The notes: generated from the letters alone by a model not told the origin. A DNA stretch of 64,000 bases from an uncultured Desulfobacter sp. (GCF_963665355.1 NZ_OY762229.1:3038001-3102000); one strand, 5' to 3'; positions 1 to 64,000 are shown, counted from the first letter of the stretch. Numbers and translations: made by a program.

Positions 1-683
1 CTCTGAGCACGGCAGAGCAGGGCGCAAGCCTGGCCCTATTTGAGGATAATGTCCTGGTGTTCGAATCGAGCCTGTTTAACCGGCAAACCCATTCAAAAGG
101 GCTTCTGCCGGTAATTGAACAGGCTGTTAACACCAGGCCCGGAATGACAATTGACCGGATAGACGGATTCATTGCAGCTAGGGGGCCCGGCAGTTTCACC
201 GGCCTGCGAATTGGTATCAGCATAATCAAAGGACTGGCCAGGGCCGTATCAAAACCCTGCGCCGGGGTTTCCAGTCTTGACGGTATTGCATTCAGGTTCT
301 GTCATTCACAACTGCCGGTATGCGTAATGATGGATGCTAAGCGCAATGAAGTCTATACTGCGGTCTATCAGTTCCAGTATGGTAAACTCATACAAAAAAG
401 TCCGGAAGTGGTCTGTTTGCCATCGACGGCTGTTGACCAGGCCGGAGTCTCTGCGCTGTTTGTCGGATCAGGATCAAAGGTCTACCGGGACATGATCTGC
501 AGACAGACCCAGGGCAAAGCTGTGTTTTCTTACCCGGCCATGGACGGGATCAGTGCCAGTGCACTGGTGATTTCCGCGGTATCGGATAACGGTGTGTTTG
601 ATTTTGAAAATCACCCCTTGCACCCCGTTTATCTAAGAAAATCCGATGCCCAGATCCATTTTGAAGGGAAAACAGGCGCTTGA
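1..683 (+). CDS. tsaB: tRNA threonylcarbamoyladenosine biosynthesis protein TsaB (5' end cut by window)
   Basis: TsaB is the inactive Kae1-like partner that pairs with TsaD in the complex making the N6-threonylcarbamoyl group on A37 of ANN-decoding tRNAs. The reading frame is open from base 3, so the true start lies before the window; the visible part begins LSTAEQGASLALF, which matches the family's N-terminal ASKHA strand just after its first residues. The diagnostic GPGSFTGLRIG motif follows at about bases 183-215. A GTG at 57 could be mistaken for the start but would remove the first beta strands. The -35 box of the psd promoter overlaps its stop codon. The family call is secure; only completeness is uncertain. 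Confidence 0.93.
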   Translation, partial: LSTAEQGASLALFEDNVLVFESSLFNRQTHSKGLLPVIEQAVNTRPGMTIDRIDGFIAARGPGSFTGLRIGISIIKGLARAVSKPCAGVSSLDGIAFRFCHSQLPVCVMMDAKRNEVYTAVYQFQYGKLIQKSPEVVCLPSTAVDQAGVSALFVGSGSKVYRDMICRQTQGKAVFSYPAMDGISASALVISAVSDNGVFDFENHPLHPVYLRKSDAQIHFEGKTGA

Positions 684-709
684 CAATATCTTTGTATACT
701 TGTTATAAA
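680..709 (+). promoter_or_regulatory. sigma70-type promoter for psd
   Basis: A perfect -35 box TTGACA (680-685) is followed after 18 bases by TATAAA (704-709), a five-of-six match to the -10 consensus. It overlaps the tsaB stop and lies 31 bases before the psd start, so psd can be transcribed independently of tsaB. This is seen in sequence only; no transcript evidence is available. Confidence 0.6.
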
Positions 710-740
710 TAACAGGTTTTGTTGTTTAGGTAGGGGGGAT

Positions 741-1403
741 ATGGATAGTTCTAAATGGCCGGCAAAGGCAGTTCTTCCCATTGCCATGCCAGGTGTTAAG
801 TACGTCGTTGCAGCCATCCTTGTTACAGGGATGCTTTTTTATTTAGGGTGTCTGAAAACAGGGTTTCTGGCGCTGCTGGCCACTGTGTTTATTACCTGGT
901 TTTTCAGAGATCCTGAACGTATGGTGCCTGAAGATAAAGATCTTATGGTATCTCCGGCAGACGGAAAGGTGATTGTTGTGCAGCGTGTTGCCCAATGCGA
1001 ATACCTGGAAGATCCTTGTCAAAAGGTCAGTATTTTTATGAATGTATTCAATGTTCATGTCAATCGTATCCCTTTCAGAGGTATGATTGAAAAAGTTCAA
1101 TATCATCCGGGTAAATTTGTAAACGCATCTTTTGATAAAGCAAGTGTTCACAATGAACGCAATGCACTGGTCATCAAAACGGATGATGACCGTCGTTACG
1201 CATGTGTTCAGATTGCAGGACTCATTGCCCGTCGTATTGTAAACTGCGTGGAAACCAGTGAGTATGTTCACAAAGGTGACCGCTACGGTATGATTCAATT
1301 TGGATCCCGCTTGGATCTTTACCTTCCCATGGACTTTGATGTCCTTGTTAAACCCGGGGACAAAACAAGTGCCGGAACTAGTGTTATCGGTCGTATGCGC
1401 TGA
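741..1403 (+). CDS. psd: phosphatidylserine decarboxylase, short proenzyme type
   Basis: Decarboxylates phosphatidylserine to phosphatidylethanolamine at the inner membrane. At 220 residues it is the short PSD form rather than the about 320-residue E. coli form. An N-terminal hydrophobic hairpin (about residues 14-55) anchors it; FFRDPERMVP and VSPADGKV follow, then NVHVNRIPFRG. Near the C-terminus the YGMIQFGSR motif carries the Gly-Ser pair where the proenzyme cleaves itself and the serine becomes the pyruvoyl cofactor. A strong purine-rich ribosome site (AGGTAGGGGGG) precedes the ATG. In many bacteria pssA follows directly; here greA follows after 80 bases, so phosphatidylserine synthase must be encoded elsewhere. 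Confidence 0.93.
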   Translation: MDSSKWPAKAVLPIAMPGVKYVVAAILVTGMLFYLGCLKTGFLALLATVFITWFFRDPERMVPEDKDLMVSPADGKVIVVQRVAQCEYLEDPCQKVSIFMNVFNVHVNRIPFRGMIEKVQYHPGKFVNASFDKASVHNERNALVIKTDDDRRYACVQIAGLIARRIVNCVETSEYVHKGDRYGMIQFGSRLDLYLPMDFDVLVKPGDKTSAGTSVIGRMR

Positions 1404-1483
1404 TTAAAAAAAGACAAGGTGTCAGCGCACTGATATATATCAATTAAAAATTACGTAAAAAATTATGGAGTAAAAGTTAAATT

Positions 1484-1951
1484 TTGGACCAGATACCTGT
1501 AACAAAACAAGGTTTCACGGCCTTGAAAAAAGAACTGGAAAAATTAAAAACAGTGGATCGTCCTGAGATAATTAAAGCCATTGAAGTGGCCAGGGCCCAT
1601 GGCGACCTGTCTGAAAATGCTGAGTATCATGCTGCAAAGGAGCGCCAGTCTTTTATTGAAGGGCGGATCGGTGAGCTTTCATACAAGATCGGAAATGCCA
1701 AAGTCATAGATCCCGCCACTGTGACTAAGGATGTAGTCAGGTTTGCCAGCCGTGTTCTTGTTGAGAATCTGGATACTGAAGAAGAACAGGAATACATGAT
1801 TGTCGGTGAAGATGAGGCTGATATTAAAAAAGGCAAAATTTCTGTATCTTCCCCCCTTGGTTCTGCTCTGATAGGAAAAGTACCCGGCGATGAAGCCATT
1901 GTCCAGGCACCGGGTGGAAAGCGCATTTATGAGGTTGTTGATATTCTTTGA
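1484..1951 (+). CDS. greA: transcription elongation factor GreA
   Basis: GreA enters the secondary channel of RNA polymerase and stimulates cleavage of backtracked RNA. The 155-residue protein has the full family layout: an N-terminal antiparallel coiled coil with the tip motif HGDLSENAEYHAAKE (acidic Asp and Glu at the tip) and a C-terminal FKBP-like domain containing the SPLGSALIGK segment. TTG at 1484 is the best start because MDQIPVTKQGF aligns with the conserved N-terminus of the family; the only nearby ATG (1465) runs at once into a stop. A GGAG lies about 13 bases upstream. Spacing suggests a unit with rpoZ and downstream genes. Confidence 0.95.
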   Translation: MDQIPVTKQGFTALKKELEKLKTVDRPEIIKAIEVARAHGDLSENAEYHAAKERQSFIEGRIGELSYKIGNAKVIDPATVTKDVVRFASRVLVENLDTEEEQEYMIVGEDEADIKKGKISVSSPLGSALIGKVPGDEAIVQAPGGKRIYEVVDIL

Positions 1952-2010
1952 TTGGTTGTTCGTTAAACTGATTGTCAGGATTGCAGTAAAATTTTAGAAA
2001 GGAAAGTGCT

Positions 2011-2220
2011 GTGGCACGTGTAACTATTGAGGATTGTTTGAAAAATGTTGATAATCGCTTTACCCTTGTACATCTGGCAGCCAAACGGGTCCGCCAGGTC
2101 AGGGAGGGAGCGGACTTTCTTGTACCCACCTCTAAAAACGAAGACGTTGTAACCGTTCTGCGAGAAATTGCCGCCAACCGGATTGTTGTAAAAAAAAATA
2201 CCGAGCCTGACACTGAATAA
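2011..2220 (+). CDS. rpoZ: RNA polymerase omega subunit
   Basis: The small omega subunit helps fold and retain beta-prime in RNA polymerase. The 69-residue protein begins MARVTIEDCLKNVDNRF and contains VHLAAKRVRQ, the two hallmark segments of the family. It is shorter than E. coli omega (91 residues) and lacks most of the acidic C-terminal tail, as is usual outside the gammaproteobacteria. GTG is the start, with AAAGGAAAG some 5-10 bases upstream. Its place between greA and a tRNA-thiolation-like gene suggests a small information-processing operon. Confidence 0.93.
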   Translation: MARVTIEDCLKNVDNRFTLVHLAAKRVRQVREGADFLVPTSKNEDVVTVLREIAANRIVVKKNTEPDTE

Positions 2221-2226
2221 TCCGGT

Positions 2227-2970
2227 TTGAGTAAAGGGTTGACAAAACGCCTGATGCATCTGCTTGGCAAGGCGGTTCACGACTGGCGGATGATCCAGGA
2301 GAACGACCGGATAATGGTGGGTGTTTCCGGCGGCACGGACAGTTTGACCCTTTTTCACCTTCTTGTTTCCCTTAAAAAAAGAGCCCCTGTTACATTTGAG
2401 CTTATTCCGGTTTACATAGATCCGGGCTTTGGCGAATCCTTTATTAAAAAACTGGATTCTTATATCAATGAACGGTATAAAGGGGATCATCAGGGTCTTG
2501 TCGTTGAGGAAACCGATTATGGACAACTGGCCCACTCTGATGAAAATAAAGAAAGTCCCTGCTTTTTATGCAGCAGGCTGCGACGCAAACGCCTGTTTGA
2601 ACTCGCCCGGAAGCATGGCTGTATGAAACTGGCGCTGGGGCACAATAAAGATGATTTGATTGAAACATTGTTCATCAATATTTTCTACGCCGGAAAAATT
2701 GGAACAATGAAGCCGAACCAGTCATTTTTCGGCGGCTGTTTTGAGATTATCAGGCCGTTGTCCTATGTTGAGAAACATGAGATAAACAGTTTTGCAAAAG
2801 TTTGTGACCTGCCTGAATTTGTTAATGCATGCCCCAGTGCCGGGCACACCAGAAGGCAGGACGTTGCAGATATGCTTGAAAGGATGTATCAACAGAATAA
2901 ACATATAAAAGGAAATATATTCAGGGCAATGGGTAACATCGCCACTGATTATCTTTTAAAGATGTCATGA
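2227..2970 (+). CDS. TtcA-like PP-loop ATPase (tRNA 2-thiocytidine biosynthesis family)
   Basis: Members adenylate a target base and transfer sulfur, in TtcA to cytidine 32 of tRNA, using an iron-sulfur cluster. The 247-residue protein has the PP-loop VSGGTDS (about residues 35-41) and one CxxC pair (CFLCSRLRR, about residue 116). The second TtcA CxxC site is represented only by NACPSAGHTRR, with a single cysteine. It is therefore a divergent paralogue, and whether it modifies C32 is unsure. TTG at 2227, six bases after the rpoZ stop, is taken as the start; ATG at 2254 is an alternative, since neither has a clear ribosome site. The stop overlaps folE2 by four bases. Confidence 0.75.
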   Translation: MSKGLTKRLMHLLGKAVHDWRMIQENDRIMVGVSGGTDSLTLFHLLVSLKKRAPVTFELIPVYIDPGFGESFIKKLDSYINERYKGDHQGLVVEETDYGQLAHSDENKESPCFLCSRLRRKRLFELARKHGCMKLALGHNKDDLIETLFINIFYAGKIGTMKPNQSFFGGCFEIIRPLSYVEKHEINSFAKVCDLPEFVNACPSAGHTRRQDVADMLERMYQQNKHIKGNIFRAMGNIATDYLLKMS

Positions 2971-3746
2971 TGATTGATATGCAGAATCAGCCGGATTTTC
3001 GGAATCTTCCCATTGATAAAGTCGGCATTAAGGGGCTTAAATACCCGGTTGTGGTTCGGGATAAAGCCAACGGCTCCCAGTCTACAGTTGCTGAAATCAA
3101 CATGTATGTGGATTTGCCCCATCAGTGCAAAGGCACCCATATGAGCCGTTTCGTGGAACTGCTGCATGCAATCAATGCCCCGGTGTCCCTTGCTTCTCTG
3201 ACCAGTATTCTGGATGATATGAAGGCCTCACTCGGGGCAAAGTCTGCACACATTGAAATCTCTTTTCCATATTTTATCGAAAAAACATCCCCTTGTACCC
3301 AATCCAAGGGGTTGATGGACTATAATTGTACAATCATAGGCTCTTCCAATGGCCGGAAAAAAGCAGATATCGTGTTAAAAGTGGCCGTTCCTGTTACCTC
3401 GGTATGTCCTTGCTCCAAGGAAATTTCAGAGTTTGGCGCCCACAATCAGAGGGGTGAGGTCCTTGTTGCCGCACGGTTTCATAAATTTATCTGGATTGAA
3501 GAGATTGTCAATTTGGTTGAGCAGGCGGCGTCCTGCGATATATATTCTGTACTGAAACGTGCAGATGAAAAGTATGTCACGGAAAAAGCTTACAACAATC
3601 CCAAATTTGTTGAAGACATTGTCCGGGATGTGGCCAAGGTGCTTATCGAAGATGCCAACATCACCTGGTTTTCCGTCAGCGCAGAGAATTTTGAATCCAT
3701 TCACAATCATAGTGCCTATGCCCGGATAGAGCATTCAAGGGATTAA
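2967..3746 (+). CDS. folE2: GTP cyclohydrolase FolE2 (type IB)
   Basis: Converts GTP to 7,8-dihydroneopterin triphosphate, the first step to folate and queuosine-type molecules; type IB enzymes can use metals other than zinc. The 259-residue protein has the family blocks: KGTHMSRF (about residue 57), PVTSVCPCSKEIS with the metal-binding cysteine, GAHNQRG with a histidine ligand, and ESIHNHSAYA near the C-terminus. It is coupled to the TtcA-like gene by an ATGA overlap. The 3' end overlaps the convergent dacB by 12 bases, leaving no room for a conventional terminator. Confidence 0.94.
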   Translation: MMIDMQNQPDFRNLPIDKVGIKGLKYPVVVRDKANGSQSTVAEINMYVDLPHQCKGTHMSRFVELLHAINAPVSLASLTSILDDMKASLGAKSAHIEISFPYFIEKTSPCTQSKGLMDYNCTIIGSSNGRKKADIVLKVAVPVTSVCPCSKEISEFGAHNQRGEVLVAARFHKFIWIEEIVNLVEQAASCDIYSVLKRADEKYVTEKAYNNPKFVEDIVRDVAKVLIEDANITWFSVSAENFESIHNHSAYARIEHSRD

Positions 3747-4964
3747 GTTGTCACAAGCTTTTGAAACTTCTGCCCCGAGTAACTGCTTGATGTCCTCATA
3801 GCCCGAGTTGGTTGCATTGAGCATGATCACAAAGGGATAAAGCCGGTTATCTTTTCCAAGGATAAAGCCCGCACGGCTTCTGACATCAGACAGCGTACCG
3901 GTTTTATAGTATTCATTTCCATCACTTCTTAACAATTCATACCAGGGCATAAATGCGATAAGAATATCTTTCATCTGGGTCGGCGTGACCTGATTCCTCC
4001 GGGACAGGCCAGAGCCTTCGACAATGGTGAGTCCCTTTAAGCCCAGAGTCTGTTCAGCGAATTTATTCAGGACAGCCGCGCCTTTTTCAAGGGTGGCTGA
4101 CGGGCCGAAGGCACGGGCACCCATGGTCAGCATGAGCTGGTTGGCAATAAAGTTGTTTGAAAATTTCAGCAATTTTTTAATAAGGTCTGTCACACTAAAG
4201 GAAGATGTGTAAATAATGCACTCTTTATCGGATCCGGGAAAGATGCCTGTCTGGACAGTGCCTGTAATGTTTATCCCTGATTCCTTTAAAAAATAGAGCA
4301 TCAATAGTCCCGGATAATCCTGCCGAAGATCATGGGACAGAAGGATTCTATCTGTTTTTTTTGATCCGGGCGGAATCTGCTGTGCCAGAAGGTTTGGTAG
4401 AGGAGTTTGTTTTTCAGCAGACGTATATTGTTTGTTCCCGCTGTCCCATTTGAAAAAGATCGTGTTAAAATTGGCACACAGCGCTCCATTCGTAGCATCA
4501 TAGGGATTGGTGGAGGAACCGGCGCCGGGAATGGAAATTCGTGGTGCAAAATAGGTCTGGTCCACAACAATATTACGTATAACTGGGGATGGAATATGGC
4601 CGTCAGAGACCTGTTTGAAAAGATTGCTTGAGATCTGATGGGCAAATCGGGTTATTTCCTCGGAGATAAATAGAGGATCTCCAAACCCTTTCAGATAAAG
4701 GTCTCGTGTTGTTTTGTCATAACAGGCCCATGTCCTGAAATGGAAATCCGGACCTAAAGTTCTGATTGCCGCAAGGCTTGTGAGTATTTTTAAGGTTGAT
4801 GCAGGAATTAGCGGTTGATCCGGATTTTTTTCATAAATGGTTTTCCCTTGGTCGTCGGACAAAATGATGCCGGTGGATTGGGCACAAACATGTATCGACG
4901 TGGAAATGAAAAACAAAAGGCCCCAAAAAATGCGGCAAAAATATGATGGAATTATATATTTCAT
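3735..4964 (-). CDS. dacB: D-alanyl-D-alanine carboxypeptidase/endopeptidase (PBP4, peptidase S13)
   Basis: A periplasmic penicillin-binding protein that trims peptidoglycan pentapeptides and crosslinks. The 409-residue protein starts with a signal peptide (hydrophobic about residues 10-28, cleavage near CAQ). It carries all three active-site motifs in order: PASTLK (Ser56 to Lys59), the SNN triad in the segment KFSNNFIANQ, and KTGT close to the C-terminus followed by SRAGFI. Length and spacing, with a large insert between the first two motifs, fit the S13 family. The gene lies 16 bases downstream of a small secreted-protein gene on the same strand, so the two are probably co-transcribed. It converges on folE2. 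Confidence 0.92.
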   Translation of the reverse strand: MKYIIPSYFCRIFWGLLFFISTSIHVCAQSTGIILSDDQGKTIYEKNPDQPLIPASTLKILTSLAAIRTLGPDFHFRTWACYDKTTRDLYLKGFGDPLFISEEITRFAHQISSNLFKQVSDGHIPSPVIRNIVVDQTYFAPRISIPGAGSSTNPYDATNGALCANFNTIFFKWDSGNKQYTSAEKQTPLPNLLAQQIPPGSKKTDRILLSHDLRQDYPGLLMLYFLKESGINITGTVQTGIFPGSDKECIIYTSSFSVTDLIKKLLKFSNNFIANQLMLTMGARAFGPSATLEKGAAVLNKFAEQTLGLKGLTIVEGSGLSRRNQVTPTQMKDILIAFMPWYELLRSDGNEYYKTGTLSDVRSRAGFILGKDNRLYPFVIMLNATNSGYEDIKQLLGAEVSKACDNLIP

Positions 4965-4980
4965 GATATTTCAAAAAAGG

Positions 4981-5514
4981 CTATTGGAAGAAAAGGAAAA
5001 AATTATTGATAAGTTCTTTGACTTTGAATTGGCGGCGCAGTGATTCCCACTGATCAGGAAAGCTTAAGGGGCTGAAAAGAATCCGGGACGTATAGGGAAA
5101 GCCTTTCTTTTCATCATCATACGGCCCGATAAATAGAGCCACAGGAACGTGAACACAACCTTCATAACTGACAACAGTATCATAGTTCAAGGTTGTAAGC
5201 GATTTTAAACCCTTTTGCTCCAGAAGTTGAATAAATGCATTCTGTTTTGCTTTGGCCTCAATGGTGTGAGTCGCTTCCTGGGGCAGGGCAGGGACAATAC
5301 CTGATACCGGAAAACAAGAAAAATTTGCCGCCCTGAAATCATTGGGTGCCGGCACCATTGTCAGTTTGCCGTCGGTGATCCGCTGATTGGAACTTTTAAG
5401 GTCAAACCGGATGTAATAGGTGCTAATCCCTTCACAATAACCCACAGTCAAGGGTTTTAGGGATATCAAAATAAAAAGAATCAGTGCGCCAAGACGTTTG
5501 CCTTTTTTTTTCAT
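4981..5514 (-). CDS. small secreted protein of unknown function
   Basis: I do not recognise the family. The predicted protein has 177 residues, beginning MKKKGKRLGALILF, a clear signal peptide with cleavage around residues 22-28. The mature part is about 150 residues, rich in aromatic and polar residues, with two scattered cysteines and no obvious catalytic motif. A longer start at 5544 would add ten residues before the signal; neither start has a good ribosome site, and I prefer the one that gives a standard signal sequence. Being just upstream of dacB suggests a periplasmic role, but that is only context. Confidence 0.7.
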   Translation of the reverse strand: MKKKGKRLGALILFILISLKPLTVGYCEGISTYYIRFDLKSSNQRITDGKLTMVPAPNDFRAANFSCFPVSGIVPALPQEATHTIEAKAKQNAFIQLLEQKGLKSLTTLNYDTVVSYEGCVHVPVALFIGPYDDEKKGFPYTSRILFSPLSFPDQWESLRRQFKVKELINNFFLFFQ

Positions 5515-5785
5515 GGAACAAGGTATGAAATTTGAATAAAACATCTTAGGTGAAAATATTTTAAATGAATATGATTTAAATAAGCATTTAAACAGGATTG
5601 CATTTATTTGTTCATACTGACCGTGGGTTGAAAAATTTTAGCTTTCCTGTAAACGTCGAAACAACAATGTGTCTAAAGTTTAAAGCGCTAATTGACGATT
5701 CCTTTCTAACATGGATACAATATCTGAATCAATGGCTGACGCATTAGATTTGCAATTGTTAGCCCCAGGGATGAGATATGATCGT

Positions 5786-6244
5786 ATGAGAAAAGTACTG
5801 GTTTTCTGGGCATGCTTAATAGCTCTGTCCTCATGGGGATGCAGCAGGTCTGGACCGGCCGATATTGCGGATAATTCCCTGCAGGGTCTGTTTGGTCAAA
5901 AGATTGTTACATTTCAGGTTATCGGCAAGGGGCTTGAGCCTGAAAATGCATCGACAAAAGGAGAAGCAATTCTTCTGGCTGAACGTGCTGCCGTTGCGGA
6001 TGGATATCGGAAGCTGGTTGAAAAAATACGTGGCGTTTACGTGGATGCCTATACCAAAGCGGGCCGGGGCAGCATAGACCAGGATACGATCCAGATACAT
6101 ACGAAATCCTGGATAAGGGGGGCAGAAGTGGTAAACATTACCAGGGAAGATTATGGTATTACCTTTGCCTGGTTAAGATTGAGAATTAATTTTTCAAAGA
6201 AAGGCATGGAATGGGTACCTGTGGGCATTGCAGATCAGGGATGA
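5786..6244 (+). CDS. LPP20-like outer-membrane lipoprotein
   Basis: Starting at 5786 the product begins MRKVLVFWACLIALSSWGC. This is a short basic start, a hydrophobic core and a cysteine at residue 19 in an imperfect lipobox (SWGC). The body contains AERAAVADGYRKLVEKIRGV, typical of the LPP20 family, whose members are lipoproteins with a repeated alpha/beta fold and unclear function. ATG codons at 5711 and 5771 are in frame but would push the hydrophobic segment inwards; AGGGATGAG stands before 5786. The next gene is an OmpA-domain protein on the same strand, consistent with a small envelope unit. Confidence 0.72.
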   Translation: MRKVLVFWACLIALSSWGCSRSGPADIADNSLQGLFGQKIVTFQVIGKGLEPENASTKGEAILLAERAAVADGYRKLVEKIRGVYVDAYTKAGRGSIDQDTIQIHTKSWIRGAEVVNITREDYGITFAWLRLRINFSKKGMEWVPVGIADQG

Positions 6245-6290
6245 GGATGTGAATCCCAGTGAATTTATGCAATGTATGAAGCAATAAATT

Positions 6291-6322
6291 TTTTAATTCA
6301 ACACAATTTTAATTCAACACAA
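6291..6322 (+). repeat. perfect 16-bp tandem duplication
   Basis: Bases 6291-6306 and 6307-6322 both read TTTTAATTCAACACAA. The duplication sits in the spacer just before the ribosome site of the OmpA-domain gene. It probably reflects replication slippage; a regulatory role cannot be judged from sequence. Confidence 0.9.
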
Positions 6323-6339
6323 TACGAACAGGGGGATTC

Positions 6340-7266
6340 ATGGGAACTTTTTATCTGACATTGACATTCCCAGGCAGAATGATATTTGTCCTGATACCTT
6401 TGTATCTGGTGCTTTTTTATTATACCGGCATTGCCAATGGCGCTTATCAACCACCCGGATCTGATCCGGAACAGTATTCAATTGCAGAACTTGAGGGCAT
6501 TCTTGGAGACTATCGGACCCAGTTGAATATCTTGAATGACCAACTTCATGATACTCAGAAAGATCTTGACTGGCTTGTCGTTAAAATCAACGGCATATCT
6601 GACTCAGGGCGATATGTGCCAGGGGTGCTTCATGAGTCTGTCGGGTTGAAAGAAAAAAAAATTTCCCAGCTTAAAGCGCAAAGGAAATATCTTGATGAAG
6701 TTATTGCATCATACCAGAAAATTTATGAGACAAAAAAAAAACTGGGACATGAGAAAACACAGATCACTGTTTCGTCTATATCGGATATGAACGACAGTGT
6801 GAAAGTCTTAGACAAATCCAATATGACAGCAAACCTTGGAGGAATTGAACAGGCCGTTAAAAATGCCGGTCTTGAAGACTGGGTGGAGGTTCTGGAGGGT
6901 GACGGCAGCTGCGCAAAAATTAACAATTCATTGCCCATTCTTTTCTCCTCGGGCAGCGCGGCCCTGGCCAAAGAGTACAAATCCTTTCTAAAGAAACTGG
7001 CGCTGCTCCTTAAACCCTATGATGTTAAAGTTTATGTCAATGGATATGCAGATCCAGATCCCATACATACCAAACAGTATCCATCAAATCTGGAATTGGG
7101 TGCATCCCGAGCTGCCAACGTTGTTCATGAAATGGTAAGAAATGGTTTGAAGCCGGATATTTTTAAAATCGGATCAACAGGAGAGTACAGGTTTGCAGCC
7201 AAGATGCAGTCATCAAAGAAAACCTTCCAGCGCCGTGTACAAGTTACGGTTGTATTCAGTGGGTAA
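6340..7266 (+). CDS. OmpA/MotB-domain peptidoglycan-binding protein with N-terminal coiled coil
   Basis: The 308-residue protein begins with a hydrophobic stretch (about residues 14-33) serving as signal peptide or anchor. A long helical, Lys/Glu/Gln-rich part (about 45-140) follows and looks coiled-coil. The C-terminal OmpA-like domain (about 195-308) includes the segment ELGASRAANVVHEMV and the core YVNGYADPDP, which bind peptidoglycan diaminopimelate in relatives. A GGGGG ribosome site is placed well before the ATG. With the preceding lipoprotein it forms a plausible envelope-stability pair. It ends three bases from the end of the convergent sulfotransferase gene, so there is no separate terminator. 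Confidence 0.82.
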   Translation: MGTFYLTLTFPGRMIFVLIPLYLVLFYYTGIANGAYQPPGSDPEQYSIAELEGILGDYRTQLNILNDQLHDTQKDLDWLVVKINGISDSGRYVPGVLHESVGLKEKKISQLKAQRKYLDEVIASYQKIYETKKKLGHEKTQITVSSISDMNDSVKVLDKSNMTANLGGIEQAVKNAGLEDWVEVLEGDGSCAKINNSLPILFSSGSAALAKEYKSFLKKLALLLKPYDVKVYVNGYADPDPIHTKQYPSNLELGASRAANVVHEMVRNGLKPDIFKIGSTGEYRFAAKMQSSKKTFQRRVQVTVVFSG

Positions 7267-7268
7267 TT

Positions 7269-8744
7269 TCATATGGATAGTTCCTGCAGTATTTGGTAGA
7301 CCTTTTTCACATCCGAAGAAAGGTCCTTCCCTGATGTGGTGCAGTAGGATATCGCCGGTTTGATGTTCCCGGCCAGATTGAGCAGTTTGTTATCTTCTAT
7401 CCCCAACTTAACCTCAATCCGTTCAAAGACTTTAGCCGGGAACTGACAAAAATAATTATAGTCAAAGAAAATCACCTGGTCAGCATGGGTTTCTATAATA
7501 TAATGGTAAACCTCTCTCCAATACTTTAGCCAGTAAGCCTGGTCCATCAGGACGTCAGGTGACTCAGGAAGACATGCTGCCCCCATTTTAAAGGGCCTGA
7601 ATTCGGAGCCGAATTCGAAATGCCCCAGCCAATTCATATAGGCGCGTGCAAAGGGGTCACTCTTATGTACTTCTAAAAACCTTTTATGTTGTGCCATGAG
7701 GGATCCGGCGTGATCCACAGGATGGCGGAACGGCACAATAATTTTGGCATCCGGGAAAGCGGAACGAAGCGTATCGATACGCAATAAATTGTTATTATTC
7801 TTTGCAAGATAACGTTTTGTTTCAGATTCTATCCCTTTATTTTTATTGGTAATATTAGATACGTACCTCCTGTATTTTTCGACAACTTCATTGTCATCCC
7901 AGCGCCAGACATCAAGGTAAGAATCATGGATATACTTTTTATGGGAAAACGTTTTCCAAAACACTTCCTCAAAGGCTTCCGGACTGTCATAATTTACCAG
8001 GAGCCTATCTGCATGGGCACGTTCTTTTAATTTAGTATGGGTACGATGACGGCCTGAAATCTTTGCCCACAGGCCTGGCGCCAAAACAAAGGGCATATCC
8101 CTGTATGTCAGAGAGGCAAACAAACCGGTTTTATAAAAAGACTCCATGAGAATGGTAGTACCTGCCCTTGCCAAGCCGGACACATACACCGGAGACATTG
8201 TCCCTGTCCCTGCATCAACCGAGGCCCTGGTCAGCATGCAATCAATATCAAATGAAATTTCCCTGATCGCGGTACTGCCAAGGGCCATATGGTGAAGAAG
8301 TTTGGAAGACAGAGAATAATTACTCTCAAGGGATTTTTTTAACTCCCCACCTCCCATTCTTTTCCGCAACAGGGCATATCCTATGCCGACAATACAGATA
8401 ATACCTTCAACGCGCCATTGATAGAGGCTTGCGACCGAGTCATTGAAGGTATCAAAAAAAATAAGCCCAACCAAGCCATAGATGAATACAAAAACAGAAA
8501 AGGCCGCAACCAGATAAATACCGAACAAGATACTGGAACAAAATATTTTTAACGAATAAACAGGTAAAACCTTTTCTTTCCAGTGATCTGAAATTTTTGA
8601 ACTGGTTACGGTATGAATCGATTTTAAAGAAATTTCCCGAACCTGTTTTACCTGCCAGGCAAATGGCAGCCGGTAAAAAAGTTCTACAAAAACTATAGCC
8701 GAGGCAACGATGGAGGGCAGATATTTTAACAGATTCTCCGGCAT
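7269..8744 (-). CDS. membrane-anchored sulfotransferase-family protein
   Basis: PAPS-dependent sulfotransferases move sulfate from 3'-phosphoadenylyl sulfate to a hydroxyl or amine of a glycan or lipid. At about residues 188-200 the protein has VYVSGLARAGTTI, the 5'-phosphosulfate loop. At about 310 it has a stretch ending KIIVPFRHPVDHAGSL, matching the 3'-phosphate site with its Arg and Ser. Unusually, the first 130 residues hold three or four hydrophobic segments (about 10-28, 66-98, 112-127), so the catalytic part is tethered to the membrane. ATG at 8744 is chosen; it overlaps the stop of the small upstream gene. The locus with an arylsulfotransferase implies a joint sulfation role. Confidence 0.8.
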   Translation of the reverse strand: MPENLLKYLPSIVASAIVFVELFYRLPFAWQVKQVREISLKSIHTVTSSKISDHWKEKVLPVYSLKIFCSSILFGIYLVAAFSVFVFIYGLVGLIFFDTFNDSVASLYQWRVEGIICIVGIGYALLRKRMGGGELKKSLESNYSLSSKLLHHMALGSTAIREISFDIDCMLTRASVDAGTGTMSPVYVSGLARAGTTILMESFYKTGLFASLTYRDMPFVLAPGLWAKISGRHRTHTKLKERAHADRLLVNYDSPEAFEEVFWKTFSHKKYIHDSYLDVWRWDDNEVVEKYRRYVSNITNKNKGIESETKRYLAKNNNNLLRIDTLRSAFPDAKIIVPFRHPVDHAGSLMAQHKRFLEVHKSDPFARAYMNWLGHFEFGSEFRPFKMGAACLPESPDVLMDQAYWLKYWREVYHYIIETHADQVIFFDYNYFCQFPAKVFERIEVKLGIEDNKLLNLAGNIKPAISYCTTSGKDLSSDVKKVYQILQELSI

Positions 8745-8950
8745 CACCGCTCCGTTTGCTTCTCACCCCTAATTTTCCGGATAATTCTTTTAATCGGGTA
8801 CCAGAAAATGGCAAATATTGCTAAAAAAACAGAAAAAATGACTCCCATCACCGCCCCGAGGGCGCCTAATCCAAGCCCGGGTCCCACATAAGCATACGCA
8901 GGTAAAGGAAAAAGTAACATTATAATCAACATAGTTATTGTTTTGCGCAT
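8744..8950 (-). CDS. 68-residue membrane protein with YVGPGLGLGALG motif
   Basis: A very small protein: a signal or first membrane segment (about residues 3-20), then YVGPGLGLGALGAVMG, then a second hydrophobic segment (about 36-52) and a strongly basic tail. Glycine-rich YVGPG segments like this recur, as I recall, in short membrane proteins beside arylsulfotransferases, but I know no assigned function. The start is secure: AAGGAG lies eight bases upstream. It overlaps the preceding arylsulfotransferase by 16 bases and touches the following sulfotransferase, so the three are translationally coupled. A role as assembly or docking subunit is inference. Confidence 0.82.
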   Translation of the reverse strand: MRKTITMLIIMLLFPLPAYAYVGPGLGLGALGAVMGVIFSVFLAIFAIFWYPIKRIIRKIRGEKQTER

Positions 8951-10296
8951 TCAGGTAACTCCTTAAAATAATCCAGCGGAAGGAATACTGCCTCGGACAC
9001 AGCCAAAAAGCCTTTATCCTTTCCAAAAAGGTTTATAAATTCAAAAACAATATCACCTTTTTCATTAGTTTCAAATACCCGTCCCTGCTGGGTTGAGGTG
9101 ATAAGATATCCCCCGTTTGGAAGCAGCTGGTGTTTCCCCCTCATCCAGGTATAAAACTGATAATCTTTGCCTTTTAAAACATGATGATACTCATAAGACC
9201 TGGGATTAAGTTCAACAATACTTGAATAGCCTCGATGCATATTATTATTGAATATAGTTATGGTCCCCTTTGAATTCCAGTCCGGATCATGCTGTCTGCG
9301 GGTCAGGCCCTGGCGCCACCACTTGACACGATAGGTATCAGGATCAATCACACAGATGAGGTCAGGGGACCGCAGGCTGAGCAGCAGATCACCGGCTTTA
9401 AACCGGGGGTAATACTGTTCCAAATTTGCGGGTAACGGATCAATATCGTTGACGTGCCATCGCCCACCGCTCTCATCTCCGATCCATTTGGATCCCTCGG
9501 CTGAATCCTCCTGCAGAATACTGAAAATATCAATATCCAGATTGGCCTTAACCACTTCATTCATATGAAACTCTTTTAGAATTTTACCGGTACGGTAATC
9601 CACTTTAATAAGATTATCGCCATAACCGATTTCAGCACCGACTTTGCCCCAGGTCCATATGGCTGAATCCCCGTCAAACGCGATTGAATGATGGAAACCA
9701 CCTTTTACTCTCCAGAGAATATTTCCGCACCAGTCATACTTTGTCAACGAGGTGCCGGCATCAAAAGCAGTCACGATGGAACCATCCCGGCCAATAACAA
9801 ACCCGTGGGGGAAGCAGTTGTTATCAGGACGGTGCTCCCACTCAACATCATCCTGACGGATGTGCCATATATTCATCACCCTCTGATCTTGCCCGAATAG
9901 AATTACCCCGTGGAATGAATCCTTAAAATCAAAGACCCCTTGTATCACCCGATACCCTTTAGGTGCATTACCGGCAAAAAAGATCCGGGGGTTTTCCCGG
10001 TGGGATTTCAAACCCAACCCTTTCAGTTCCTGATAATCTTCCGGGATATCGTATTCTTTTTCAGAATTAACAAGGTGGCGGGCCGGAATAATATCCAGAT
10101 CATTTTCCAATTTCTCTAATAACGAAGTATTTTCCTCAGGATGCCCGGCCAGAAATTTTTCAATCGTAATAATTATCGGGTAAGGCCAAATTTTAGCGAC
10201 GTAAATATATATGCCTGCACAAAATGATGTCAGGAAAACCAGCCAGCAAAGGGCCAGTAATCTTAAAAAAGAGCCTCTGTTTTTTTTCTCACTCAA
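8935..10296 (-). CDS. arylsulfotransferase (ASST) family protein
   Basis: ASST enzymes use a histidine intermediate in a six-bladed propeller to transfer sulfate between phenolic esters without PAPS. The 453-residue protein has a single N-terminal membrane segment (about 10-34), so the domain faces the periplasm. The histidine-bearing blade motifs are visible: NCFPHGFVIGRDG, GGFHHSIAFDG, WHVNDIDPLP, NNNMHRGYSSI and GKHQLLPNGG. It is shorter than the about 600-residue enterobacterial AssT and fits the ASST-like subgroup. TTG at 10296 is used, with AAGGAAG about nine bases upstream. It is the first gene of the three-gene sulfation unit. Which histidine is catalytic cannot be fixed by eye. Confidence 0.83.
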   Translation of the reverse strand: MSEKKNRGSFLRLLALCWLVFLTSFCAGIYIYVAKIWPYPIIITIEKFLAGHPEENTSLLEKLENDLDIIPARHLVNSEKEYDIPEDYQELKGLGLKSHRENPRIFFAGNAPKGYRVIQGVFDFKDSFHGVILFGQDQRVMNIWHIRQDDVEWEHRPDNNCFPHGFVIGRDGSIVTAFDAGTSLTKYDWCGNILWRVKGGFHHSIAFDGDSAIWTWGKVGAEIGYGDNLIKVDYRTGKILKEFHMNEVVKANLDIDIFSILQEDSAEGSKWIGDESGGRWHVNDIDPLPANLEQYYPRFKAGDLLLSLRSPDLICVIDPDTYRVKWWRQGLTRRQHDPDWNSKGTITIFNNNMHRGYSSIVELNPRSYEYHHVLKGKDYQFYTWMRGKHQLLPNGGYLITSTQQGRVFETNEKGDIVFEFINLFGKDKGFLAVSEAVFLPLDYFKELPECAKQ

Positions 10297-10626
10297 AAAT
10301 CACAACTTCCTTTTAATCGTTGTTATGAAAAATTTACCAATATTCTGGTTTTTCCGCCATTTATTACGGGCAATTTGGGGCTGAATAACCAAAGTAGCCC
10401 ATGGTTTCTATTACAACCATTTGGGGAAGGACCTATAATATTTCCCATTGAAAAGCAAGGTATTTCTAAGGCTGCTGCAGGTTGGCCACAGTCATGCCGG
10501 CCTTTCGATTTATCATTGCAATAAACAGGTTAACTATCAAACCCGATGCTGATTTAGATTTGAAGGTATCTTTATAGATTTATTATAAAAATCACTGCTG
10601 AAACTTAAAAAATTAAACCCGGTGCA
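10297..10626. other. 330-bp spacer between two minus-strand units
   Basis: No coding frame is convincing. The right part is AT-rich. A short inverted pair ATGGTT/AACCAT occurs around 10400-10420 but is too weak to call a terminator. The region must contain the promoter for the arylsulfotransferase unit, which I cannot place with confidence. Confidence 0.5.
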
Positions 10627-11814
10627 TTAATCAGAACACCAGGCGTTAACCATTCGATCAATAATCCATTCAAAAAGACCACCATCATGGAAAACAAAAA
10701 TTAAATCATCCGGGGCATACTGGTTAATAAATTCCGGAAATCTGGCCATATCGTCATGGGTAATCCCGTTAAAACTGACAAAAACCAGCTCTTTATAACC
10801 TGGCGCAAGGTGTCTTGAAACCGGTCCCCCAAACGAATTTCCCAGAACCAGGGCTTTTTTTTCAGTCATAGGGTGGAGGCATTGAAACCGCTTAAACTCC
10901 TCTGCGCGTTTGTGAAACTTTTTTACCCTGTCAGGTTTCTGATGTTCACACACCATCCCAAAAGCAGATTCATAGTCGTACCTCCAAAATTTTATTCGGG
11001 TTTCAAAACCCAATGCCCGCTTCAAATCATTGATTTTAGTATCCAGTTCCGGTTCGGCACGATATGCATCTGGTATTTTAATATTCAAAGCCTGTAATGT
11101 TTTCAAGGCCACCAGATGAGCACTTTTCCCTGCAACATGAAACTGTTCAGGAGGAAAGAAATGGGGCAAATCTCTTTTTTCAATCATTTCCGCCAGGGGA
11201 AATATCAAATTTACAGCCCAATGCCCTGCATGGTCTTTTTTCAGGTAATGATCTCCACTATTAATTCTTTTACAGACAGTTACGATCTCCCGTGGGGTAT
11301 CCCCTGGCAGGCGGTCCGGATAAACAGCCGGTTTGGAAGGCACAACGAGAAAGGCAATCTGCCGTCCCGGGCAGGCTGTTTTCCGGTAAATCAGACCCAA
11401 CTGCTTTTCAAGATTATCAACGGAGTCAGGGTCAGCAAGCCGGGCTACATTGCGGAAATTGTAATATGGGGGCTGGGCTTCACCATGGCGGGTTAAAAAC
11501 ACATAAGGTAAATTAATGGATAACTTTTTGGACGGAGATACCCCCAGAACAGCGTATAAAAAATGATTATAGATCCGGGTTGCCGGTACAATCAAGGCCA
11601 TCCGATCTTTTAAATATTCCTGGAAACCAGATAAGTAACTCTGGGGCCGGGCCAGCAGCTCACCTGCATCAGGCCAGACATGAAGGGTTCTGTTTTCAAG
11701 AGACGAGCGCTTTTGGCCCTCTGCCAGAAGGCCTCCAAAAATCAAAGGCAGTGATAAAAGTATGGCAATGAAAATTAGGGCCAGGCGATAGGATCGGGAC
11801 ATGCTGTGCTGCAT
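10627..11814 (-). CDS. AlgJ/AlgX-like SGNH acetyltransferase for polysaccharide O-acetylation
   Basis: Family members are membrane-anchored periplasmic SGNH-type enzymes that place acetyl groups, delivered by an MBOAT partner, onto an exopolysaccharide. The protein starts MQHSMSRSYRL, with a membrane segment at about residues 10-30. It has SLENRTLHVWP, typical of AlgJ-like proteins, a HFFPPEQFH segment that may include the catalytic Asp/His block equivalent, and GNSFGGPVSR with the nucleophile serine. The ATG at 11814 follows the MBOAT stop by one base; an upstream in-frame extension to 11961 would lie entirely inside the MBOAT gene and is rejected. The acceptor glycan is unknown. Confidence 0.75.
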   Translation of the reverse strand: MQHSMSRSYRLALIFIAILLSLPLIFGGLLAEGQKRSSLENRTLHVWPDAGELLARPQSYLSGFQEYLKDRMALIVPATRIYNHFLYAVLGVSPSKKLSINLPYVFLTRHGEAQPPYYNFRNVARLADPDSVDNLEKQLGLIYRKTACPGRQIAFLVVPSKPAVYPDRLPGDTPREIVTVCKRINSGDHYLKKDHAGHWAVNLIFPLAEMIEKRDLPHFFPPEQFHVAGKSAHLVALKTLQALNIKIPDAYRAEPELDTKINDLKRALGFETRIKFWRYDYESAFGMVCEHQKPDRVKKFHKRAEEFKRFQCLHPMTEKKALVLGNSFGGPVSRHLAPGYKELVFVSFNGITHDDMARFPEFINQYAPDDLIFVFHDGGLFEWIIDRMVNAWCSD

Positions 11815-11815
11815 T

Positions 11816-13240
11816 TTAAAACCTGAAGTAAATAAAAGGATTATATCCGCCGGCAAGGATAGGAAAAACAGACACGATAAAAAGCACAGCAGAAACAGCC
11901 CACAGCAGAACCGTTGATCTTTTCCTGAGACCGGGCTGATTTTCCAATCTTTCCGTAACAAGTCCCTGCAGGATCAAATCCGGCAAAAACTTTATGATAC
12001 ACGACCGGGTAAACAGAAATCCAATCAAACAGACCACAATCAATCTGTTATCTATAAACTGATTCACATAAATACAGGTGTCATTCAGTTTAAATCCGAA
12101 CATTTTTAGCAGAATCATTCCTCCGGTTCCAAAATCATCTGCCCGAAAAAATACCCATCCGATAATCACAAGAAACATTGTATATACGTTTCCTAAAAAT
12201 TTGGGAATGCGATCTAAAAACGAAAACAAGAACGATCGCTCCAGGACCAGTAATAATCCATGATAAGCCCCCCAGAATACAAATGTTAGAGAGGCTCCGT
12301 GCCACAACCCGCATAGCAAAAATACAACCCACAGATTTCTATAAGTCGAAAACCGGCCTTTTCTGTTTCCGCCAAGGGGAATGTACAGATAATCTCTAAA
12401 CCAGGTTGAAAGGGAAATATGCCACCTGCGCCAGAACTCTGTAATGGATGATGCCGAATAGGGGAAGTTGAAATTTTCAGGAAACCTGAACCCCAGGCAT
12501 ACGCCAAGGCCTATCGCCATATGGGAATATCCCGAAAAATCAAAATAAATCTGAAGGGTGTAGGACGCAGCTCCCAGCCATGCCGTGGCCATGCTGATCT
12601 GCTCCGGGGGACAGGCAAAAATATTATCTGCAGCAATAGCTGCGTTATTGGCGATCAATGTCTTTTGCGCCAGCCCGACGGTAAAAAGAAAAACCCCGGT
12701 TTTCAGGTTGTCAAGGGTTGTTTGACGATATTTAAGAGCCGATGCTACAGAATCATACCGGACAATTGGACCTGCGATTAATTGGGGGAACATGGCAATA
12801 TAGGTCCCCACCCTGATTGGATCCGTATCTTTTGTTTCTGGTTTTTTATATATGTCAACCAGATATGAAATCGCCTGAAAGGTAAAAAATGAAATACCTA
12901 TGGGCAGCCTGATGTGCCAGGCAGCAAGATCAATGGATAAACCGAAAACATCGTTTAGAAAAAAGCCTAAATACTTGAACAGGCAGAGTAAAAACAAGTT
13001 CAGGAAAAGCCCTGTGGAAAGCCAGACTTTTGCATTCTTCTGATTGGCTGAAATGGCATACCCGATAATCGTATTTATTCCGATTGATGCAAGGAGGACA
13101 GCAACATAGTACCCCTCCCCCCACATATAAAAAAGAATGCTGAAAAACAACAGCACCCCGTTTTTAAACGGCAACAGCAAATACGCAAATAAGAATGCAG
13201 GGATAAAAATAAAAAGATACTCAATGGAGGAAAATACCAT
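11816..13240 (-). CDS. MBOAT-family O-acyltransferase (AlgI-like)
   Basis: An integral membrane acyltransferase that passes acetyl groups across the inner membrane to periplasmic O-acetylating enzymes. The 474-residue protein has about ten or more hydrophobic segments. The family landmarks are present: FPQLIAGPIVRY, YFDFSGYSHMAIG, EFWRRWHISLSTWFRDYLYIPLGG, and the segment LCGLWHGASLTFVFWGAYHG with the two conserved histidines. The gene is first of a two-gene unit with the AlgJ-like protein; stop and start are one base apart. A second such pair lies at 43455-46118, so two O-acetylation systems exist in the window. Confidence 0.92.
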   Translation of the reverse strand: MVFSSIEYLFIFIPAFLFAYLLLPFKNGVLLFFSILFYMWGEGYYVAVLLASIGINTIIGYAISANQKNAKVWLSTGLFLNLFLLCLFKYLGFFLNDVFGLSIDLAAWHIRLPIGISFFTFQAISYLVDIYKKPETKDTDPIRVGTYIAMFPQLIAGPIVRYDSVASALKYRQTTLDNLKTGVFLFTVGLAQKTLIANNAAIAADNIFACPPEQISMATAWLGAASYTLQIYFDFSGYSHMAIGLGVCLGFRFPENFNFPYSASSITEFWRRWHISLSTWFRDYLYIPLGGNRKGRFSTYRNLWVVFLLCGLWHGASLTFVFWGAYHGLLLVLERSFLFSFLDRIPKFLGNVYTMFLVIIGWVFFRADDFGTGGMILLKMFGFKLNDTCIYVNQFIDNRLIVVCLIGFLFTRSCIIKFLPDLILQGLVTERLENQPGLRKRSTVLLWAVSAVLFIVSVFPILAGGYNPFIYFRF

Positions 13241-13509
13241 TCACAATTTTCTTTCAAAAAATAATTAATCGTCTTTCATTAGTTAAGAAGTTCTCAATTG
13301 TCAAGGAGCAAGATATAAGGATGGCGTTATGCAAGATTTCATTTCTATCGCCCCCTATGGCCTCTGTTCTCTTTTTGCTTGACTTATAGATCAAATTTCC
13401 GGATATTTTCGAAGTTTTTCCTCTAAAGCAAAAGATTCAGTAACGTACCTGAGTGTTTAAAAAAATCACCTGGGCCTGACAAACCGGAATAAAACAGGAT
13501 ATCTTAATC
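13241..13509. other. divergent intergenic region
   Basis: This spacer separates the minus-strand O-acetylation unit from the plus-strand glycosyltransferases and should hold promoters in both directions. TTGACT at 13379-13384 with an AT-rich stretch near 13403 is a weak plus-strand candidate, and a TTGACA on the minus strand (13304-13299) has no good -10 partner. Nothing coding is seen. Confidence 0.35.
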
Positions 13510-14466
13510 TTGGGACAAAACATAACGGCCTTGATTGTCACCCACAACCGCCTCGACAAGCTGAAAAAAAACCTGTCCCGAACCCTTGTCCAGGATTTTC
13601 ATGGTGTTGTCGTGATAAACTGCGGCTCCACGGATGGGACGAAGGAATACCTGGATAACCTGCAAGATTCCCGGCTGGTTGCCGTTCACATTAAAAATAT
13701 CGGCGGTGCAGGAGGGTTTTCTTTTGGCGCCCGTTGGCTTACCCGCCATTTAAAAACTGACTGGGTCGTTTTTTTTGATGATGATGCAATGCCCGACAAA
13801 AATCTTATCGACAAATTCAGGCGATCCAACCTGAAGAATTACCATGCCATTGCCTGCCATGTATGGGCTCCGGGAGACCTTCTCCCATTAATGAACACGC
13901 CGGTAAAGCGTTATCCGTATACATTCGGTCGCCTTTTACGATATCTTTCAGGGCGAAAAAAAATGCTTATCAGCCCGGAAGACTTAAACACTCGTATCAC
14001 GCCCGTGGAAGCGGCTTCCTTCGCCGGTTTTTTTATCCGGTTTGACGTATTGCAGAAGACCTGGAAAGCCATAAACGCCGACCTGTTCATTTACTATGAT
14101 GATATTTTTTATACACTTTGGCTTCACAAATCAGGGTATCGCCTTGTTTTCATACCGCAGTTAAAATTTTTTCACGATGTAGAACAGAGCAACCGTATGC
14201 CTGCCTGGAAAATTTATTTCCTTGCAAGAAACATCTTCAGCCTTCGCCCCTTATGTTCGGGGCCTACCTTCCCGGGATTGGCTTTGCTTAAACTTGGCAG
14301 CCTTGCCGGCGTTATTCTGAAAAATAAAATTCCCGGGACAGCCGGGTTAAAATTATTTATAACGGGTATCCTGGATGGAATGGTGGGCAATTTCACTAGA
14401 TTTGGACAAACCGACCCCATAGAAAAAATCATCCGTCACGGATTAAAAAATGGATCAAAAGTCTGA
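13510..14466 (+). CDS. family 2 glycosyltransferase
   Basis: A GT-A inverting glycosyltransferase. The 318-residue protein opens with ALIVTHNRLDKL, has NCGSTDGTKEYL for nucleotide binding and FFDDDAMPD as the DxD metal motif (about residue 95). The segment YYDDIFYTLWLHKSGYR fits the catalytic-base region, as in the GlfT2-like branch, which often transfers galactofuranose or rhamnose. The start is TTG with CAGGA ten bases upstream. Its end overlaps the next glycosyltransferase by 17 bases, so the two work in one unit. The donor and acceptor sugars cannot be read from the sequence. Confidence 0.85.
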   Translation: MGQNITALIVTHNRLDKLKKNLSRTLVQDFHGVVVINCGSTDGTKEYLDNLQDSRLVAVHIKNIGGAGGFSFGARWLTRHLKTDWVVFFDDDAMPDKNLIDKFRRSNLKNYHAIACHVWAPGDLLPLMNTPVKRYPYTFGRLLRYLSGRKKMLISPEDLNTRITPVEAASFAGFFIRFDVLQKTWKAINADLFIYYDDIFYTLWLHKSGYRLVFIPQLKFFHDVEQSNRMPAWKIYFLARNIFSLRPLCSGPTFPGLALLKLGSLAGVILKNKIPGTAGLKLFITGILDGMVGNFTRFGQTDPIEKIIRHGLKNGSKV

Positions 14467-15601
14467 CAAACGCTGCCTAGTCTATGTTGTTAATGTGGAC
14501 TGGTATTTTAAACTCCACTGGCTGAACAGGGCTCGGGCATCATTGGCCCGGGGCTACCGGGTTTATCTCATTGCCGCTTTTGTCACGCCGGGATTAAAGG
14601 AAGAGTTCGAAAGCCAGGGGTTTGAGTGTATCCATATCCAACTGTCCAGAACCGGTATTAATCCGATGCAGGAGATACAAAGTGCATTTCACATATATAG
14701 AACCCTTAAACGAATACAACCGGACATTATACACACCATCACCGTCAAGCCCAATATCTATGCGGGCATTGCCGCAAACCGGCTTGGTATTGCCTCCATT
14801 AAAAGTATCACCGGGCTTGGGGCTGTTTTTTCAAGTCAGGAATTCTTTTTCCGGATTATTCGAAAACTTATCCTTCGTTTGTATAAACTGACAGGCAAAG
14901 GGAGCCAGGGGGCCTTTGTGTTTGAAAACACAGCAGATCAGGCTGTGTTTAAAAAAAACGGCCTGGATAAAAGGCAAGAGCTGATCCATATCCCGGGAGC
15001 CGGTATTGACATCAACCGGTTCCGATTTTTTTCAAAACCTCCTTCAAACAAACTTAAAGTATTGTTTGCAGCCCGACTGCTGAAAAACAAGGGGCTGGAT
15101 ACCCTGATTCAGGGTGTAGAAAAAGCAAAGGCCAAAGGCTGTCCCTGCGATTTGCTGGTAGCCGGCATCTTTGACCCTGCTGCCAAAGCCGCCTACTCTA
15201 AGGCTGAAATAAATTCCCTTGCCGCGTCAGGAAGAATTCAATGGCTCGGACAGGTAGACGACATGCCGTCTCTGCTCCAACAGGTGGATGTTGTGGCTCT
15301 GCCTACCCGTTACGGTGAAGGCATTCCAAGAATTTTGATTGAAGCAGGCGCTGTAGGCCGACTGGTCATCGCAACAAACGTTCCGGGATGCAGTCAGTTG
15401 ATCCGGAACAATGTTACCGGTATCCTTGTCCGGCCCCATGATGTGGCAGCCGTCTGTATGGCCCTGCTCGATATTTGGAACCATCCGGCCCGGTACGCAA
15501 AACTGCCTGAAAATCTGCACAAGGAGATACTGAACCTTTACACGGACAACGTGGTTATATCCCGCTTTTTAACCCTGTACGCCCGTTTCACCCAAGCCTG
15601 A
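14450..15601 (+). CDS. family 4 glycosyltransferase
   Basis: A GT-B retaining glycosyltransferase of 383 residues. The N-terminal half contains HTITVKPNIYAGIAA and SITGLGAVF, typical of the PglA/WbpX-like branch that adds hexosamines to lipid-linked glycans. The C-terminal half has VLFAARLLKNKGLDTLI and the donor-binding PTRYGEGIPRILIEAGAVGR with the conserved Glu pair (the EX7E motif). It overlaps the preceding GT2 gene. A 737-base spacer follows, so it ends this unit. Confidence 0.87.
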   Translation: MDQKSDKRCLVYVVNVDWYFKLHWLNRARASLARGYRVYLIAAFVTPGLKEEFESQGFECIHIQLSRTGINPMQEIQSAFHIYRTLKRIQPDIIHTITVKPNIYAGIAANRLGIASIKSITGLGAVFSSQEFFFRIIRKLILRLYKLTGKGSQGAFVFENTADQAVFKKNGLDKRQELIHIPGAGIDINRFRFFSKPPSNKLKVLFAARLLKNKGLDTLIQGVEKAKAKGCPCDLLVAGIFDPAAKAAYSKAEINSLAASGRIQWLGQVDDMPSLLQQVDVVALPTRYGEGIPRILIEAGAVGRLVIATNVPGCSQLIRNNVTGILVRPHDVAAVCMALLDIWNHPARYAKLPENLHKEILNLYTDNVVISRFLTLYARFTQA

Positions 15602-16338
15602 TCTCTTTGCCTGGTGGGGTACTGGGCTCCAGCTATTCCAATATATAAAAGTGTAATTAACAACATTGGATCAGATGTCGAGAACCATTATGTACCGTAT
15701 TGTAAATCCTCAAAGGAGTTATGTTCGATGAGCTACAGCTTGGGCATCTGAGGGCGTTTTGAGGTTTCATGGTGGCTATAAAACACAAAATCAGTGTTTT
15801 GAAAAGAGGTGGCTTGAATTGTTGGAACCCAGTGCCATGAGCCTTGGATTAGGGCCTATTGAAAAATATTTGACTTTTTATCAGTGATTTATTAAAAGTT
15901 CCTTCGATTGTAATATTGGCGAATATAGTGGTCAGAGTATTACGTTTTTATATAAATCCCGAATTGGCTATAAAACGGTTTTAATAAGGGCCATGTTCGG
16001 GAAAATATTTTTTGGGCATTCATTACGAATATTTCATGCCATAAAGTTAAGATCCCTTCGAATTAAAACCATGAAGGGCATGAAGACATGAAGATTCATT
16101 TCCCGGTATATATTCTTCATGCTCTTCATGTCTTTCATGGTGAAATCAAATACTCATTGCTTAAGTTTATGACATTGGGATATTTATATAGGGAAACTTC
16201 AGGATTAGCTCCTGAATGAAAAAACTGTATGCCTGAAAATTTAGATTTAAAATTTCAAGCAGGTTAGCAACTATATGGATAATTCAATGAAATGTAACCA
16301 ACCAAGCGGAGCTATGCCCATCTAAAAGAGAAATATAT
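15602..16338. other. 737-bp spacer without a convincing gene
   Basis: It contains a small hairpin (AAAACAC at 15780-15786 pairing with GTGTTTT at 15794-15800), which could end the glycosyltransferase unit. A large imperfect palindrome lies at 16067-16141 and is listed separately. A frame of 51 codons (15732-15887) is open but has no upstream start and matches nothing I know; it may be a gene relic. A 13-codon ORF at 15721 has a textbook AAAGGAG site. The promoter of the gsp unit should lie near the right end but I cannot place it. Confidence 0.5.
16067..16141. repeat. large imperfect inverted repeat built of CATGAAG units
   Basis: The left arm (16068-16093) and right arm (16115-16141) are near-perfect reverse complements with a few mismatches and one single-base gap, around a 21-base loop. 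Each arm contains three copies of CATGAAG in direct orientation, so the element is both palindromic and internally repetitive. This is the style of dispersed REP-like elements. It lies in the spacer about 200 bases before gspE. Confidence 0.8.
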
Positions 16339-17907
16339 ATGATTCAAAAAGGTCCCAAAATAGAATCAGCGGGCGGAATATCCTCTGTATCAAGCATTTC
16401 ATACAAGGATTATCCCAAACAGGGCGTTGAACTTGACAGCTTGTCTGTCAAGTTCATGAAACAGTTTGTTTTTGTACCGCTTTCTCTGGACGATGGTTTA
16501 CTTAAAATTGCCATTGTTGATCCCGGTGAAATAGATTATGTCAAAGAGGCTCTCAGGCTTTCATATGGGCATGAGGTTGAGGCCCTTCAGGGAGACAGTC
16601 AGGACATCCTGGACGCCATAGATCGTTTGTACGGAAGCGGCAGCCAGTCAATTGAAAATATAATTGAAGAGGCCGGGAAAGATATCTATGAGATTGAAAC
16701 CGGGGACGGGGACAGTGTTGAGAATTTAAAGGACCTGGCTTCAGAAGCCCCTATTATCCGGCTGGTCAACCGTTTAATTGTAAATGCGGTGGAGGCCCAG
16801 GCCAGTGATATCCATTTTGAACCATTTGAGAGAATTTTCAAGATAAGGTACCGCATCGACGGTGTCCTTCATGAAATCGAAACCCCTCCAGTCCGATTAC
16901 AGGCTGCCATTATTTCTCGAGTTAAAATCATGGCCAAGCTGGATATTGCCGAACGCCGTTTGCCCCAGGATGGGAGTATCAAGCTTAAAATTTCAGACCG
17001 GGAGATTGATTTCAGGGTGTCCACAGTCCCCACGCTTTATGGAGAGAGTCTTGTAATGAGGATCCTGGACAGGGAGTCCTTAACTCTGGACATAAAGACC
17101 TTAGGGTTTCCCGATGACATTTACGAAAAATACCTTGACCTGATACACCAGCCCTATGGAATGATTTTGGTAACCGGCCCCACAGGAAGTGGCAAAACAT
17201 CCACCCTGTACACCACCCTTGCCATGATTAATTCATCTGAAAAAAAAGTGATTACCCTTGAAGACCCTGTGGAATACCAGCTTTCCGGAGTAAATCAGAT
17301 TCATGTTAAACCCAAGATAGGACTGACTTTTGCTGCTGGGCTGAGATCCATCGTCCGTCAGGATCCTGATATCATACTGGTTGGGGAGATCCGGGACCGG
17401 GAAACCGCAGAAATATCCATACAATCAGCTTTAACCGGCCATCTCCTCTTCAGCACTCTCCATACAAACGACTCCGCAGGGGCAATTACCAGGCTTATGG
17501 ATATGGGAGTGGAGAGCTTCCTGCTCAGTTCCACGTTGCTCGGCATTATGGCTCAAAGGCTTGTTCGGGTCATATGTCCTGAGTGCAAAGAGGAGTTCCG
17601 TCCTGATGAGCGGCTTATTCGGTTGATGGGGCTGCCTGAGAAAGAAGTGGCTGAAATTCGTTTTTTTCATGGTGCCGGCTGTGATGCCTGCCATCATACC
17701 GGGTTTAAAGGTCGAACGGCAATTTTTGAGTACCTGCCTATTAATGAGACGATCCGAAGGGAAATAGTGAATTGTTCCAGTACGGAGACGATAAAGAAGC
17801 AGGCTACAAAATTTGGCGTCAGAACCCTTAGGGAAGATGGCTGGGAAAAGGTTAAACAGGGGGTTACAACGATCTCAGAAGTTCTCAGGGTGACCTTGGA
17901 AGCTTAA
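16339..17907 (+). CDS. gspE: type II secretion ATPase GspE
   Basis: The cytoplasmic hexameric ATPase that powers pseudopilus assembly in type II secretion. The 522-residue protein has an N-terminal GspE/PilB domain (about 30-105), Walker A GPTGSGKT (about 279-286), the aspartate box (EDPVEYQ), Walker B with DPDIILVGEIRD, and the histidine box (STLHTNDSAGA). It also has the zinc tetracysteine module CPECKEEF and CDACHHTG found in GspE and PilB but not PilT. Two bases separate it from gspF, and gspG and gspH follow, supporting GspE rather than PilB. A long non-coding spacer precedes it, so this is the first gene of the unit. Confidence 0.9.
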   Translation: MIQKGPKIESAGGISSVSSISYKDYPKQGVELDSLSVKFMKQFVFVPLSLDDGLLKIAIVDPGEIDYVKEALRLSYGHEVEALQGDSQDILDAIDRLYGSGSQSIENIIEEAGKDIYEIETGDGDSVENLKDLASEAPIIRLVNRLIVNAVEAQASDIHFEPFERIFKIRYRIDGVLHEIETPPVRLQAAIISRVKIMAKLDIAERRLPQDGSIKLKISDREIDFRVSTVPTLYGESLVMRILDRESLTLDIKTLGFPDDIYEKYLDLIHQPYGMILVTGPTGSGKTSTLYTTLAMINSSEKKVITLEDPVEYQLSGVNQIHVKPKIGLTFAAGLRSIVRQDPDIILVGEIRDRETAEISIQSALTGHLLFSTLHTNDSAGAITRLMDMGVESFLLSSTLLGIMAQRLVRVICPECKEEFRPDERLIRLMGLPEKEVAEIRFFHGAGCDACHHTGFKGRTAIFEYLPINETIRREIVNCSSTETIKKQATKFGVRTLREDGWEKVKQGVTTISEVLRVTLEA

Positions 17908-17908
17908 T

Positions 17909-19138
17909 ATGCCGCTGTATGCTTATAAAGCCGTAGATCCATCCGGGAAAGTATCAAATTCCGTCATTGAAGCCGGAAGTGAGAAGGATGCAGTAAATCT
18001 TTTACAGAATGCCGGCCTGATGCCCATTCGTATTAGCGTCTCCTCCCAAAAAGAGTCAAAGGTTTCCGGTCTTTTATCTATTGATATTTTATCTTTTTTC
18101 CAGCGGGTTTCACCCAAAGATGTGATGCATTTTACACAGGATTTAACAGCGCTTCTTGAAGCAGGCCTGCCGGTTGACCGGTCCCTTGGTATTCTTCTTG
18201 AAGCCACTGAAAGTCTAAAATTCAAGGAAACCATTAAGGATATTCTCAAAGCCATTGAGGGCGGGGTGAGCCTTTCCGAAGCCCTTGGACGTCATCCCAA
18301 GGTGTTTTCTGATTTTTACATCAATATGATCAAGGCCGGAGAGGCAGGCGGAATATTAAGCAGGGTTCTGGAACGACTTGGTATTTTCCTTGAAACGTCC
18401 CAGGAACTCAAAGATTACATTAAATCCGCCATGATTTATCCTTTATTCCTTTTAGGGGTAGGGGGGCTGTCTATTATCGTACTGATGACCTATGTGATTC
18501 CTAATTTCAGTGTTATTTTTGCAGATATGGGAGATGCTATTCCCTGGTCAACAAAACTGCTTCTGGATGCAAGCCATGCATTTCGATCATACTGGTGGGT
18601 GGGAATCATTGTTGTGGCATGCATCTATATTATTTTAAGGAAGTTGCTTAAAAGCCCCAAGGGAAAGATAAGGTTTGATGCCTTGAAGATGAAATTACCC
18701 TTTGTCGGGGACCTTATCCGGAAAATTGAGGTCGGCCGCATTTCCCGAACATTGGGAACGCTGATTGAAAGCGGTGTCCCCATCTTAAATGCGATTATAC
18801 TGGCAAAGGACATTGTGAGCAACCAGATCATAACCAGGGCCATGGACGGCATCTACAACAAGGTGAAAGAGGGTGAAAATCTTTCCCACCCCTTAAGCCA
18901 GACGGACATTTTTCCTTCTCTGGCAATTCACATGATCCGGGTAGGAGAAGAGACAGGAAATCTGTCCGGGATGCTCCTTAAATTATCCGATAATTATGAG
19001 AAAGTAGTTAAAAATTTGGTGAAAAGGATTGTCAGCCTAATGGAACCGGTCATGATTCTGATAATGGGGGTTGTTATCGGATCAATCGTGGTTTCCATGC
19101 TGATGGCTATTTTCAGTATGAATGACATATCTTTTTAG
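17909..19138 (+). CDS. gspF: type II secretion inner-membrane protein GspF
   Basis: The polytopic platform protein that couples GspE to pseudopilin assembly. The 409-residue protein has the two repeated cytoplasmic GspF domains, each starting with a pattern like FTQDLTALLEAGLPV and ISRTLGTLIESGVPI. Three membrane segments lie at about 172-195, 225-245 and 378-402. Its opening MPLYAYKAVDPSGK is typical of the family. The start codon is one base after the gspE stop. A 91-base spacer separates it from gspG. Confidence 0.92.
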   Translation: MPLYAYKAVDPSGKVSNSVIEAGSEKDAVNLLQNAGLMPIRISVSSQKESKVSGLLSIDILSFFQRVSPKDVMHFTQDLTALLEAGLPVDRSLGILLEATESLKFKETIKDILKAIEGGVSLSEALGRHPKVFSDFYINMIKAGEAGGILSRVLERLGIFLETSQELKDYIKSAMIYPLFLLGVGGLSIIVLMTYVIPNFSVIFADMGDAIPWSTKLLLDASHAFRSYWWVGIIVVACIYIILRKLLKSPKGKIRFDALKMKLPFVGDLIRKIEVGRISRTLGTLIESGVPILNAIILAKDIVSNQIITRAMDGIYNKVKEGENLSHPLSQTDIFPSLAIHMIRVGEETGNLSGMLLKLSDNYEKVVKNLVKRIVSLMEPVMILIMGVVIGSIVVSMLMAIFSMNDISF

Positions 19139-19229
19139 ACTGAAGATATTCACTGGGATCTCGAATCAACCACCTTTGGGCAAATATTCTGAAAACCATC
19201 AGCTTATTAGTTAAAACAGGAGAAATTCA

Positions 19230-19670
19230 ATGAGACAAAAAGATAAACAAAATCAAAAGGGGTTCTCCCTTATAGAACTGCTCATCGTCATGGTAATCAT
19301 CGGCTTACTGGCCTCACTGGTCGGACCCAAGATGTTTGGCAAGGTCGGCAAGTCCAAACAGAAATCTGCAAAAGCCCAACTCTCTTTGTTTGAGACGGCC
19401 CTGGACATGTACAGGCTGGATATGGGGAAATATCCAACGTCTGATGAAGGCCTGTCTGCATTGAGGAACAAGCCGGACGATGAGGGTAAATGGGATGGGC
19501 CTTACCTGCCCAAGGAGATTCCCTTGGATCCTTGGGGCCATGCATATCATTATGAATCGCCTTCCGAACATGGGGACTATGAAATAATATCTTATGGCGC
19601 TGACGGAAACGAAGGCGGAGACGGGGAAGACCAGGATATCGTCAGTTGGAAGGATCTTGAAAAAGAATAG
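19230..19670 (+). CDS. gspG: major type II secretion pseudopilin GspG
   Basis: The main building block of the type II pseudopilus. The 146-residue precursor has an 11-residue basic leader ending in Gly, the prepilin peptidase cleavage site before Phe, Glu at mature position 5, and the hydrophobic helix FSLIELLIVMVIIGLLASL. The C-terminal loop GADGNEGGDGEDQDI carries the acidic calcium-binding residues typical of GspG. AGGAG stands seven bases before the ATG. The 3' end overlaps gspH by 14 bases. A prepilin peptidase gene is not in this window. Confidence 0.94.
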   Translation: MRQKDKQNQKGFSLIELLIVMVIIGLLASLVGPKMFGKVGKSKQKSAKAQLSLFETALDMYRLDMGKYPTSDEGLSALRNKPDDEGKWDGPYLPKEIPLDPWGHAYHYESPSEHGDYEIISYGADGNEGGDGEDQDIVSWKDLEKE

Positions 19671-20181
19671 CTGTTCAGGCTTTACCCTGATTGAGCTGAT
19701 TGTCGTTCTGGTCATTGTCGGGCTTTTATCCGGGCTGGTCATGCCCCGGATGTTTCAGTCCATGACCCGTATTGAGTTAAGAAAGGCTGCCGGTGATATG
19801 GTATCTTTTCTGCGCAGTGCCAGAGACGAGGCATACTACAAGAAACTTTTTATAAGGGTATCATTTAATCCGGACACTAGGCAGGTGTTACTTTTCAGGT
19901 ACCAAAGGGCCTCTGAGGACGAAGAGACATCCTTTGCCGGCCCTGAAATGGTGTGGGCCCTGCTAAAGGAGATATTACTTCCCGAAAGCGTTTCAATAGA
20001 ACGTATTGAGAAAAAAAAGGATACGGATTCTATAGATGTTCATAGCCTGTACTTTTACCCCTCAGGAACTTCGGATGGCGGGGTAATTACTTTGATGGAT
20101 AAAAAAGGCAGGGTTTTTCAAATATCAATAGACAGGATAACCGGCAAGGTACGAATAATAGATGACACTGAAAACAGATAA
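19657..20181 (+). CDS. gspH: minor pseudopilin, GspH-like
   Basis: A minor pseudopilin with an eight-residue leader MKKNSCSG before the cleavage point, then FTLIELIVVLVIVGLL with Glu5. The body is about 165 residues and carries the GspH-type segment DMVSFLRSARDEAYYKK after the helix. TTG at 19657 gives a proper type III leader; an ATG at 19594 would create a long leader buried in gspG and is rejected. GspH identity is likely from order and sequence, but GspI-type proteins are not fully excluded. No gspC, D, I, J, K, L or M follows; a glycosyltransferase gene overlaps its end instead. Confidence 0.78.
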   Translation: MKKNSCSGFTLIELIVVLVIVGLLSGLVMPRMFQSMTRIELRKAAGDMVSFLRSARDEAYYKKLFIRVSFNPDTRQVLLFRYQRASEDEETSFAGPEMVWALLKEILLPESVSIERIEKKKDTDSIDVHSLYFYPSGTSDGGVITLMDKKGRVFQISIDRITGKVRIIDDTENR

Positions 20182-21145
20182 CTATGCTGATGAAATGATA
20201 TCGGTCACCATACCGGTTTTCAATGAGGAAAAAAATCTGAGCCAGCTTTATGAAAAATTGATCCAGGCTCTTGATCCAATGGGTCTGGCATATGAAATCA
20301 TTTTCATAAATGATGGCAGCTCAGATAACAGCCCGGAATTGTTGAACCAGTTGGCCCAAAAAGACGGACGGGTGAAAGTCATTCACTTTACCAGAAATTT
20401 TGGACAGACAGCCGCCATGATGGCCGGATTTGATCATGCGTCCGGTGATATTATCATCCCCATGGATGCAGATCTGCAGAATGACCCGGAAGATATCCCC
20501 CGGTTGGTGGAAAAGCTTAATCAGGGGTACGATTTATGCTCCGGGTGGCGTAAAAATCGAAAAGACGGTTCTATCAGGCGGGTCCTGGTCAGTAAAATTG
20601 CCAACAAATTGGTATCTAAAATCTCAGGAGTTCGGTTAAAGGATTATGGGTGTACCCTTAAAGCTTATCGTAAAAAGATTATTAAGGGCGTTCGGCTTTA
20701 CGGGGAGATGCATCGGTTTATTCCCATATATGCCAGTTGGGAAGGGGCTAAGATCGTAGAACTTCCGGTTAAGCACCATCCCCGGATTCATGGAAAATCC
20801 AAATATGGTCTGGAACGGACCATTAAGGTCCTTCTGGACCTCATTGTGATTACTTTTCTGGATAATTATGCCCAAAAGCCTATTTATGTGTTTGGCGGGG
20901 CGGGGATTATCAGTGCCATTATTTCTTTAGGGATTTTTACCTATGCTTCCTGGTTGAAATTTTTCAAAAATATTTCTTATATTGAAACGCCATTGCCGGT
21001 TTTGGCAGCCATGACCATGCTTGGGGCGTTTATCTGTATTCTCATGGGGCTTCTGGCCGAAATGATCATGAGGACCTATTATGAAGCCCAGCATAAAAGC
21101 ATCTATCTGGTGGAAGATATGAAAAATATTGAGGTGGATGCCTGA
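20162..21145 (+). CDS. polyprenyl-phosphate-type family 2 glycosyltransferase (ArnC/DPM1-like)
   Basis: These enzymes move a sugar to undecaprenyl phosphate, giving a flippable donor. The 327-residue protein has VTIPVFNEEKNLSQL, FINDGSSDNSPELL and MDADLQNDPEDI with the metal-binding Asp residues (about 102-106). The segment RIHGKSKYGLERTIK follows, then two C-terminal membrane helices (about 240-262 and 278-300), the usual layout of ArnC and GtrB relatives. It overlaps gspH by 20 bases and its stop overlaps the ATG of the asparagine-synthetase-like gene, so all are translationally linked. Confidence 0.88.
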   Translation: MTLKTDNYADEMISVTIPVFNEEKNLSQLYEKLIQALDPMGLAYEIIFINDGSSDNSPELLNQLAQKDGRVKVIHFTRNFGQTAAMMAGFDHASGDIIIPMDADLQNDPEDIPRLVEKLNQGYDLCSGWRKNRKDGSIRRVLVSKIANKLVSKISGVRLKDYGCTLKAYRKKIIKGVRLYGEMHRFIPIYASWEGAKIVELPVKHHPRIHGKSKYGLERTIKVLLDLIVITFLDNYAQKPIYVFGGAGIISAIISLGIFTYASWLKFFKNISYIETPLPVLAAMTMLGAFICILMGLLAEMIMRTYYEAQHKSIYLVEDMKNIEVDA

Positions 21146-23022
21146 TGTGCGGGATTGCCGGATTTACTGGAAGTGGCTCCCATGATGATCTTAAGGCCAT
21201 GACAGCGGCCATGGCCCACCGGGGGCCGGACGCAGAGGCTTTTTTTTATGCCCGGGATTCTTCAGTCTATCTGGGGCATAGACGGCTTTCCATCATTGAT
21301 CTGAGGGATGGGGCCCAGCCCATGTCAACTGCAGACAACAATTTTGTAATTGTCTTCAATGGCGAGATCTACAACCATGCAGCGCTTCGCAAAGAGTTGG
21401 AAAACAGAGGTCACCGGTTTATTTCCCATCATTCTGACACGGAAGTCCTTCTACACGGTTACAGTGAGTGGGGCAGGCTTCTTCCGGAAAAGCTGAACGG
21501 GATGTGGGCGTTTGCCCTTTATGACAAAAAAGCAAAACAGATTTTTATCAGCAGAGACAGGTTTGGGAAAAAGCCGCTGTATTTCACCTTGCAGAACAAG
21601 ACTTTTGCATTTGCGTCTGAACTGTCTGCCTTGACAATCCATTCCCGGGTAAATGCCAGCATATCCCCTGCCATGCTTAAAAAGTATTTTGCCTATGGAT
21701 ATATCCCCGCCCCGGGATCTATTTATGAAAGGATATACAAGCTTGCCGGCGGTTGTTCCCTAATCTATGATTTAGATTCAGAAACCTATGAGGTTAAAAA
21801 ATACTGGGACTTTAAGATAGAACCCTTTGACCGGATTCCTTCCAACCCCATTGAGGAATGGGGCGAGCAGCTAAGAGAGTTGATTTCCAGGGCGGTTAAG
21901 CGAAGGCTTATTTCAGATGTCCCGCTTGGGGTCTTTTTAAGCGGAGGGATAGATTCTTCATGTGTTACAGCCTATGCAGCCAAGGCCATGGATGCACCTT
22001 CTGCTTTGAAAACCTTTTCCATCAGCTTTGAAGAGAAAAGTTTTGACGAGTCGGAATTCTCTAATAAAGCGGCCCGGTTTGTTGGTACAGATCACTATAA
22101 TGAGGTTCTTTCAATGGAGCGGTCCATGAGCCTTCTACCGGATATCGCCGGTAAACTGGATGAGCCCATGGGAGACAGCTCCATTTTACCCACCTATCTG
22201 CTGAGCCGGATAACCAGAAAGCATGTCACTGTTGCCCTGGGCGGAGATGGTGCTGATGAGCTCTTTGCCGGTTATGATCCGTTTCGGGCGTTGAAATACG
22301 CAAAGCTTTATAATTCGGTAATCCCAAGACCTGTTCATATGGGAATCTGCATGCTTTGCAGCCGGCTACCGGTATCCCATCGTAATATGAGCCTTGATTT
22401 CAAGATTAAACGGACCTTAAGAGGGCTAAGCTACGATAAAAAGCTGTGGAACCCGGTCTGGCTGGGTCCGTTGTCACCGGATGAGATTTCAGAGCTGTTT
22501 CATGAACCGGTTGATATAGAGGAGCTTTACTCAGAAGCAATCAACCTGTGGGATCAGTGTCAAAGCACCAGCCTGATTGATCAGACCCTTCAGTTTTATA
22601 CTCGGTTGTACCTCCAGGATGATATCTTAACTAAAGTTGACCGGGCCTCCATGATGAACTCCCTTGAAGTCAGGGCTCCGTTCCTTGATATTGAACTGGT
22701 TGATTTCGTAAGAAAAATCCCATGCACATTTAAATTCAGAAACGGCCAGACAAAGTATATTCTTAAAAAAGCCCTGGAACCTGTATTGCCCAGGGAAATT
22801 CTGTACCGTTCCAAAAAAGGGTTCGGCATACCGGTGGGAAGGTGGCTGAAGCAACCTTTTTTTAAACACAAATCAGTCCGGTATCAAAATATCCTGTCTG
22901 CCGATTTTATCCAGAAGCATATGCAGGAACACATTTCAGATAAGAATGACAACCGCGCCTTTTTATGGAACCATTGGCTTCTATCCGAATGGTCTCAAGG
23001 TAAGGGTTTCAGCCTTTCATAA
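21145..23022 (+). CDS. asparagine synthase-like glutamine amidotransferase
   Basis: Class II glutaminase plus ATP-pyrophosphatase, normally converting Asp to Asn; in polysaccharide loci relatives amidate uronic acids or other carboxyls. The 625-residue protein has the nucleophile Cys2 (MCGIAGF), HRGPDAEAF, the NGEIYNH glutaminase motif, and the synthetase PP-loop SGGIDSS (about residue 270) with GGDGADELFAGYD further on. The start is fixed by the need for Cys2. It is the first of three AsnB-like proteins in the window. Its neighbours, a polyprenyl glycosyltransferase and a GT4, point to glycan modification rather than asparagine supply. Calling it asnB would overstate what is known. Confidence 0.85.
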   Translation: MCGIAGFTGSGSHDDLKAMTAAMAHRGPDAEAFFYARDSSVYLGHRRLSIIDLRDGAQPMSTADNNFVIVFNGEIYNHAALRKELENRGHRFISHHSDTEVLLHGYSEWGRLLPEKLNGMWAFALYDKKAKQIFISRDRFGKKPLYFTLQNKTFAFASELSALTIHSRVNASISPAMLKKYFAYGYIPAPGSIYERIYKLAGGCSLIYDLDSETYEVKKYWDFKIEPFDRIPSNPIEEWGEQLRELISRAVKRRLISDVPLGVFLSGGIDSSCVTAYAAKAMDAPSALKTFSISFEEKSFDESEFSNKAARFVGTDHYNEVLSMERSMSLLPDIAGKLDEPMGDSSILPTYLLSRITRKHVTVALGGDGADELFAGYDPFRALKYAKLYNSVIPRPVHMGICMLCSRLPVSHRNMSLDFKIKRTLRGLSYDKKLWNPVWLGPLSPDEISELFHEPVDIEELYSEAINLWDQCQSTSLIDQTLQFYTRLYLQDDILTKVDRASMMNSLEVRAPFLDIELVDFVRKIPCTFKFRNGQTKYILKKALEPVLPREILYRSKKGFGIPVGRWLKQPFFKHKSVRYQNILSADFIQKHMQEHISDKNDNRAFLWNHWLLSEWSQGKGFSLS

Positions 23023-23047
23023 ATCCGGATTTAAGAACGGCCATTGA

Positions 23048-24184
23048 ATGAACATTCTGCTTATCAATTATGAGTTCCCGCCGCTTGGTGCGGGTGCGTC
23101 AACCGCCACATGGCACATCGGTAAAGAACTTGCTGCCATGGGGCACAGGGTATTAGTGGTTACTTCGGGATATAAAAAGAATACAGGGTATGGCCTTGAA
23201 AACGGAATGACAATTTACAGGTGCCCGGCTATTCGGAAGAAAGTGTCCCAGTCCAATTTACTGGAAATGGCATCCTTTGTGGCCTCAGCGTTTATCTGTT
23301 TGCCCCGCCTTGCCCGAAAACACAGAATTGAAGGAGCAATCGTTTTTTTTTCCTTTCCTTGCGGCCCTCTGGGGCTGTGGATAAATATGCTGTTTAATAT
23401 CCCATATATTGTTTCTCTCAGGGGAGGGGACGTGCCGGGCAATGAAAAACGGCTGGATAGAATACATAAAATCCTTACACCGTTAAGGCAACTGATTTAC
23501 AGAAGAAGCCTGGCGGTGGTTGCCAACTCTCAAGGCTCGAAAAATCTGGCCGAAAAAGCAGATTCTTATCCTGTTCGTGTCATTCCCAATGGTATCGACA
23601 CGAAATTTTTTACACCTGTTGATAAGAAGCTGGATAATAACTATTTTCGTTTTATGTTTGCGGGCAGGCTGTCGGATCAAAAAAATTTATATTTTATGCT
23701 AAACCAGTTGGCCAGCTTTAAACAATCTGGATTTCAAAGATTAAAAATTCATATGGCGGGTGATGGCCCTTTGAAAAAAGAACTCCAAGATTTTGCCGAT
23801 AAATCGGGACTGTCTGAAAATATTGAATGGTATGGATGGGTATCAAAAAACAAGCTTCTTGAACTTTATCGACATTCCGATTGTTTTATAAACCCCTCCT
23901 TTTGTGAAGGAATGCCAAACGCTGTGCTTGAAGCTATGGCATGCGGCTTAACTGTTATTGCGAGTAATGTCCCGGGTAATCAAGAAGTGGTTGATGACGG
24001 TAAAAATGGATTTTTATTTGAGATCGACGCTTCAGATAAATTCCAGGAAGCTGTCAAAAAAGCGGTTACGTCTTTCTCTACAGTAGTATCAATGGGAAAG
24101 AATTCAAGGAGAAAGGTGGAAGAACATTTTTCTTGGCAAAAAACTGCCCATGAATATTTAATTTTTTTTATTAAAGGGTGTTGA
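23048..24184 (+). CDS. family 4 glycosyltransferase
   Basis: A 378-residue GT-B enzyme. It opens MNILLINYEFPPLGAGAST, with the glycine-rich loop that binds the acceptor side, and has VVANSQGSKNLAEK and VIPNGIDTKFF in mid-protein. The C-terminal half has FAGRLSDQKNLYFML and the donor motif PSFCEGMPNAVLEAMACG with both conserved glutamates. It lies 25 bases after the amidotransferase gene and closes this sub-block; a 222-base spacer follows. Specificity is not readable. Confidence 0.88.
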   Translation: MNILLINYEFPPLGAGASTATWHIGKELAAMGHRVLVVTSGYKKNTGYGLENGMTIYRCPAIRKKVSQSNLLEMASFVASAFICLPRLARKHRIEGAIVFFSFPCGPLGLWINMLFNIPYIVSLRGGDVPGNEKRLDRIHKILTPLRQLIYRRSLAVVANSQGSKNLAEKADSYPVRVIPNGIDTKFFTPVDKKLDNNYFRFMFAGRLSDQKNLYFMLNQLASFKQSGFQRLKIHMAGDGPLKKELQDFADKSGLSENIEWYGWVSKNKLLELYRHSDCFINPSFCEGMPNAVLEAMACGLTVIASNVPGNQEVVDDGKNGFLFEIDASDKFQEAVKKAVTSFSTVVSMGKNSRRKVEEHFSWQKTAHEYLIFFIKGC

Positions 24185-24406
24185 ACTCAATAGTGAGAAA
24201 GGACTAAATTTCATATGGTTAAAGTTATAAATTTCTCTGTTTAGAGGTAGTGGATTATTATGATTACTATCAAGAATTGGGCCTTCCCCACGAAAAGTTT
24301 ACGAACAGTGTAGATTAAAGCCTGTTTGGTGGAATTCGTGATCTTATAAGAATTTAAGTGCTATCAATGTTCTTTAATACCAAACAATTTTAATGTGTTA
24401 TAGTAA
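24185..24406. other. 222-bp spacer with a possible gene relic
   Basis: The reading frame from about 24223 to 24318 is open and ends DYYQELGLPHEKFTNSVD before a stop. It has a protein-like composition but no start codon and no match I recognise. It may be the tail of a deleted gene, and marks a join between the gsp-linked block and the nonulosonate-type block. Confidence 0.35.
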
Positions 24407-25084
24407 ATGAAAACAGGAATATTAATCCAGGCAAGGCTTTCATCATCAAGGTTTCCTGGCAAAATGCTGGCACTGTTGAACGGAATTCCCTTAATCCAAT
24501 TTGTATTTAATAGATGCAAAGTTTCGAAACATGCAGGAATCGTAGCCGTTATAACTTCCGATCAGTCAAGCGACGATCCTTTGTATGAATGTTGCAGAAA
24601 CAATAATATTCCTGTTTTTCGAGGTGGCTTAGATAATGTTCTCGACAGATATGTTAAGGCCGCGAAGTTTTTTGGTTGCGATGTTGTTTGCAGGGTGTGT
24701 GGTGATTCTCCTTTTGTTGATATATGCTGTATAGATCAAATGTTTAAGTGCCTTAAAAAGAATGATGAATATTTTTCGGTTTCCGGGGGATTAAATGGAT
24801 TTATTTCAGAAATAGTTACTTATCAAACTTTAGCAAAGGTCAATTGTCTTGCATCCTCTTCCGAAGATCGTGAGCACGTTACAAAATATATCAGAGATAA
24901 TTTAAATCAATTTCGACACAGAATGTTCGATATAGGGTCGGTCCCGGAAGCGCTACAAAGAATTACCCTAACCGTAGATTACGAAAAAGATATGGATTTG
25001 GCCAATTTGATAGTGAAAAACGGACTCTCAGGGTTTGATTTTCAATCACAGGATGTTATAAAAATTCTGCATCGTATTTTATAA
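24407..25084 (+). CDS. SpsF-like cytidylyltransferase-family protein
   Basis: SpsF of Bacillus and its relatives are cytidylyltransferase-fold proteins that sit with NeuB-type synthases and are thought to activate nonulosonate-type sugars with CTP. The 225-residue protein begins with the nucleotide loop ILIQARLSSSRFPGKML, has the lid-type VITSDQSSDDPL and FRGGLDNVLDRYVKAAK, and contains RVCGDSPFVD, the metal-binding strand diagnostic of this branch. It opens the 24-35 kb module that also contains relatives of SpsC, SpsD, SpsE and SpsG. The exact nucleotide product is unproven. Confidence 0.82.
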   Translation: MKTGILIQARLSSSRFPGKMLALLNGIPLIQFVFNRCKVSKHAGIVAVITSDQSSDDPLYECCRNNNIPVFRGGLDNVLDRYVKAAKFFGCDVVCRVCGDSPFVDICCIDQMFKCLKKNDEYFSVSGGLNGFISEIVTYQTLAKVNCLASSSEDREHVTKYIRDNLNQFRHRMFDIGSVPEALQRITLTVDYEKDMDLANLIVKNGLSGFDFQSQDVIKILHRIL

Positions 25085-25193
25085 GAAGTCTGCCATCCAT
25101 CAGTGACTGGCATGCACTTTTGTAGCCTGGTCATGGCCTAAGAACAAATAGGCCCTTGGCTGTTATCCAATAAGACAATGATAGAGAAAGGTA

Positions 25194-26066
25194 ATGAATT
25201 TAACCATACCTGATTTTCCAGCGCGAATAGAAATTGAAATTGCCAGTGATTGTAATTTGAGGTGTACCTATTGCCCAAGACATTTTGTTAATACTCTTAA
25301 AGGGTACATTGATTTTCATTTATTTGAGAAAATTATCAAAGAAGCAATAAGTTATCCGGATACTATTCTTGTCTTGCATAGAAGGGGGGAGAGTATGCTT
25401 CATCCGGAATTCAAAAAAATGCTCGAGCTCGTTTCCGGCAGGTTTAAGGAAGTCCAAATGGCTACTAATGCCACCCTTCTTAATAAAGATAAATATGAGG
25501 CTATAGTTAACGGGTTGACGTTTCTGTCCTTTAGTCTGGATACCCCAGAAAATTTTGATCAAACCAGAATTCCGGCAAAATATTCAAAAGTTGAATCAAA
25601 AATTTTGGATTTTTTGGATTATAACAAAGGGAGGGTATTAACACAGGCTTCAATGGTAAAAACTGTGAAAACAGCTGAAGAAGAGTGTGCTAAATTCAAA
25701 AGCGTATGGACAGATCGCGTTGATCGGGTAAGAATATATGATCAGCATTCTTCTGATGGAAACTTCGGATCTTTAAAAAATCCAAGGGTAATTCGTAAAC
25801 CCTGTGTTATGCCTTTTTATGAAATACTGGTATATGACAGTGGCAACGTTGCCAGGTGCAACCACGACTGGAATAGTGATAATTCTGCCAGTATGGGCGA
25901 TTTAAAAAAGAACGGAATTAAAGAAATATGGCATGGGGAAAAATATGAAGAGCTGAGAAAGCAGCAGAGAACACTGCAATTTGATGATTCCGTTTGTACA
26001 AGATGTGATTGCTGGTATCCGGAGATTGGGAGACAGGGGACTGGAGAAACTTGGGAGAAATCATGA
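25194..26066 (+). CDS. radical SAM/SPASM domain protein
   Basis: The 290-residue protein has CNLRCTYC (about residues 20-27) binding the radical SAM [4Fe-4S] cluster. A later cysteine-rich region includes RCNHDW and CTRCDCW, typical of the SPASM domain that holds auxiliary clusters. The intervening ATNATLLN matches the SAM-binding strand. Such enzymes carry out hard carbon chemistry such as epimerisation, dehydrogenation or deamination. A weak ribosome site (AAAGG) precedes the ATG, and the stop overlaps the aminotransferase start by four bases, so they probably act on the same sugar. The C-terminal tail is encoded by a G-rich, repetitive stretch (26029-26060). The substrate is unknown. Confidence 0.82.
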   Translation: MNLTIPDFPARIEIEIASDCNLRCTYCPRHFVNTLKGYIDFHLFEKIIKEAISYPDTILVLHRRGESMLHPEFKKMLELVSGRFKEVQMATNATLLNKDKYEAIVNGLTFLSFSLDTPENFDQTRIPAKYSKVESKILDFLDYNKGRVLTQASMVKTVKTAEEECAKFKSVWTDRVDRVRIYDQHSSDGNFGSLKNPRVIRKPCVMPFYEILVYDSGNVARCNHDWNSDNSASMGDLKKNGIKEIWHGEKYEELRKQQRTLQFDDSVCTRCDCWYPEIGRQGTGETWEKS

Positions 26067-27208
26067 GAAAAACTTTTTTACCTCTATCAAGGCCTGACAT
26101 CAGTGACATTGAAATTCAGAAAACCGTCGAGGTCATAAAGTCAGGTTGGTGGACAACCGGACCGGTTGTTACTGAATTTGAAGAAAAATTTTCTGAGTAT
26201 CTACAAGACAAAGAGCCTCTGGCTGCCGTCGGATTAAATTCGTGCACTGCAGCGCTTCACTTGGCTCTTTTAGCTTTGGGAATTGGTAAGGGGGATGAAG
26301 TAATTCTGCCGACCTGGACGTTTGTCAGCACCGGACACGTGGTGGAGTGGACAGGGGCAAAACCTGTTTTATGTGATATTGATGAAAGAACTTTGAATAT
26401 AGATATTGAAAGGGCATCAGAACTGATAACGCCTAGAACAAAGGCGATAATGCCTGTTCATATTGCAGGGTTTCCCTGTGACATGGATGCTGTTTTATCC
26501 CTTGCAGAAAGGCATAATCTTAAAGTAATTGAAGATGCCGCTCATGCCATAGGAACTGAATATAATGGAATAAAAATCGGTAATTTTGCAGATGTAACCT
26601 GCTTTAGTTTTTATGCCACTAAAAATCTTGCTATGGGTGAGGGTGGAGCCGCTGTTGCGAAAAACAGTGATATTATTGAAAAGATACGAAAGCTGGGGTA
26701 TTTCGGGATTAATAAACAGGCCTTTAAAAGGTATTCCCAAACAGGAAGCTGGTTTTATGATATAGAGGAGTCCGGGTACAAAAATAACCTTGACAGCCTC
26801 CACGCAGCTTTGGGATTAGCCCAGCTCCAACGTCTGGATCAGATGAATTTTCGTAGACGACAGATTGCCTCTCTTTACAGAAAAGGTTTATCTAACAAAC
26901 TGCTCTTACCATGGGATGATGGGAACCATTATCACACATATCACCTTTTTCCGATCAGGGTTGATGATGAAGATATTGACCGTAATGAATTGATTGAGGC
27001 GCTGAAAAGAAGAAATATCGGTACAAGCGTGCATTTTATCCCGTTACATCTACATACACATTATATGCAAAACAATGAACAGGACAACTTCCCTGTTGCC
27101 AACAGGGTATTTAAAAGGATTTTATCTATTCCCATGTTTTCATCAATGAGTGATGAGGACGTAGCTTATGTGGTAGAAAATTTGAATGAGCTGCTACAGA
27201 GAGGTTAA
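26063..27208 (+). CDS. DegT/DnrJ/EryC1/StrS (SpsC-like) sugar aminotransferase
   Basis: A PLP enzyme that aminates a keto nucleotide-sugar. The 381-residue protein has LPLSRPDISDIE, GLNSCTAALHLAL, DAAHAIGTEYNG, and the PLP lysine in FYATKNLAMGEGG, so it is an aminotransferase rather than a dehydrase of the RfbH kind. GGGAGA lies before the ATG at 26063; an earlier in-frame start at 26009 would lie within the radical SAM gene. In a Sps or legionaminic-type pathway this enzyme would act on a 4-keto sugar at C4, but the matching 4,6-dehydratase is not next to it. Confidence 0.9.
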   Translation: MRKTFLPLSRPDISDIEIQKTVEVIKSGWWTTGPVVTEFEEKFSEYLQDKEPLAAVGLNSCTAALHLALLALGIGKGDEVILPTWTFVSTGHVVEWTGAKPVLCDIDERTLNIDIERASELITPRTKAIMPVHIAGFPCDMDAVLSLAERHNLKVIEDAAHAIGTEYNGIKIGNFADVTCFSFYATKNLAMGEGGAAVAKNSDIIEKIRKLGYFGINKQAFKRYSQTGSWFYDIEESGYKNNLDSLHAALGLAQLQRLDQMNFRRRQIASLYRKGLSNKLLLPWDDGNHYHTYHLFPIRVDDEDIDRNELIEALKRRNIGTSVHFIPLHLHTHYMQNNEQDNFPVANRVFKRILSIPMFSSMSDEDVAYVVENLNELLQRG

Positions 27209-27233
27209 AGATAACAACATCATAGGTTAAGGC

Positions 27234-28541
27234 ATGGAATTTATAGAGAAATTATTATTCAATAAAAAAGTTTCTGTCTGGGGTGGTGGATATCTGGGGT
27301 ATTCTTATATCATCCGGTTGCAGAAAGCTGGGTTTATGGTTAACTGGTTCGACTTCGGGGGAAATCCAATAATAGGAATCTTAGATGGTTCTTTCCCAAG
27401 TAAAGTTCAAAAAGAATCCTGGTCATCAAGCGGTGACTTACCGCAAATTGATATTGATAGAGTGAAGATCTGCAAAGACGCCTGTGAGATGTTTGATTCC
27501 GTCCTTCATATTATTTCTTTCCCTGCCCTGGAAAACAGACAGCAGAACCGATTGATTCAAATGAGGCAGATTATTATGGAGAATTTGGAGAGGCTGGATT
27601 CACCATTATTTCTTTTTCAATCGGCTGAAGTTCCGCGGACAATTGAGAACAGCTTCATTAAAGCAATTGAAAAAGAGAAGTGCGACTGTTATTACGCTTC
27701 TGCATTCAGAAGCGATTGGACCATTGAAGAGTTTTTAACAAATTCAAGTGTTCAGATAGTTTCAGGTTATAATCCTGCTTCAATTGAAAAGGCAAAATAT
27801 TTTTTTGGGCTTATGGGAATGAACTGTGAAATCCTTTCATCCATTGAAGAGGCGGAAATTTACGAAAATGCCAGGAAAGCAGCTCATTTTATTCTGTCTG
27901 CCTTTTTAAATCAGATGTCATTGTCATATCCTGCCATTGATATTCGAAAGATGACTCAGCTTTTGATTAAAAATATAGGGGAACAGAAAGACTTATTGAA
28001 CATTGGAGCGCTTCAGTATAAAATTGCCAGTTCCATTGATCATCTTGTTGCAGGAATAAAAGCTGAAAATCATCTTTCGATTCTTAAGGATGCAGAAGCC
28101 GGAAATATTTCAATATTGTTCAAATATGCCGATTTGATCAAGAAAAAAGGAGCAAAAACGGTTTGTATATTCGGTATTTCAGCAAAAAATACTTATAAAG
28201 ATATACGCTTTTCCCCTTCGGTTATCCTATCGGAGTATCTTCATAAATCCGGTATGGAAGTATTTATTGATGATCCCTGTTATGATGAGGGCGAACTCAT
28301 TTCAGTTTTACCTTTTGCACAGTATTTTAATATTAATACCGACAAAATGGTTTCAGATGCGCTTTTCATATTCAGGGATCATGGGGATTATAGATTTTTG
28401 TCCCAAAAGGATATTGAGGAAAAGGGAATCAGCAATACAAAGGTTGTAATTGACGACGTCGGACTTTTTAAGGATTTTAAATTTTCTGAAAAGACGTTAT
28501 ACCACATTCCCGGTGACGGCAATCTGATCAAATTACAGTAG
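27234..28541 (+). CDS. degenerate nucleotide-sugar dehydrogenase-like protein
   Basis: The fold resembles UDP-glucose or UDP-ManNAc dehydrogenases. There is an N-terminal Rossmann segment with KVSVWGGGYLGYSYI (about residues 12-26), a helical middle with EIYENARKAAHFILSAFLNQM, and a C-terminal domain with the segment GISAKNTYKDIRFSPSVILSE, matching the family's conserved DIR-SP strand. The central catalytic block, in the family a Gly-rich loop with Cys followed by Pro-x-Asp, is not recognisable: that region reads NIGEQKDLLNIGALQYK, without cysteine. It may therefore be non-oxidative, a binding subunit, or a mechanistically different enzyme. The 435 residues match full family length. Confidence 0.62.
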   Translation: MEFIEKLLFNKKVSVWGGGYLGYSYIIRLQKAGFMVNWFDFGGNPIIGILDGSFPSKVQKESWSSSGDLPQIDIDRVKICKDACEMFDSVLHIISFPALENRQQNRLIQMRQIIMENLERLDSPLFLFQSAEVPRTIENSFIKAIEKEKCDCYYASAFRSDWTIEEFLTNSSVQIVSGYNPASIEKAKYFFGLMGMNCEILSSIEEAEIYENARKAAHFILSAFLNQMSLSYPAIDIRKMTQLLIKNIGEQKDLLNIGALQYKIASSIDHLVAGIKAENHLSILKDAEAGNISILFKYADLIKKKGAKTVCIFGISAKNTYKDIRFSPSVILSEYLHKSGMEVFIDDPCYDEGELISVLPFAQYFNINTDKMVSDALFIFRDHGDYRFLSQKDIEEKGISNTKVVIDDVGLFKDFKFSEKTLYHIPGDGNLIKLQ

Positions 28542-28553
28542 AGATTTTAACAT

Positions 28554-30230
28554 ATGTGTGGAATCGCCGGATTTATTTCACAAAATTTAAACTACGATAA
28601 AGAGTCCATCGTTTCAGGAATGCTCAAAAAACTGGAACACAGGGGGCCAGACCAAAAAGGCGTGGGCGTGTTTGGAGGTGTTGCGCTTGGAATGGTAAGG
28701 CTGAGCATTATTGATACTGAATATCATGAGATTCCATACATAAGCAGTGATAATGAGCATGCGATAGTATATAATGGGGAAATCTACAATCATGAAGGGA
28801 TCAGGGCGTCTTTACGCTCACAATACGATTTTAAAACCGGGTCTGATGGAGAGACCGCTCTTGCAAATTATATCTGCAGGGGGGAAAAGGCGCTGGGAGA
28901 TTTTAACGGCATGTATGCTTTTGCCGTATATTCCAAAAGAGATCATCAGACAATAATTGTCAGAGATAAGATCGGCGAAAAGCCTTTGTACTATACCAGA
29001 GGGAAGGATTTTTTTGCCTTTGCCAGTGAAATAAAAGCGCTGCTGGATCTGGTCCCGGCCGTTTTCAATGATGCTGCATTATCTTATCGGGCCTATGAGT
29101 TCACGGTGGGAAAAGAGACTTTGTTCAAAGGTATTTATTCTCTTGAACCAGGTGAATACCTGACGATAAAAGATGAAGGCACGGTTACCAGTCATAGCTA
29201 TTGGAAAATCTGGGACAATCTTATTGAAATAGAAGATGATGAAACAAAAATTTTAAATCACCTCTCTGAGCTTCTGGAGGATTGTATTCTCCTGAGAACC
29301 AAGAATTCAGCTCACCAGTATGGTGCATTTGTCAGCGGGGGCGTTGACAGTGCTCTTGTTGCCTGTATTGCAAAACCTGATTTTATCTATACAGCGCATT
29401 ATGATTATGATGATTTTGATGAACTTGACTATGCCAAGCTTGTTGCCAGGTGCATTGACAGGGAGCTGGTCATCGTCCGTCCTGACAAGCAGGACTTTAT
29501 AAACACAAGAGAAAAAATCGCCTGGTACCTTGATTCCCCGTGCACATGGACAAGCTTTACTTTGTGGGAACTTGTTAAAAAGGCTGCAGATGAAAACGTC
29601 AAAGTTATTTTATCCGGTGATGGAGCAGATGAAATATTTGGTGGGTACCATCGATATCACCTGCTGCACCATGATGAGCAAATTCATCGGCTTGAGGCCA
29701 TGCAAAAATATTCATACATGATCAACCGCTACTATGGTAGTCCGGTTGAGCGATATACCAAACTGATTAACAGGTGCGACAATATATATGACGAACAGGT
29801 GAACCAATATCTTCATGACAGCCTGACATATTATTTTGAACGAATCAATGCTGACGTGATCCATTTAATGGGCCTTACGGATTTTTATACAACTATGCAG
29901 GTCCTGCTGCAAATGGCAGATAGAATAAATATGGCCCACCATATTGAAAACAGGTCTCCATTTCTTGATTTCAGGCTTGTTCAGTTTGCTTTTTCTCTGC
30001 CTTCAAAATACAAAATTAAGGACGGAGTTACAAAGTGGCTGCTGAAAGAAGTCTCAAAAAAGTTTATCCCAAAGGAAATTCCTGAACGGATTGATAAAAG
30101 GGGTTTCTCAGCGCCGGTTAACAAGTGGTTCAGCTGGGAAAAACAAGGGAAGTACAATAGAAAGGCATATCGGGACATGGTGTTTGGAGACTGGAAAAAA
30201 GTATTTAATGTTCAGGGTTGCTCGGTATAA
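28554..30230 (+). CDS. asparagine synthase-like glutamine amidotransferase (second copy)
   Basis: A 558-residue class II amidotransferase with Cys2 (MCGIAGF), EHRGPDQKG, VYNGEIYNHEG, the PP-loop SGGVDSALV (about residue 263) and SGDGADEIFGGYH. It differs clearly from the 21145 copy and is about 70 residues shorter. It sits between the degenerate dehydrogenase and the NeuB-type synthase, 12 bases and two bases from them, so it should act in the same pathway. It may amidate a carboxyl on the sugar or an attached amino acid. Cellular asparagine synthesis is a less likely role in this context. Confidence 0.85.
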   Translation: MCGIAGFISQNLNYDKESIVSGMLKKLEHRGPDQKGVGVFGGVALGMVRLSIIDTEYHEIPYISSDNEHAIVYNGEIYNHEGIRASLRSQYDFKTGSDGETALANYICRGEKALGDFNGMYAFAVYSKRDHQTIIVRDKIGEKPLYYTRGKDFFAFASEIKALLDLVPAVFNDAALSYRAYEFTVGKETLFKGIYSLEPGEYLTIKDEGTVTSHSYWKIWDNLIEIEDDETKILNHLSELLEDCILLRTKNSAHQYGAFVSGGVDSALVACIAKPDFIYTAHYDYDDFDELDYAKLVARCIDRELVIVRPDKQDFINTREKIAWYLDSPCTWTSFTLWELVKKAADENVKVILSGDGADEIFGGYHRYHLLHHDEQIHRLEAMQKYSYMINRYYGSPVERYTKLINRCDNIYDEQVNQYLHDSLTYYFERINADVIHLMGLTDFYTTMQVLLQMADRINMAHHIENRSPFLDFRLVQFAFSLPSKYKIKDGVTKWLLKEVSKKFIPKEIPERIDKRGFSAPVNKWFSWEKQGKYNRKAYRDMVFGDWKKVFNVQGCSV

Positions 30231-30232
30231 AA

Positions 30233-31294
30233 ATGGGTGTTTATATAATAGCTGAGATAGGAATTAACCATAACAACAGCCTGGAAAATTGTTTCAAACT
30301 AATTGATTCTGCATCAAAAGCAGGTTGTGATGCTGTAAAATTTCAACTTTTTTCAGCAAAATGGTTATACCCTGAAAATGCAGGGAAACTGGACTGGAAA
30401 GATGGTAATGCCACATATAGTTACGACATCTATAAAGCGGTAGAAAAATTTGAACTTCCTTTTGGCTGGATTGACAAGCTTATTGTTTATTGTAAGGAAA
30501 AACGGATTGATTTTATTTCTTCTGTTTTTGATCTGTCCGGTCTTGATTTTCTGATCCAAAAGCAGGTTCATGCAATTAAGTTATCTTCTTATACGATTAC
30601 AAATCTGCCTCTGATTAAATCTGTCGCTAAATCCGGGTTGCAGACATTCCAGAGTACAGGGGGGGCAACACTTGGAGAGACTGAAGAGGCGGTTAACACG
30701 TTTCTTTCATATAATGATAATTTGACTTTGTTGCATTGTTCCATCCAGTATCCAACCCTTCTCTCCAACTGCAACATTGGAGTGATCAAAACGCTTCAAA
30801 CCGCTTTTCCTATGTTGGACGTAGGGTATTCGGATCATACCATTGAAATTTCGCAGGCTCCTGTCCAATCCGTTTACCTTGGGTCGAGTGTCATTGAAAA
30901 GCATATTACCCTTGATAAAAACATGAAAGGGCCTGATCATTTTTTTGCTTTAGAACCTGATGAATTGGCTAAAATGGTGAAGGATATCAGAGCTGCCGAA
31001 AAAGATTATTTGTCAGGTCACTATGAAATCGACTACGAGATTTTTGGAAGTAGTGCCAGAAAATGTTATGAACATGAGAAATATTTGCGTAATTTTTGCT
31101 TTATGACGTTATTTTCCCAAAAAAGGATTGAAAAAGGCGGGCAGATCAAGCTTCAGGATATAAAAATTTTAAGACCGGGGAAAAAAGAACGTGGCTTGGA
31201 ACCAAAGTATTTGAGTCTTTTTAATTCCTATAAGATATTTGCAAAAACCAATATAGAAATTGATGATCCGATAACTTGGGAATCCATATTGTGA
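30233..31294 (+). CDS. NeuB/SpsE-family nonulosonic acid synthase
   Basis: Condenses phosphoenolpyruvate with a hexose-type amino sugar to make a nine-carbon keto acid such as neuraminic, legionaminic or pseudaminic acid. The 353-residue protein has the TIM barrel opening IIAEIGINHNNS, DAVKFQLF, the catalytic-site strand VGYSDHTIEI, and EKHITLDKNMKGPDHFFALEP, which ends the barrel. A C-terminal SAF (antifreeze-like) domain follows (about 285-345). ATG at 30233 is preferred, two bases after the AsnB-like stop; TTG at 30218 is an alternative inside it. Which nonulosonate is made cannot be told. Confidence 0.88.
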   Translation: MGVYIIAEIGINHNNSLENCFKLIDSASKAGCDAVKFQLFSAKWLYPENAGKLDWKDGNATYSYDIYKAVEKFELPFGWIDKLIVYCKEKRIDFISSVFDLSGLDFLIQKQVHAIKLSSYTITNLPLIKSVAKSGLQTFQSTGGATLGETEEAVNTFLSYNDNLTLLHCSIQYPTLLSNCNIGVIKTLQTAFPMLDVGYSDHTIEISQAPVQSVYLGSSVIEKHITLDKNMKGPDHFFALEPDELAKMVKDIRAAEKDYLSGHYEIDYEIFGSSARKCYEHEKYLRNFCFMTLFSQKRIEKGGQIKLQDIKILRPGKKERGLEPKYLSLFNSYKIFAKTNIEIDDPITWESIL

Positions 31295-32295
31295 CAAGCG
31301 CTAAAAAAATACTGTTCCGCGCGGATGCCAAGCCGGAAATAGGAATTGGAGACCTTATGAGCCTGATTCAGCTCTCAAAGTATTTTGAGGAGGACGGATG
31401 GCAGGCTTTTTTTATGATAAGGGCTTATGAGGCTGGAATTCGGCTCATTGAAAAGTATGAGATCAAACAGGTTCGTATCATAGAATCAAACATAACAATC
31501 CCAGAAGAAGTCAATGAAATCAATACATACATTTTAACAAAATCAATTGATGTTGTTTTTTTTGAAATTACGGAAAATAAAATTAGTGACTACCTGGGGC
31601 TTCTATCAGATGTTTCTAAGGCCTGTGTTTCCTTTGACGGGAAAATTCTTCCAGACATGAAGCTGGTTGTGGATTGGGATGTCGCTGCACATGATTATTT
31701 CAGTCCGGATAAATATCCGGAAACTAAATTTTTGTTGGGCCCTGAATATGTGATTCTTCCCTATAATTTTGACCTGAAGCGGGTGGCGGCCAGGAGAATT
31801 CACCATCCTCCTAAAAGAATGCTCATAGCCATGGGCGGAGCAGATGAGTTTGATTTTACCAGTCAGGTTATACAAGAATTGGTTAATCAGAAGATTCAGA
31901 TAGCGGTTACCGTTGTTATTGGCTCGGGATATAAATATAGAGCAGATCTTGATGCTCAATTGGAGGAAAGCAAGTTGAGATATGAACTAAAAGAGAATAT
32001 TTCAAATATGTTTGAGGAATATATGAGATGCGATCTTGCCATAGGCGCCGGAGGACTAACTGCCTCTGAGCTTGTGGCAACAGGCACTCCTGCGTATCTG
32101 ATAGCCATATACGAACACCAGGAAGCGAGATGTAAATATTTTGATGAAAATGGGTGGGCTACATATTTGGGCGATTTTAAAACCTGGAAAACAAATCTGC
32201 CCATCCGTTTTGACGGTATAGTAAAACGTATTCCGGTTAACTTTTTTAAATATAGATCAATTATCAATATTTGTAATGAATTCACAACAAAATAA
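31291..32295 (+). CDS. SpsG/PseG-like GT-B-fold protein lacking the catalytic histidine
   Basis: PseG removes UDP from the altrose precursor of pseudaminic acid; SpsG is its Bacillus relative. The 335-residue protein keeps the two-domain GT-B layout: an N-terminal RADAKPEIGIGD loop and a C-terminal nucleotide region IGAGGLTASELVATGTPAYL. Where PseG has Gly-x-Gly-His followed by an Arg, this protein has GIGDLMSLIQLS: the catalytic His is Asp and the Arg is missing. Hydrolase activity is thus doubtful. GTG at 31291 forms a GTGA overlap with the NeuB-type gene and is preferred over TTG at 31276. Confidence 0.7.
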   Translation: MTSAKKILFRADAKPEIGIGDLMSLIQLSKYFEEDGWQAFFMIRAYEAGIRLIEKYEIKQVRIIESNITIPEEVNEINTYILTKSIDVVFFEITENKISDYLGLLSDVSKACVSFDGKILPDMKLVVDWDVAAHDYFSPDKYPETKFLLGPEYVILPYNFDLKRVAARRIHHPPKRMLIAMGGADEFDFTSQVIQELVNQKIQIAVTVVIGSGYKYRADLDAQLEESKLRYELKENISNMFEEYMRCDLAIGAGGLTASELVATGTPAYLIAIYEHQEARCKYFDENGWATYLGDFKTWKTNLPIRFDGIVKRIPVNFFKYRSIINICNEFTTK

Positions 32296-33046
32296 AGACA
32301 TCATCAGTGAAAATGGTGACACAAAATATCATTTTACTTATTTAGAGTGGGATTCAAATTATTTCCAAAAGCCTTCCTATTATTTGAACACAGACCTGTC
32401 TCGTTTTGGTCATGGAGACGATAGCCGAGCTATTGAAAATATCCGGTCTAAGCTGAACAATTGTTTTGTTACTGCTAAAATAAACACATCCTCTGATTAT
32501 CGAATCGTAAACGAGCTGCAAAGAGCCGGATTTTATTACGTAGATACTGAAGTGACGTTGAAGTATCTGAAAGACGATTCTCAAGATAACCTTAAGACAG
32601 CAGAAGATGATATTAAAATATTTAAAGTGGATAAAAATTGTCATCTGCCGTATGAGGAAATTGGAAGTGTTTTTACACAAACGAGATTTCATACGGATTT
32701 AAATATTTCAACAAAAAAATCCAATGAATTATGGATTTTATATCTGAAAAATTTTATTCCTGGAAGAGAGAAGCATATGTATGCCGCAACAGTTGGAGAT
32801 GTTGTGGTAGGTGTTATTCTCGTAAACATAAAAAATATTGAGGCCTTTCTTTTTTTTGTCGCCATTAAACCTGAATACCAAGGCAAGGGCGTTGGAAGCA
32901 GTTTGATACAGCATGTTATAGCTCAGTTGTTTGGGTTTAGTATCTCGACAGGCACACAGGTAAAAAATATTTCAGCACTCAATTATTACATTAAGAACGG
33001 TTTTTCAAAAATAATTTCAACTAAAACAATTTTGCATCACTGGTGA
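32276..33046 (+). CDS. GNAT-family N-acyltransferase (SpsD/WecD-like)
   Basis: Transfers an acyl group from coenzyme A, most likely to a sugar amine. The 256-residue protein has a degenerate N-terminal half and a C-terminal GNAT core with FFVAIKPEYQGKGVGSSLI, the acetyl-CoA phosphate-binding loop, then NISALNYYIKNGFSK, the Tyr-containing beta-bulge segment. The two-part layout is like WecD (dTDP-fucosamine acetyltransferase) and Bacillus SpsD. It overlaps the PseG-like gene by 20 bases, supporting N-acylation of the amine placed by the DegT aminotransferase. Confidence 0.78.
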   Translation: MNSQQNKDIISENGDTKYHFTYLEWDSNYFQKPSYYLNTDLSRFGHGDDSRAIENIRSKLNNCFVTAKINTSSDYRIVNELQRAGFYYVDTEVTLKYLKDDSQDNLKTAEDDIKIFKVDKNCHLPYEEIGSVFTQTRFHTDLNISTKKSNELWILYLKNFIPGREKHMYAATVGDVVVGVILVNIKNIEAFLFFVAIKPEYQGKGVGSSLIQHVIAQLFGFSISTGTQVKNISALNYYIKNGFSKIISTKTILHHW

Positions 33047-33070
33047 TCAGAATTCTAAGAGTAGAGTTAT

Positions 33071-33697
33071 ATGTTTAAGTTTATAGGATTTATTTCAAAA
33101 AAAAGATATTGGAAGTTTCATAGTCTCATAATCAAATCCATTCTCCTGTTCTACGGGATAAAAATAGGAAGAAATTTTTACATAGAGGGTACACCCCATT
33201 TAAAAATAAACGGTAGTTATCACAATATAATTATAGGGGATAATGTTTCTATTTTAGGCGATGTTGATCTCAGGAATAGGGAAAATGGCAGAATTTATTT
33301 TCATAACAATGTAACTATAGAAAAAGAGTGCCGATTTGTGTCCGCAAGAGAAGGGCTTATAGAAATTGGCGAGGGTTCCATTGTAACGGCCTTCTGTATA
33401 TTGAACGGAGGGAGTGATATTATTATCGGCCGAAATTGCATAATAGGCCCAAGAAGTAGCATAAATGCAAATGAACATAAATTTGCAAGACACATTCCAG
33501 TAAGAAAGCAGGGCTTTATCCATGCGCCTGTCAGAATAGAGGATGATTGCTGGCTGGCAACAAATGTCGTAATCAATAAAGGTGTTTGTTTGCGTAAAGG
33601 CTCCATTATCGCTTCAAATTCGGTTGTTACAAAAGATACTGAGGAATATTCCATTAATGGCGGCATTCCGGCGAAGAAAATAGGAGAAAGAATATAA
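33071..33697 (+). CDS. left-handed beta-helix (hexapeptide) acyltransferase
   Basis: A 208-residue protein of the LbetaH family that uses acyl-CoA for O- or N-acylation of sugars. Hexapeptide coils run from about residue 55 to 190, for example the repeated patterns IIIGDNVSI, IEIGEGSIV and IIIGRNCIIG. The SINANEHKF segment supplies the probable catalytic His, and the C-terminal NGGIPAKKIGER is the usual cap. It is directly followed by the sugar amidotransferase start with no gap. The acyl group and position are unknown; together with the GNAT it gives this sugar two acylation options. Confidence 0.85.
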   Translation: MFKFIGFISKKRYWKFHSLIIKSILLFYGIKIGRNFYIEGTPHLKINGSYHNIIIGDNVSILGDVDLRNRENGRIYFHNNVTIEKECRFVSAREGLIEIGEGSIVTAFCILNGGSDIIIGRNCIIGPRSSINANEHKFARHIPVRKQGFIHAPVRIEDDCWLATNVVINKGVCLRKGSIIASNSVVTKDTEEYSINGGIPAKKIGERI

Positions 33698-34828
33698 ATG
33701 ATATACTGTTCAAAATGCTTGATGCCTGATACCAAACCTTATATCTCTTTTAATGAGTATGGTGTGTGTGCCGCTTGCCAGGCAAGCAGGCGCAAAGTAG
33801 ATATAGTTAATGGGATAGATTGGGATAAAAGGGCAAATGAATTTGATAAGATAGTTTTGCATGCAAGATCAAAGCAGGCTCCTTTCTATGATGTCCTAGT
33901 TCCGGTAAGTGGTGGAAAAGATTCTATTACCCAGGTCCATAGATTGTTGAAATATCATCTTAGGATTCTTGCTGTTAATGTTGATTATGGAATTAAAACC
34001 GATATAGGAAAATACAATCTTGAGTGTATTCCTCGAAATATGGGTGTGAATCTGCAAATTTACAGGCCTAATCTGGCTTTGCATAAGAAATTGATACGCA
34101 TCGGGTTTGAAGAATATGGAGATCCAGATCTTTTAAGTCACACTATGCTTCATGGTTATCCGCTACGGGTGGCTTTGGCCTATCAAATTCCCCTTGTTGT
34201 TCTTGGTGAAAATTCTGCATTTGAGTATGGGGGAGAACAGAGTATATCAAAGCTGAATTCAATAAATAGAGAATGGTTTTTGAAATATGCGGCAAACTCA
34301 GGAAAAGATGCAGCATATGTTTCTAAAAAGTATGATATCCCCATGAATGATCTTGTCATGTATGACTTCCCTGATGAATTGGAAAATTCAGGTACGAAAA
34401 CAGTTTTTTCAAGTTTTTATTTTTTTTGGGACTCTGAAAAGCATTTACAAATAGCAAAAAAATACGGCTTTCAGGAATTGGATAGTCCTCGAGAGGGGAC
34501 ATATCGAACCTATGTGGGGATTGATGAGAAAATCAATCGCATTCATCAATATTTTAAAGTCCTCAAATTTGGATATGGCAGGGCAACCGACCACGCCTGT
34601 GAGGATATCCGAAATGGAAAAATTTCTCGGGATGAGGCAAAAAAATTAGTGAAACAATATGATCTGGATCCAGTATCTGATGAGTATGTAAATGATTTTT
34701 GTAATTTTATTGACATCAGTGTGGACAGGTTTTTAGAAGTTCAAGATTCCTTTCGTAATCTATCCATTTGGGAACAAAATAGTTGGGGCGACTGGTATAT
34801 CCCTGGCCACCTGGAAGACGACATATGA
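33698..34828 (+). CDS. N-acetyl sugar amidotransferase (PseA/WbpG family)
   Basis: Members use ATP and ammonia to change a sugar N-acetyl group into an acetamidino group, as in pseudaminic derivatives of Campylobacter flagellin and Pseudomonas O-antigen. The 376-residue protein has two zinc-type cysteine pairs at the N-terminus (CSKC, about residues 4-7, and CAAC, about 26-29), the PP-loop PVSGGKDSITQ (about 70-80) and the conserved GENSAFEYGG segment. In Pseudomonas the ammonia comes from HisH/HisF-like partners; none are encoded here, so free ammonia or a neighbouring AsnB-like glutaminase might serve. The latter idea is inference. Confidence 0.88.
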   Translation: MIYCSKCLMPDTKPYISFNEYGVCAACQASRRKVDIVNGIDWDKRANEFDKIVLHARSKQAPFYDVLVPVSGGKDSITQVHRLLKYHLRILAVNVDYGIKTDIGKYNLECIPRNMGVNLQIYRPNLALHKKLIRIGFEEYGDPDLLSHTMLHGYPLRVALAYQIPLVVLGENSAFEYGGEQSISKLNSINREWFLKYAANSGKDAAYVSKKYDIPMNDLVMYDFPDELENSGTKTVFSSFYFFWDSEKHLQIAKKYGFQELDSPREGTYRTYVGIDEKINRIHQYFKVLKFGYGRATDHACEDIRNGKISRDEAKKLVKQYDLDPVSDEYVNDFCNFIDISVDRFLEVQDSFRNLSIWEQNSWGDWYIPGHLEDDI

Positions 34829-35151
34829 AAATTACTTTAAATGATAACCCTCGGCTTTTTGGCATAGGAGAAATACAGATTAAAGACTTTGGAACAATTT
34901 TTTTTGAACCATGTGATATGATTTCAATACATACTAACCCTGGGAAGTATTGTGATATCACGGCCACCGATTGGGGCTTTTATCTCGGCTCTTCTGTAAA
35001 CGGGCGTATGAAAGAGAATGGCTTTAGAGTAGCTCTCGTCATAAATAGCCAAGAGAAATTATTTGTTAACGCTGTAGATGAGGGTAAATTAACTGAGTTT
35101 CATGATTATTTAAAAAAGCAGAATAGTCGTGTCCTGCAATGGCTTGATTAA
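34825..35151 (+). CDS. small conserved-type protein coupled to the sugar amidotransferase
   Basis: I do not recognise a named family. The 108-residue product starts MKITLNDNPRLFGIGEIQIKD at the ATGA overlap with the amidotransferase stop, and an earlier in-frame ATG at 34783 lies within that gene. It is acidic, has no signal peptide or membrane segment, and contains ATDWGFYLGSSVNGRM and SRVLQWLD. I recall similar short proteins beside PseA-like genes in other glycan loci, but I cannot name them. A helper or regulator of the amidotransferase is the natural guess. It closes the 24-35 kb module. Confidence 0.65.
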   Translation: MKITLNDNPRLFGIGEIQIKDFGTIFFEPCDMISIHTNPGKYCDITATDWGFYLGSSVNGRMKENGFRVALVINSQEKLFVNAVDEGKLTEFHDYLKKQNSRVLQWLD

Positions 35152-35359
35152 GCATTTTAACCTAAATATTGCAATGGATATCGTGAAACATATATAAAAA
35201 CAGAAAGTTATGAGAATTTTGACTCACCATAATTTTTTGTTTTTTATACACAATCTCAAGATGTTAGCTCTTCGGTTGCAACATTTAAGTTTAAAGCAGT
35301 GCTGAAACAATGTCACGTTCTGATTTTAGCAATTGAAAAATGAGAGTGCAAATGAGTTC

Positions 35360-35498
35360 GAGACCTTTGCACGGGTCGGTCAATGCCAAATAACATTCGG
35401 AGAGTCTATTTAAAAACAGAATATTATAAAGAATTTCTCTTTGTTTCAAATCAAATATGCGGAAATTTTTCGCCGAATTGAACTCGTGCAAAGGTCTC
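35360..35498. mobile_element. MITE-like non-autonomous element with 14-bp terminal inverted repeats
   Basis: The ends read GAGACCTTTGCACG (35360-35373) and CGTGCAAAGGTCTC (35485-35498), perfect inverted repeats. They are flanked by the direct repeat AGTTC at 35355-35359 and 35499-35503, the expected 5-bp target duplication. The 139-bp interior has no coding capacity, so it must be moved by a transposase encoded elsewhere. It sits between the small protein gene and the third AsnB-like gene, 62 bases before the latter's start. The transposase family is not assigned. Confidence 0.82.
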
Positions 35499-35560
35499 AG
35501 TTCGTGAATAAAGGAGTTTCTTTGCTGTTTATTTATAAAAAGTTTTAGGTGGATATCTAT

Positions 35561-37480
35561 ATGTGTGGAATAACCGGCTTTTTTCATTTTAACAACGGAT
35601 ACTTTACAGCTTCGTCTGTGTTACAGAAAATGACACATCGATTGGCTCATCGTGGCCCTGATGATAATGGTTGCGTTGTCTTCAACCGGTCTTCTAATAA
35701 GCATAGCTTATTTAGCGATTGTGGATGTGAAGCGATAGAGCAATCAGGACATGTCGGATTAGGCCATAGGCGTTTAAGTATCTTGGACTTAAGTGCTTTA
35801 GGGCATCAACCTATGTCTGCGGATAGCGAGAATGTGTGGATAGCTTTTAATGGTGAGATTTACAATTTTCTTGAATTAAAGGAAGAATTAAAAAGCCGAG
35901 GGCACTCGTTTAAAACTAATTCAGATACAGAGGTAGTTTTGGCCTCCTACTTGGAATGGGGAACTGAATGCTTCAAACGATTTAACGGCATGTGGGGATT
36001 GTCAATTTATGATAGACGAGTTGATCAAATTATCCTTTCGAGGGATCGATTTGGTAAAAAACCGCTTCATTATTATTACGACGAAACCGTGTTAATTTTT
36101 GCCTCTGAAATTAAATCTCTTTTTTTGCATCCGTCTGTTCCCAAAAAAATGAATATGGCAAAGATTATTGACTATGCAGGCAGGCATTATCGATACGTTG
36201 ATATAGATAATGATACATATTTTCTGAATATTCATCAGGTTCCCAAAAGCTCTTTTATGGTGTTTAATATCAAAGGGCTTAATGAGGTTTGTGCTTACTG
36301 GAATTTAAGTATCCCTAAATCTTTTGATATCCTGACTGATAGCGAAATGATAGAGGAGTTTCGCTACTTGTTTCATGACGCAGTCAAAATTCGCCTGCGT
36401 AGTGATGTTCCTGTTGGTTGCATGCTAAGTGGCGGATTGGACTCCGGGTCTATTACTTGTCTTGCAGCGCAAGAGAATAAAAAAATACATACCTTTTCCG
36501 GTGTGACAGGAGATGGATATTTTGATGAATCTGAGTACATAAATGAAATAGTAAAGCATGAGGAGGTTCAGCACATATACATCTACCAAAATCATTCCAA
36601 TCTTTATGCTATTTTAAAAGAAATGCTTCAGTTTCATGATGAACCGGTATGTACAGTGACATGGCTATGCAACTATATCCTATCTAAAGAAGTTGCGAAA
36701 AATAAAATTCCTGTAATTTTAACAGGCCACGGTGGAGACGAATTGTTAGCTGGTTATTGGGATCATTACCACTATGCCTTTGCGGATTTAAGAGGTACTA
36801 GGGAAGGTGACAATTTAGAACTCAAGGCATGGTTAGACAATCATAAGCGTGGCCTTGATGAGTATACTGCCGCAAAAAAATATATTAACAGTTTAAAAAT
36901 AGAGACAAATTTGGAATTAGAAAAGTATTCACCATATTTGAACTGCCTTCAAAAAAATGTCTTAAAATTCAGCAAATGTGGTAACATAAATGGTATTGAT
37001 ACACAAAAAGAAAATCAAAATCTTTTACGCAGGCTTTATATGGAATTGTTTTTTGAGACTATCCCTCCTAGTTTGCGGGCTGAAGATAGGAATATGATGG
37101 CATTCGCAATTGAAAATAGATTGCCCCTTCTTGATTACCGTCTTGTTGAGTTTTGTTTCAAACTTAGCAATTCGGCTAAAATTCGGAACGGGCTTGGCAA
37201 ATGGCTGCTTCGAGAGAGTATGAAAGGTATTTTGCCGGAAAAAGTTCGATTGAGAAAAGATAAAACTGGCTTTAACGCTCCGTTTGGGGACTGGATTAGA
37301 AACGAGCTACGTCAAATGATGCAGCAAATGATATCAAAAAAGTCTTTTATGAATACTGAAATATATGATCAAAAGAATGTTCAAAAAAAATTCGAAGAGC
37401 ATTTATCCGGTTCAAATTATTATATGTTTTTTTGGCAATATCTTAATCTAAATATTTGGCATGAATTATTTTTTGAATAA
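35561..37480 (+). CDS. asparagine synthase-like glutamine amidotransferase (third copy)
   Basis: A 639-residue class II amidotransferase: Cys2 (MCGITGF), AHRGPDDNG, FNGEIYNFLE, RDRFGKKPLHYY, the PP-loop SGGLDSGSI (about residue 286) and TGHGGDELLAGYWDH. Cys2 fixes the start at 35561, and AGGTGGA lies eight bases upstream; an in-frame ATG at 35549 would bury the nucleophile. Just before it is the MITE-like element, so its promoter region may have been altered. Context again points to glycan amidation rather than asparagine biosynthesis. Confidence 0.85.
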   Translation: MCGITGFFHFNNGYFTASSVLQKMTHRLAHRGPDDNGCVVFNRSSNKHSLFSDCGCEAIEQSGHVGLGHRRLSILDLSALGHQPMSADSENVWIAFNGEIYNFLELKEELKSRGHSFKTNSDTEVVLASYLEWGTECFKRFNGMWGLSIYDRRVDQIILSRDRFGKKPLHYYYDETVLIFASEIKSLFLHPSVPKKMNMAKIIDYAGRHYRYVDIDNDTYFLNIHQVPKSSFMVFNIKGLNEVCAYWNLSIPKSFDILTDSEMIEEFRYLFHDAVKIRLRSDVPVGCMLSGGLDSGSITCLAAQENKKIHTFSGVTGDGYFDESEYINEIVKHEEVQHIYIYQNHSNLYAILKEMLQFHDEPVCTVTWLCNYILSKEVAKNKIPVILTGHGGDELLAGYWDHYHYAFADLRGTREGDNLELKAWLDNHKRGLDEYTAAKKYINSLKIETNLELEKYSPYLNCLQKNVLKFSKCGNINGIDTQKENQNLLRRLYMELFFETIPPSLRAEDRNMMAFAIENRLPLLDYRLVEFCFKLSNSAKIRNGLGKWLLRESMKGILPEKVRLRKDKTGFNAPFGDWIRNELRQMMQQMISKKSFMNTEIYDQKNVQKKFEEHLSGSNYYMFFWQYLNLNIWHELFFE

Positions 37481-37528
37481 AAATAATTCCTATGGAAATT
37501 TATTTAAAGATGCAAAGTAGGCATATTA

Positions 37529-38836
37529 ATGAGTAGAATATCAATAAATGATGCACAAATCGGACAGATGAAAAAGTTGTTTAGAAGTCTGTGGCCTATT
37601 AACAGGAGTTTGGCAGGCCCTGGCTTTAGGAAATCCTTAGATGTGTTATCATCCAAAATGCCTATGGAGCGGCACCGTTTTAAAACAAATCAGAAAATAT
37701 TTGACTGGACAATTCCTGAAGAATGGGATGTAAAGGATGCATGGTTTGCAGATTCGTCTGGGAAGAAATATGCTGAATTTAAGAACAATAATCTGCACCT
37801 TGTTTCCCACTCCAATCCCTACATGGGGCACCTACCCTTATCTGAACTTTCTCAACATATTCACACACTGCCTGGCCAACCTGATGCAATTCCCTACCGA
37901 ACAGCATACTATAAAGAAACGTGGGGCTTTTGTCTAAGTTATAATGAATTCAGTCGGTTGAAAGATGGTGACTATCAAGTTCATATAGATACTACCCTTC
38001 AACCGGGATATATCGAGATCGGGGAAGCTGTCCTTCCTGGCGAAAGTGATCAGGAAATTTTATTTTCCACGTATTTATGTCATCCCTCCATGGCCAATAA
38101 TGAACTTTCTGGGCCTATAGCGATGGTATTTCTTTATGAGTTACTCAAAATTCAGCCTAAGCGACGTTATACATATAGATTCGTAATCAGTGCTGAAACT
38201 TTAGGGACCCTTTGTTTCCTAAGTCTAAGGGGACAACATTTAAAAAATAAACTTATGGCTGGTTATGTGATGACTTGTCTGGCGGATCGTGGTGAATTTA
38301 CCTATAAAGAGTCCAGAAAAACTGGCACACTTGGGGATCGGGCTGCCCATTTAGTTTTAAAAGGTCTTGGGCGCCATCACTTGTGCAGTTTTGATCCAGG
38401 AAATGGGAGCGAAGAACGTCAATATTGCTCTCCTGGTTTTAATTTGCCGGTGGGCTCGCTGATGCGAACAATGTATTCTCGTTTTTCTGAGTATCATACT
38501 TCTTTAGATAACGAAAAATTTATTAGTTTTGTTTCTCTTAAAGAGTCGGTCGAAGCTTATGCAAAAATTGCATTTGTTCTTGAAAATAATTTTTTTTGGT
38601 GGAACAAAGTTCAATTTGGAGAGCCTCAACTAGGAGCACGCAAACTTTATCCGGAGTGCGGTTTTAGTGACACGTTAGAACAACGAACAGAGGCCATGAT
38701 GTGGCTTATAAATTTTTCAGATGGAGAACATGATTTAATGAGCATCGCAGAGCGATCTGGCCAAGATATTATGTTGTTGATTTCGGTTGCTGAAGAATTG
38801 AGATCAAAAGGACTTTTTCAAAAATGCCATAGTTAG
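37529..38836 (+). CDS. DUF4910-type aminopeptidase-like protein with C-terminal winged helix
   Basis: The 435-residue protein resembles the DUF4910 family found in polysaccharide loci: a zinc-peptidase-like core with an inserted domain. Likely metal-site segments are STYLCHPSMANNELSGP (His and Glu), VISAETLGT (Glu) and SEYHTSLDNE (His, Asp). The last 70 residues (HDLMSIAERSGQDIMLL) look like a winged-helix domain. It has no signal peptide, so it acts in the cytoplasm. Members may remove or transfer an aminoacyl group on a sugar, but to my knowledge none in such loci is biochemically defined. It is followed by a sulfotransferase. Confidence 0.72.
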   Translation: MSRISINDAQIGQMKKLFRSLWPINRSLAGPGFRKSLDVLSSKMPMERHRFKTNQKIFDWTIPEEWDVKDAWFADSSGKKYAEFKNNNLHLVSHSNPYMGHLPLSELSQHIHTLPGQPDAIPYRTAYYKETWGFCLSYNEFSRLKDGDYQVHIDTTLQPGYIEIGEAVLPGESDQEILFSTYLCHPSMANNELSGPIAMVFLYELLKIQPKRRYTYRFVISAETLGTLCFLSLRGQHLKNKLMAGYVMTCLADRGEFTYKESRKTGTLGDRAAHLVLKGLGRHHLCSFDPGNGSEERQYCSPGFNLPVGSLMRTMYSRFSEYHTSLDNEKFISFVSLKESVEAYAKIAFVLENNFFWWNKVQFGEPQLGARKLYPECGFSDTLEQRTEAMMWLINFSDGEHDLMSIAERSGQDIMLLISVAEELRSKGLFQKCHS

Positions 38837-38900
38837 TACTTTTTTTTATTCTTTAAAACACCATGTAATTAAACACTAAACAATGTTGGAAAGGACAACC

Positions 38901-39914
38901 ATGGAAGAATATATGGATAACCCGGTTTTTATTTGTGGGCACAGGAAAAGCGGTACTACTATGGCGTTAGCTCTTTTGGATAATCATCCTCAACTATTAG
39001 TATATCCACCAGATAGTGCATTTTTTTATGCATATTATCCAACTTATGCTGGTGACGATTTTTCAAAGGACCAGAAAATTGATCGCATGGCGGAATATAT
39101 AGTGGGACAACTTGAATATGAAATCAACAACCTTTCCGAAACAGACCGGTTTGAGTTGAACTTTCCCATTCAAGCGATGAGAGACGATTTACGGCGTTTT
39201 GCTCAGAAAACAGATACACGTCCACAAGATATGCTTATTAGTCTTATTAAAGCATATAGAGTGCATTTTAAGGGTTCCCCAAGCCCGGTTCATTGGGTTG
39301 AAAAGACAACCAGCACGGAAATTTACGCAAGGGATGTATTGAGATGGTTCCCCAAAGCAAAGTTCTTACATATCGTGCGTGATCCAAGAGATACTTGGGC
39401 GTCTATGAAATCTGGTTGGGAAAAGAGATATAAAAGTTTTAATGATGAAATGAATCGGCTAATGCAGAGTATGATCGAGCGCGGTAAGTTAGGATTTGAA
39501 TTTGCAATCAATAATTCATCATTATATGGTCCAGATGTTTACAAGGTCGTTCGATTTGAAGACCTTACTAATAATCCTGATGATATATTAAATGATATTT
39601 GTAACTTTTTAAATATTTCATTTCATAGAAATTTACTTACACCTACAGTTTGCGGCAAGCTATGGAAAGGAAATAATTTTGACGGGCTTAAGTTTGACAG
39701 ACCTTCTAACGTAAATGTGGGCCGGTGGCGGGAAAGAATTAATACTGAAGAAGCCCACCTTATAGAATATTATTTTGCCGATCTTATGAAATCTTTTAAT
39801 TATGAGATCACAAGTTCATTAGAGCAGCGTGTTGAAGCGGCCACTCAACATTATAAATGGTATAATTTTGCACAAAAATTTTCCCAAAGCACCAGAACTG
39901 ATGAGAACAGTTGA
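38901..39914 (+). CDS. PAPS-dependent sulfotransferase
   Basis: A soluble 337-residue enzyme. Residues from about 8 read VFICGHRKSGTTMAL, the 5'-phosphosulfate loop. FPKAKFLHIVRDPRDTWASM at about 145 is the 3'-phosphate site with Arg and Ser. The segment NVGRWRERINTEE at the C-terminal end matches the family's substrate-release loop. ATG at 38901 is preferred because AAAGGA sits five bases before it; ATG at 38883 has no such site. It is the second of three sulfotransferases in the window and lies within the glycan gene series, so a cytoplasmic nucleotide- or lipid-linked sugar is the likely acceptor. Confidence 0.85.
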   Translation: MEEYMDNPVFICGHRKSGTTMALALLDNHPQLLVYPPDSAFFYAYYPTYAGDDFSKDQKIDRMAEYIVGQLEYEINNLSETDRFELNFPIQAMRDDLRRFAQKTDTRPQDMLISLIKAYRVHFKGSPSPVHWVEKTTSTEIYARDVLRWFPKAKFLHIVRDPRDTWASMKSGWEKRYKSFNDEMNRLMQSMIERGKLGFEFAINNSSLYGPDVYKVVRFEDLTNNPDDILNDICNFLNISFHRNLLTPTVCGKLWKGNNFDGLKFDRPSNVNVGRWRERINTEEAHLIEYYFADLMKSFNYEITSSLEQRVEAATQHYKWYNFAQKFSQSTRTDENS

Positions 39915-39981
39915 AATAGGCAATGAAGAAGGAATCTTCAGTTTTTATGGATAAAAAATTTTACAGAGACGTTTTGAATCA

Positions 39982-41775
39982 GTGAAAAATATCATAATTT
40001 TAAATACGGTCGAGGACTTAAAGCATTGCGTGAAAAATAAGTTGCACCACGACTGTGAAATGTTTTCAACTCATTACAGTGTGTCTCTTTATGCAAAAAA
40101 ACAATACAGCCTGTCGTGCCAATGTTTAAGCGAATTTGTCAGCATAGATGAAATAAGAAAAGATATTGAGGATTCAATTGAGGCAGTTGACGGATTGCTA
40201 ATGGATCTGGATAAATATATTTCGCCTCAAATAAATAAAATATTAAGAGTTAACATGAGGTATTTTGTTCCTGTATATGCATATCATTTAAAATTTCAAT
40301 TCCATATATATAGGGTGCTGCTTCGCAGCATGGGAAGGATTGTAGATCTCTTAAACCCATTAGAGATTTTTTTTTATGAACGAGGACTAACTTCCTTGAT
40401 TACCGGCAAAACAACGAAGTTCTTAACCTATTTTTTCCCCAATATTAAAAAGCAAGCTATTCATACTTCGTTGCCCAAGAATAACATAACTGCTGACAAA
40501 TTAGGTAGTTTGTATAGCCTTTTTTACAGGATATATTTCAAAACAAAGTTTGGTATAATCCATCCGGTGCAGATGATGTTTGATTGGCTGAGGACGATTA
40601 CAAGGGAAAATAAATTTTCAAAAACGAAACAAACAGTTCTTATAGGGTGGCCGTTATATGAGTTCGAATTTTTACTTACGCAATTAAAAAAATATAATAT
40701 TTTATACTTTTCAGCAGATAAACTATATGCTCCTAAAGAGTTTAAATATAAAAGTGTTGTTAAGAGCAAAGGACTTTTTGACTTTTCTAAAGTTGACGAA
40801 ATCTATGAAAAAAATCCTCTTATGAAACTGCTTTTGCAGGATATTAAAGAAGATTTTTATAATAATATTGATTCGCACTTAAATTCTTTAGAAATGTTAA
40901 AAGAGCTTGATAATGTTTATTCAATTGTCTGTGGAATCTGGGGGCTTCCGCCAGCCTTTGGCTTAAAATCCCTGATTTTTGAATACTTATCTCATAGAAA
41001 AATTGAAATTATTGGCAGACAGCATGGAAGTCTCCAAGGGGTCCAATATAGGCCATGGCAGTTTGATTCAGAATTTCTTAGATGCAATTACTACCTAAGC
41101 TATGGGTTTGATCGTAACGATCTAAAAAGGGTATATCCAAATAAAGCATTTCAAGTTGAGGTGTTGCCTTATGGAAAGCCAAAATCAGAGAATAAATTTA
41201 TTTCTAAAAGGGAAATTGACATATTATTTCCTATGACAAATAGTTTATCCATTATAGATGGCGGTGCGGCAAGATTGCCATGCGACCAATTAGCACAAAG
41301 ACAACTGGAGCTGCTTGAATATCTTAGCTCTCTAAAGGGGTTTAGTGTTTATGTTAAGCTAATGGTAAATTCCAAAAATTATCAATCATGTGCCGTATTA
41401 CCCATATTAGAAAAAAAATATAATATTAAGGTTGTTGATAATGTGAGCCTGACGGATTTTCTATCAAGCTACTCCCCTAAAATTGTGATAATTGAGTTTG
41501 TTTCAACACCCCTATATGATGTACTCCATTTGGATTCAGAAATATTTTTAATGGATGATCCAGTCCATCCTTATGAGAATAACGCATTGCACGAATTGCA
41601 AAAACGGGTGCATTTTGCCGATAAAACGAGTGAGATGATACATATGTTAGATTCTTTTCTGAAGGGCGATCTAAAACCCAAAAGAGATAACACTTACAAA
41701 AATCATTATTTATCTAAAAAGAACACATCGAAAAAAGTAGATCATTTTATCCATCATTTACTTACCGACAAATAA
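39982..41775 (+). CDS. large GT-B-like surface-carbohydrate protein
   Basis: A 597-residue protein that I place only loosely. The N-terminal 200 residues are helical with no recognised motif. The C-terminal half has IIGRQHGSLQGVQY, YLSYGFDRND and a final FLSSYSPKIVIIEF segment followed by SEIFLMDD, reminiscent of GT-B capsule or CDP-glycerol-type transferases. A similar size and layout is seen in the protein at 55269-57161, so both may belong to the long surface-carbohydrate family near TIGR04326. It starts with GTG and is strongly AT-rich compared with the flanks, suggesting recent acquisition. The activity is unknown. Confidence 0.5.
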   Translation: MKNIIILNTVEDLKHCVKNKLHHDCEMFSTHYSVSLYAKKQYSLSCQCLSEFVSIDEIRKDIEDSIEAVDGLLMDLDKYISPQINKILRVNMRYFVPVYAYHLKFQFHIYRVLLRSMGRIVDLLNPLEIFFYERGLTSLITGKTTKFLTYFFPNIKKQAIHTSLPKNNITADKLGSLYSLFYRIYFKTKFGIIHPVQMMFDWLRTITRENKFSKTKQTVLIGWPLYEFEFLLTQLKKYNILYFSADKLYAPKEFKYKSVVKSKGLFDFSKVDEIYEKNPLMKLLLQDIKEDFYNNIDSHLNSLEMLKELDNVYSIVCGIWGLPPAFGLKSLIFEYLSHRKIEIIGRQHGSLQGVQYRPWQFDSEFLRCNYYLSYGFDRNDLKRVYPNKAFQVEVLPYGKPKSENKFISKREIDILFPMTNSLSIIDGGAARLPCDQLAQRQLELLEYLSSLKGFSVYVKLMVNSKNYQSCAVLPILEKKYNIKVVDNVSLTDFLSSYSPKIVIIEFVSTPLYDVLHLDSEIFLMDDPVHPYENNALHELQKRVHFADKTSEMIHMLDSFLKGDLKPKRDNTYKNHYLSKKNTSKKVDHFIHHLLTDK

Positions 41776-41914
41776 ACATGTGAAAAACAATTGCTTTGAT
41801 CAGTGATCTGAGTGAACAAATGATTGCCCTTTTTATTTTCTGCTATATTTGAAATTGAAATCTTATTTGGTATTTCAGCATGCTAAATAAGTTTTTTTAT
41901 CACCGACCGGGATA

Positions 41915-43447
41915 ATGATAGAAAGTTCTTTGAAAAAACGCTACTTTGCAAAACTTTTTGCAAATTGTACAGGTTTGCTTATTGGTCTTGTGACTCAAAT
42001 GCTTATTCCTAGAGGGTTAGGTCCTAAGATATATGGGGATTTCGAGTTTCTTTCCAATTTTTTTTCTCAAGTTGTTTCTTTCCTGGAAATGGGTACATCC
42101 GTAGCTTTTTACACAAAGCTTTCTCAGCGTCCAAAAGAGTTTGGCCTTGTTGCCTTTTACATTCGAGTTGTCGGTTTGCTTGCTGGTTTAGTTTTCATTT
42201 TCGTTGGGTGCTGCCAAATATCGGGTGCATATATCAAACTCTGGCCTGACCAAAAGCTCTTTTATGTATATCTTGCCGCAATATGGGGGATTTTTACCTT
42301 CTTTGTTAATGTTGTAAGTAAAATGGCCGATGCGTACGGTATGACAGTATCAACGGAGATCGCTAAAATTATCCAACAGGTGATCGGTTTAGTGATTATT
42401 CTTGTTTTATATGGCACTAACGAATTAAATTTAATCTCTTTTTTTTTCTACCATTACTTTATTTTTTTGTTAATAGGGCTTTGCTTTTTATTTATTTTTA
42501 AAAAATATGGCTTTCCTTTTTTTAAAAACTGGAAACTTTCATTGGGCCAACTAAAAGGATATGTAAAAGAATTTTACACCTACAGTCATCCTTTGGTCTT
42601 TTATAGCATTGCCGGGTTGTTAGTTGGAATTTTTGATAGATGGTTACTTCAATGTTTCAGCGGAAGCGTGCAGCAGGGATTTTTTGGATTATCTTATAAA
42701 ATTGGGGCAATTTGCTTTTTATTTACATCTGCTATGACTCCGCTGATAACAAGAGAATTTTCTATAGCTTTTCAGCAGGAAGCGTATTCTGAAATGGCAA
42801 GATTGTTTCGTCGTTTTATACCAATGCTGTATAGCATTTCATCTTATTTCGCCTGCTTTATCGCCCTAGAAGCAGACAAGGTTACGGTTATTTTTGGGGG
42901 GAATGAATTCTGCCAAGCAATTTTGCCAGTAACTATAATGGCATTTTATCCTATCCACCAAACATATGGACAGTTAAGCGGGTCGGTTTTTTTGGCTGCA
43001 GGAAGGACTCGGCTGTACAGCAATATAGGAGTTTTCTTTTTGGTGATCGGTATCCCTGTCACATGGTTTTTAGTAGGCCCAGTCGATAAAATGGGTTTAA
43101 ATATGGGGGCAACCGGCCTTGCTCTCAAAATGGTGATCATTCAATTTCTTAGTACCAATACAAAGTTATGGTTTAATGCCCGTTACCTTGGACTTCGCTT
43201 TTGGCTCTATATGGCCCACCAAGGCATCAGTATGCTTACTTTATTAGTTTTGGCCTATGGTGCAATTTCTCTTGTCCGATACGGGCTAAGGGTGGATAAT
43301 AGCATTTTATTAAGCTTCTTTTTAGACGGAGTCCTTTATTCAATTATGGTTGTTGTAGCGCTTTATTTTCAACCAATTATTTTTGGTCTAGAGAAAAATG
43401 ATATTAGAATGGTTTATCAATATCTAAAATTAAGTAAGATAAAATAA
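41915..43447 (+). CDS. wzx: Wzx-type polysaccharide flippase (MATE/MOP superfamily)
   Basis: Moves undecaprenyl-diphosphate-linked repeat units across the inner membrane. The 510-residue protein is hydrophobic throughout with an estimated 12-14 helices. It begins with the family's typical N-terminal segment RYFAKLFANCTGLLIGLVTQ and RGLGPKIYGDFEF. Basic residues occur in the loops facing the cytoplasm. It comes directly before an MBOAT gene. The partner polymerase Wzy is not recognisable in the window. Confidence 0.87.
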   Translation: MIESSLKKRYFAKLFANCTGLLIGLVTQMLIPRGLGPKIYGDFEFLSNFFSQVVSFLEMGTSVAFYTKLSQRPKEFGLVAFYIRVVGLLAGLVFIFVGCCQISGAYIKLWPDQKLFYVYLAAIWGIFTFFVNVVSKMADAYGMTVSTEIAKIIQQVIGLVIILVLYGTNELNLISFFFYHYFIFLLIGLCFLFIFKKYGFPFFKNWKLSLGQLKGYVKEFYTYSHPLVFYSIAGLLVGIFDRWLLQCFSGSVQQGFFGLSYKIGAICFLFTSAMTPLITREFSIAFQQEAYSEMARLFRRFIPMLYSISSYFACFIALEADKVTVIFGGNEFCQAILPVTIMAFYPIHQTYGQLSGSVFLAAGRTRLYSNIGVFFLVIGIPVTWFLVGPVDKMGLNMGATGLALKMVIIQFLSTNTKLWFNARYLGLRFWLYMAHQGISMLTLLVLAYGAISLVRYGLRVDNSILLSFFLDGVLYSIMVVVALYFQPIIFGLEKNDIRMVYQYLKLSKIK

Positions 43448-43454
43448 TTCTGTA

Positions 43455-45014
43455 ATGCTCTTTAACTCCTATATTTTTATTTTTATCTTTTTTCCTGCAG
43501 TACTTATTGTCTTTCAGATATTAAGCTTATGGGCACCCCATAGATTTGTAATTGGTTGGTTAGTTGGGAGTTCATTATTTTTTTATGGCTGGTGGAATCC
43601 AAACTATCTTTTATTGATTTTGACATCGGTCATCTTTAACTTTACCCTTGGTGGTTTTTTGGCTAAAAAGAGGATAAAAGTATATCTGATTTGGGGAATG
43701 ATTGTCAATATAGGGAGCCTAATTTATTTTAAATATTACGGTTTTTTGATAAGTAATGTCAACTTTTTGTCTGGTTTAAACATCACGCCACCAGATATTG
43801 TTCTCCCATTGGCCATCTCATTTTTTACGTTTCAGCAAGTTGCCTATTTGGTTGATGCATATCAAGGAATTACAAGGCAATATGGGTTTGTTTATTATTG
43901 TTTGTTTGTTACTTTTTTCCCTCAATTAATTGCAGGGCCTATTGTTCAATACAACAAAATGTTACCGCAATTTATTGATTATAAAGTCGTAAGGTTGAAA
44001 GTACGGAATCTATCTGTAGGTATTTCGGTTTTTATGGTAGGTCTTTTTAAGAAAACTGTTTTTGCCGACCATCTTGCATTCTATGCAAATCCTGTTTTCA
44101 CAGCCGCAGATAAAGGGATTTCTTTAAGTTTTTTTGACTCTTGGGTTGGGGCGGTTGCCTATACACTCCAACTGTATTTCGACTTTTCAGGCTACTCTGA
44201 TATGGCAATAGGTTTATCTCAGGCATTTGGTATTACATTACCGATTAACTTCTATTCTCCGTATAAGGCCAGTAGTATTATTGAATTCTGGCGCCGATGG
44301 CATATCACTTTGTCTGATTTTCTGAAGGATCGAATTTACATCCCTTTGGGGGGAAATCGGAGAGGCCTTGTCATGCAACATGTTAACATCCTAATCACCA
44401 TGTTAATAGGTGGAATTTGGCATGGCTCTGGATGGACTTTTTTGCTTTGGGGTGGAGTTCATGGGCTGTTTTTATCCATTAATCATTTGTGGAGATATAT
44501 TTTTGTTGCACGCTTTGGAAATATAGTAGCCGGTAGTCGTTTATATTATAGAGGGAGTCAGTGGATCACATTTACTTTAGTGATTGTTGCTTGGGTTCTT
44601 TTTAGAGCTCAAACCATAACTGGAATTAAAAGCATGTATGCTGGTATGCTTGGGCTTAATGGGATTTCTTTGCCGGTCGGCGCTGAAAGCTGTCTATCCT
44701 TTATAAAAGGGATCAATCCTGGCCTTGGAATATCTTTTTCCGGTATGTTTCGTTTTATCTGTACTCCACATGAGGCCATGGTGCTTATTTTTATAGCACT
44801 TATTGTCGTATGGTTCTGTCCAAATTCGATAGAGCTATTTAAGACGCATCCCTTAGCCCTGGACCAGGATCAATTTTTGTCTTCACAGGAATTTTGTATT
44901 CAAAGAATCGCCTGGCAACCAACAGTGATATACTCTTTAGTGCTTTCTTTTGTAGCGGCTGTTGCAATAATGTTTATTCAACAAGAAAGCGATTTCCTAT
45001 ATTTTCAATTCTAA
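43455..45014 (+). CDS. MBOAT-family O-acyltransferase (AlgI/DltB-like), second copy
   Basis: Integral membrane acyltransferase of 519 residues with ten or more helices. Landmarks: FPQLIAGPIVQYNKM, YFDFSGYSDMAIGL, EFWRRWHITLSDFLKDRIYIPLGG, and IGGIWHGSGWTFLLWGGVHG with the conserved histidines. It is seven bases after wzx and three bases before an SGNH-type partner, so it forms an export-decoration unit that probably O-acetylates the repeat unit after flipping. It is not a close copy of the 11816 MBOAT. Confidence 0.92.
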   Translation: MLFNSYIFIFIFFPAVLIVFQILSLWAPHRFVIGWLVGSSLFFYGWWNPNYLLLILTSVIFNFTLGGFLAKKRIKVYLIWGMIVNIGSLIYFKYYGFLISNVNFLSGLNITPPDIVLPLAISFFTFQQVAYLVDAYQGITRQYGFVYYCLFVTFFPQLIAGPIVQYNKMLPQFIDYKVVRLKVRNLSVGISVFMVGLFKKTVFADHLAFYANPVFTAADKGISLSFFDSWVGAVAYTLQLYFDFSGYSDMAIGLSQAFGITLPINFYSPYKASSIIEFWRRWHITLSDFLKDRIYIPLGGNRRGLVMQHVNILITMLIGGIWHGSGWTFLLWGGVHGLFLSINHLWRYIFVARFGNIVAGSRLYYRGSQWITFTLVIVAWVLFRAQTITGIKSMYAGMLGLNGISLPVGAESCLSFIKGINPGLGISFSGMFRFICTPHEAMVLIFIALIVVWFCPNSIELFKTHPLALDQDQFLSSQEFCIQRIAWQPTVIYSLVLSFVAAVAIMFIQQESDFLYFQF

Positions 45015-45017
45015 TTA

Positions 45018-46118
45018 ATGAATAAATATAAACTATATTCGAGCTGTTTTTTTATAGGAACCTTTTTTCTCTTATTGGTTATCGCTTTGGTAAATTTTCG
45101 TTTGGATCCTGGCAATATTTATTTGAAAAGATCAGGAGCTGGAAATGTCACAGCGGAAGTGTTTGCCGATGCACTTATTAAATCCCCAAATGGATTGTTT
45201 TGGCCCAATGGCTCTTGGGATGAAAGGGATATTAAGATGGCGTTAGCGAAAAAAGATCTTGATAATGTTGACTGTTATGTGATCGGCAGCAGCCAGATAA
45301 TGCAGATTAGCTCTTTTAGAGAGAGAATCTCCACCGAAATGATGAGTGAATCATTAATCAACCTTGGGGTGTCGGGTGCCACCCTGGAAGATTATTTAGC
45401 CTTTTCTTACGTTCTGACAAAAAAAAGCAAAAAACCAGAGAAAGTATTATTTGGAGTTTCTCCATGGGCACTTGACTTTGGTAAAGATATGCGATGGCAA
45501 AAGTATAAAAATTTATATTTCTCTATGTTAAGCATTTTGACCGTAGGACCTGCAGATTTTGTAATCAAAAAGGACACATGGTTAAGACCTATTGTTAATT
45601 TAATTAATCCAAACTATTTTTTAAGATCATTGAAGCAGATTGGAAAAAAAAAAAATATAGTGTTAGAGGCCCCGCTTTTTGACTATTCCCATGGAGGGGA
45701 TTATCCTGTATTACTTCCTGATGCTGGATTGGTTTACTCTTCTAAACACATTTTAGATGCTGATTCGAAGAGAGTTCCTATTGGCGGAACAAACTATAAA
45801 ATTTTTGATAATGTTCCTCCATCTTCTATAAGCGGTGAAATCATTTTTAAAAAATTGATTTGTCTGCTGGCACAAAACGGTATTAATGTAACTCTTTTGA
45901 TGACTCCATATCACCATAATGTATGGATGAATAAGAAATCAGTTACCACAATCGCTTTGATAAATATTGAATCAAAGGTTCGCAAAATCGGAGGTGAGAT
46001 AGGCGTTAAAGTTATTGGTTCTTATAATCCTGATAATGTTGGTTGTAATCCTGATGAATTTTATGACCAGATGCATCCTAAATATACTTGCATTTCTACC
46101 ATACTTCACGAAAAATAG
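45018..46118 (+). CDS. membrane-anchored SGNH/DltD-like partner of the MBOAT protein
   Basis: A 366-residue protein with one N-terminal membrane segment (about residues 9-27) and a periplasmic domain. CYVIGSSQIMQISSFRE carries a Gly-x-Ser block where the nucleophile would lie. LGVSGATLEDYLA, the second block, follows, and near the end EFYDQMHPK has the Asp-x-x-His pair of SGNH hydrolases. These are the expected residues for an enzyme that takes acetyl from the MBOAT protein and places it on a glycan. Spacing of three bases on either side supports one unit. Overall similarity to AlgJ is low. Confidence 0.75.
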   Translation: MNKYKLYSSCFFIGTFFLLLVIALVNFRLDPGNIYLKRSGAGNVTAEVFADALIKSPNGLFWPNGSWDERDIKMALAKKDLDNVDCYVIGSSQIMQISSFRERISTEMMSESLINLGVSGATLEDYLAFSYVLTKKSKKPEKVLFGVSPWALDFGKDMRWQKYKNLYFSMLSILTVGPADFVIKKDTWLRPIVNLINPNYFLRSLKQIGKKKNIVLEAPLFDYSHGGDYPVLLPDAGLVYSSKHILDADSKRVPIGGTNYKIFDNVPPSSISGEIIFKKLICLLAQNGINVTLLMTPYHHNVWMNKKSVTTIALINIESKVRKIGGEIGVKVIGSYNPDNVGCNPDEFYDQMHPKYTCISTILHEK

Positions 46119-46121
46119 GGC

Positions 46122-46796
46122 ATGAATATTTTATCATATCCTCTGAGTGAACGAACGCCTATGTATGGAGGTGGACCGTCGGCTATTATCAGACAGGAGA
46201 AAAGTATAAGCAAAGGAGACAGTTGTAATACTCTTCAAATATCAATGTCTAATCATACAGGTACTCATATAGACTTGCCTGTTCATTTTAATATCTTAGG
46301 GAAAACCCTTACGGATTATCCCCCGAATTTTTGGTTTGTTGAAAAGGTTGGATGTGTTTTTATAAATATGCATCCAGAAAATAGGGCTGGTAGGCTTATC
46401 AATCCCATGGATTTCCAGAAGTCAGAAAATAATGATATAAGTTCTGATTGTGAGGCAATCCTTTTAAAAACAGGTTGTTGTACAGAGAGATGCTCTGAAA
46501 TGTACTGGCAAAATCCTCCGGGTATAGATCCGGAGCTTCCCGACTATTTAAGAAAAAAATTTCCTAAATTGCGTTTTTTGGGCATGGATCTCATATCTGT
46601 ATCAAGCTTTGCTGCTCGAGAGGCTGGCAGGCTTGCCCATAAAGCTTTTCTTTGTCATCCCAATCCCATACTTCCCATTGAAGATATGGATTTGTCCTGT
46701 TTGCCTAAGACCATTTCAAACATGCTGATTGCCCCTCTGTATATTAAAGATGCAGATGGCACGCCATGTACCGTTTTTGCTAACATTGGAGTTTGA
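46122..46796 (+). CDS. cyclase-family (kynurenine formamidase-like) metal hydrolase
   Basis: The 224-residue protein has the family signature SNHTGTHIDLPVHF (about residues 44-57), whose His and Asp bind metal, and a later GMDLISVSSF strand. Members include arylformamidase and polyketide or carbamoyl hydrolases; some are of unknown role. The family length and the signature are intact, so it is probably active. Finding it between an O-acetylation unit and a D-hydroxyacid dehydrogenase is unusual for a glycan locus; it may open a lactam or deformylate an intermediate. It lies three bases before the next gene. Confidence 0.8.
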   Translation: MNILSYPLSERTPMYGGGPSAIIRQEKSISKGDSCNTLQISMSNHTGTHIDLPVHFNILGKTLTDYPPNFWFVEKVGCVFINMHPENRAGRLINPMDFQKSENNDISSDCEAILLKTGCCTERCSEMYWQNPPGIDPELPDYLRKKFPKLRFLGMDLISVSSFAAREAGRLAHKAFLCHPNPILPIEDMDLSCLPKTISNMLIAPLYIKDADGTPCTVFANIGV

Positions 46797-46799
46797 ATC

Positions 46800-47780
46800 G
46801 TGCCTAAAATATTTGTATCCACATCACCTTTTGGTGAAATTGATCCGGAACCGCTCAGACTATTGGAAAAGACTGGGTGGGAGTTCCAAATAAATTCTCT
46901 GGAAAGAAAACTGACAGCTGAAGAGGTGGGGGAGATGGCTGCGGACTGCGAGGGACTTATTGCAGGAACAGAGGATATTAATATTGTACTGGAAAAAGCG
47001 AAAAAATTAAAAATTATTTCTAGAGTGGGAATCGGCCTTGATTCTGTTCCATTAAAAAAATGTCAGGATATAGGCATTGTTGTAACTTATACCCCTGATG
47101 CGGTAACTATGGCTGTCGCTGAGTTGACTGTAGGGATTATGATCAGTCTTACCAGGCACGTCTGCTACGCTGACCGCCAGATCAGGCAAAGATTTTGGAA
47201 AAGACGACAGGGAAAAAGAATTGGCAAGTCAGTCATAGGAATTATAGGTTTTGGAAGGGTTGGAACAAGTACCGTGAAACTGTTAGCTTCTTTTCAGCCA
47301 GACGAGATCCTGGTAAACGATATTATCGATAAGACGCAAGATATCGCGATATTCAAAAAACAGGGGTTGAACATCAGGTTTGCCGGAAAGGAAGAAATAT
47401 ATAGAAGGGCGGATGTTGTTTCTCTTCATGTGCCCTTGACAAGTGCCACGTATAACATGATTAACCGGACAACCTTATCTCAATGTAAACCGGACGCCTA
47501 TCTAATGAATCTTTCAAGGGGTGGCATTGTGAATGAAACAGATCTGTTATATGCGCTTGAAAATAATCTTCTTGCTGGAGCCGCCATAGATTGTTTTGAG
47601 GAAGAACCCTATCATGGGCCTTTGTCCAGTCTTGACAACGTTATTTTGACGCAGCACATGGGATCGTGCTCATATGATTGTCGTGCTGCCATGGAAATTG
47701 AAGCCACTAAGGATATGATCCGTTTTTTTAAAGGAGAACCTCTTCTGAATCCAGTGACGCCAAGCGATGAATTAATGTGA
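46800..47780 (+). CDS. D-2-hydroxyacid dehydrogenase (3-phosphoglycerate dehydrogenase-like)
   Basis: An NAD-dependent oxidoreductase of 326 residues: IGIIGFGRVGTSTVKLL (nucleotide loop), and the catalytic triad Arg (MNLSRGGIVNE), Glu (CFEEEPYHGPL) and His (LTQHMGSCSYD). It lacks the ACT regulatory domain of SerA, so it is a short form. GTG at 46800 is the start, three bases after the cyclase-family gene. In a glycan locus it may make a D-hydroxyacid (for example D-glycerate or lactate) that is later attached to a sugar, or oxidise a sugar-derived acid. The substrate is not visible. Confidence 0.85.
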   Translation: MPKIFVSTSPFGEIDPEPLRLLEKTGWEFQINSLERKLTAEEVGEMAADCEGLIAGTEDINIVLEKAKKLKIISRVGIGLDSVPLKKCQDIGIVVTYTPDAVTMAVAELTVGIMISLTRHVCYADRQIRQRFWKRRQGKRIGKSVIGIIGFGRVGTSTVKLLASFQPDEILVNDIIDKTQDIAIFKKQGLNIRFAGKEEIYRRADVVSLHVPLTSATYNMINRTTLSQCKPDAYLMNLSRGGIVNETDLLYALENNLLAGAAIDCFEEEPYHGPLSSLDNVILTQHMGSCSYDCRAAMEIEATKDMIRFFKGEPLLNPVTPSDELM

Positions 47781-47885
47781 GCCAAGGTTAATCTTTTCTT
47801 AAAATTTTATTGCACCATATTCTGCTTTAACGGCACAAAGTAAGAAAAATATTAATGACGATATTATCACATGGAGGATAAGAAA

Positions 47886-48617
47886 ATGATCGCAGCATTA
47901 ATTCTCGGTAGAAAAGGAAGTTCCGGTTTCCCCGGGAAAAATACAATGGAAATTTTAGGCAGGCCACTTTGTGCATACCCGATGCTGGCGGCAACTAAGT
48001 CAAAATACATCGATAGATATTATGTATCCACTGATGATGAAAAGATAATGGATATCGGCAGGGAGTATGGATTTGAAGTCATTAAAAGACCTCCTGAGTT
48101 ATGTACCAATGAGGCCTTGGGCGAGGATGCCTATGTCCATGGGTATCAAGAGATACAATCAAGAAATAAGGATGCTTCAATTGAGCTTTTAGTGCTATTG
48201 ATGTGTAATGCAGCAACCATAGATAGTAGCACAATTAACAAAGGCATTGAGATCCTTCGTGAAAATGCGGAATATGATTCAGCTGTAACGGTTTCATGCT
48301 ACAATATGTGGAGCCCTTTGCGGGCAAGAAAAATTGGGGAAGATGGTTTGCTTCATCCCTTTGTGCCTTTTGAGGCCTTCGGTGATCCAAAAACTTTAAA
48401 TTGTGATCGAGATTCCCAGGGCGATGTATGGTTTGCAGATATGGGGGTATCAGTAGTGCGTCCCCAAAACCTTGATACACTTGATGAAGGACTCCTTCCC
48501 CAGAAATGGATGGGGAAAAACATCTACCCTCTTAAGCAGTGGGGGGGATGTGATATTGACTATGAATGGATGGTCCCGGGTGTTGAATACTGGTTGCAGA
48601 AGATGAATGTAAATTAG
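47886..48617 (+). CDS. acylneuraminate cytidylyltransferase-like (NeuA-type) enzyme
   Basis: Transfers CMP from CTP to a keto-acid sugar or similar acid. The 243-residue protein has the nucleotide loop ALILGRKGSSGFPGKN, YYVSTDDEKIM, and the lid segment RPPELCTNEALGED. ATG at 47886 is preferred since GGAGG (47873-47877) lies eight bases upstream; an earlier ATG at 47871 overlaps that site. This is the second cytidylyltransferase-type protein besides SpsF, so two different CMP- or CDP-activated compounds are likely. A perfect 15-bp hairpin overlaps its stop codon. Confidence 0.84.
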   Translation: MIAALILGRKGSSGFPGKNTMEILGRPLCAYPMLAATKSKYIDRYYVSTDDEKIMDIGREYGFEVIKRPPELCTNEALGEDAYVHGYQEIQSRNKDASIELLVLLMCNAATIDSSTINKGIEILRENAEYDSAVTVSCYNMWSPLRARKIGEDGLLHPFVPFEAFGDPKTLNCDRDSQGDVWFADMGVSVVRPQNLDTLDEGLLPQKWMGKNIYPLKQWGGCDIDYEWMVPGVEYWLQKMNVN

Positions 48618-48656
48618 ACGCAATATCAACGTATTCTTTTAATATTGCGTCTAATT
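48612..48656 (+). terminator. perfect 15-bp hairpin at the 3' end of the NeuA-like gene
   Basis: AATTAGACGCAATAT (48612-48626) pairs exactly with ATATTGCGTCTAATT (48642-48656) around a 15-base loop. The left arm includes the stop codon. The sequence after the stem (ATTAAGG) lacks a good T-run, so it is only a weak terminator candidate; mRNA stabilisation or attenuation is equally possible. The next gene continues on the same strand 43 bases later. Confidence 0.5.
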
Positions 48657-48698
48657 ATTAAGGATAATATACCATAAATAAAATAATTTTTTGTTAAA

Positions 48699-49640
48699 AT
48701 GAAAGTATTTATTACCGGAATAGCTGGTTTTATCGGAAGCGCTTTGGCTGCAAAACTGATTTCCGAAGGGCATGAGGTTGCAGGAATTGATAATTTGTTT
48801 ACAGGCATTGGCTCAAATGTCCCGGATAAGGCCCAGTGGGTTGTCGGAGATATTATTAATGAAAAAGATTTTGAACATTTGAGTAGTGGTTATGATGTGG
48901 TTGTGCACACTGCAGCTCAAACATCAGGTGAAAAGTCATTTGAACTGCCTTTATATGATTTAGATACGAATATAAAAGGTTCTTATAATACCTTTGAGTT
49001 TGCGAAATCTTCGGGTGCAAGGCTGCTGATAAATTTTAGCTCCATGTCCGTTTATGGGCACGTTACAACGCCACAGGCCGTAGATGAAAAATATCCGCCA
49101 AATCCGGCCTCTCTTTACGGGAATTCAAAATTGGCAGCAGAAAAGATGCTGACATTACTATCAAATAGAGATGGTTTGCCAGTGATCAGTTTTCGGCTGT
49201 TCAATGCTTATGGCCCGGGGCAGAATTTTGAGGAACTTAAGCAGGGGATGATTAGTATTTACTTGGCCCAGCTTTTACAAAATCAATTTGATAAGGTCTT
49301 AGTTAAAGGCTCTTTGGATAGGGTACGGGACTTTGTTTTTCTTGACGATATTATTGATATCTTAATGACGGCTATTATTCATGATACACCTTCGTCAGGT
49401 GTATTCAATTTATCTACCGGTACGACCACATCTGTCAGGGAGTTGCTTCGCCATCTTGTTGATATTTCAGGCATAAACAAAAAGATTGTGTCAAAAGGTT
49501 CTACACCCGGGGATATACAGGGCTTTGCAGGTGATAATAGTTTAATTACAAAGTCATTTTGCTGGCGTCCTCAAACTGATATAAGAGCTGGATTGGAAAA
49601 GATGATTAATTTTTATTTGGGGAAGGACCTGAATGAATAA
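48699..49640 (+). CDS. SDR-family NAD-dependent nucleotide-sugar epimerase/dehydratase
   Basis: A 313-residue extended short-chain dehydrogenase: KVFITGIAGFIGSALAAKL (glycine-rich NAD loop), HTAAQTSGE, FSSMSVYG and YGNSKLAAEK with the Tyr-x3-Lys catalytic pair. The SSM pattern with a Ser before Tyr is that of 4-epimerases as well as 4,6-dehydratases, and I cannot decide between them. It overlaps the WlbA-like gene by eight bases, so the two enzymes probably act on one nucleotide sugar. Confidence 0.86.
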   Translation: MKVFITGIAGFIGSALAAKLISEGHEVAGIDNLFTGIGSNVPDKAQWVVGDIINEKDFEHLSSGYDVVVHTAAQTSGEKSFELPLYDLDTNIKGSYNTFEFAKSSGARLLINFSSMSVYGHVTTPQAVDEKYPPNPASLYGNSKLAAEKMLTLLSNRDGLPVISFRLFNAYGPGQNFEELKQGMISIYLAQLLQNQFDKVLVKGSLDRVRDFVFLDDIIDILMTAIIHDTPSSGVFNLSTGTTTSVRELLRHLVDISGINKKIVSKGSTPGDIQGFAGDNSLITKSFCWRPQTDIRAGLEKMINFYLGKDLNE

Positions 49641-50685
49641 TACCTTGAAAGTTGCGATAGTCGGTTGTGGTCGTGTTTCTCGTACAGCTCATTATGACGC
49701 AATAAAAAAATATCCAGAATTGTTTGATTTTAAAGCGGTTTGCGACGTAAAAAAAGATCGGGCTGACTATTGGGCCAAAGAGAATTCGGTAAAAGCGTAT
49801 TATTGCATTGAAGATCTTTTAAAAAATGAAGAGCTTGATCTTGTGACCATTGCAACACCCAATGGGACCCATGCCCGACTCGGAATCATAGCTGCCAAGT
49901 CAAAAGCCAATGTTATGGTCGAAAAACCAATGGCTATGAATGTTAATGATGCCGATGAACTGATGGATACCTGCATCGGTCAGAATGTAGGGCTTTTTGT
50001 TATTATGCAGAACCGGTATAACGAAACAAATAAAATTCTGAAATCCTGTATTGACAAAGGACGGTTTGGACGAATTACCAGTGCCAATGTCACACTTAGC
50101 TGGTGCAGATCCATGCAATACTTTGATGAAGGGGATGGGTGGCGAAAAAGACGCGATCTTGCCGGAGGAGTGTTTACAAATCAAGCTGTCCATTATCTTG
50201 ATATGCTTCAATGGCTTGTCGGTGCACCGCCTGAATCTGTATATGCCAAAATGGGAACAATCTATGCTGTTGATGTTGAAGATCATGGTGCCGGTATTGT
50301 GAAATTTAAAAACGGAGTTATAGGCTCCATTGTATTAACAAATCATGCATACCCCGATGATTATGAGGGGTCTGTGACCATTATTGGGGAATCCGGAATG
50401 GTGAAGATCGGGGGGAAAAGCATGAACAAAGTTGAAAAATGGGATTTTAAAGATAAAGATATCGAAGATGAATTGATTAAACAAGCGGAAAGTTCACCTC
50501 CAACAGTGTATGGATTTGGACATACTGAGATGTATGAGCGGGTGGGAAACTATTTATTAACAGGTGAAAAGGACAATTCTCTGATTGACGGCTATGAAGG
50601 AAGACGAGCTGTCGCATTAATGGATTCTCTCTATTTGTCTGATAAGCTTTGCAAAGAGGTGAAATTCCCCATTGGAAAAAGATAG
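49633..50685 (+). CDS. Gfo/Idh/MocA-family oxidoreductase (WlbA/WbpB-like)
   Basis: The 350-residue protein has an N-terminal Rossmann domain (VAIVGCGRVSRTAHYD) and the family's EKP motif (MVEKPMAMNV, about residues 96-105). The C-terminal sheet carries NRYNETNKILKS and GGVFTNQAVHYLDMLQWL, close in pattern to WlbA and WbpB, which oxidise C3 of UDP-GlcNAc-uronate. This points to 3-keto sugar chemistry followed by transamination. The nearest aminotransferase is HisC-like rather than WlbC-like, which is odd. It overlaps the next methyltransferase gene by 14 bases. Confidence 0.85.
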   Translation: MNNTLKVAIVGCGRVSRTAHYDAIKKYPELFDFKAVCDVKKDRADYWAKENSVKAYYCIEDLLKNEELDLVTIATPNGTHARLGIIAAKSKANVMVEKPMAMNVNDADELMDTCIGQNVGLFVIMQNRYNETNKILKSCIDKGRFGRITSANVTLSWCRSMQYFDEGDGWRKRRDLAGGVFTNQAVHYLDMLQWLVGAPPESVYAKMGTIYAVDVEDHGAGIVKFKNGVIGSIVLTNHAYPDDYEGSVTIIGESGMVKIGGKSMNKVEKWDFKDKDIEDELIKQAESSPPTVYGFGHTEMYERVGNYLLTGEKDNSLIDGYEGRRAVALMDSLYLSDKLCKEVKFPIGKR

Positions 50686-51571
50686 GTTGTATGCATGTTG
50701 TCCCGTTTGCAGATCTGAAAAAATTATAGATTTGCAAAAACATGTTCGAGGGTGTGATCAGGCAAAGGTGTTTTATTGCCGGAATTGCCAGCATGGATTT
50801 CTAACGGATTGTACCCTTGGCAATGATTACTACAGAAAAGAATATGATACGTTTTTGTCAGAGAGATCTAAGGATACTTCTTGGATGTCGCCTAAAGAAC
50901 ACGTACAGAAAAGATTCTGTGAAGCGCGCGAGCGAATTCAGTGGTTATCTCATTATATTAAATTTGGGGATGCAGAATCTATTTTAGAGCTTGGCTGTTC
51001 CAGCGGGGCATTTCTTCTCGCCCTCAAAGAGTTGTATCCTGAAAAAAATATCCAGGGGGTAGAGCCCAGCGATATGCATAGACAATGTGCTTTGGATTTA
51101 TCTTTGAAAGTCGCTTCATCAAACATGGAGTTAAAGGGTGCAAAGTTTGATGTCATCATTGCTTTTTTTGTTCTCGAGCACATTCTTAATCCAGGTGCAT
51201 GGCTTAAGGAGTTATGTCTTTTTGCAGATAAGGGCAGCAGAATATTGATGATTGTTCCCAATGGCAGGGAGGCTCTTGTTTCAACCTATCCAAAATCAAA
51301 TTATGATCAGTTTGTATGGCAGGCACCTCATGTCTCCTATTTCTCACAGGCTTCGCTGGAGTTGCTGTTTAAAAAAAACATAGGCCGGAGTGCAAAGGTG
51401 TATCAGTATCAACGATATTCTCTTAATAATCATCTGAATTGGCTTTCAGGCATCAAGCCGGAAAGGGAAGAGACTTACCCCCATGTATCGGAAACAGTGG
51501 ATACAGAATATAAAAGAAGCCTCGTAACCCATGGAATTGCCGATACATTACTTGGAGTCGTGAGCGTATGA
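50672..51571 (+). CDS. zinc-ribbon SAM-dependent methyltransferase
   Basis: A 299-residue protein with an N-terminal zinc-binding pair CCPVC and CRNC (about residues 9-40), followed by a class I methyltransferase core: ILELGCSSGAFLLAL (SAM loop), GVEPSD, and FFVLEHILNPGAW. The layout resembles sugar C-methyltransferases such as TylC3 and its relatives, which also carry the cysteine ribbon, although the core here is shorter than the about 410 residues typical of them. TTG at 50672 begins MEKDRLYACCPVC. The stop and the next ATG overlap by four bases. Confidence 0.78.
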   Translation: MEKDRLYACCPVCRSEKIIDLQKHVRGCDQAKVFYCRNCQHGFLTDCTLGNDYYRKEYDTFLSERSKDTSWMSPKEHVQKRFCEARERIQWLSHYIKFGDAESILELGCSSGAFLLALKELYPEKNIQGVEPSDMHRQCALDLSLKVASSNMELKGAKFDVIIAFFVLEHILNPGAWLKELCLFADKGSRILMIVPNGREALVSTYPKSNYDQFVWQAPHVSYFSQASLELLFKKNIGRSAKVYQYQRYSLNNHLNWLSGIKPEREETYPHVSETVDTEYKRSLVTHGIADTLLGVVSV

Positions 51572-52635
51572 AGTTTAATTGTAATATCCAATCCATAAAC
51601 AGATATTTGATTAATGATGAAGATCGTTCCTGTAAATTACGGTTGGACAAAAATGAGCTTAATGTCCCTTTTCCAGAGGGGATGACCGATGAAGTTACCA
51701 AGCTCATTGATGAATATCTCTTCCAGGCATATCCGTCAACCTGGAATACCATAGAGAAAGCATGCATTTTACTTGAACATAAAAATAACAAAGAAGTCCT
51801 GCTGGTCCCAGGTTCTGATTATGCTTTAAAGTTGTGTTATGAAGCCCTGCTAAACCCTGGAACAGGCAATGTTGGATTACCTGACCCCACATACGCAATG
51901 AATGAAGTGTATGCTAAAATTGCAGGGGCATCAATTACACATTTTCCGTATGAAAAAGATTTAAGGCTTAATCAAGAGGCTGTTTTCAAATCGCTATCCG
52001 CATTGAAAATGATTGTTCTTGCCAACCCTAATCAGCCAACTGGAATGCTTGAGAAAGACAGTTTTATTCTTCAGCTGTTGGAAGAATCTCATAAAAATAA
52101 TGTATGGGTGATAATTGACGAAGCATATTATTCTTTCAGCAACTATACAGCTGCTGCATATGTTCAAGAATTTGATAATTTAATAATTACAAGATCTTTT
52201 TCAAAATCATATGGCGTCGCAGGATTGAGAATCGGGGCAATCATTTCATGTCCTAAAAACATAGATTATTTATCAAAAGCCCTGCCAGTATATTGTGTGA
52301 ATTCCATTGCCTTAAGACTGCTGGACGTTCTGGTGAAATATAAGCCGGGGTTTGATAAAATACATGATGAGTTTGTTCTACAGAGAGCTGAAATAATTAA
52401 TTATTTTAATGGAATTGGATGTAAATGCTTCAACAGTGATACGAATTTTGTGATGGTGGAGTCCAATTCAGTTTTCGACGTCGGGGACTACATTCGATAT
52501 TTAAACGGTAGTGATATTCTTATTAGAGGGCCATGGACAAAATTGCCTTATATGAAAGCGTTTAGAATTTCAGTCTCTTCAAAAGAAAATATCGGGAAAT
52601 TAAAAATAGTCACCAATCGCTTTCTTAACATGTAG
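51568..52635 (+). CDS. HisC-like class I/II aminotransferase
   Basis: A PLP aminotransferase of 355 residues. It shows LRLDKNELNVPFPE at the N-terminus, the Asn/Tyr region ANPNQPTGML, IDEAYYSF, and the PLP lysine in TRSFSKSYGVAGLRIG, all as in histidinol-phosphate aminotransferase. The surroundings are not histidine genes. In capsule loci such as that of Campylobacter, HisC-like enzymes aminate small phosphorylated compounds to give serinol or ethanolamine phosphate; that is a possible role here. The neighbouring cytidylyltransferase would fit an activation step, but this is inference. Confidence 0.85.
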   Translation: MKFNCNIQSINRYLINDEDRSCKLRLDKNELNVPFPEGMTDEVTKLIDEYLFQAYPSTWNTIEKACILLEHKNNKEVLLVPGSDYALKLCYEALLNPGTGNVGLPDPTYAMNEVYAKIAGASITHFPYEKDLRLNQEAVFKSLSALKMIVLANPNQPTGMLEKDSFILQLLEESHKNNVWVIIDEAYYSFSNYTAAAYVQEFDNLIITRSFSKSYGVAGLRIGAIISCPKNIDYLSKALPVYCVNSIALRLLDVLVKYKPGFDKIHDEFVLQRAEIINYFNGIGCKCFNSDTNFVMVESNSVFDVGDYIRYLNGSDILIRGPWTKLPYMKAFRISVSSKENIGKLKIVTNRFLNM

Positions 52636-52715
52636 CAACAGATGCCTGAATCAAGGTGTTGCTTAAACAAAATTTTTTAGAGTATTCAGTTGTCCTGAGT
52701 AAAAGGTTTAAAACA

Positions 52716-53570
52716 ATGAAAGTGCTAATTACCTTTCTGAGCCAATTGTTAAATTATATCAAAAAAGAATCTTTGGTTGCTGCAGTCAGGGAACAGAAGT
52801 TATTGGAGACCATTGGCAGGTTAAGGAGTCTTGTGCCCGATGTTTCCCAGCAGGAGTCTCGGTTAATTGAATTTAATGATTTCTGGGAATTAAAACGACG
52901 GGGATTGCATGCGTTTCAGTCAGATTTGATGCTCAAGGCTATCTGCCAAGAAAACAAAGAACCGGTTGTGGTTGCCGATATAGGGGATTCTGCCGGGACT
53001 CATATGTTATATTTAAAAGGGCTGAATCCTGACAAACGGATTGAGACATACAGCGTAAATTTAGATGCAAGGGCAGTAAAAAAGATTCAAGATAGAGGGT
53101 TAAAAGCGATCCTGAAGCGGGCGGAAGAGATTGAAGCTGAGGATATCGGAGGGAAGGATTGTGTCGATCTTTTTACCTCTTTTGAAATGATTGAGCATTT
53201 ACACAATCCGACGATCTTTTTAAAACGAATTGCAGATAGGACATCATGCCGCAAGATGGTTGTCACGGTTCCTTACCTAAAACATAGTCGAGTCGGATTG
53301 TATCATATTCGAAAACGGTCAACCAAAGATATATTTGCAGAAGAGGTCCATGTATTTGAGTTAAAGCCTGAAGACTGGACACTTCTTTTTCTGCATGCTG
53401 GGTGGAAAGTCTCGTTTGAAAAAGTTTATTTTCAATATCCACGGAAAATCCCTGTCTTTTCACAGTTGCTTGGCTATGTCTGGGAAAAAACAGATTTTAG
53501 AGGATTCTGGGGTGCCATACTTGAAAAGGATTCTACATACAAAGATTTATATCAGGATTGGGAAGCCTGA
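52716..53570 (+). CDS. class I SAM methyltransferase-like protein
   Basis: A 284-residue product with a helical N-terminus and a methyltransferase core: VVADIGDSAGTHMLYL (loop I, with the first acidic residue), then FEMIEHLHNPTIFL. The first Gly-rich loop is unusual, with Asp and Ser in place of the normal Gly-x-Gly. ATG at 52716 is chosen with AAAAGG nine bases before; TTG at 52656 would extend it by 20 residues. The next gene is another methyltransferase, five bases later. The substrate is unknown. Confidence 0.68.
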   Translation: MKVLITFLSQLLNYIKKESLVAAVREQKLLETIGRLRSLVPDVSQQESRLIEFNDFWELKRRGLHAFQSDLMLKAICQENKEPVVVADIGDSAGTHMLYLKGLNPDKRIETYSVNLDARAVKKIQDRGLKAILKRAEEIEAEDIGGKDCVDLFTSFEMIEHLHNPTIFLKRIADRTSCRKMVVTVPYLKHSRVGLYHIRKRSTKDIFAEEVHVFELKPEDWTLLFLHAGWKVSFEKVYFQYPRKIPVFSQLLGYVWEKTDFRGFWGAILEKDSTYKDLYQDWEA

Positions 53571-53575
53571 AAACT

Positions 53576-54343
53576 ATGGTAGATAATCTTATATATTCAT
53601 CGGAAGAGTTAAAGCAGTATTATGTGACTCATCGGAATACATGGACTGATTTTTATCCTTCTGAACGTGATATTTTTAATATCGTTGCAGGCGATGAGAA
53701 AAACATGGGGCGTGTTTTTGATGTTGGATGTGCTGCTGGGGGATTGGGAAGAGCGCTTCAATCACAATTTAGTATTACAGAGTATGTAGGGCTTGACATT
53801 CATGAAAAAGTAATTCAAGAGGGGATGGGAAAAGGCGGTTTTAGGATGCCTGCACGGCTCTATGCCGGTGATATTTTAAATTCGGTATTTGCTCCAGGTG
53901 AGCTTTTTGATGTTGTGGTTTCCTTAAGTTGTGCAGATTGGAACCTTAATCCCATAGATATTCTCAAGAAATGCTGGTCTTATGTTAGACCAGGGGGGAA
54001 TTTTATTCTTACTTTAAGGCTGACTCCTTATGAATCCATTGTGGATTTTAGCAAAAGCTATCAATACATTTATTTTGGAAATGAAAAAATGATTGAGGAA
54101 GAGGTCTATGAAAAAGCAGCGTATGTCGTTTTTAATATCAAGGAAAGTATAAAAATAATGCAGGCGTTAAAACCTGCCCCGAAAAAAATTATAGCAAGAG
54201 GTTATTGGGGGACACCTTCATTGTCAGCGGTAACGCCTTACGACAAGTTGATCTTTTCAGCCTTTGCTGTAAAAAAATCTGAGAATACGGAAGTTGATTC
54301 GACAATGGTGGATATCGTTTGGCCGGTAGAAGCACTTCTTTAA
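53576..54343 (+). CDS. class I SAM-dependent methyltransferase
   Basis: A 255-residue protein. VFDVGCAAGGLGRAL is the SAM-binding loop (about residues 46-60), YVGLDIHEKV holds the acidic ribose-binding residue, and RPGGNFILTLRLTP is the typical post-IV strand. The N-terminal part (SSEELKQYYVTHRNTW) is family-like. ATG at 53576 follows GGGAAG; an upstream TTG overlaps the preceding gene. It is followed within 20 bases by an SDR gene. O- or N-methylation of a sugar is likely. Confidence 0.8.
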   Translation: MVDNLIYSSEELKQYYVTHRNTWTDFYPSERDIFNIVAGDEKNMGRVFDVGCAAGGLGRALQSQFSITEYVGLDIHEKVIQEGMGKGGFRMPARLYAGDILNSVFAPGELFDVVVSLSCADWNLNPIDILKKCWSYVRPGGNFILTLRLTPYESIVDFSKSYQYIYFGNEKMIEEEVYEKAAYVVFNIKESIKIMQALKPAPKKIIARGYWGTPSLSAVTPYDKLIFSAFAVKKSENTEVDSTMVDIVWPVEALL

Positions 54344-54362
54344 TCAGGTGGAGAGAGTTTGA

Positions 54363-55244
54363 ATGAAATCAGTTGTGTTTGGGGGGGCCGGCTTTGTTGG
54401 AAGTCATGTTGCAGACGCTTTGAGTGATGCAGGTCACGTGGTTACGATATTTGACCAAACCCAGTCCCGGTACCTGCGTGAGGATCAATCTTTTTTCCAA
54501 GGAGATATCTTGGACCCGGTTGCCGTTGGAAAGTGTGTCCAAAACGCAGAGTATGTATACAATTTGGCTGGGATTGCCGATTTGGATGATGCCGGCACTG
54601 TACCGATTGAAACAGTCCGGCAGAATGTTTTGGGTAATGCAATTATTTTGGATTGTTGTGTCAAAGCGTCAGTTCTGCGTTATGTATATGCCAGTACGAT
54701 CTATGTATATAGTGAGAAAGGCGGATTTTATCGCTGTTCCAAACAGGCTTGTGAGGCGTATATAGAAGAGTTTCAGCGAAAATTTGGTTTAGAGTTCACA
54801 ATCCTTCGGTACGGTACGCTTTATGGGCCAAGATCAAATGAAAAAAATTCAATTTATCGATACCTTAGGCAAGCTTTATTTGAGGGAAAAATTGTTGTGG
54901 CTACAAATGGAATCGCAAGAAGAGAATATATCCATGTGCGCGATGCAGCCAGGCTAAGTGTCGATATTCTGAATGATAAGTACAGCAATTCCCACGTTAC
55001 ATTAACGGGTCATCAATCTATATATTTCAAAGATCTTTTAAATATGATTAAGGAAATCCTTAACGGTGAAGTTGAGATCCTTGAGCCAGAAGAACAAATG
55101 CCTAATGGAAATCACTATGAAATGACACCATATTCCTATTTGCCCAAAAAGGGATATAAATTGGCATCCAATCTGTTTATTGATTTGGGGCAGGGCTTGC
55201 TGGAAATGCTTGATGAAATTGATTCAAACAAAGATAAAAAATAG
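54363..55244 (+). CDS. SDR-family nucleotide-sugar epimerase/dehydratase
   Basis: A 293-residue extended SDR protein: VVFGGAGFVGSHVADAL, YNLAGIADLDDAG, the serine-containing ASTIYVYSEKG and a Tyr-x3-Lys in GFYRCSKQACEAY. It keeps catalytic residues, so it should be active. The C-terminal half is shorter than in GalE. It is the second SDR of this region; with the first SDR and the Gfo/Idh enzyme it could form a multistep sugar conversion. A ribosome site GGTGGAGAG precedes the ATG. Confidence 0.84.
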   Translation: MKSVVFGGAGFVGSHVADALSDAGHVVTIFDQTQSRYLREDQSFFQGDILDPVAVGKCVQNAEYVYNLAGIADLDDAGTVPIETVRQNVLGNAIILDCCVKASVLRYVYASTIYVYSEKGGFYRCSKQACEAYIEEFQRKFGLEFTILRYGTLYGPRSNEKNSIYRYLRQALFEGKIVVATNGIARREYIHVRDAARLSVDILNDKYSNSHVTLTGHQSIYFKDLLNMIKEILNGEVEILEPEEQMPNGNHYEMTPYSYLPKKGYKLASNLFIDLGQGLLEMLDEIDSNKDKK

Positions 55245-55268
55245 TTTTCTAAAATTTATTTGTGAATT

Positions 55269-57161
55269 ATGGAGTTGATTGTTTGGGATTCCGATGAACA
55301 TCCCTCTCCCCCCGATGATACTATAGTTGTCTACTGGAATGGGTTTGAGAATGAACAAGTCCCCCAAAGCATATATATTCCTTCATTGGTTGAAAAAGAC
55401 GCGGATGAATTAAAAGCTCAATATTTGTCCTGGGTTTATGACTTTGGAGAACAAAGAGTCGGGGGGAGAAAGATTGTTGAGCGAATGAAAATTCGCTCTG
55501 GATTCAGCTACTGGTGGATGACAATAATTGCCGATAAATGTAACTGGGCTGTTTCTTTCCAGATCAGTAACGCCATAAAGCTAATGGCGTTTGAAAAGAT
55601 CTGTTTAAAATACTCCCCTGAAAAGATTGTTTTATATAGCCAGGACGAGGCCTTGGCTGAAGCTTGCTCGTTATGGCTTAAAAGGATAAAGGTTGATTTC
55701 CAGTGGAAAAATAGTAGAAAAAAAGATAGCGTATCAAAATTTTCAAAGGACAAAATGGTAGAGTGGATGCCCTACCCAATACAGGCTCTTATTGTGCTAA
55801 TTCAAAAGATTGTTATTGAATGTCCATTGCGAAAAGTTGGATTGGAAGAGATCCGGCATTTCGATTCAAAGCTTACATTTTTTTCTTATTTTTCTAAACC
55901 GGACCAAGATGCATTTGTAAAAGGTCAGTTTCGATCAATGTATTGGGGAAATATTGATACTCTATTGGGGAAAATTCCGGAGAAGATAGCCTGGATACAT
56001 AAGTATGTAAAGCATCCGTTTGTTTCAAATGCTTTCCAGTGCAGACGGTTGTTAAAGAGGCTGAACCAATTCGAAGACGGTAAACAGGTCCACACAACCA
56101 TGGCCGCAGCGCTTAATGGCCCCATCATCTTTAAAACATTGATTGATTTCATAAAAGTTATTAGGATCGGCCTGCGTCTAAATAGAATATGCGATTGCTT
56201 CAAACCGGCGGGTTCAGAATTGGATTTTTGGCCGTTGTTTAAGCAAGATTGGGGCAAGTCAATGTTTGGCAGTTGGGCTCTGCAAAATTGTCTTGATTTG
56301 AACCTTATGGAGGCGACAATTGGACAGCTGCCCAAACAAAAGATGGGTTTTTTTTTGCAGGAAAACCAACCTTGGGAAAAAGCTCTATCCTATGTCTGGA
56401 AGGAAAAAGGCCATGGGAAATTGGTGGGGGTCCCTCATACGACAATATGCTATTGGGACTTGCGCTATTTTAATGACCCAAGGTCATGTCAAGCAGGCGG
56501 CCCAGAGCCCCTTCCTGATTTGTCCGCTTTGAATGGTCCAGTCGCTATAAAAAATTTTTGTCAAACTGGATATCCCAAGGAAAAAATAGTTGAGGTTGAA
56601 GCGCTGCGATATCTGTATTTAAACGATATTGTTGAGGCTAAACAGCAAAGTAAGTTGCCCCAAAACACCTTGAAGGTACTTGTTCTTACCGACTATTCCA
56701 AACAAGTCACTATTCAGCAAATGCAGTGGCTTGAAAAAGCAAGACCCTTGCTGAATAGAAATGTTTTTTTTGTGATAAAACCTCACCCAAACTGTCCCGT
56801 CCGATTGCAAGATTACCCCTTGCTGGAAGGTGATGCCATCGTTTCAACCGATTTTATATCAGAGGTTTTAACCGATTGTGATATCGCCTATACCAGCACG
56901 GCCACATCTGCTGCTGTAGATGCTTATTGTGCCGGTGTCCCCATTATTTCAATGCTGGATGGAAAGTCATTGAATCTGAGCCCGTTACGGGATGTTGAAG
57001 ATGTCTGTTTTGTGACAAGCCCAAAGGCGTTGGCTGAAAAGCTGATTACGGAAATTCCACAGAGAAAAGATAAAATAAAGCCCTACTTTTTCTTGGGGAC
57101 AACATTAGAGCGCTGGGAGGAAATATTGTATCAGTTGATGGAGGACGCGGATAGGACTTAA
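55269..57161 (+). CDS. large GT-B-like surface-carbohydrate biosynthesis protein
   Basis: A 630-residue protein with two parts. Residues 1-330 have no catalytic motif I can name. The C-terminal part has VGVPHTTICYWDLRYF, VLVLTDYSKQVTIQQMQWL, the IKPHPNCPVR segment, and YTSTATSAAVDAYCAGVP, the pattern seen in capsule polysaccharide and CDP-glycerol-type GT-B proteins (phosphate-binding and nucleotide-binding regions). It resembles the long surface-carbohydrate family TIGR04326 known from O-antigen loci, but this is from memory. It shares size and layout with the 39982 protein. It may be a glycosyltransferase or a phosphotransferase. Confidence 0.52.
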   Translation: MELIVWDSDEHPSPPDDTIVVYWNGFENEQVPQSIYIPSLVEKDADELKAQYLSWVYDFGEQRVGGRKIVERMKIRSGFSYWWMTIIADKCNWAVSFQISNAIKLMAFEKICLKYSPEKIVLYSQDEALAEACSLWLKRIKVDFQWKNSRKKDSVSKFSKDKMVEWMPYPIQALIVLIQKIVIECPLRKVGLEEIRHFDSKLTFFSYFSKPDQDAFVKGQFRSMYWGNIDTLLGKIPEKIAWIHKYVKHPFVSNAFQCRRLLKRLNQFEDGKQVHTTMAAALNGPIIFKTLIDFIKVIRIGLRLNRICDCFKPAGSELDFWPLFKQDWGKSMFGSWALQNCLDLNLMEATIGQLPKQKMGFFLQENQPWEKALSYVWKEKGHGKLVGVPHTTICYWDLRYFNDPRSCQAGGPEPLPDLSALNGPVAIKNFCQTGYPKEKIVEVEALRYLYLNDIVEAKQQSKLPQNTLKVLVLTDYSKQVTIQQMQWLEKARPLLNRNVFFVIKPHPNCPVRLQDYPLLEGDAIVSTDFISEVLTDCDIAYTSTATSAAVDAYCAGVPIISMLDGKSLNLSPLRDVEDVCFVTSPKALAEKLITEIPQRKDKIKPYFFLGTTLERWEEILYQLMEDADRT

Positions 57162-57242
57162 AGTTTTTTTTATGATTAAAGGTGTTCACAAGTGAATTGA
57201 GTCTGATAAAATTCGCCAATTTTAAGTCACCGGAGCCATCAA

Positions 57243-58124
57243 ATGACCCTTGCAGAAAAAGTACGTATAGTTTTAAAAAAAATTATGAAAAATCCTTCTT
57301 TTATTAAAGAAGTGTATTGTTATCTCAAAAATGATTGTTATGCGTTATTAGGACGTTATAAATACCGGTACCCTATCATTTTTATTGCCGGGCTGCCAAA
57401 ATCAGGAACTACCTGGGTACAAACAGAGTTAGCAAGGGTGCCGGGGTATAACATGCGTCCGACAAATGATCCGGATAGATGCACCGAAAATCATGATGTC
57501 TGCAAGACGGTGTTCTGTTCCTTACCCTTAAACAGATATTCCGTTCTTAAATTGCATACAAGATATACACCCACAAATTACAATACCATCATTGAGTCTG
57601 TGCCAAGGTTCGTTGTGATGATAAGAGATTTAAGGGATATGTGTATTTCACGATACTTCCATGTAAAAAATGAACATACACACCGTCATAGTTTACTATA
57701 CAACCAAATGAGTGAAGAAGATGGTATCATGCACTGTATTGGTATCTTAGAAGAAGAGTATGTCCCCTGGGTGAAAAACTGGGCAGAGGTTATTCGGAAA
57801 AAAGAATTCCCGATTTTGTTTGTTCAGTATGAGAGATTGAACCAGAACCCTGTCCAGGTCTTTCGAGATATATTTAGTTTTTTCGAATTGCCGATAAGCA
57901 AAGACGTGGAAAAAAAAGTTCAGAGTTCAAAAATAAGGAAGGGCCATGATTTAGGTTCTGAACTATCTAAAAATCAATTAGCCTTTAGCAATATAAGCAC
58001 CAAACGAAAAGGAATTATCGGGGATTGGAAAAACCATTTAACCCATCTGCATAAAAAGAAATTCAAAGAAATTGCAGGAGACTTGCTAATTGAGTTAGGC
58101 TATGAAAAAAATCATGAATGGTAG
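57243..58124 (+). CDS. sulfotransferase (PF00685-type)
   Basis: A 293-residue PAPS-dependent enzyme. At about residue 49 it has IAGLPKSGTTWVQTE, the classical 5'-phosphosulfate loop of the eukaryote-like family. FVVMIRDLRDMCISRYFH supplies the 3'-phosphate site. Near the C-terminus RKGIIGDWKNHLT is the strong family-specific region for the PAP-binding loop. This is a different subfamily from the two other sulfotransferases in the window. It is likely cytoplasmic. The acceptor is unknown but context implies a surface glycan or its lipid-linked unit. Confidence 0.88.
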   Translation: MTLAEKVRIVLKKIMKNPSFIKEVYCYLKNDCYALLGRYKYRYPIIFIAGLPKSGTTWVQTELARVPGYNMRPTNDPDRCTENHDVCKTVFCSLPLNRYSVLKLHTRYTPTNYNTIIESVPRFVVMIRDLRDMCISRYFHVKNEHTHRHSLLYNQMSEEDGIMHCIGILEEEYVPWVKNWAEVIRKKEFPILFVQYERLNQNPVQVFRDIFSFFELPISKDVEKKVQSSKIRKGHDLGSELSKNQLAFSNISTKRKGIIGDWKNHLTHLHKKKFKEIAGDLLIELGYEKNHEW

Positions 58125-58162
58125 TCAAAATTCCAATCAAGTAATAAATGAAGGGATGTGGG

Positions 58163-59701
58163 ATGGAGAATGCTTTATCCCACGGTATGAGAATGCCTTG
58201 TAAAAATATAATTCAAAGGGTGCTGCTTGTCCAGCCTCCAGCTTTTTCCAATAATCTTCGGACAGATATGAATCCGAACATCCCTTTGGGGTTGGCATAT
58301 ATTGGTGCTGTTCTTGAAAAGGGGGGCTATGATGTCAGTATCCTTGACGCATTAATTGAAGGGTTTGATAGAGAAGAGCGGGTTTCGTCTGAAAAAATTC
58401 GTGTCGGTTTATCTTCCTCGGACATTGAAAATCTTGTCAGAAGGGCATCTCCAGATGTTGTTGGTATCTCCAGCATGTTCACCTCCCAAAGGAAGAATGT
58501 TCATGAGCTGGCCGGGATAGTAAAAAAAGTTAATCCCAAGATCCCAGTGATCATTGGTGGGGCTCATCCTACGGCTGTCCCAGATGCCTTATTGGAAGAT
58601 TCAAATATTGATGTGCTCGTAATGGGGGAGGGAGAGAATACTATAATCCCCCTATTGGAGTGTATTGAGAATGGAAGAGATTTTTCAAACCTTGATGGCG
58701 TTGCCTATCGTGACAGTCAAGGGCGTTTTGTTTTTCAACCTAAAACTTCTTATATCAGGGATCTTGACTCCATTCCTTTTCCTGCCCGTCACTTATTACC
58801 CATGGAAAAATATTTTTCAGTGGGGATTCGTCATGGTGGATACGGAAAGGGAAAAAGGTCAATTTCAATTATAACATCCAGGGGATGTCCTTATAGGTGT
58901 AATTTTTGTACAGCACATAAGGTTTTCACAAGGCGTCCGAGATTAAGGTCCGCGGAAAATGTACTGACCGAAATTAACCAAGCGATAAAAGCATATAATA
59001 TCGATGAGATTTTTTTCGAGGATGACCAATTGCTCTCCAAGCGATCTCGGATTCTTGAACTATTGGATGGGTTACGGAAATTTGAGTTGTTGTGGGATAC
59101 CCCGAACGGCGTCTCTCCTTGGCTGTTGACTGATGAAGTTCTAAAAAAAATGCGGGAATCCGGTTGTTATAGAGTTAATCTTGCTGTGGAATCCGGTAGT
59201 CAGGACGTGTTGAAAAATATGATCAACAAGCCTGTTCACCTGGAAAAAGTTCCAAAGGTTGTGCAATCCATCCGGAAGTTCGGGATGACTCCAGGTATGT
59301 TCATCGTCGCTGGAAATATTGGTAGAGAGCGGGTTGAAACTTTGGAGGAAGTGCGGGAAAGTTTCCAGTTTGCTCGGAAAGTGAGAATTTTTCCCCATGT
59401 TTCCATTCTGACGGCGTATCCAGGAGCTGAAGTTTTATCTATCGCAGAAGAAAAAGGGTATTTAGTCCCGGGTTTTGATTGGGATAACCTTGTAATTAAC
59501 AAGCCTCAGCTTCAGACCCCGGAATGGACTCCGGCACAACTGAAACGTGTCGTGGACCAGGAGATGGTTAAAACAAGGTGGTGGCTCTTTTTGGCTTCTC
59601 CTAAAATGTCCATATTAAATGTAATAAAAAGTTTCATCCGGAATCCTATTCAAACAACAAAAGAAGCGCTTCTTTTTATTAAAAGGAGCATTTTTACCTA
59701 G
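58163..59701 (+). CDS. cobalamin-binding radical SAM protein
   Basis: A 512-residue protein with an N-terminal B12-binding domain. It has VLLVQPPAFSN and IPLGLAYIGAVLEKGGYDVSIL, the DVVGISSMFTSQ strand, and PVIIGGAHPTAVPDAL. The radical SAM cluster motif is RGCPYRCNFC (about residues 237-246), followed by EIFFEDDQL. Relatives methylate unreactive carbons or contract rings using methylcobalamin. ATG at 58163 is supported by AAGGGA six bases before it. Between a sulfotransferase and a CDP-sugar set, a C-methyl- or ring-modifying step on a sugar or lipid is possible, unproven. Confidence 0.85.
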   Translation: MENALSHGMRMPCKNIIQRVLLVQPPAFSNNLRTDMNPNIPLGLAYIGAVLEKGGYDVSILDALIEGFDREERVSSEKIRVGLSSSDIENLVRRASPDVVGISSMFTSQRKNVHELAGIVKKVNPKIPVIIGGAHPTAVPDALLEDSNIDVLVMGEGENTIIPLLECIENGRDFSNLDGVAYRDSQGRFVFQPKTSYIRDLDSIPFPARHLLPMEKYFSVGIRHGGYGKGKRSISIITSRGCPYRCNFCTAHKVFTRRPRLRSAENVLTEINQAIKAYNIDEIFFEDDQLLSKRSRILELLDGLRKFELLWDTPNGVSPWLLTDEVLKKMRESGCYRVNLAVESGSQDVLKNMINKPVHLEKVPKVVQSIRKFGMTPGMFIVAGNIGRERVETLEEVRESFQFARKVRIFPHVSILTAYPGAEVLSIAEEKGYLVPGFDWDNLVINKPQLQTPEWTPAQLKRVVDQEMVKTRWWLFLASPKMSILNVIKSFIRNPIQTTKEALLFIKRSIFT

Positions 59702-59711
59702 GTACTTCAAA

Positions 59712-60827
59712 ATGAAAGTCGGCACCAAATTGTTTTCAAACAGTTATGATGGCAAGAAAATTCTAATAACAGGGGATACCGGTTTTAAGGGCTCTTGGTT
59801 GGTTTCATGGCTTTTAGAACTGGGTGCAGAAGTGTACGGCCTGTCAAACGGGATTGTTTCTATGCCTTCTCATTTTGACATTGCAGGATTGCATAACCAT
59901 ATCCGACATTTTGATATCGATATCAGGGATCTCAGTAAGGTAGAACGAGCCATTCGACAGATTAAGCCGGATTTTGTTTTCCATCTTGCAGCCCAGGCTT
60001 TGGTCAGGTTGTCCTATCAGGATCCCATAACTACTCTTACTACCAATATCCTGGGAACTGCAAATGTTTTAGAATCGTTGCGTCACTTAGAGAATGCTTG
60101 CACCGGGGTTATTATTACTAGTGATAAATGCTATGACAATGTGGAATGGACTTGGGGATACAGAGAGACAGATGCCTTGGGAGGAAAAGACCCATATAGT
60201 GCGTCAAAAGGGGCAGCTGAATTGCTGATTCGTACATACGCAGCCTCTTTTTTTGCAGATAAAAATAGTGGTGTTAAAATCGCAGCCGCAAGAGCTGGCA
60301 ACGTCATTGGTGGTGGAGATTGGGCGCAGGATCGTATTGTGCCTGACTGTATGAAAGCCTGGTCGAAAAATGAGCGTGTTGAAATCCGAAACCCAAATTC
60401 AACGAGACCTTGGCAGCACGTATTGGAACCTCTCAGTGGTTATCTTCTCCTGGGTAAATTTTTGGACGGTGATTCATCATTGAATGGGGAGGCTTTCAAT
60501 TTTGGTCCTTCTTCGAATCAGAATTACACGGTTGGCGAATTGATAACGGAAATGCAGAACAACTGGGAAAATGCTGAGTGGAAAGATACATCAATGGATT
60601 CGGACAGTGTTCATGAGTCCGGTATGTTGAAACTGTGCTGTGATAAAGCACTTCATCTTCTGGAATGGGAGCCTGTGCTGAGCTTTGATGAAACGGTTGA
60701 ATTGACTGTTGAGTGGTACAAAAAGTACTATGATTACCCAGAGAATGTTTTTATGACCACCCGGGATCAGTTAAATAAATATGTTGATATGGCAATCAAA
60801 AGAGGACTCTCATGGACTCGGAACTGA
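59712..60827 (+). CDS. rfbG: CDP-glucose 4,6-dehydratase
   Basis: Converts CDP-glucose to CDP-4-keto-6-deoxyglucose, the entry to 3,6-dideoxyhexoses and other CDP-6-deoxysugars. The 371-residue protein has LITGDTGFKGSWLVSWL with the family's FKG loop, FHLAAQALVRLSYQDP and DPYSASKGAAELLIR with the Tyr-x3-Lys pair, as well as AARAGNVIGGGDW. It fits with rfbF at 61296, a cupin and an aminotransferase in the next genes. It overlaps the cupin gene by 16 bases. The order G, cupin, F is unlike the Yersinia and Salmonella F-G-H order. Confidence 0.92.
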   Translation: MKVGTKLFSNSYDGKKILITGDTGFKGSWLVSWLLELGAEVYGLSNGIVSMPSHFDIAGLHNHIRHFDIDIRDLSKVERAIRQIKPDFVFHLAAQALVRLSYQDPITTLTTNILGTANVLESLRHLENACTGVIITSDKCYDNVEWTWGYRETDALGGKDPYSASKGAAELLIRTYAASFFADKNSGVKIAAARAGNVIGGGDWAQDRIVPDCMKAWSKNERVEIRNPNSTRPWQHVLEPLSGYLLLGKFLDGDSSLNGEAFNFGPSSNQNYTVGELITEMQNNWENAEWKDTSMDSDSVHESGMLKLCCDKALHLLEWEPVLSFDETVELTVEWYKKYYDYPENVFMTTRDQLNKYVDMAIKRGLSWTRN

Positions 60828-61261
60828 TGCCGGGGGTGTTGCTGACACCATTAAATAGAATCCGCGTGGATAAAGGTGATATTCTCCATGCTGCCAAAGT
60901 TTCGGATCCAGGGATAAAAGCTTTTGGAGAGGCTTATTTCTCAATAATAAGGTCAGGAGAGATTAAAGCGTGGAAACGCCATAGAGATGCAACGTTGAAC
61001 CTGATCGTTCCAGTTGGTGAGATCCGATTTGTTTTGTATGATGACCGGCTCTGTTCTGCTAAACAGGGTGAAACATTCAGCGTTATTCTTTCATTGGAAA
61101 ATTATTATCGCCTAACTGTGCCCCCCATGCTTTGGATGGGATTTCAGGGCGTTGGTCCTGAATCTAATATGTTGTTGAATATTGCAGATATTCCCCATGA
61201 TCCTGACGAGGCGGATCGTCTTGATGTCGACTGTATTGGGTATGACTGGACAAATAAGTAG
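60812..61261 (+). CDS. RmlC-like cupin (dTDP-4-dehydrorhamnose 3,5-epimerase-related)
   Basis: A 149-residue cupin with the pattern GVLLTPLNRIRVDKGDILHAA cut in two strands, then FGEAYFSIIRSGEIKAW and RHRDATLNLIVPVGEI, as in short RmlC relatives found near CDP-sugar genes. In RmlC a His and an Asp catalyse epimerisation; here the His is in WKRHRDA, so partial conservation is visible. It may epimerise the CDP-4-keto-6-deoxy sugar at C3 or C5. It overlaps rfbG and lies 34 bases before rfbF. Confidence 0.75.
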   Translation: MDSELMPGVLLTPLNRIRVDKGDILHAAKVSDPGIKAFGEAYFSIIRSGEIKAWKRHRDATLNLIVPVGEIRFVLYDDRLCSAKQGETFSVILSLENYYRLTVPPMLWMGFQGVGPESNMLLNIADIPHDPDEADRLDVDCIGYDWTNK

Positions 61262-61295
61262 GATCTACAATAAGGGTCATTAAAGAGGGGAAATA

Positions 61296-62066
61296 TTGAA
61301 AACTATCATTCTTGCAGGCGGTTTTGGAACAAGGCTTTCAGAGTACACCGGAAGGATACCAAAACCCATGGTGGAAATTGGCGGGCAGCCCATATTATGG
61401 CATATTATGAATATTTATGCCTATTACGGATATAACGACTTCGCGCTTGCACTCGGTTATAAAGCCGAAGTTATAAAAGAATATTTTTTACATTATTATT
61501 CCCTTAAGTCTGATTTTGTTGTCAGTCTTGCCGATGGGAAAGCTCAGTTTCTTAATGAGAAAAAGGTGGATTGGCGGGTATCATTAATTGATACAGGCCT
61601 TAATACCATGACAGGTGGAAGGGTTAAAAGGCTTAAGAAATACATTGGGAATGAGACTTTTATGCTGACTTATGGTGATGGTCTCTCCGATGTAAATATA
61701 GAAAAATTAATCGCCTTTCATAAACACCATGGGAAAATGGTAACCGTCACAGCGGTTCATCCCGCAGCAAGATTCGGGGCTTTGGATATTTCAGAAGATC
61801 AATATGTCCGGGCATTTAAAGAAAAACCCCAGACGGATCAGGGATGGATAAATGGCGGTTTTTTTGTGGTGGAACCCAGTTTTTTTGATCTGATTGAAGG
61901 TGACTCCACCGTTCTTGAGGAGTCGCCGTTGGAGTGTGCAGCACAGTTGGGTGAACTTAAAGCCTATACGCATAATGGGTTTTGGCAGTGCATGGATACT
62001 GTAAGGGACAGGAATACGCTTGAGAAATCGTGGCAAGAAGGCAGGGCTCCATGGAAAGTGTGGTAG
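61296..62066 (+). CDS. rfbF: glucose-1-phosphate cytidylyltransferase
   Basis: Makes CDP-glucose from CTP and glucose 1-phosphate, feeding RfbG. The 256-residue protein shows IILAGGFGTRLSEYTGRIPKP, WHIMNIYAYYGYNDF, the family's LTYGDGLSDVNI metal-binding strand, and FGALDISEDQYV. This order of motifs separates RfbF from glucose-1-phosphate thymidylyltransferases. The start is TTG with GAGGGG seven bases before it. It sits between the cupin and the DegT gene. Confidence 0.93.
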   Translation: MKTIILAGGFGTRLSEYTGRIPKPMVEIGGQPILWHIMNIYAYYGYNDFALALGYKAEVIKEYFLHYYSLKSDFVVSLADGKAQFLNEKKVDWRVSLIDTGLNTMTGGRVKRLKKYIGNETFMLTYGDGLSDVNIEKLIAFHKHHGKMVTVTAVHPAARFGALDISEDQYVRAFKEKPQTDQGWINGGFFVVEPSFFDLIEGDSTVLEESPLECAAQLGELKAYTHNGFWQCMDTVRDRNTLEKSWQEGRAPWKVW

Positions 62067-62129
62067 CGCATGTTTAATATATTCCATTTGAAATCCCAAA
62101 GATGAAGTTAATATGTGTTAGGACCTGAG

Positions 62130-63236
62130 ATGATTCGTCTTTCAAAGTCAACTATTGGAAATTCAGAAAAACAGGCCGTTCTTGAAGTATTGGGACATGA
62201 GTACCTTGGGATGGGTAAGGAAGTCGATAACTTTGAAAGAATGCTTGCTGACTATTTGGGAAGGCAGGTTGTCTGTGTAAACAGTGGAACGGCTGCCCTT
62301 CATCTTGCATTTCAGGCAATTGGTCTGCATCCTGGGGATGAGGTTCTGGTTCAGTCTCTGACTTTCATTGCTACATATCAAGCAATATCCGCAACCGGGG
62401 CAAGCCCTGTCTCATGTGAGGTTGATCCAAAAACAATCACGCTTGATTTGAATGATGCCGAGAAACGTTTAACAGATAAAACCAAGGCGGTTGTTCCAGT
62501 CCACTACGCCAGCGGCGTAGGCGATTTGAACGAGATTTATGCCTTCGCAGAAGCCAATGGTTTGAGAGTCATAGAAGATGCCGCCCATGCTTTTGGAACT
62601 CATTACCAGGGTAAGGTGGTCGGGAGTTTCGGCGATATCGTGTGCTTTAGCTTTGATGGGATAAAAAACATTACTTCCGGAGAAGGAGGGGCCATAGTCA
62701 CTGAAGATCAAAATATTTTGAAAATAGTGAAAGATGCCCGTCTCCTTGGCGTGGAGAAAGATACCGAAAAGAGATATAAGGGGGAGAGAAGCTGGCATTT
62801 TGATGCCAAGATCCAAGGCTGGCGCTACCATATGAGTAACCTTATGGCCGCTATTGGTTGCGAACAGTTAAAACGGCTGCCAGAGACCATTAAGAAAAGA
62901 GATTTCATAAAAACAATGTACCTTGACCTTTTTCAGAAAATTCAAGGTGTTGAGCCTCTGCTGTTAGATTATAAAAATATAGTTCCCCATATTTTTGTGG
63001 TGAGAGTTACAGACGGTAAACGGGATGGCCTTCGGCGGTTTTTATTAGAAAACGATATTGAATGTGGCGTTCACTATTTCCCAAACCATATGCTGACAAA
63101 ATACAAATCCTCTTTTTCTCTTTCTGTAACAGAACAGGTGTATGGAGAACTTCTTTCTCTACCCTTCCATCTGGACCTCACCCAAGCAGACTTGGAATAT
63201 ATCGTTGCTAAAATTAAGGAGTTTTTTGATGCCTGA
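62130..63236 (+). CDS. DegT/DnrJ/EryC1/StrS-family sugar aminotransferase
   Basis: A 368-residue PLP enzyme. It begins MIRLSKSTIGNSEKQAV and has CVNSGTAALHLAF, EDAAHAFGTHYQG and the PLP lysine in FSFDGIKNITSGEGG. The lysine shows it is an aminotransferase, not the RfbH dehydrase of 3,6-dideoxy pathways, where this residue is His. Thus the CDP-4-keto-6-deoxy sugar is more likely aminated than reduced. AGGA is six bases before the ATG at 62130; a GTG at 62115 would only add five residues. It overlaps the next gene by eight bases. Confidence 0.88.
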   Translation: MIRLSKSTIGNSEKQAVLEVLGHEYLGMGKEVDNFERMLADYLGRQVVCVNSGTAALHLAFQAIGLHPGDEVLVQSLTFIATYQAISATGASPVSCEVDPKTITLDLNDAEKRLTDKTKAVVPVHYASGVGDLNEIYAFAEANGLRVIEDAAHAFGTHYQGKVVGSFGDIVCFSFDGIKNITSGEGGAIVTEDQNILKIVKDARLLGVEKDTEKRYKGERSWHFDAKIQGWRYHMSNLMAAIGCEQLKRLPETIKKRDFIKTMYLDLFQKIQGVEPLLLDYKNIVPHIFVVRVTDGKRDGLRRFLLENDIECGVHYFPNHMLTKYKSSFSLSVTEQVYGELLSLPFHLDLTQADLEYIVAKIKEFFDA

Positions 63237-64000
63237 AGGTCAGCCGCTGGTTTCAGTGATCATGAATTGTTTGAATGGTGAAAAGTATTTGCGGGAAGCC
63301 ATAGATTCTGTTTATGCTCAGAGTTATCAAAATTGGGAAATTATATTTTGGGATAACGTCTCTTCTGATAAAAGTGCCGAAATTGCACAGGGATATGATG
63401 AAAAACTTAAGTATTTCAGAGGGGAAACAACAATCTCACTGGGCGCGGCTAGAAACCTGGCCTTAGAGAAGGCAAATGGTGAGTTGATTGCCTTTTTGGA
63501 CTGTGATGACCTGTGGATGCCCGATAAGCTTCAAAAACAGGTCCCTTTATTCAATCAACCGGCCGTTGGGTTGGTGTTCTCCAATTCAATCAATTTCAAT
63601 GATAAAGGCCAAGCCAGAAAAAATTATCGAGGGTGGCAGCCGCCATCCGGCAATATATTCAGACAACTGCTCTCTGGATATTTCCTTTCAATCTTAACTG
63701 TTGTGGTCAGAAGAAGTGCCATAGATGATCTGGAAGAATGGTTCGAACCTGAATTTGTTTTTGCTGAAGAAGCAGATCTTTTTCTTAGAATTTGTTATCA
63801 GTGGAACGCTGAATATATTGATGATGTTCTGGCTAAACGGCGTGAACATAAAGATGGATGGACTTGGAAATTAAAAAGTACGGATAGCGTCTATTCAATT
63901 AATGAAACATTTATCAGGGAAAGCTATTTGATCATAGATAAATTAAAACAAATACCCTTTTTCGAACATAAATTCCAAAAAGAAATTTATGTTTTCATTC
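63229..64000 (+). CDS. family 2 glycosyltransferase (3' end cut by window)
   Basis: The frame is open from ATG at 63229 to the last base, giving 257 residues without a stop. It opens PLVSVIMNCLNGEKYLREAI, has NVSSDKSAEIA, FLDCDDLWMPDKL (the metal-binding Asp series, about residues 90-95) and EEADLFLRICYQ, the usual catalytic-base region. AAGGAG stands before the ATG inside the aminotransferase gene. Related enzymes add amino-deoxy sugars or rhamnose-type sugars; this one may use the CDP-amino sugar made just upstream, which is inference from order. Confidence 0.85.
   Translation, partial: MPEGQPLVSVIMNCLNGEKYLREAIDSVYAQSYQNWEIIFWDNVSSDKSAEIAQGYDEKLKYFRGETTISLGAARNLALEKANGELIAFLDCDDLWMPDKLQKQVPLFNQPAVGLVFSNSINFNDKGQARKNYRGWQPPSGNIFRQLLSGYFLSILTVVVRRSAIDDLEEWFEPEFVFAEEADLFLRICYQWNAEYIDDVLAKRREHKDGWTWKLKSTDSVYSINETFIRESYLIIDKLKQIPFFEHKFQKEIYVFI

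Follow-up and report, generated by a model that had tools for sequence, protein, structure and literature searches.

Many bacterial surfaces carry nonulosonic acids, the class of which is predicted from the genes present. Which sugar, if any of this kind, is made by a run of eleven co-directional genes that occupies positions 24407-35151 of one strand (plus) in a 64,000-nucleotide stretch of DNA (the window) from an uncultured Desulfobacter sp.? The initial annotation had described this run as an Sps-type block with an added radical SAM enzyme, a dehydrogenase-like protein, an AsnB, a PseA, a hexapeptide acyltransferase and a small protein, and each of the families named was recovered in it. 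The best reading of the set is a new variant of the CMP-nonulosonate pathway, whereby a radical step is coupled to transamination and extra amidation is added, and the cluster probably makes an unusual sialic-acid-like surface sugar.

Gene set and nonulosonate core

The families SpsC, D, E, F and G occur together in the run, as judged by family and without direct comparison to the B. subtilis sequences. SpsF is represented by g01 (24407-25084; PF02348, CTP_transf_3, 2.1e-27), a CMP-sugar cytidylyltransferase whose best NCBIfam matches are KdsB models far below cut-off, from which no substrate is assigned, and SpsC by the DegT aminotransferase g03 (26063-27208; PF01041, 2.4e-125). SpsE corresponds to g06 (30233-31294; PF03102, 6.1e-71), a NeuB-type nonulosonate synthase of its own subfamily, SpsG to the PseG-type nucleotide-sugar hydrolase g07 (31291-32295, GTG start) and SpsD to g08 (32276-33046; PF00583, 8.1e-13; NF008212, 3.1e-15, below cut-off), a WecD-like GNAT N-acyltransferase, which is followed by the hexapeptide acyltransferase g09 (33071-33697; PF00132, 4.2e-12). 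The several four-base overlaps of starts and stops that had been claimed amount to three, i.e., 26063/26066, where the ATG of g03 overlaps the stop of the radical SAM gene g02, 31291/31294, at the GTG start of g07, and 34825/34828, where g11 overlaps the stop of the PseA gene g10; in addition, g07 and g08 overlap by 20 bases (32276/32295).

None of the core enzymes reaches the NCBIfam cut-off of a Neu, Pse or LegC class. The synthase g06 scores 271.8 bits with NnaB (cut-off 399.65) and 223.5 with PseI (cut-off 340.25), g03 scores 348.6 with PseC (cut-off 423.5) and 225.4 with LegC (cut-off 420), and g07 scores 119.6 bits with TIGR03590 (1.9e-34; cut-off 153.55), hence these values fit a product outside the three classes. 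The best solved relative of g03 is ArnB with 283 bits, versus 125 bits for 2fn6, which we take to be PseC. The two NulO markers in gene content, a NeuB-family synthase and a CMP-sugar synthetase, are both present. A nonulosonate-type core (NeuB, CMP-transferase, PseG-like hydrolase, aminotransferase and GNAT) joined to added enzymes in one module is supported, and judged from its genes the cluster is very probably a dedicated CMP-nonulosonate module. The initial annotation knew of no described pathway with this set, and no paper describing it was found in the open literature among the titles and abstract openings of the matches listed.

While gene content, linkage, spread and residue changes are observed, the reactions are all ones that we infer, those of the core from the enzyme families. 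SpsC and the GNAT enzyme would yield a 4-acylamino nucleotide sugar, SpsG would strip off the nucleotide, whereupon NeuB would condense the sugar with phosphoenolpyruvate and SpsF would convert the product to the CMP sugar, and the finished sugar would become part of an exported surface glycan. Taken as a whole, with the radical and amidation steps treated below, this pathway is rather likely the best explanation of the locus. The same families, with aminotransfer, N-acylation, nucleotide removal, condensation and CMP activation, make up the Bacillus subtilis sps pathway (SpsM, C, D, G, E, F), which differs in its product, Leg, and in that the available part of the source names no radical SAM, Cys-less dehydrogenase, AsnB or PseA step (PMC7439481).

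Recurrence of the module in other genomes

When 84,980 species genomes were scanned with a 95-residue segment of AsnB as seed, 22 loci emerged, their phylum labels being taken from the genome record names. The core of radical SAM enzyme, SpsC, g04 and AsnB is present in 16 of the 22, which come from eight phyla, so that the linkage is more than chance, and all twelve genes (the second AsnB, g12, included) were found in three loci, each from a different phylum other than that of this genome, L090 among them. The refutation set beforehand, that the genes be unlinked in relatives, did not come about, though several loci hold only part of the set: L109 is without g04, L102 without the radical SAM enzyme and L110 without the latter and SpsC. 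The radical SAM gene, found in 17 of the 22 loci, directly adjoins that of the nucleotide-sugar-type aminotransferase SpsC in all 17, and among the 20 loci in which the upstream side of AsnB is visible, 19 have g04 immediately before it, the genes mostly overlapping or nearly touching. Both pairings pose questions of enzymology, the second being that of an AsnB-linked dehydrogenase fold whose catalytic residues have been remodelled. Relatives of g01 occur in nine loci at 43-54% and in a further one, L107, at 31%. With core enzymes below the Neu, Pse and LegC cut-offs, this multi-phylum set would stand for a class of surface sugar that predictions from gene content miss.

Nine genes show correlated pairwise divergences, with r of 0.63-0.95 for the 35 of 36 gene pairs that could be tested (organism kinship ignored), whereby 0 to 50 of 2000 shuffles reach the observed r. 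One alternative is that SpsG and SpsC of the block mainly serve a flagellar pseudaminic acid locus elsewhere in the genome, which has PseB, PseI and FliS over cut-off and no PseG of its own, g07 being the sole TIGR03590 match (E <= 0.001) in the genome. Such service is improbable, as PseC over cut-off (443.6 bits) is present elsewhere in the genome and g07 accompanies the module in 13 of the 22 loci, its divergence tracking that of NeuB (r 0.94, organism kinship ignored).

The g06-type NeuB is present in 10 of the 22 loci within the fetched stretch, some stretches ending early. Of the 21 AsnB-carrying genomes searched, 11, two of Magnetominusculus among them, have it at 50% identity or more; the other ten hold only generic NeuB of 40% or less, apart from a 115-residue fragment in G686 at 49%, so that in those genomes the core may in part be devoted to a different sugar. 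Two modules could accordingly be imagined to lie side by side, SpsF, radical SAM enzyme, SpsC, g04 and AsnB making an amide or amino sugar and NeuB, SpsG, GNAT and PseA a separate nonulosonate. The five-gene part is found without NeuB in L089, L096 and L098 (in L089 and L096 the contig stops shortly afterwards), and L102, L105 and L106 hold three or four of the five genes with no NeuB or SpsG in the stretch. We regard this division as unlikely: SpsF sits in the first part, the NeuB-bearing loci L090, L092-L095 and L100 show no second g01 match at E <= 1e-6 in the stretch, and two Magnetominusculus genomes possess most of the set split over two places, the second locus comprising NeuB of the same, g06-type subfamily, the hexapeptide transferase, PseA, g11 and AsnB II. 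Under the preferred reading, the block and AsnB II together form one horizontally shared CMP-nonulosonate module, distinct among pathways of the Sps/Leg/Pse type, which in this genome looks recently acquired, since the region is low in G+C, no g04 homologue was found in 16 same-genus genomes and most module genes are closer to relatives in other phyla.

The radical SAM enzyme and the entry sugar

In the radical SAM/SPASM (twitch) enzyme g02 (25194-26066; PF04055, 1.5e-11; PF13186, 4.5e-11) the CxxxCxxC motif is formed by C20, C24 and C27, which like four further Cys (C204, C222, C268 and C271) are invariant in 15 aligned rows. Its nearest solved structure is BtrN (5.6e-16, 62 bits; next 5.1e-4), likewise a twitch enzyme of about 270-290 residues, whose auxiliary cluster is described in the available part of the source as having four Cys (PMC9012708). 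Besides BtrN the butirosin pathway has a DegT-family aminotransferase (2-deoxy-scyllo-inosose aminotransferase; PDB entries), and by analogy g02 would oxidise a sugar hydroxyl to a ketone which SpsC would then aminate. That g02 supplies the ketone for SpsC is a possibility short of even; the BtrN substrate is a cyclitol and not a nucleotide sugar, the similarity is remote, and beside 13 of 15 wider radical SAM relatives no aminotransferase gene was seen. A closeness to BtrN particular to g02 was not borne out, as wider relatives match BtrN better (72 and 120 versus 62 bits), and the BtrN likeness is therefore a superfamily trait.

As the initial annotation had held, profile matches reveal no PseB/LegB-type dehydratase in the block, and the PseB-model matches within the window (39.6, 32.7 and 22 bits) fall on SDR genes that lie over 13 kb downstream. 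Its conclusion that the entry sugar is therefore open is weakened by a full PseB (514 bits, over cut-off) elsewhere in this genome and by the precedent of the UDP-GlcNAc 4,6-dehydratase SpsM, the gene of which lies apart from spsC-G on the B. subtilis chromosome. SpsM is the first Leg enzyme, its gene not being one of spsC-G in the part of the source available (PMC7439481), and the module might likewise belong to an ordinary Sps/Leg-type pathway with its 4,6-dehydratase (PglF, SpsM or PseB type) encoded elsewhere, the radical SAM enzyme carrying out a later epimerisation or deoxygenation and the product being an amidine-bearing epimer of legionaminic or a related acid. This alternative has a substantial though less than even chance. 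A PseB-type dehydratase (E <= 1e-40) is present somewhere in 15 of 21 carrier genomes, so that no new ketone source would be needed; for L094, L095 and L108 such a gene shares a contig with the module but lies outside the fetched stretch, and PglF-like proteins of 577 and 615 residues are encoded on the L094 and L108 contigs outside the 22 fetched stretches. However, tblastn with this genome's PseB, a PglF-like protein and a third SDR gave no hit over 65 bits in any of the 22 loci, six of the 21 genomes, including that of the twelve-gene locus L090, have no PseB-type match at E <= 1e-40 (a weak absence, these being draft genomes), the PseB-like gene on the L094 contig is nearest FnlA (570 of 730 bits), is followed by WecB and belongs to a FucNAc set, and ArnB is a closer relative of SpsC than 2fn6.

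A start without any 4,6-dehydratase, in which g02 makes the ketone for SpsC, seems unlikely. The sugar would then keep an oxygenated C6, and the product would be a 5,7-diamino acid bearing an amidine and, at C9, a hydroxyl or an amide, whereby g04 would act as the C6 partner of AsnB, the Lys or Arg in place of its Cys holding the C6 group. No described sugar is known to us to be of this class.

The dehydrogenase homologue, amide and amidine formation, and the downstream genes

The NDP-sugar dehydrogenase homologue g04 (27234-28541) matches only UDPG_MGDP_dh_C in Pfam (4.3e-8), reaches 67.4 of 189.8 bits with TIGR03026, below cut-off, and belongs with the UDP-ManNAc dehydrogenase family. It is homologous over its whole length to Cap5O and WecC (UDP-N-acetylmannosamine dehydrogenase) and shares their NAD glycine motif, whereas their catalytic Cys, Lys and Asp are replaced. 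In line with the earlier claim, the catalytic Cys is kept in none of 19 aligned sequences (K in 14, R in 3, Q in 1, F in 1), the catalytic Lys likewise in none (E 14, V 3, Q 1, C 1), and the Asp after the Cys is gone in all 19. GxGxxG is found in 17 of the 19, 15 have an Asp close to where the second strand ends, H92, R159, D161, Q227 and Y423 are invariant, and the structure model is confident (pLDDT 88.7). As fold and NAD motif are kept, the former designation as degenerate fits the catalytic residues only.

In the proposed pathway, g04 would bind NAD and the nucleotide sugar, be unable to finish the oxidation to the uronate, and work with the glutamine-dependent amidotransferase AsnB I (g05, 28554-30230; AsnB family 4.4e-60; TIGR01536 380 bits, cut-off 267), which would form an amide. 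AsnB I starts with MCGI in 21 of 23 sequences, the other two beginning at a contig end, and carries the SGGxDS PP-loop in 22 of 23. The role of g04 as AsnB partner is put forward tentatively, and it is similarly doubtful that g04 is an active enzyme with new chemistry, e.g., an NAD-dependent epimerase or a C6 alcohol-to-aldehyde oxidase with Lys or Arg replacing Cys (17 of 19). Such activity would agree with the conserved NAD motif, second-strand Asp, invariant residues and confident model; the loss of catalytic Lys and Asp throughout speaks against it, and the tight pairing of the two genes is equally well accounted for by a role of g04 limited to binding, in the service of AsnB.

The sugar amidotransferase g10 (33698-34828; PseA/WbuX type, TIGR03573 297 bits, cut-off 203) has the SGGxDS PP-loop in 13 of 14 sequences and is followed by g11 (34825-35151), a 108-residue protein without Pfam or NCBIfam match and with a poor structure model (pLDDT 59.9). 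HisH and WbuZ/HisF-type proteins are known helpers of amidine formation, and in L101 and L108 PseA comes after a HisH that exceeds its cut-off and a WbuZ/HisF-family protein that does not. The g11 gene directly follows PseA in seven of the 22 loci, and also in L145 and L146. With g11, and perhaps AsnB II, PseA would convert an N-acyl group into an amidine, and judged from these genes the chances that the product carries an amidine are about even. AsnB II (g12, 35561-37480; TIGR01536 423 bits) belongs to the set as well, so that of the limits 24407-35151 given by the initial annotation the eleven genes stand and the end does not; it occurs in seven of the 22 loci (six at 44-48%, L105 at 35%), directly after g11 in five and one gene further in L100. 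A Tannerella forsythia locus, with a glycan containing mannosaminuronamide and Pse5Am, likewise combines a NeuB core and an amidotransferase for Pse5Am7Gra with AsnB and a UDP-ManNAc dehydrogenase; it differs by pseBCFHGI, by a WecC role with knock-out support and, in the part of the source available, by naming no radical SAM enzyme (PMC6120980).

Four associated genes follow on the same strand, i.e., g13 (37529-38836; DUF4910/DUF2172/HTH_47, CA_C2195 family, PF16254, 5.5e-80), the sulfotransferase g14 (38883-39914; PF13469, 1.2e-25), g15 (39982-41775), a 597-residue candidate glycosyltransferase with no Pfam, NCBIfam or PDB match, and the Wzx-type flippase g16 (41915-43447; PF01943, 9.1e-8). 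In the Clostridium acetobutylicum CA_C2195 neighbourhood spsE, spsF and DUF4910 are linked, as DUF4910 lies downstream here, whereas the neighbourhood table, in the part of the source available, has no radical SAM enzyme or AsnB (PMC4000134). Wzx, sulfotransferase and DUF4910 relatives lie downstream of the module in other phyla too: those of g13 near the module in L095/L115, L104, L105 and L116, those of g14 in L115 and L116 at 48%, and those of g16 in L115, L117 and L118 at 36-52%, with relatives of g15 near it in L090/L114, L100, L115, L116, L118 and L146.

Gene content, linkage and spread of the module

Gene-by-gene re-reading bore out the Sps-type gene run which the initial annotation had placed at 24407-35151, yielding eleven genes, all on the + strand, in the order SpsF, radical SAM/SPASM enzyme, SpsC-type aminotransferase, the dehydrogenase homologue g04, AsnB I, NeuB (g06), PseG-like hydrolase (SpsG), GNAT, hexapeptide acyltransferase, PseA/WbuX (g10) and a 108-residue protein (g11), with refined starts for SpsC (ATG, 26063), SpsG (GTG, 31291) and g11 (ATG, 34825). 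The four-base overlaps of starts and stops that had likewise been described were found at three junctions, with another junction overlapping by 20 bases. Just beyond the block end, AsnB II (35561-37480) is part of the same module and occurs in 7 of 22 loci. Function is well supported at the family level, and block and AsnB II together hold as a twelve-gene module of nonulosonate type that is conserved and mobile, a stronger case than had been stated initially. Among the matches listed in word searches of the open-access literature, no paper describing this gene set was found, judged from titles and abstract openings.

Searching 389 genomes of the same order with g04 (E <= 1e-10) gave matches in four, the window's genome among them and none of the 16 same-genus genomes listed; two of the other three are true g04 members (40% and 28% identity), and the third, which retains the catalytic Cys, was rejected. 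Among 297 genomes of the phylum, 35 further matches were weak (E 3.4e-7 or more), GGHCIP being present in all four that were inspected, and no second true member emerged; single-sequence scans with g04 found nothing in genome contigs, viral contigs or plasmids. A scan that used a 95-residue segment of AsnB I as query against 84,980 species genomes revealed at least 22 loci, a lower bound because the scan depended on two eight-residue patterns. These comprise Omnitrophota (5), Campylobacterota (3), Nitrospinota (3), Desulfobacterales (2, both being the same-order members found with g04), Nitrospirae bins (2) and Magnetominusculus (2), and single loci in Gammaproteobacteria, UBP17, Cloacimonadota, Phycisphaerales and one further bacterium, whereby phyla were read from database record names (nine named) and loci on the same contig (L086 and L089) or overlapping (L087 and L104) were counted once.

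When the set was searched for in these loci by tblastn, with adjacent matches to one gene merged by coordinate and an opposite-strand NeuB match (30%, L099) left out of the g06 count, a linked core of radical SAM enzyme, SpsC, g04 and AsnB I was found together in 16 of the 22 loci, covering eight of the nine named phyla. The radical SAM gene adjoins SpsC in all 17 loci bearing it, SpsC coming first in L097 and L099, and g04 adjoins AsnB I in 19 of the 20 loci with a visible upstream side; the Phycisphaerales locus yielded g04 (22%) and AsnB, and the rest of the four-gene core was not found there. A divergence comparison left out L099 for NeuB, L107 for SpsF, L102 for SpsC and L103 for AsnB, as well as rows with an internal stop. 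The complete set, AsnB II included, is present in L090 (Omnitrophota), L093 (Sulfurimonas) and L095 (Gammaproteobacteria), and eleven of the twelve genes in L092, L094 and L100. The three complete loci share the order SpsF-rSAM-SpsC-g04-AsnB-hexapeptide-PseA-g11-AsnB II-NeuB-SpsG-GNAT, with two additional genes inserted in L093, whereas in the window the NeuB-SpsG-GNAT part precedes the hexapeptide-PseA-g11-AsnB II part.

The first five genes lie apart from most of the remainder in two Magnetominusculus genomes, where the two groups occupy separate loci (L098 with L145; L096 with L146), SpsG not being found for the former pair and GNAT not for the latter, and this unlinked co-occurrence speaks for one pathway. 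Against this stand 10 of 21 genomes searched, which lack a NeuB close to g06, and several loci which hold only part of the set. Both L145 and L146 carry a methyltransferase-domain gene between g11 and AsnB II, and another methyltransferase gene precedes NeuB in L093.

The dehydrogenase homologue and the radical SAM enzyme

The 19 members of the g04 family align over their whole length, UDP-ManNAc dehydrogenase Cap5O ranks first in a profile search (5.3e-21), and the AlphaFold2 model of g04 (pLDDT 88.7) matches UDP-sugar dehydrogenases; the modelled domain arrangement is uncertain because query TM-scores among the 50 matches listed are 0.37-0.45, with the exception of GDP-mannose dehydrogenase 1mfz (0.70). 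In the columns which we take to hold the canonical catalytic residues, Cys is replaced by K (14), R (3), Q (1) and F (1), Lys by E (14), V (3), Q (1) and C (1), and Asp by S (13), A (5) and G (1). GxGxxG is retained in 17 of the 19 members, and H92, R159, D161, Q227 and Y423 are invariant throughout. Judged from its alignment, g04 is a rebuilt protein under constraint and no decayed gene, and on its residues a uronate-making role was rejected. As to an intact neighbouring dehydrogenase, the window and 32 loci were scanned with a narrow motif that misses the CIGVDP type; this found one in L090 and none in the window. L095 holds a CIGVDP-type enzyme, and L094 and L100 hold dehydrogenases complete by Pfam. 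Four cases do not suffice for a rule by which such a neighbour would be the module's uronate source.

For the radical SAM enzyme, the three radical SAM Cys and four further Cys are invariant in 15 rows, and the motif HRRGE occurs in 16 of 16 module members as compared to 0 of 29 wider relatives. Its nearest solved structure is BtrN of the butirosin pathway (5.6e-16; next 5.1e-4), described in PMC9012708 as a twitch enzyme whose auxiliary cluster has four Cys and which oxidises an aminocyclitol to the keto form. A specific likeness to BtrN was tested with controls and rejected, as BtrN is matched better by 15 wider relatives found in the phylum-wide search (7.6e-34) and by five closer relatives (5.1e-19). 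All five best of the 29 relatives have a DegT gene within ~1.5 kb, as compared to 2 of the 24 others, so that aminotransferase coupling, and not BtrN likeness, marks the close group. A wider trio of radical SAM, DegT and AsnB genes was seen in other loci of the phylum (L044 to L047), beyond this module.

Possible sources of the entry ketone and of nitrogen

Searching the 22 loci by tblastn with the PseB of the window's own genome, a PglF-like protein and a third SDR gave nothing above 65 bits, and strong matches occurred only in wider flanks, on the contigs of L094 (L111) and L108 (L119). The PseB-like gene near L094 was rejected as module dehydratase, being nearest to FnlA with WecB beside it. 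Somewhere in the genome, a PseB-model match of E <= 1e-40 was found in 15 of 21 genomes searched, two over cut-off, and none in 6. The window's genome has a PseB over cut-off in a pseudaminic-acid-like locus (L009, C2:1524001-1544000), in which PseI and FliS are also over cut-off and PseG is absent; its only PseG-model match lies inside the block. According to PMC7439481, the entry ketone in B. subtilis is made by SpsM, the gene of which is not among spsC-G. Given this precedent and the PseB-model matches elsewhere in the genomes, the ketone may be supplied in trans. Alternatively, the radical SAM enzyme could possibly supply it in place of a dehydratase.

Of the 23 AsnB I copies, 21 have MCGI and 22 have SGGxDS, and PseA is over its family cut-off. 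As reported in PMC6120980, an AsnB-domain protein of Tannerella forsythia was proposed for the amidine of Pse, the same locus encoding a UDP-ManNAc dehydrogenase and the glycan containing mannosaminuronamide. In L101 and L108, PseA is preceded by HisH (226 and 238 bits, cut-off 105) and by a WbuZ/HisF-family protein (227 and 236 bits, below the WbuZ cut-off of 299.7), and tblastn located neither g11 nor AsnB II in these loci, which suggests, but does no more than suggest, that nitrogen supply falls to g11 and AsnB II in the other loci. L094 has g11 and lacks AsnB II. The g11 structure model was too poor for a structure search.

Probable recent acquisition and a possible larger glycan locus

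G+C content falls from 43.9% in 1-24184 to 37.7% in 24407-37480. For SpsF, the radical SAM enzyme, SpsC, NeuB and SpsG, best matches stem from Campylobacterota or Gammaproteobacteria (54-66%), same-order copies being more distant (37-59%); for AsnB I, both are equally near. Low G+C, the lack of g04 in same-genus genomes and the nearer relatives in other phyla point to recent acquisition of the module by the window's genome.

Of the downstream DUF4910, sulfotransferase, g15, Wzx, MBOAT and SGNH genes (37529-46118), some are found again in L114 to L118, and as they recur in other phyla, the module seems to be transferred as part of a larger surface-glycan locus. The 597-residue protein g15 (39982-41775), which has no Pfam or NCBIfam match and no relative in the PDB, is a candidate transferase for the CMP sugar; six other genomes carry relatives of it close to the module (L090/L114, L100, L115, L116, L118 and L146). 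Genes related to those at 46122-55244 (cyclase-like, 2-hydroxyacid dehydrogenase, SDRs, aminotransferase, methyltransferase), possibly serving a second unusual sugar, follow the module in L117, with fewer in L115. Upstream of the block lies another AsnB homologue (21145-23022; TIGR01536, 494 bits). Radical SAM genes related to g31 of the window (58148-59701) stand beside the module at L090:17353-18756, L118:2064-3467, L145:7526-8920 and L146:8843-10228, the copies in L090, L118 and L145 having a B12-binding domain.
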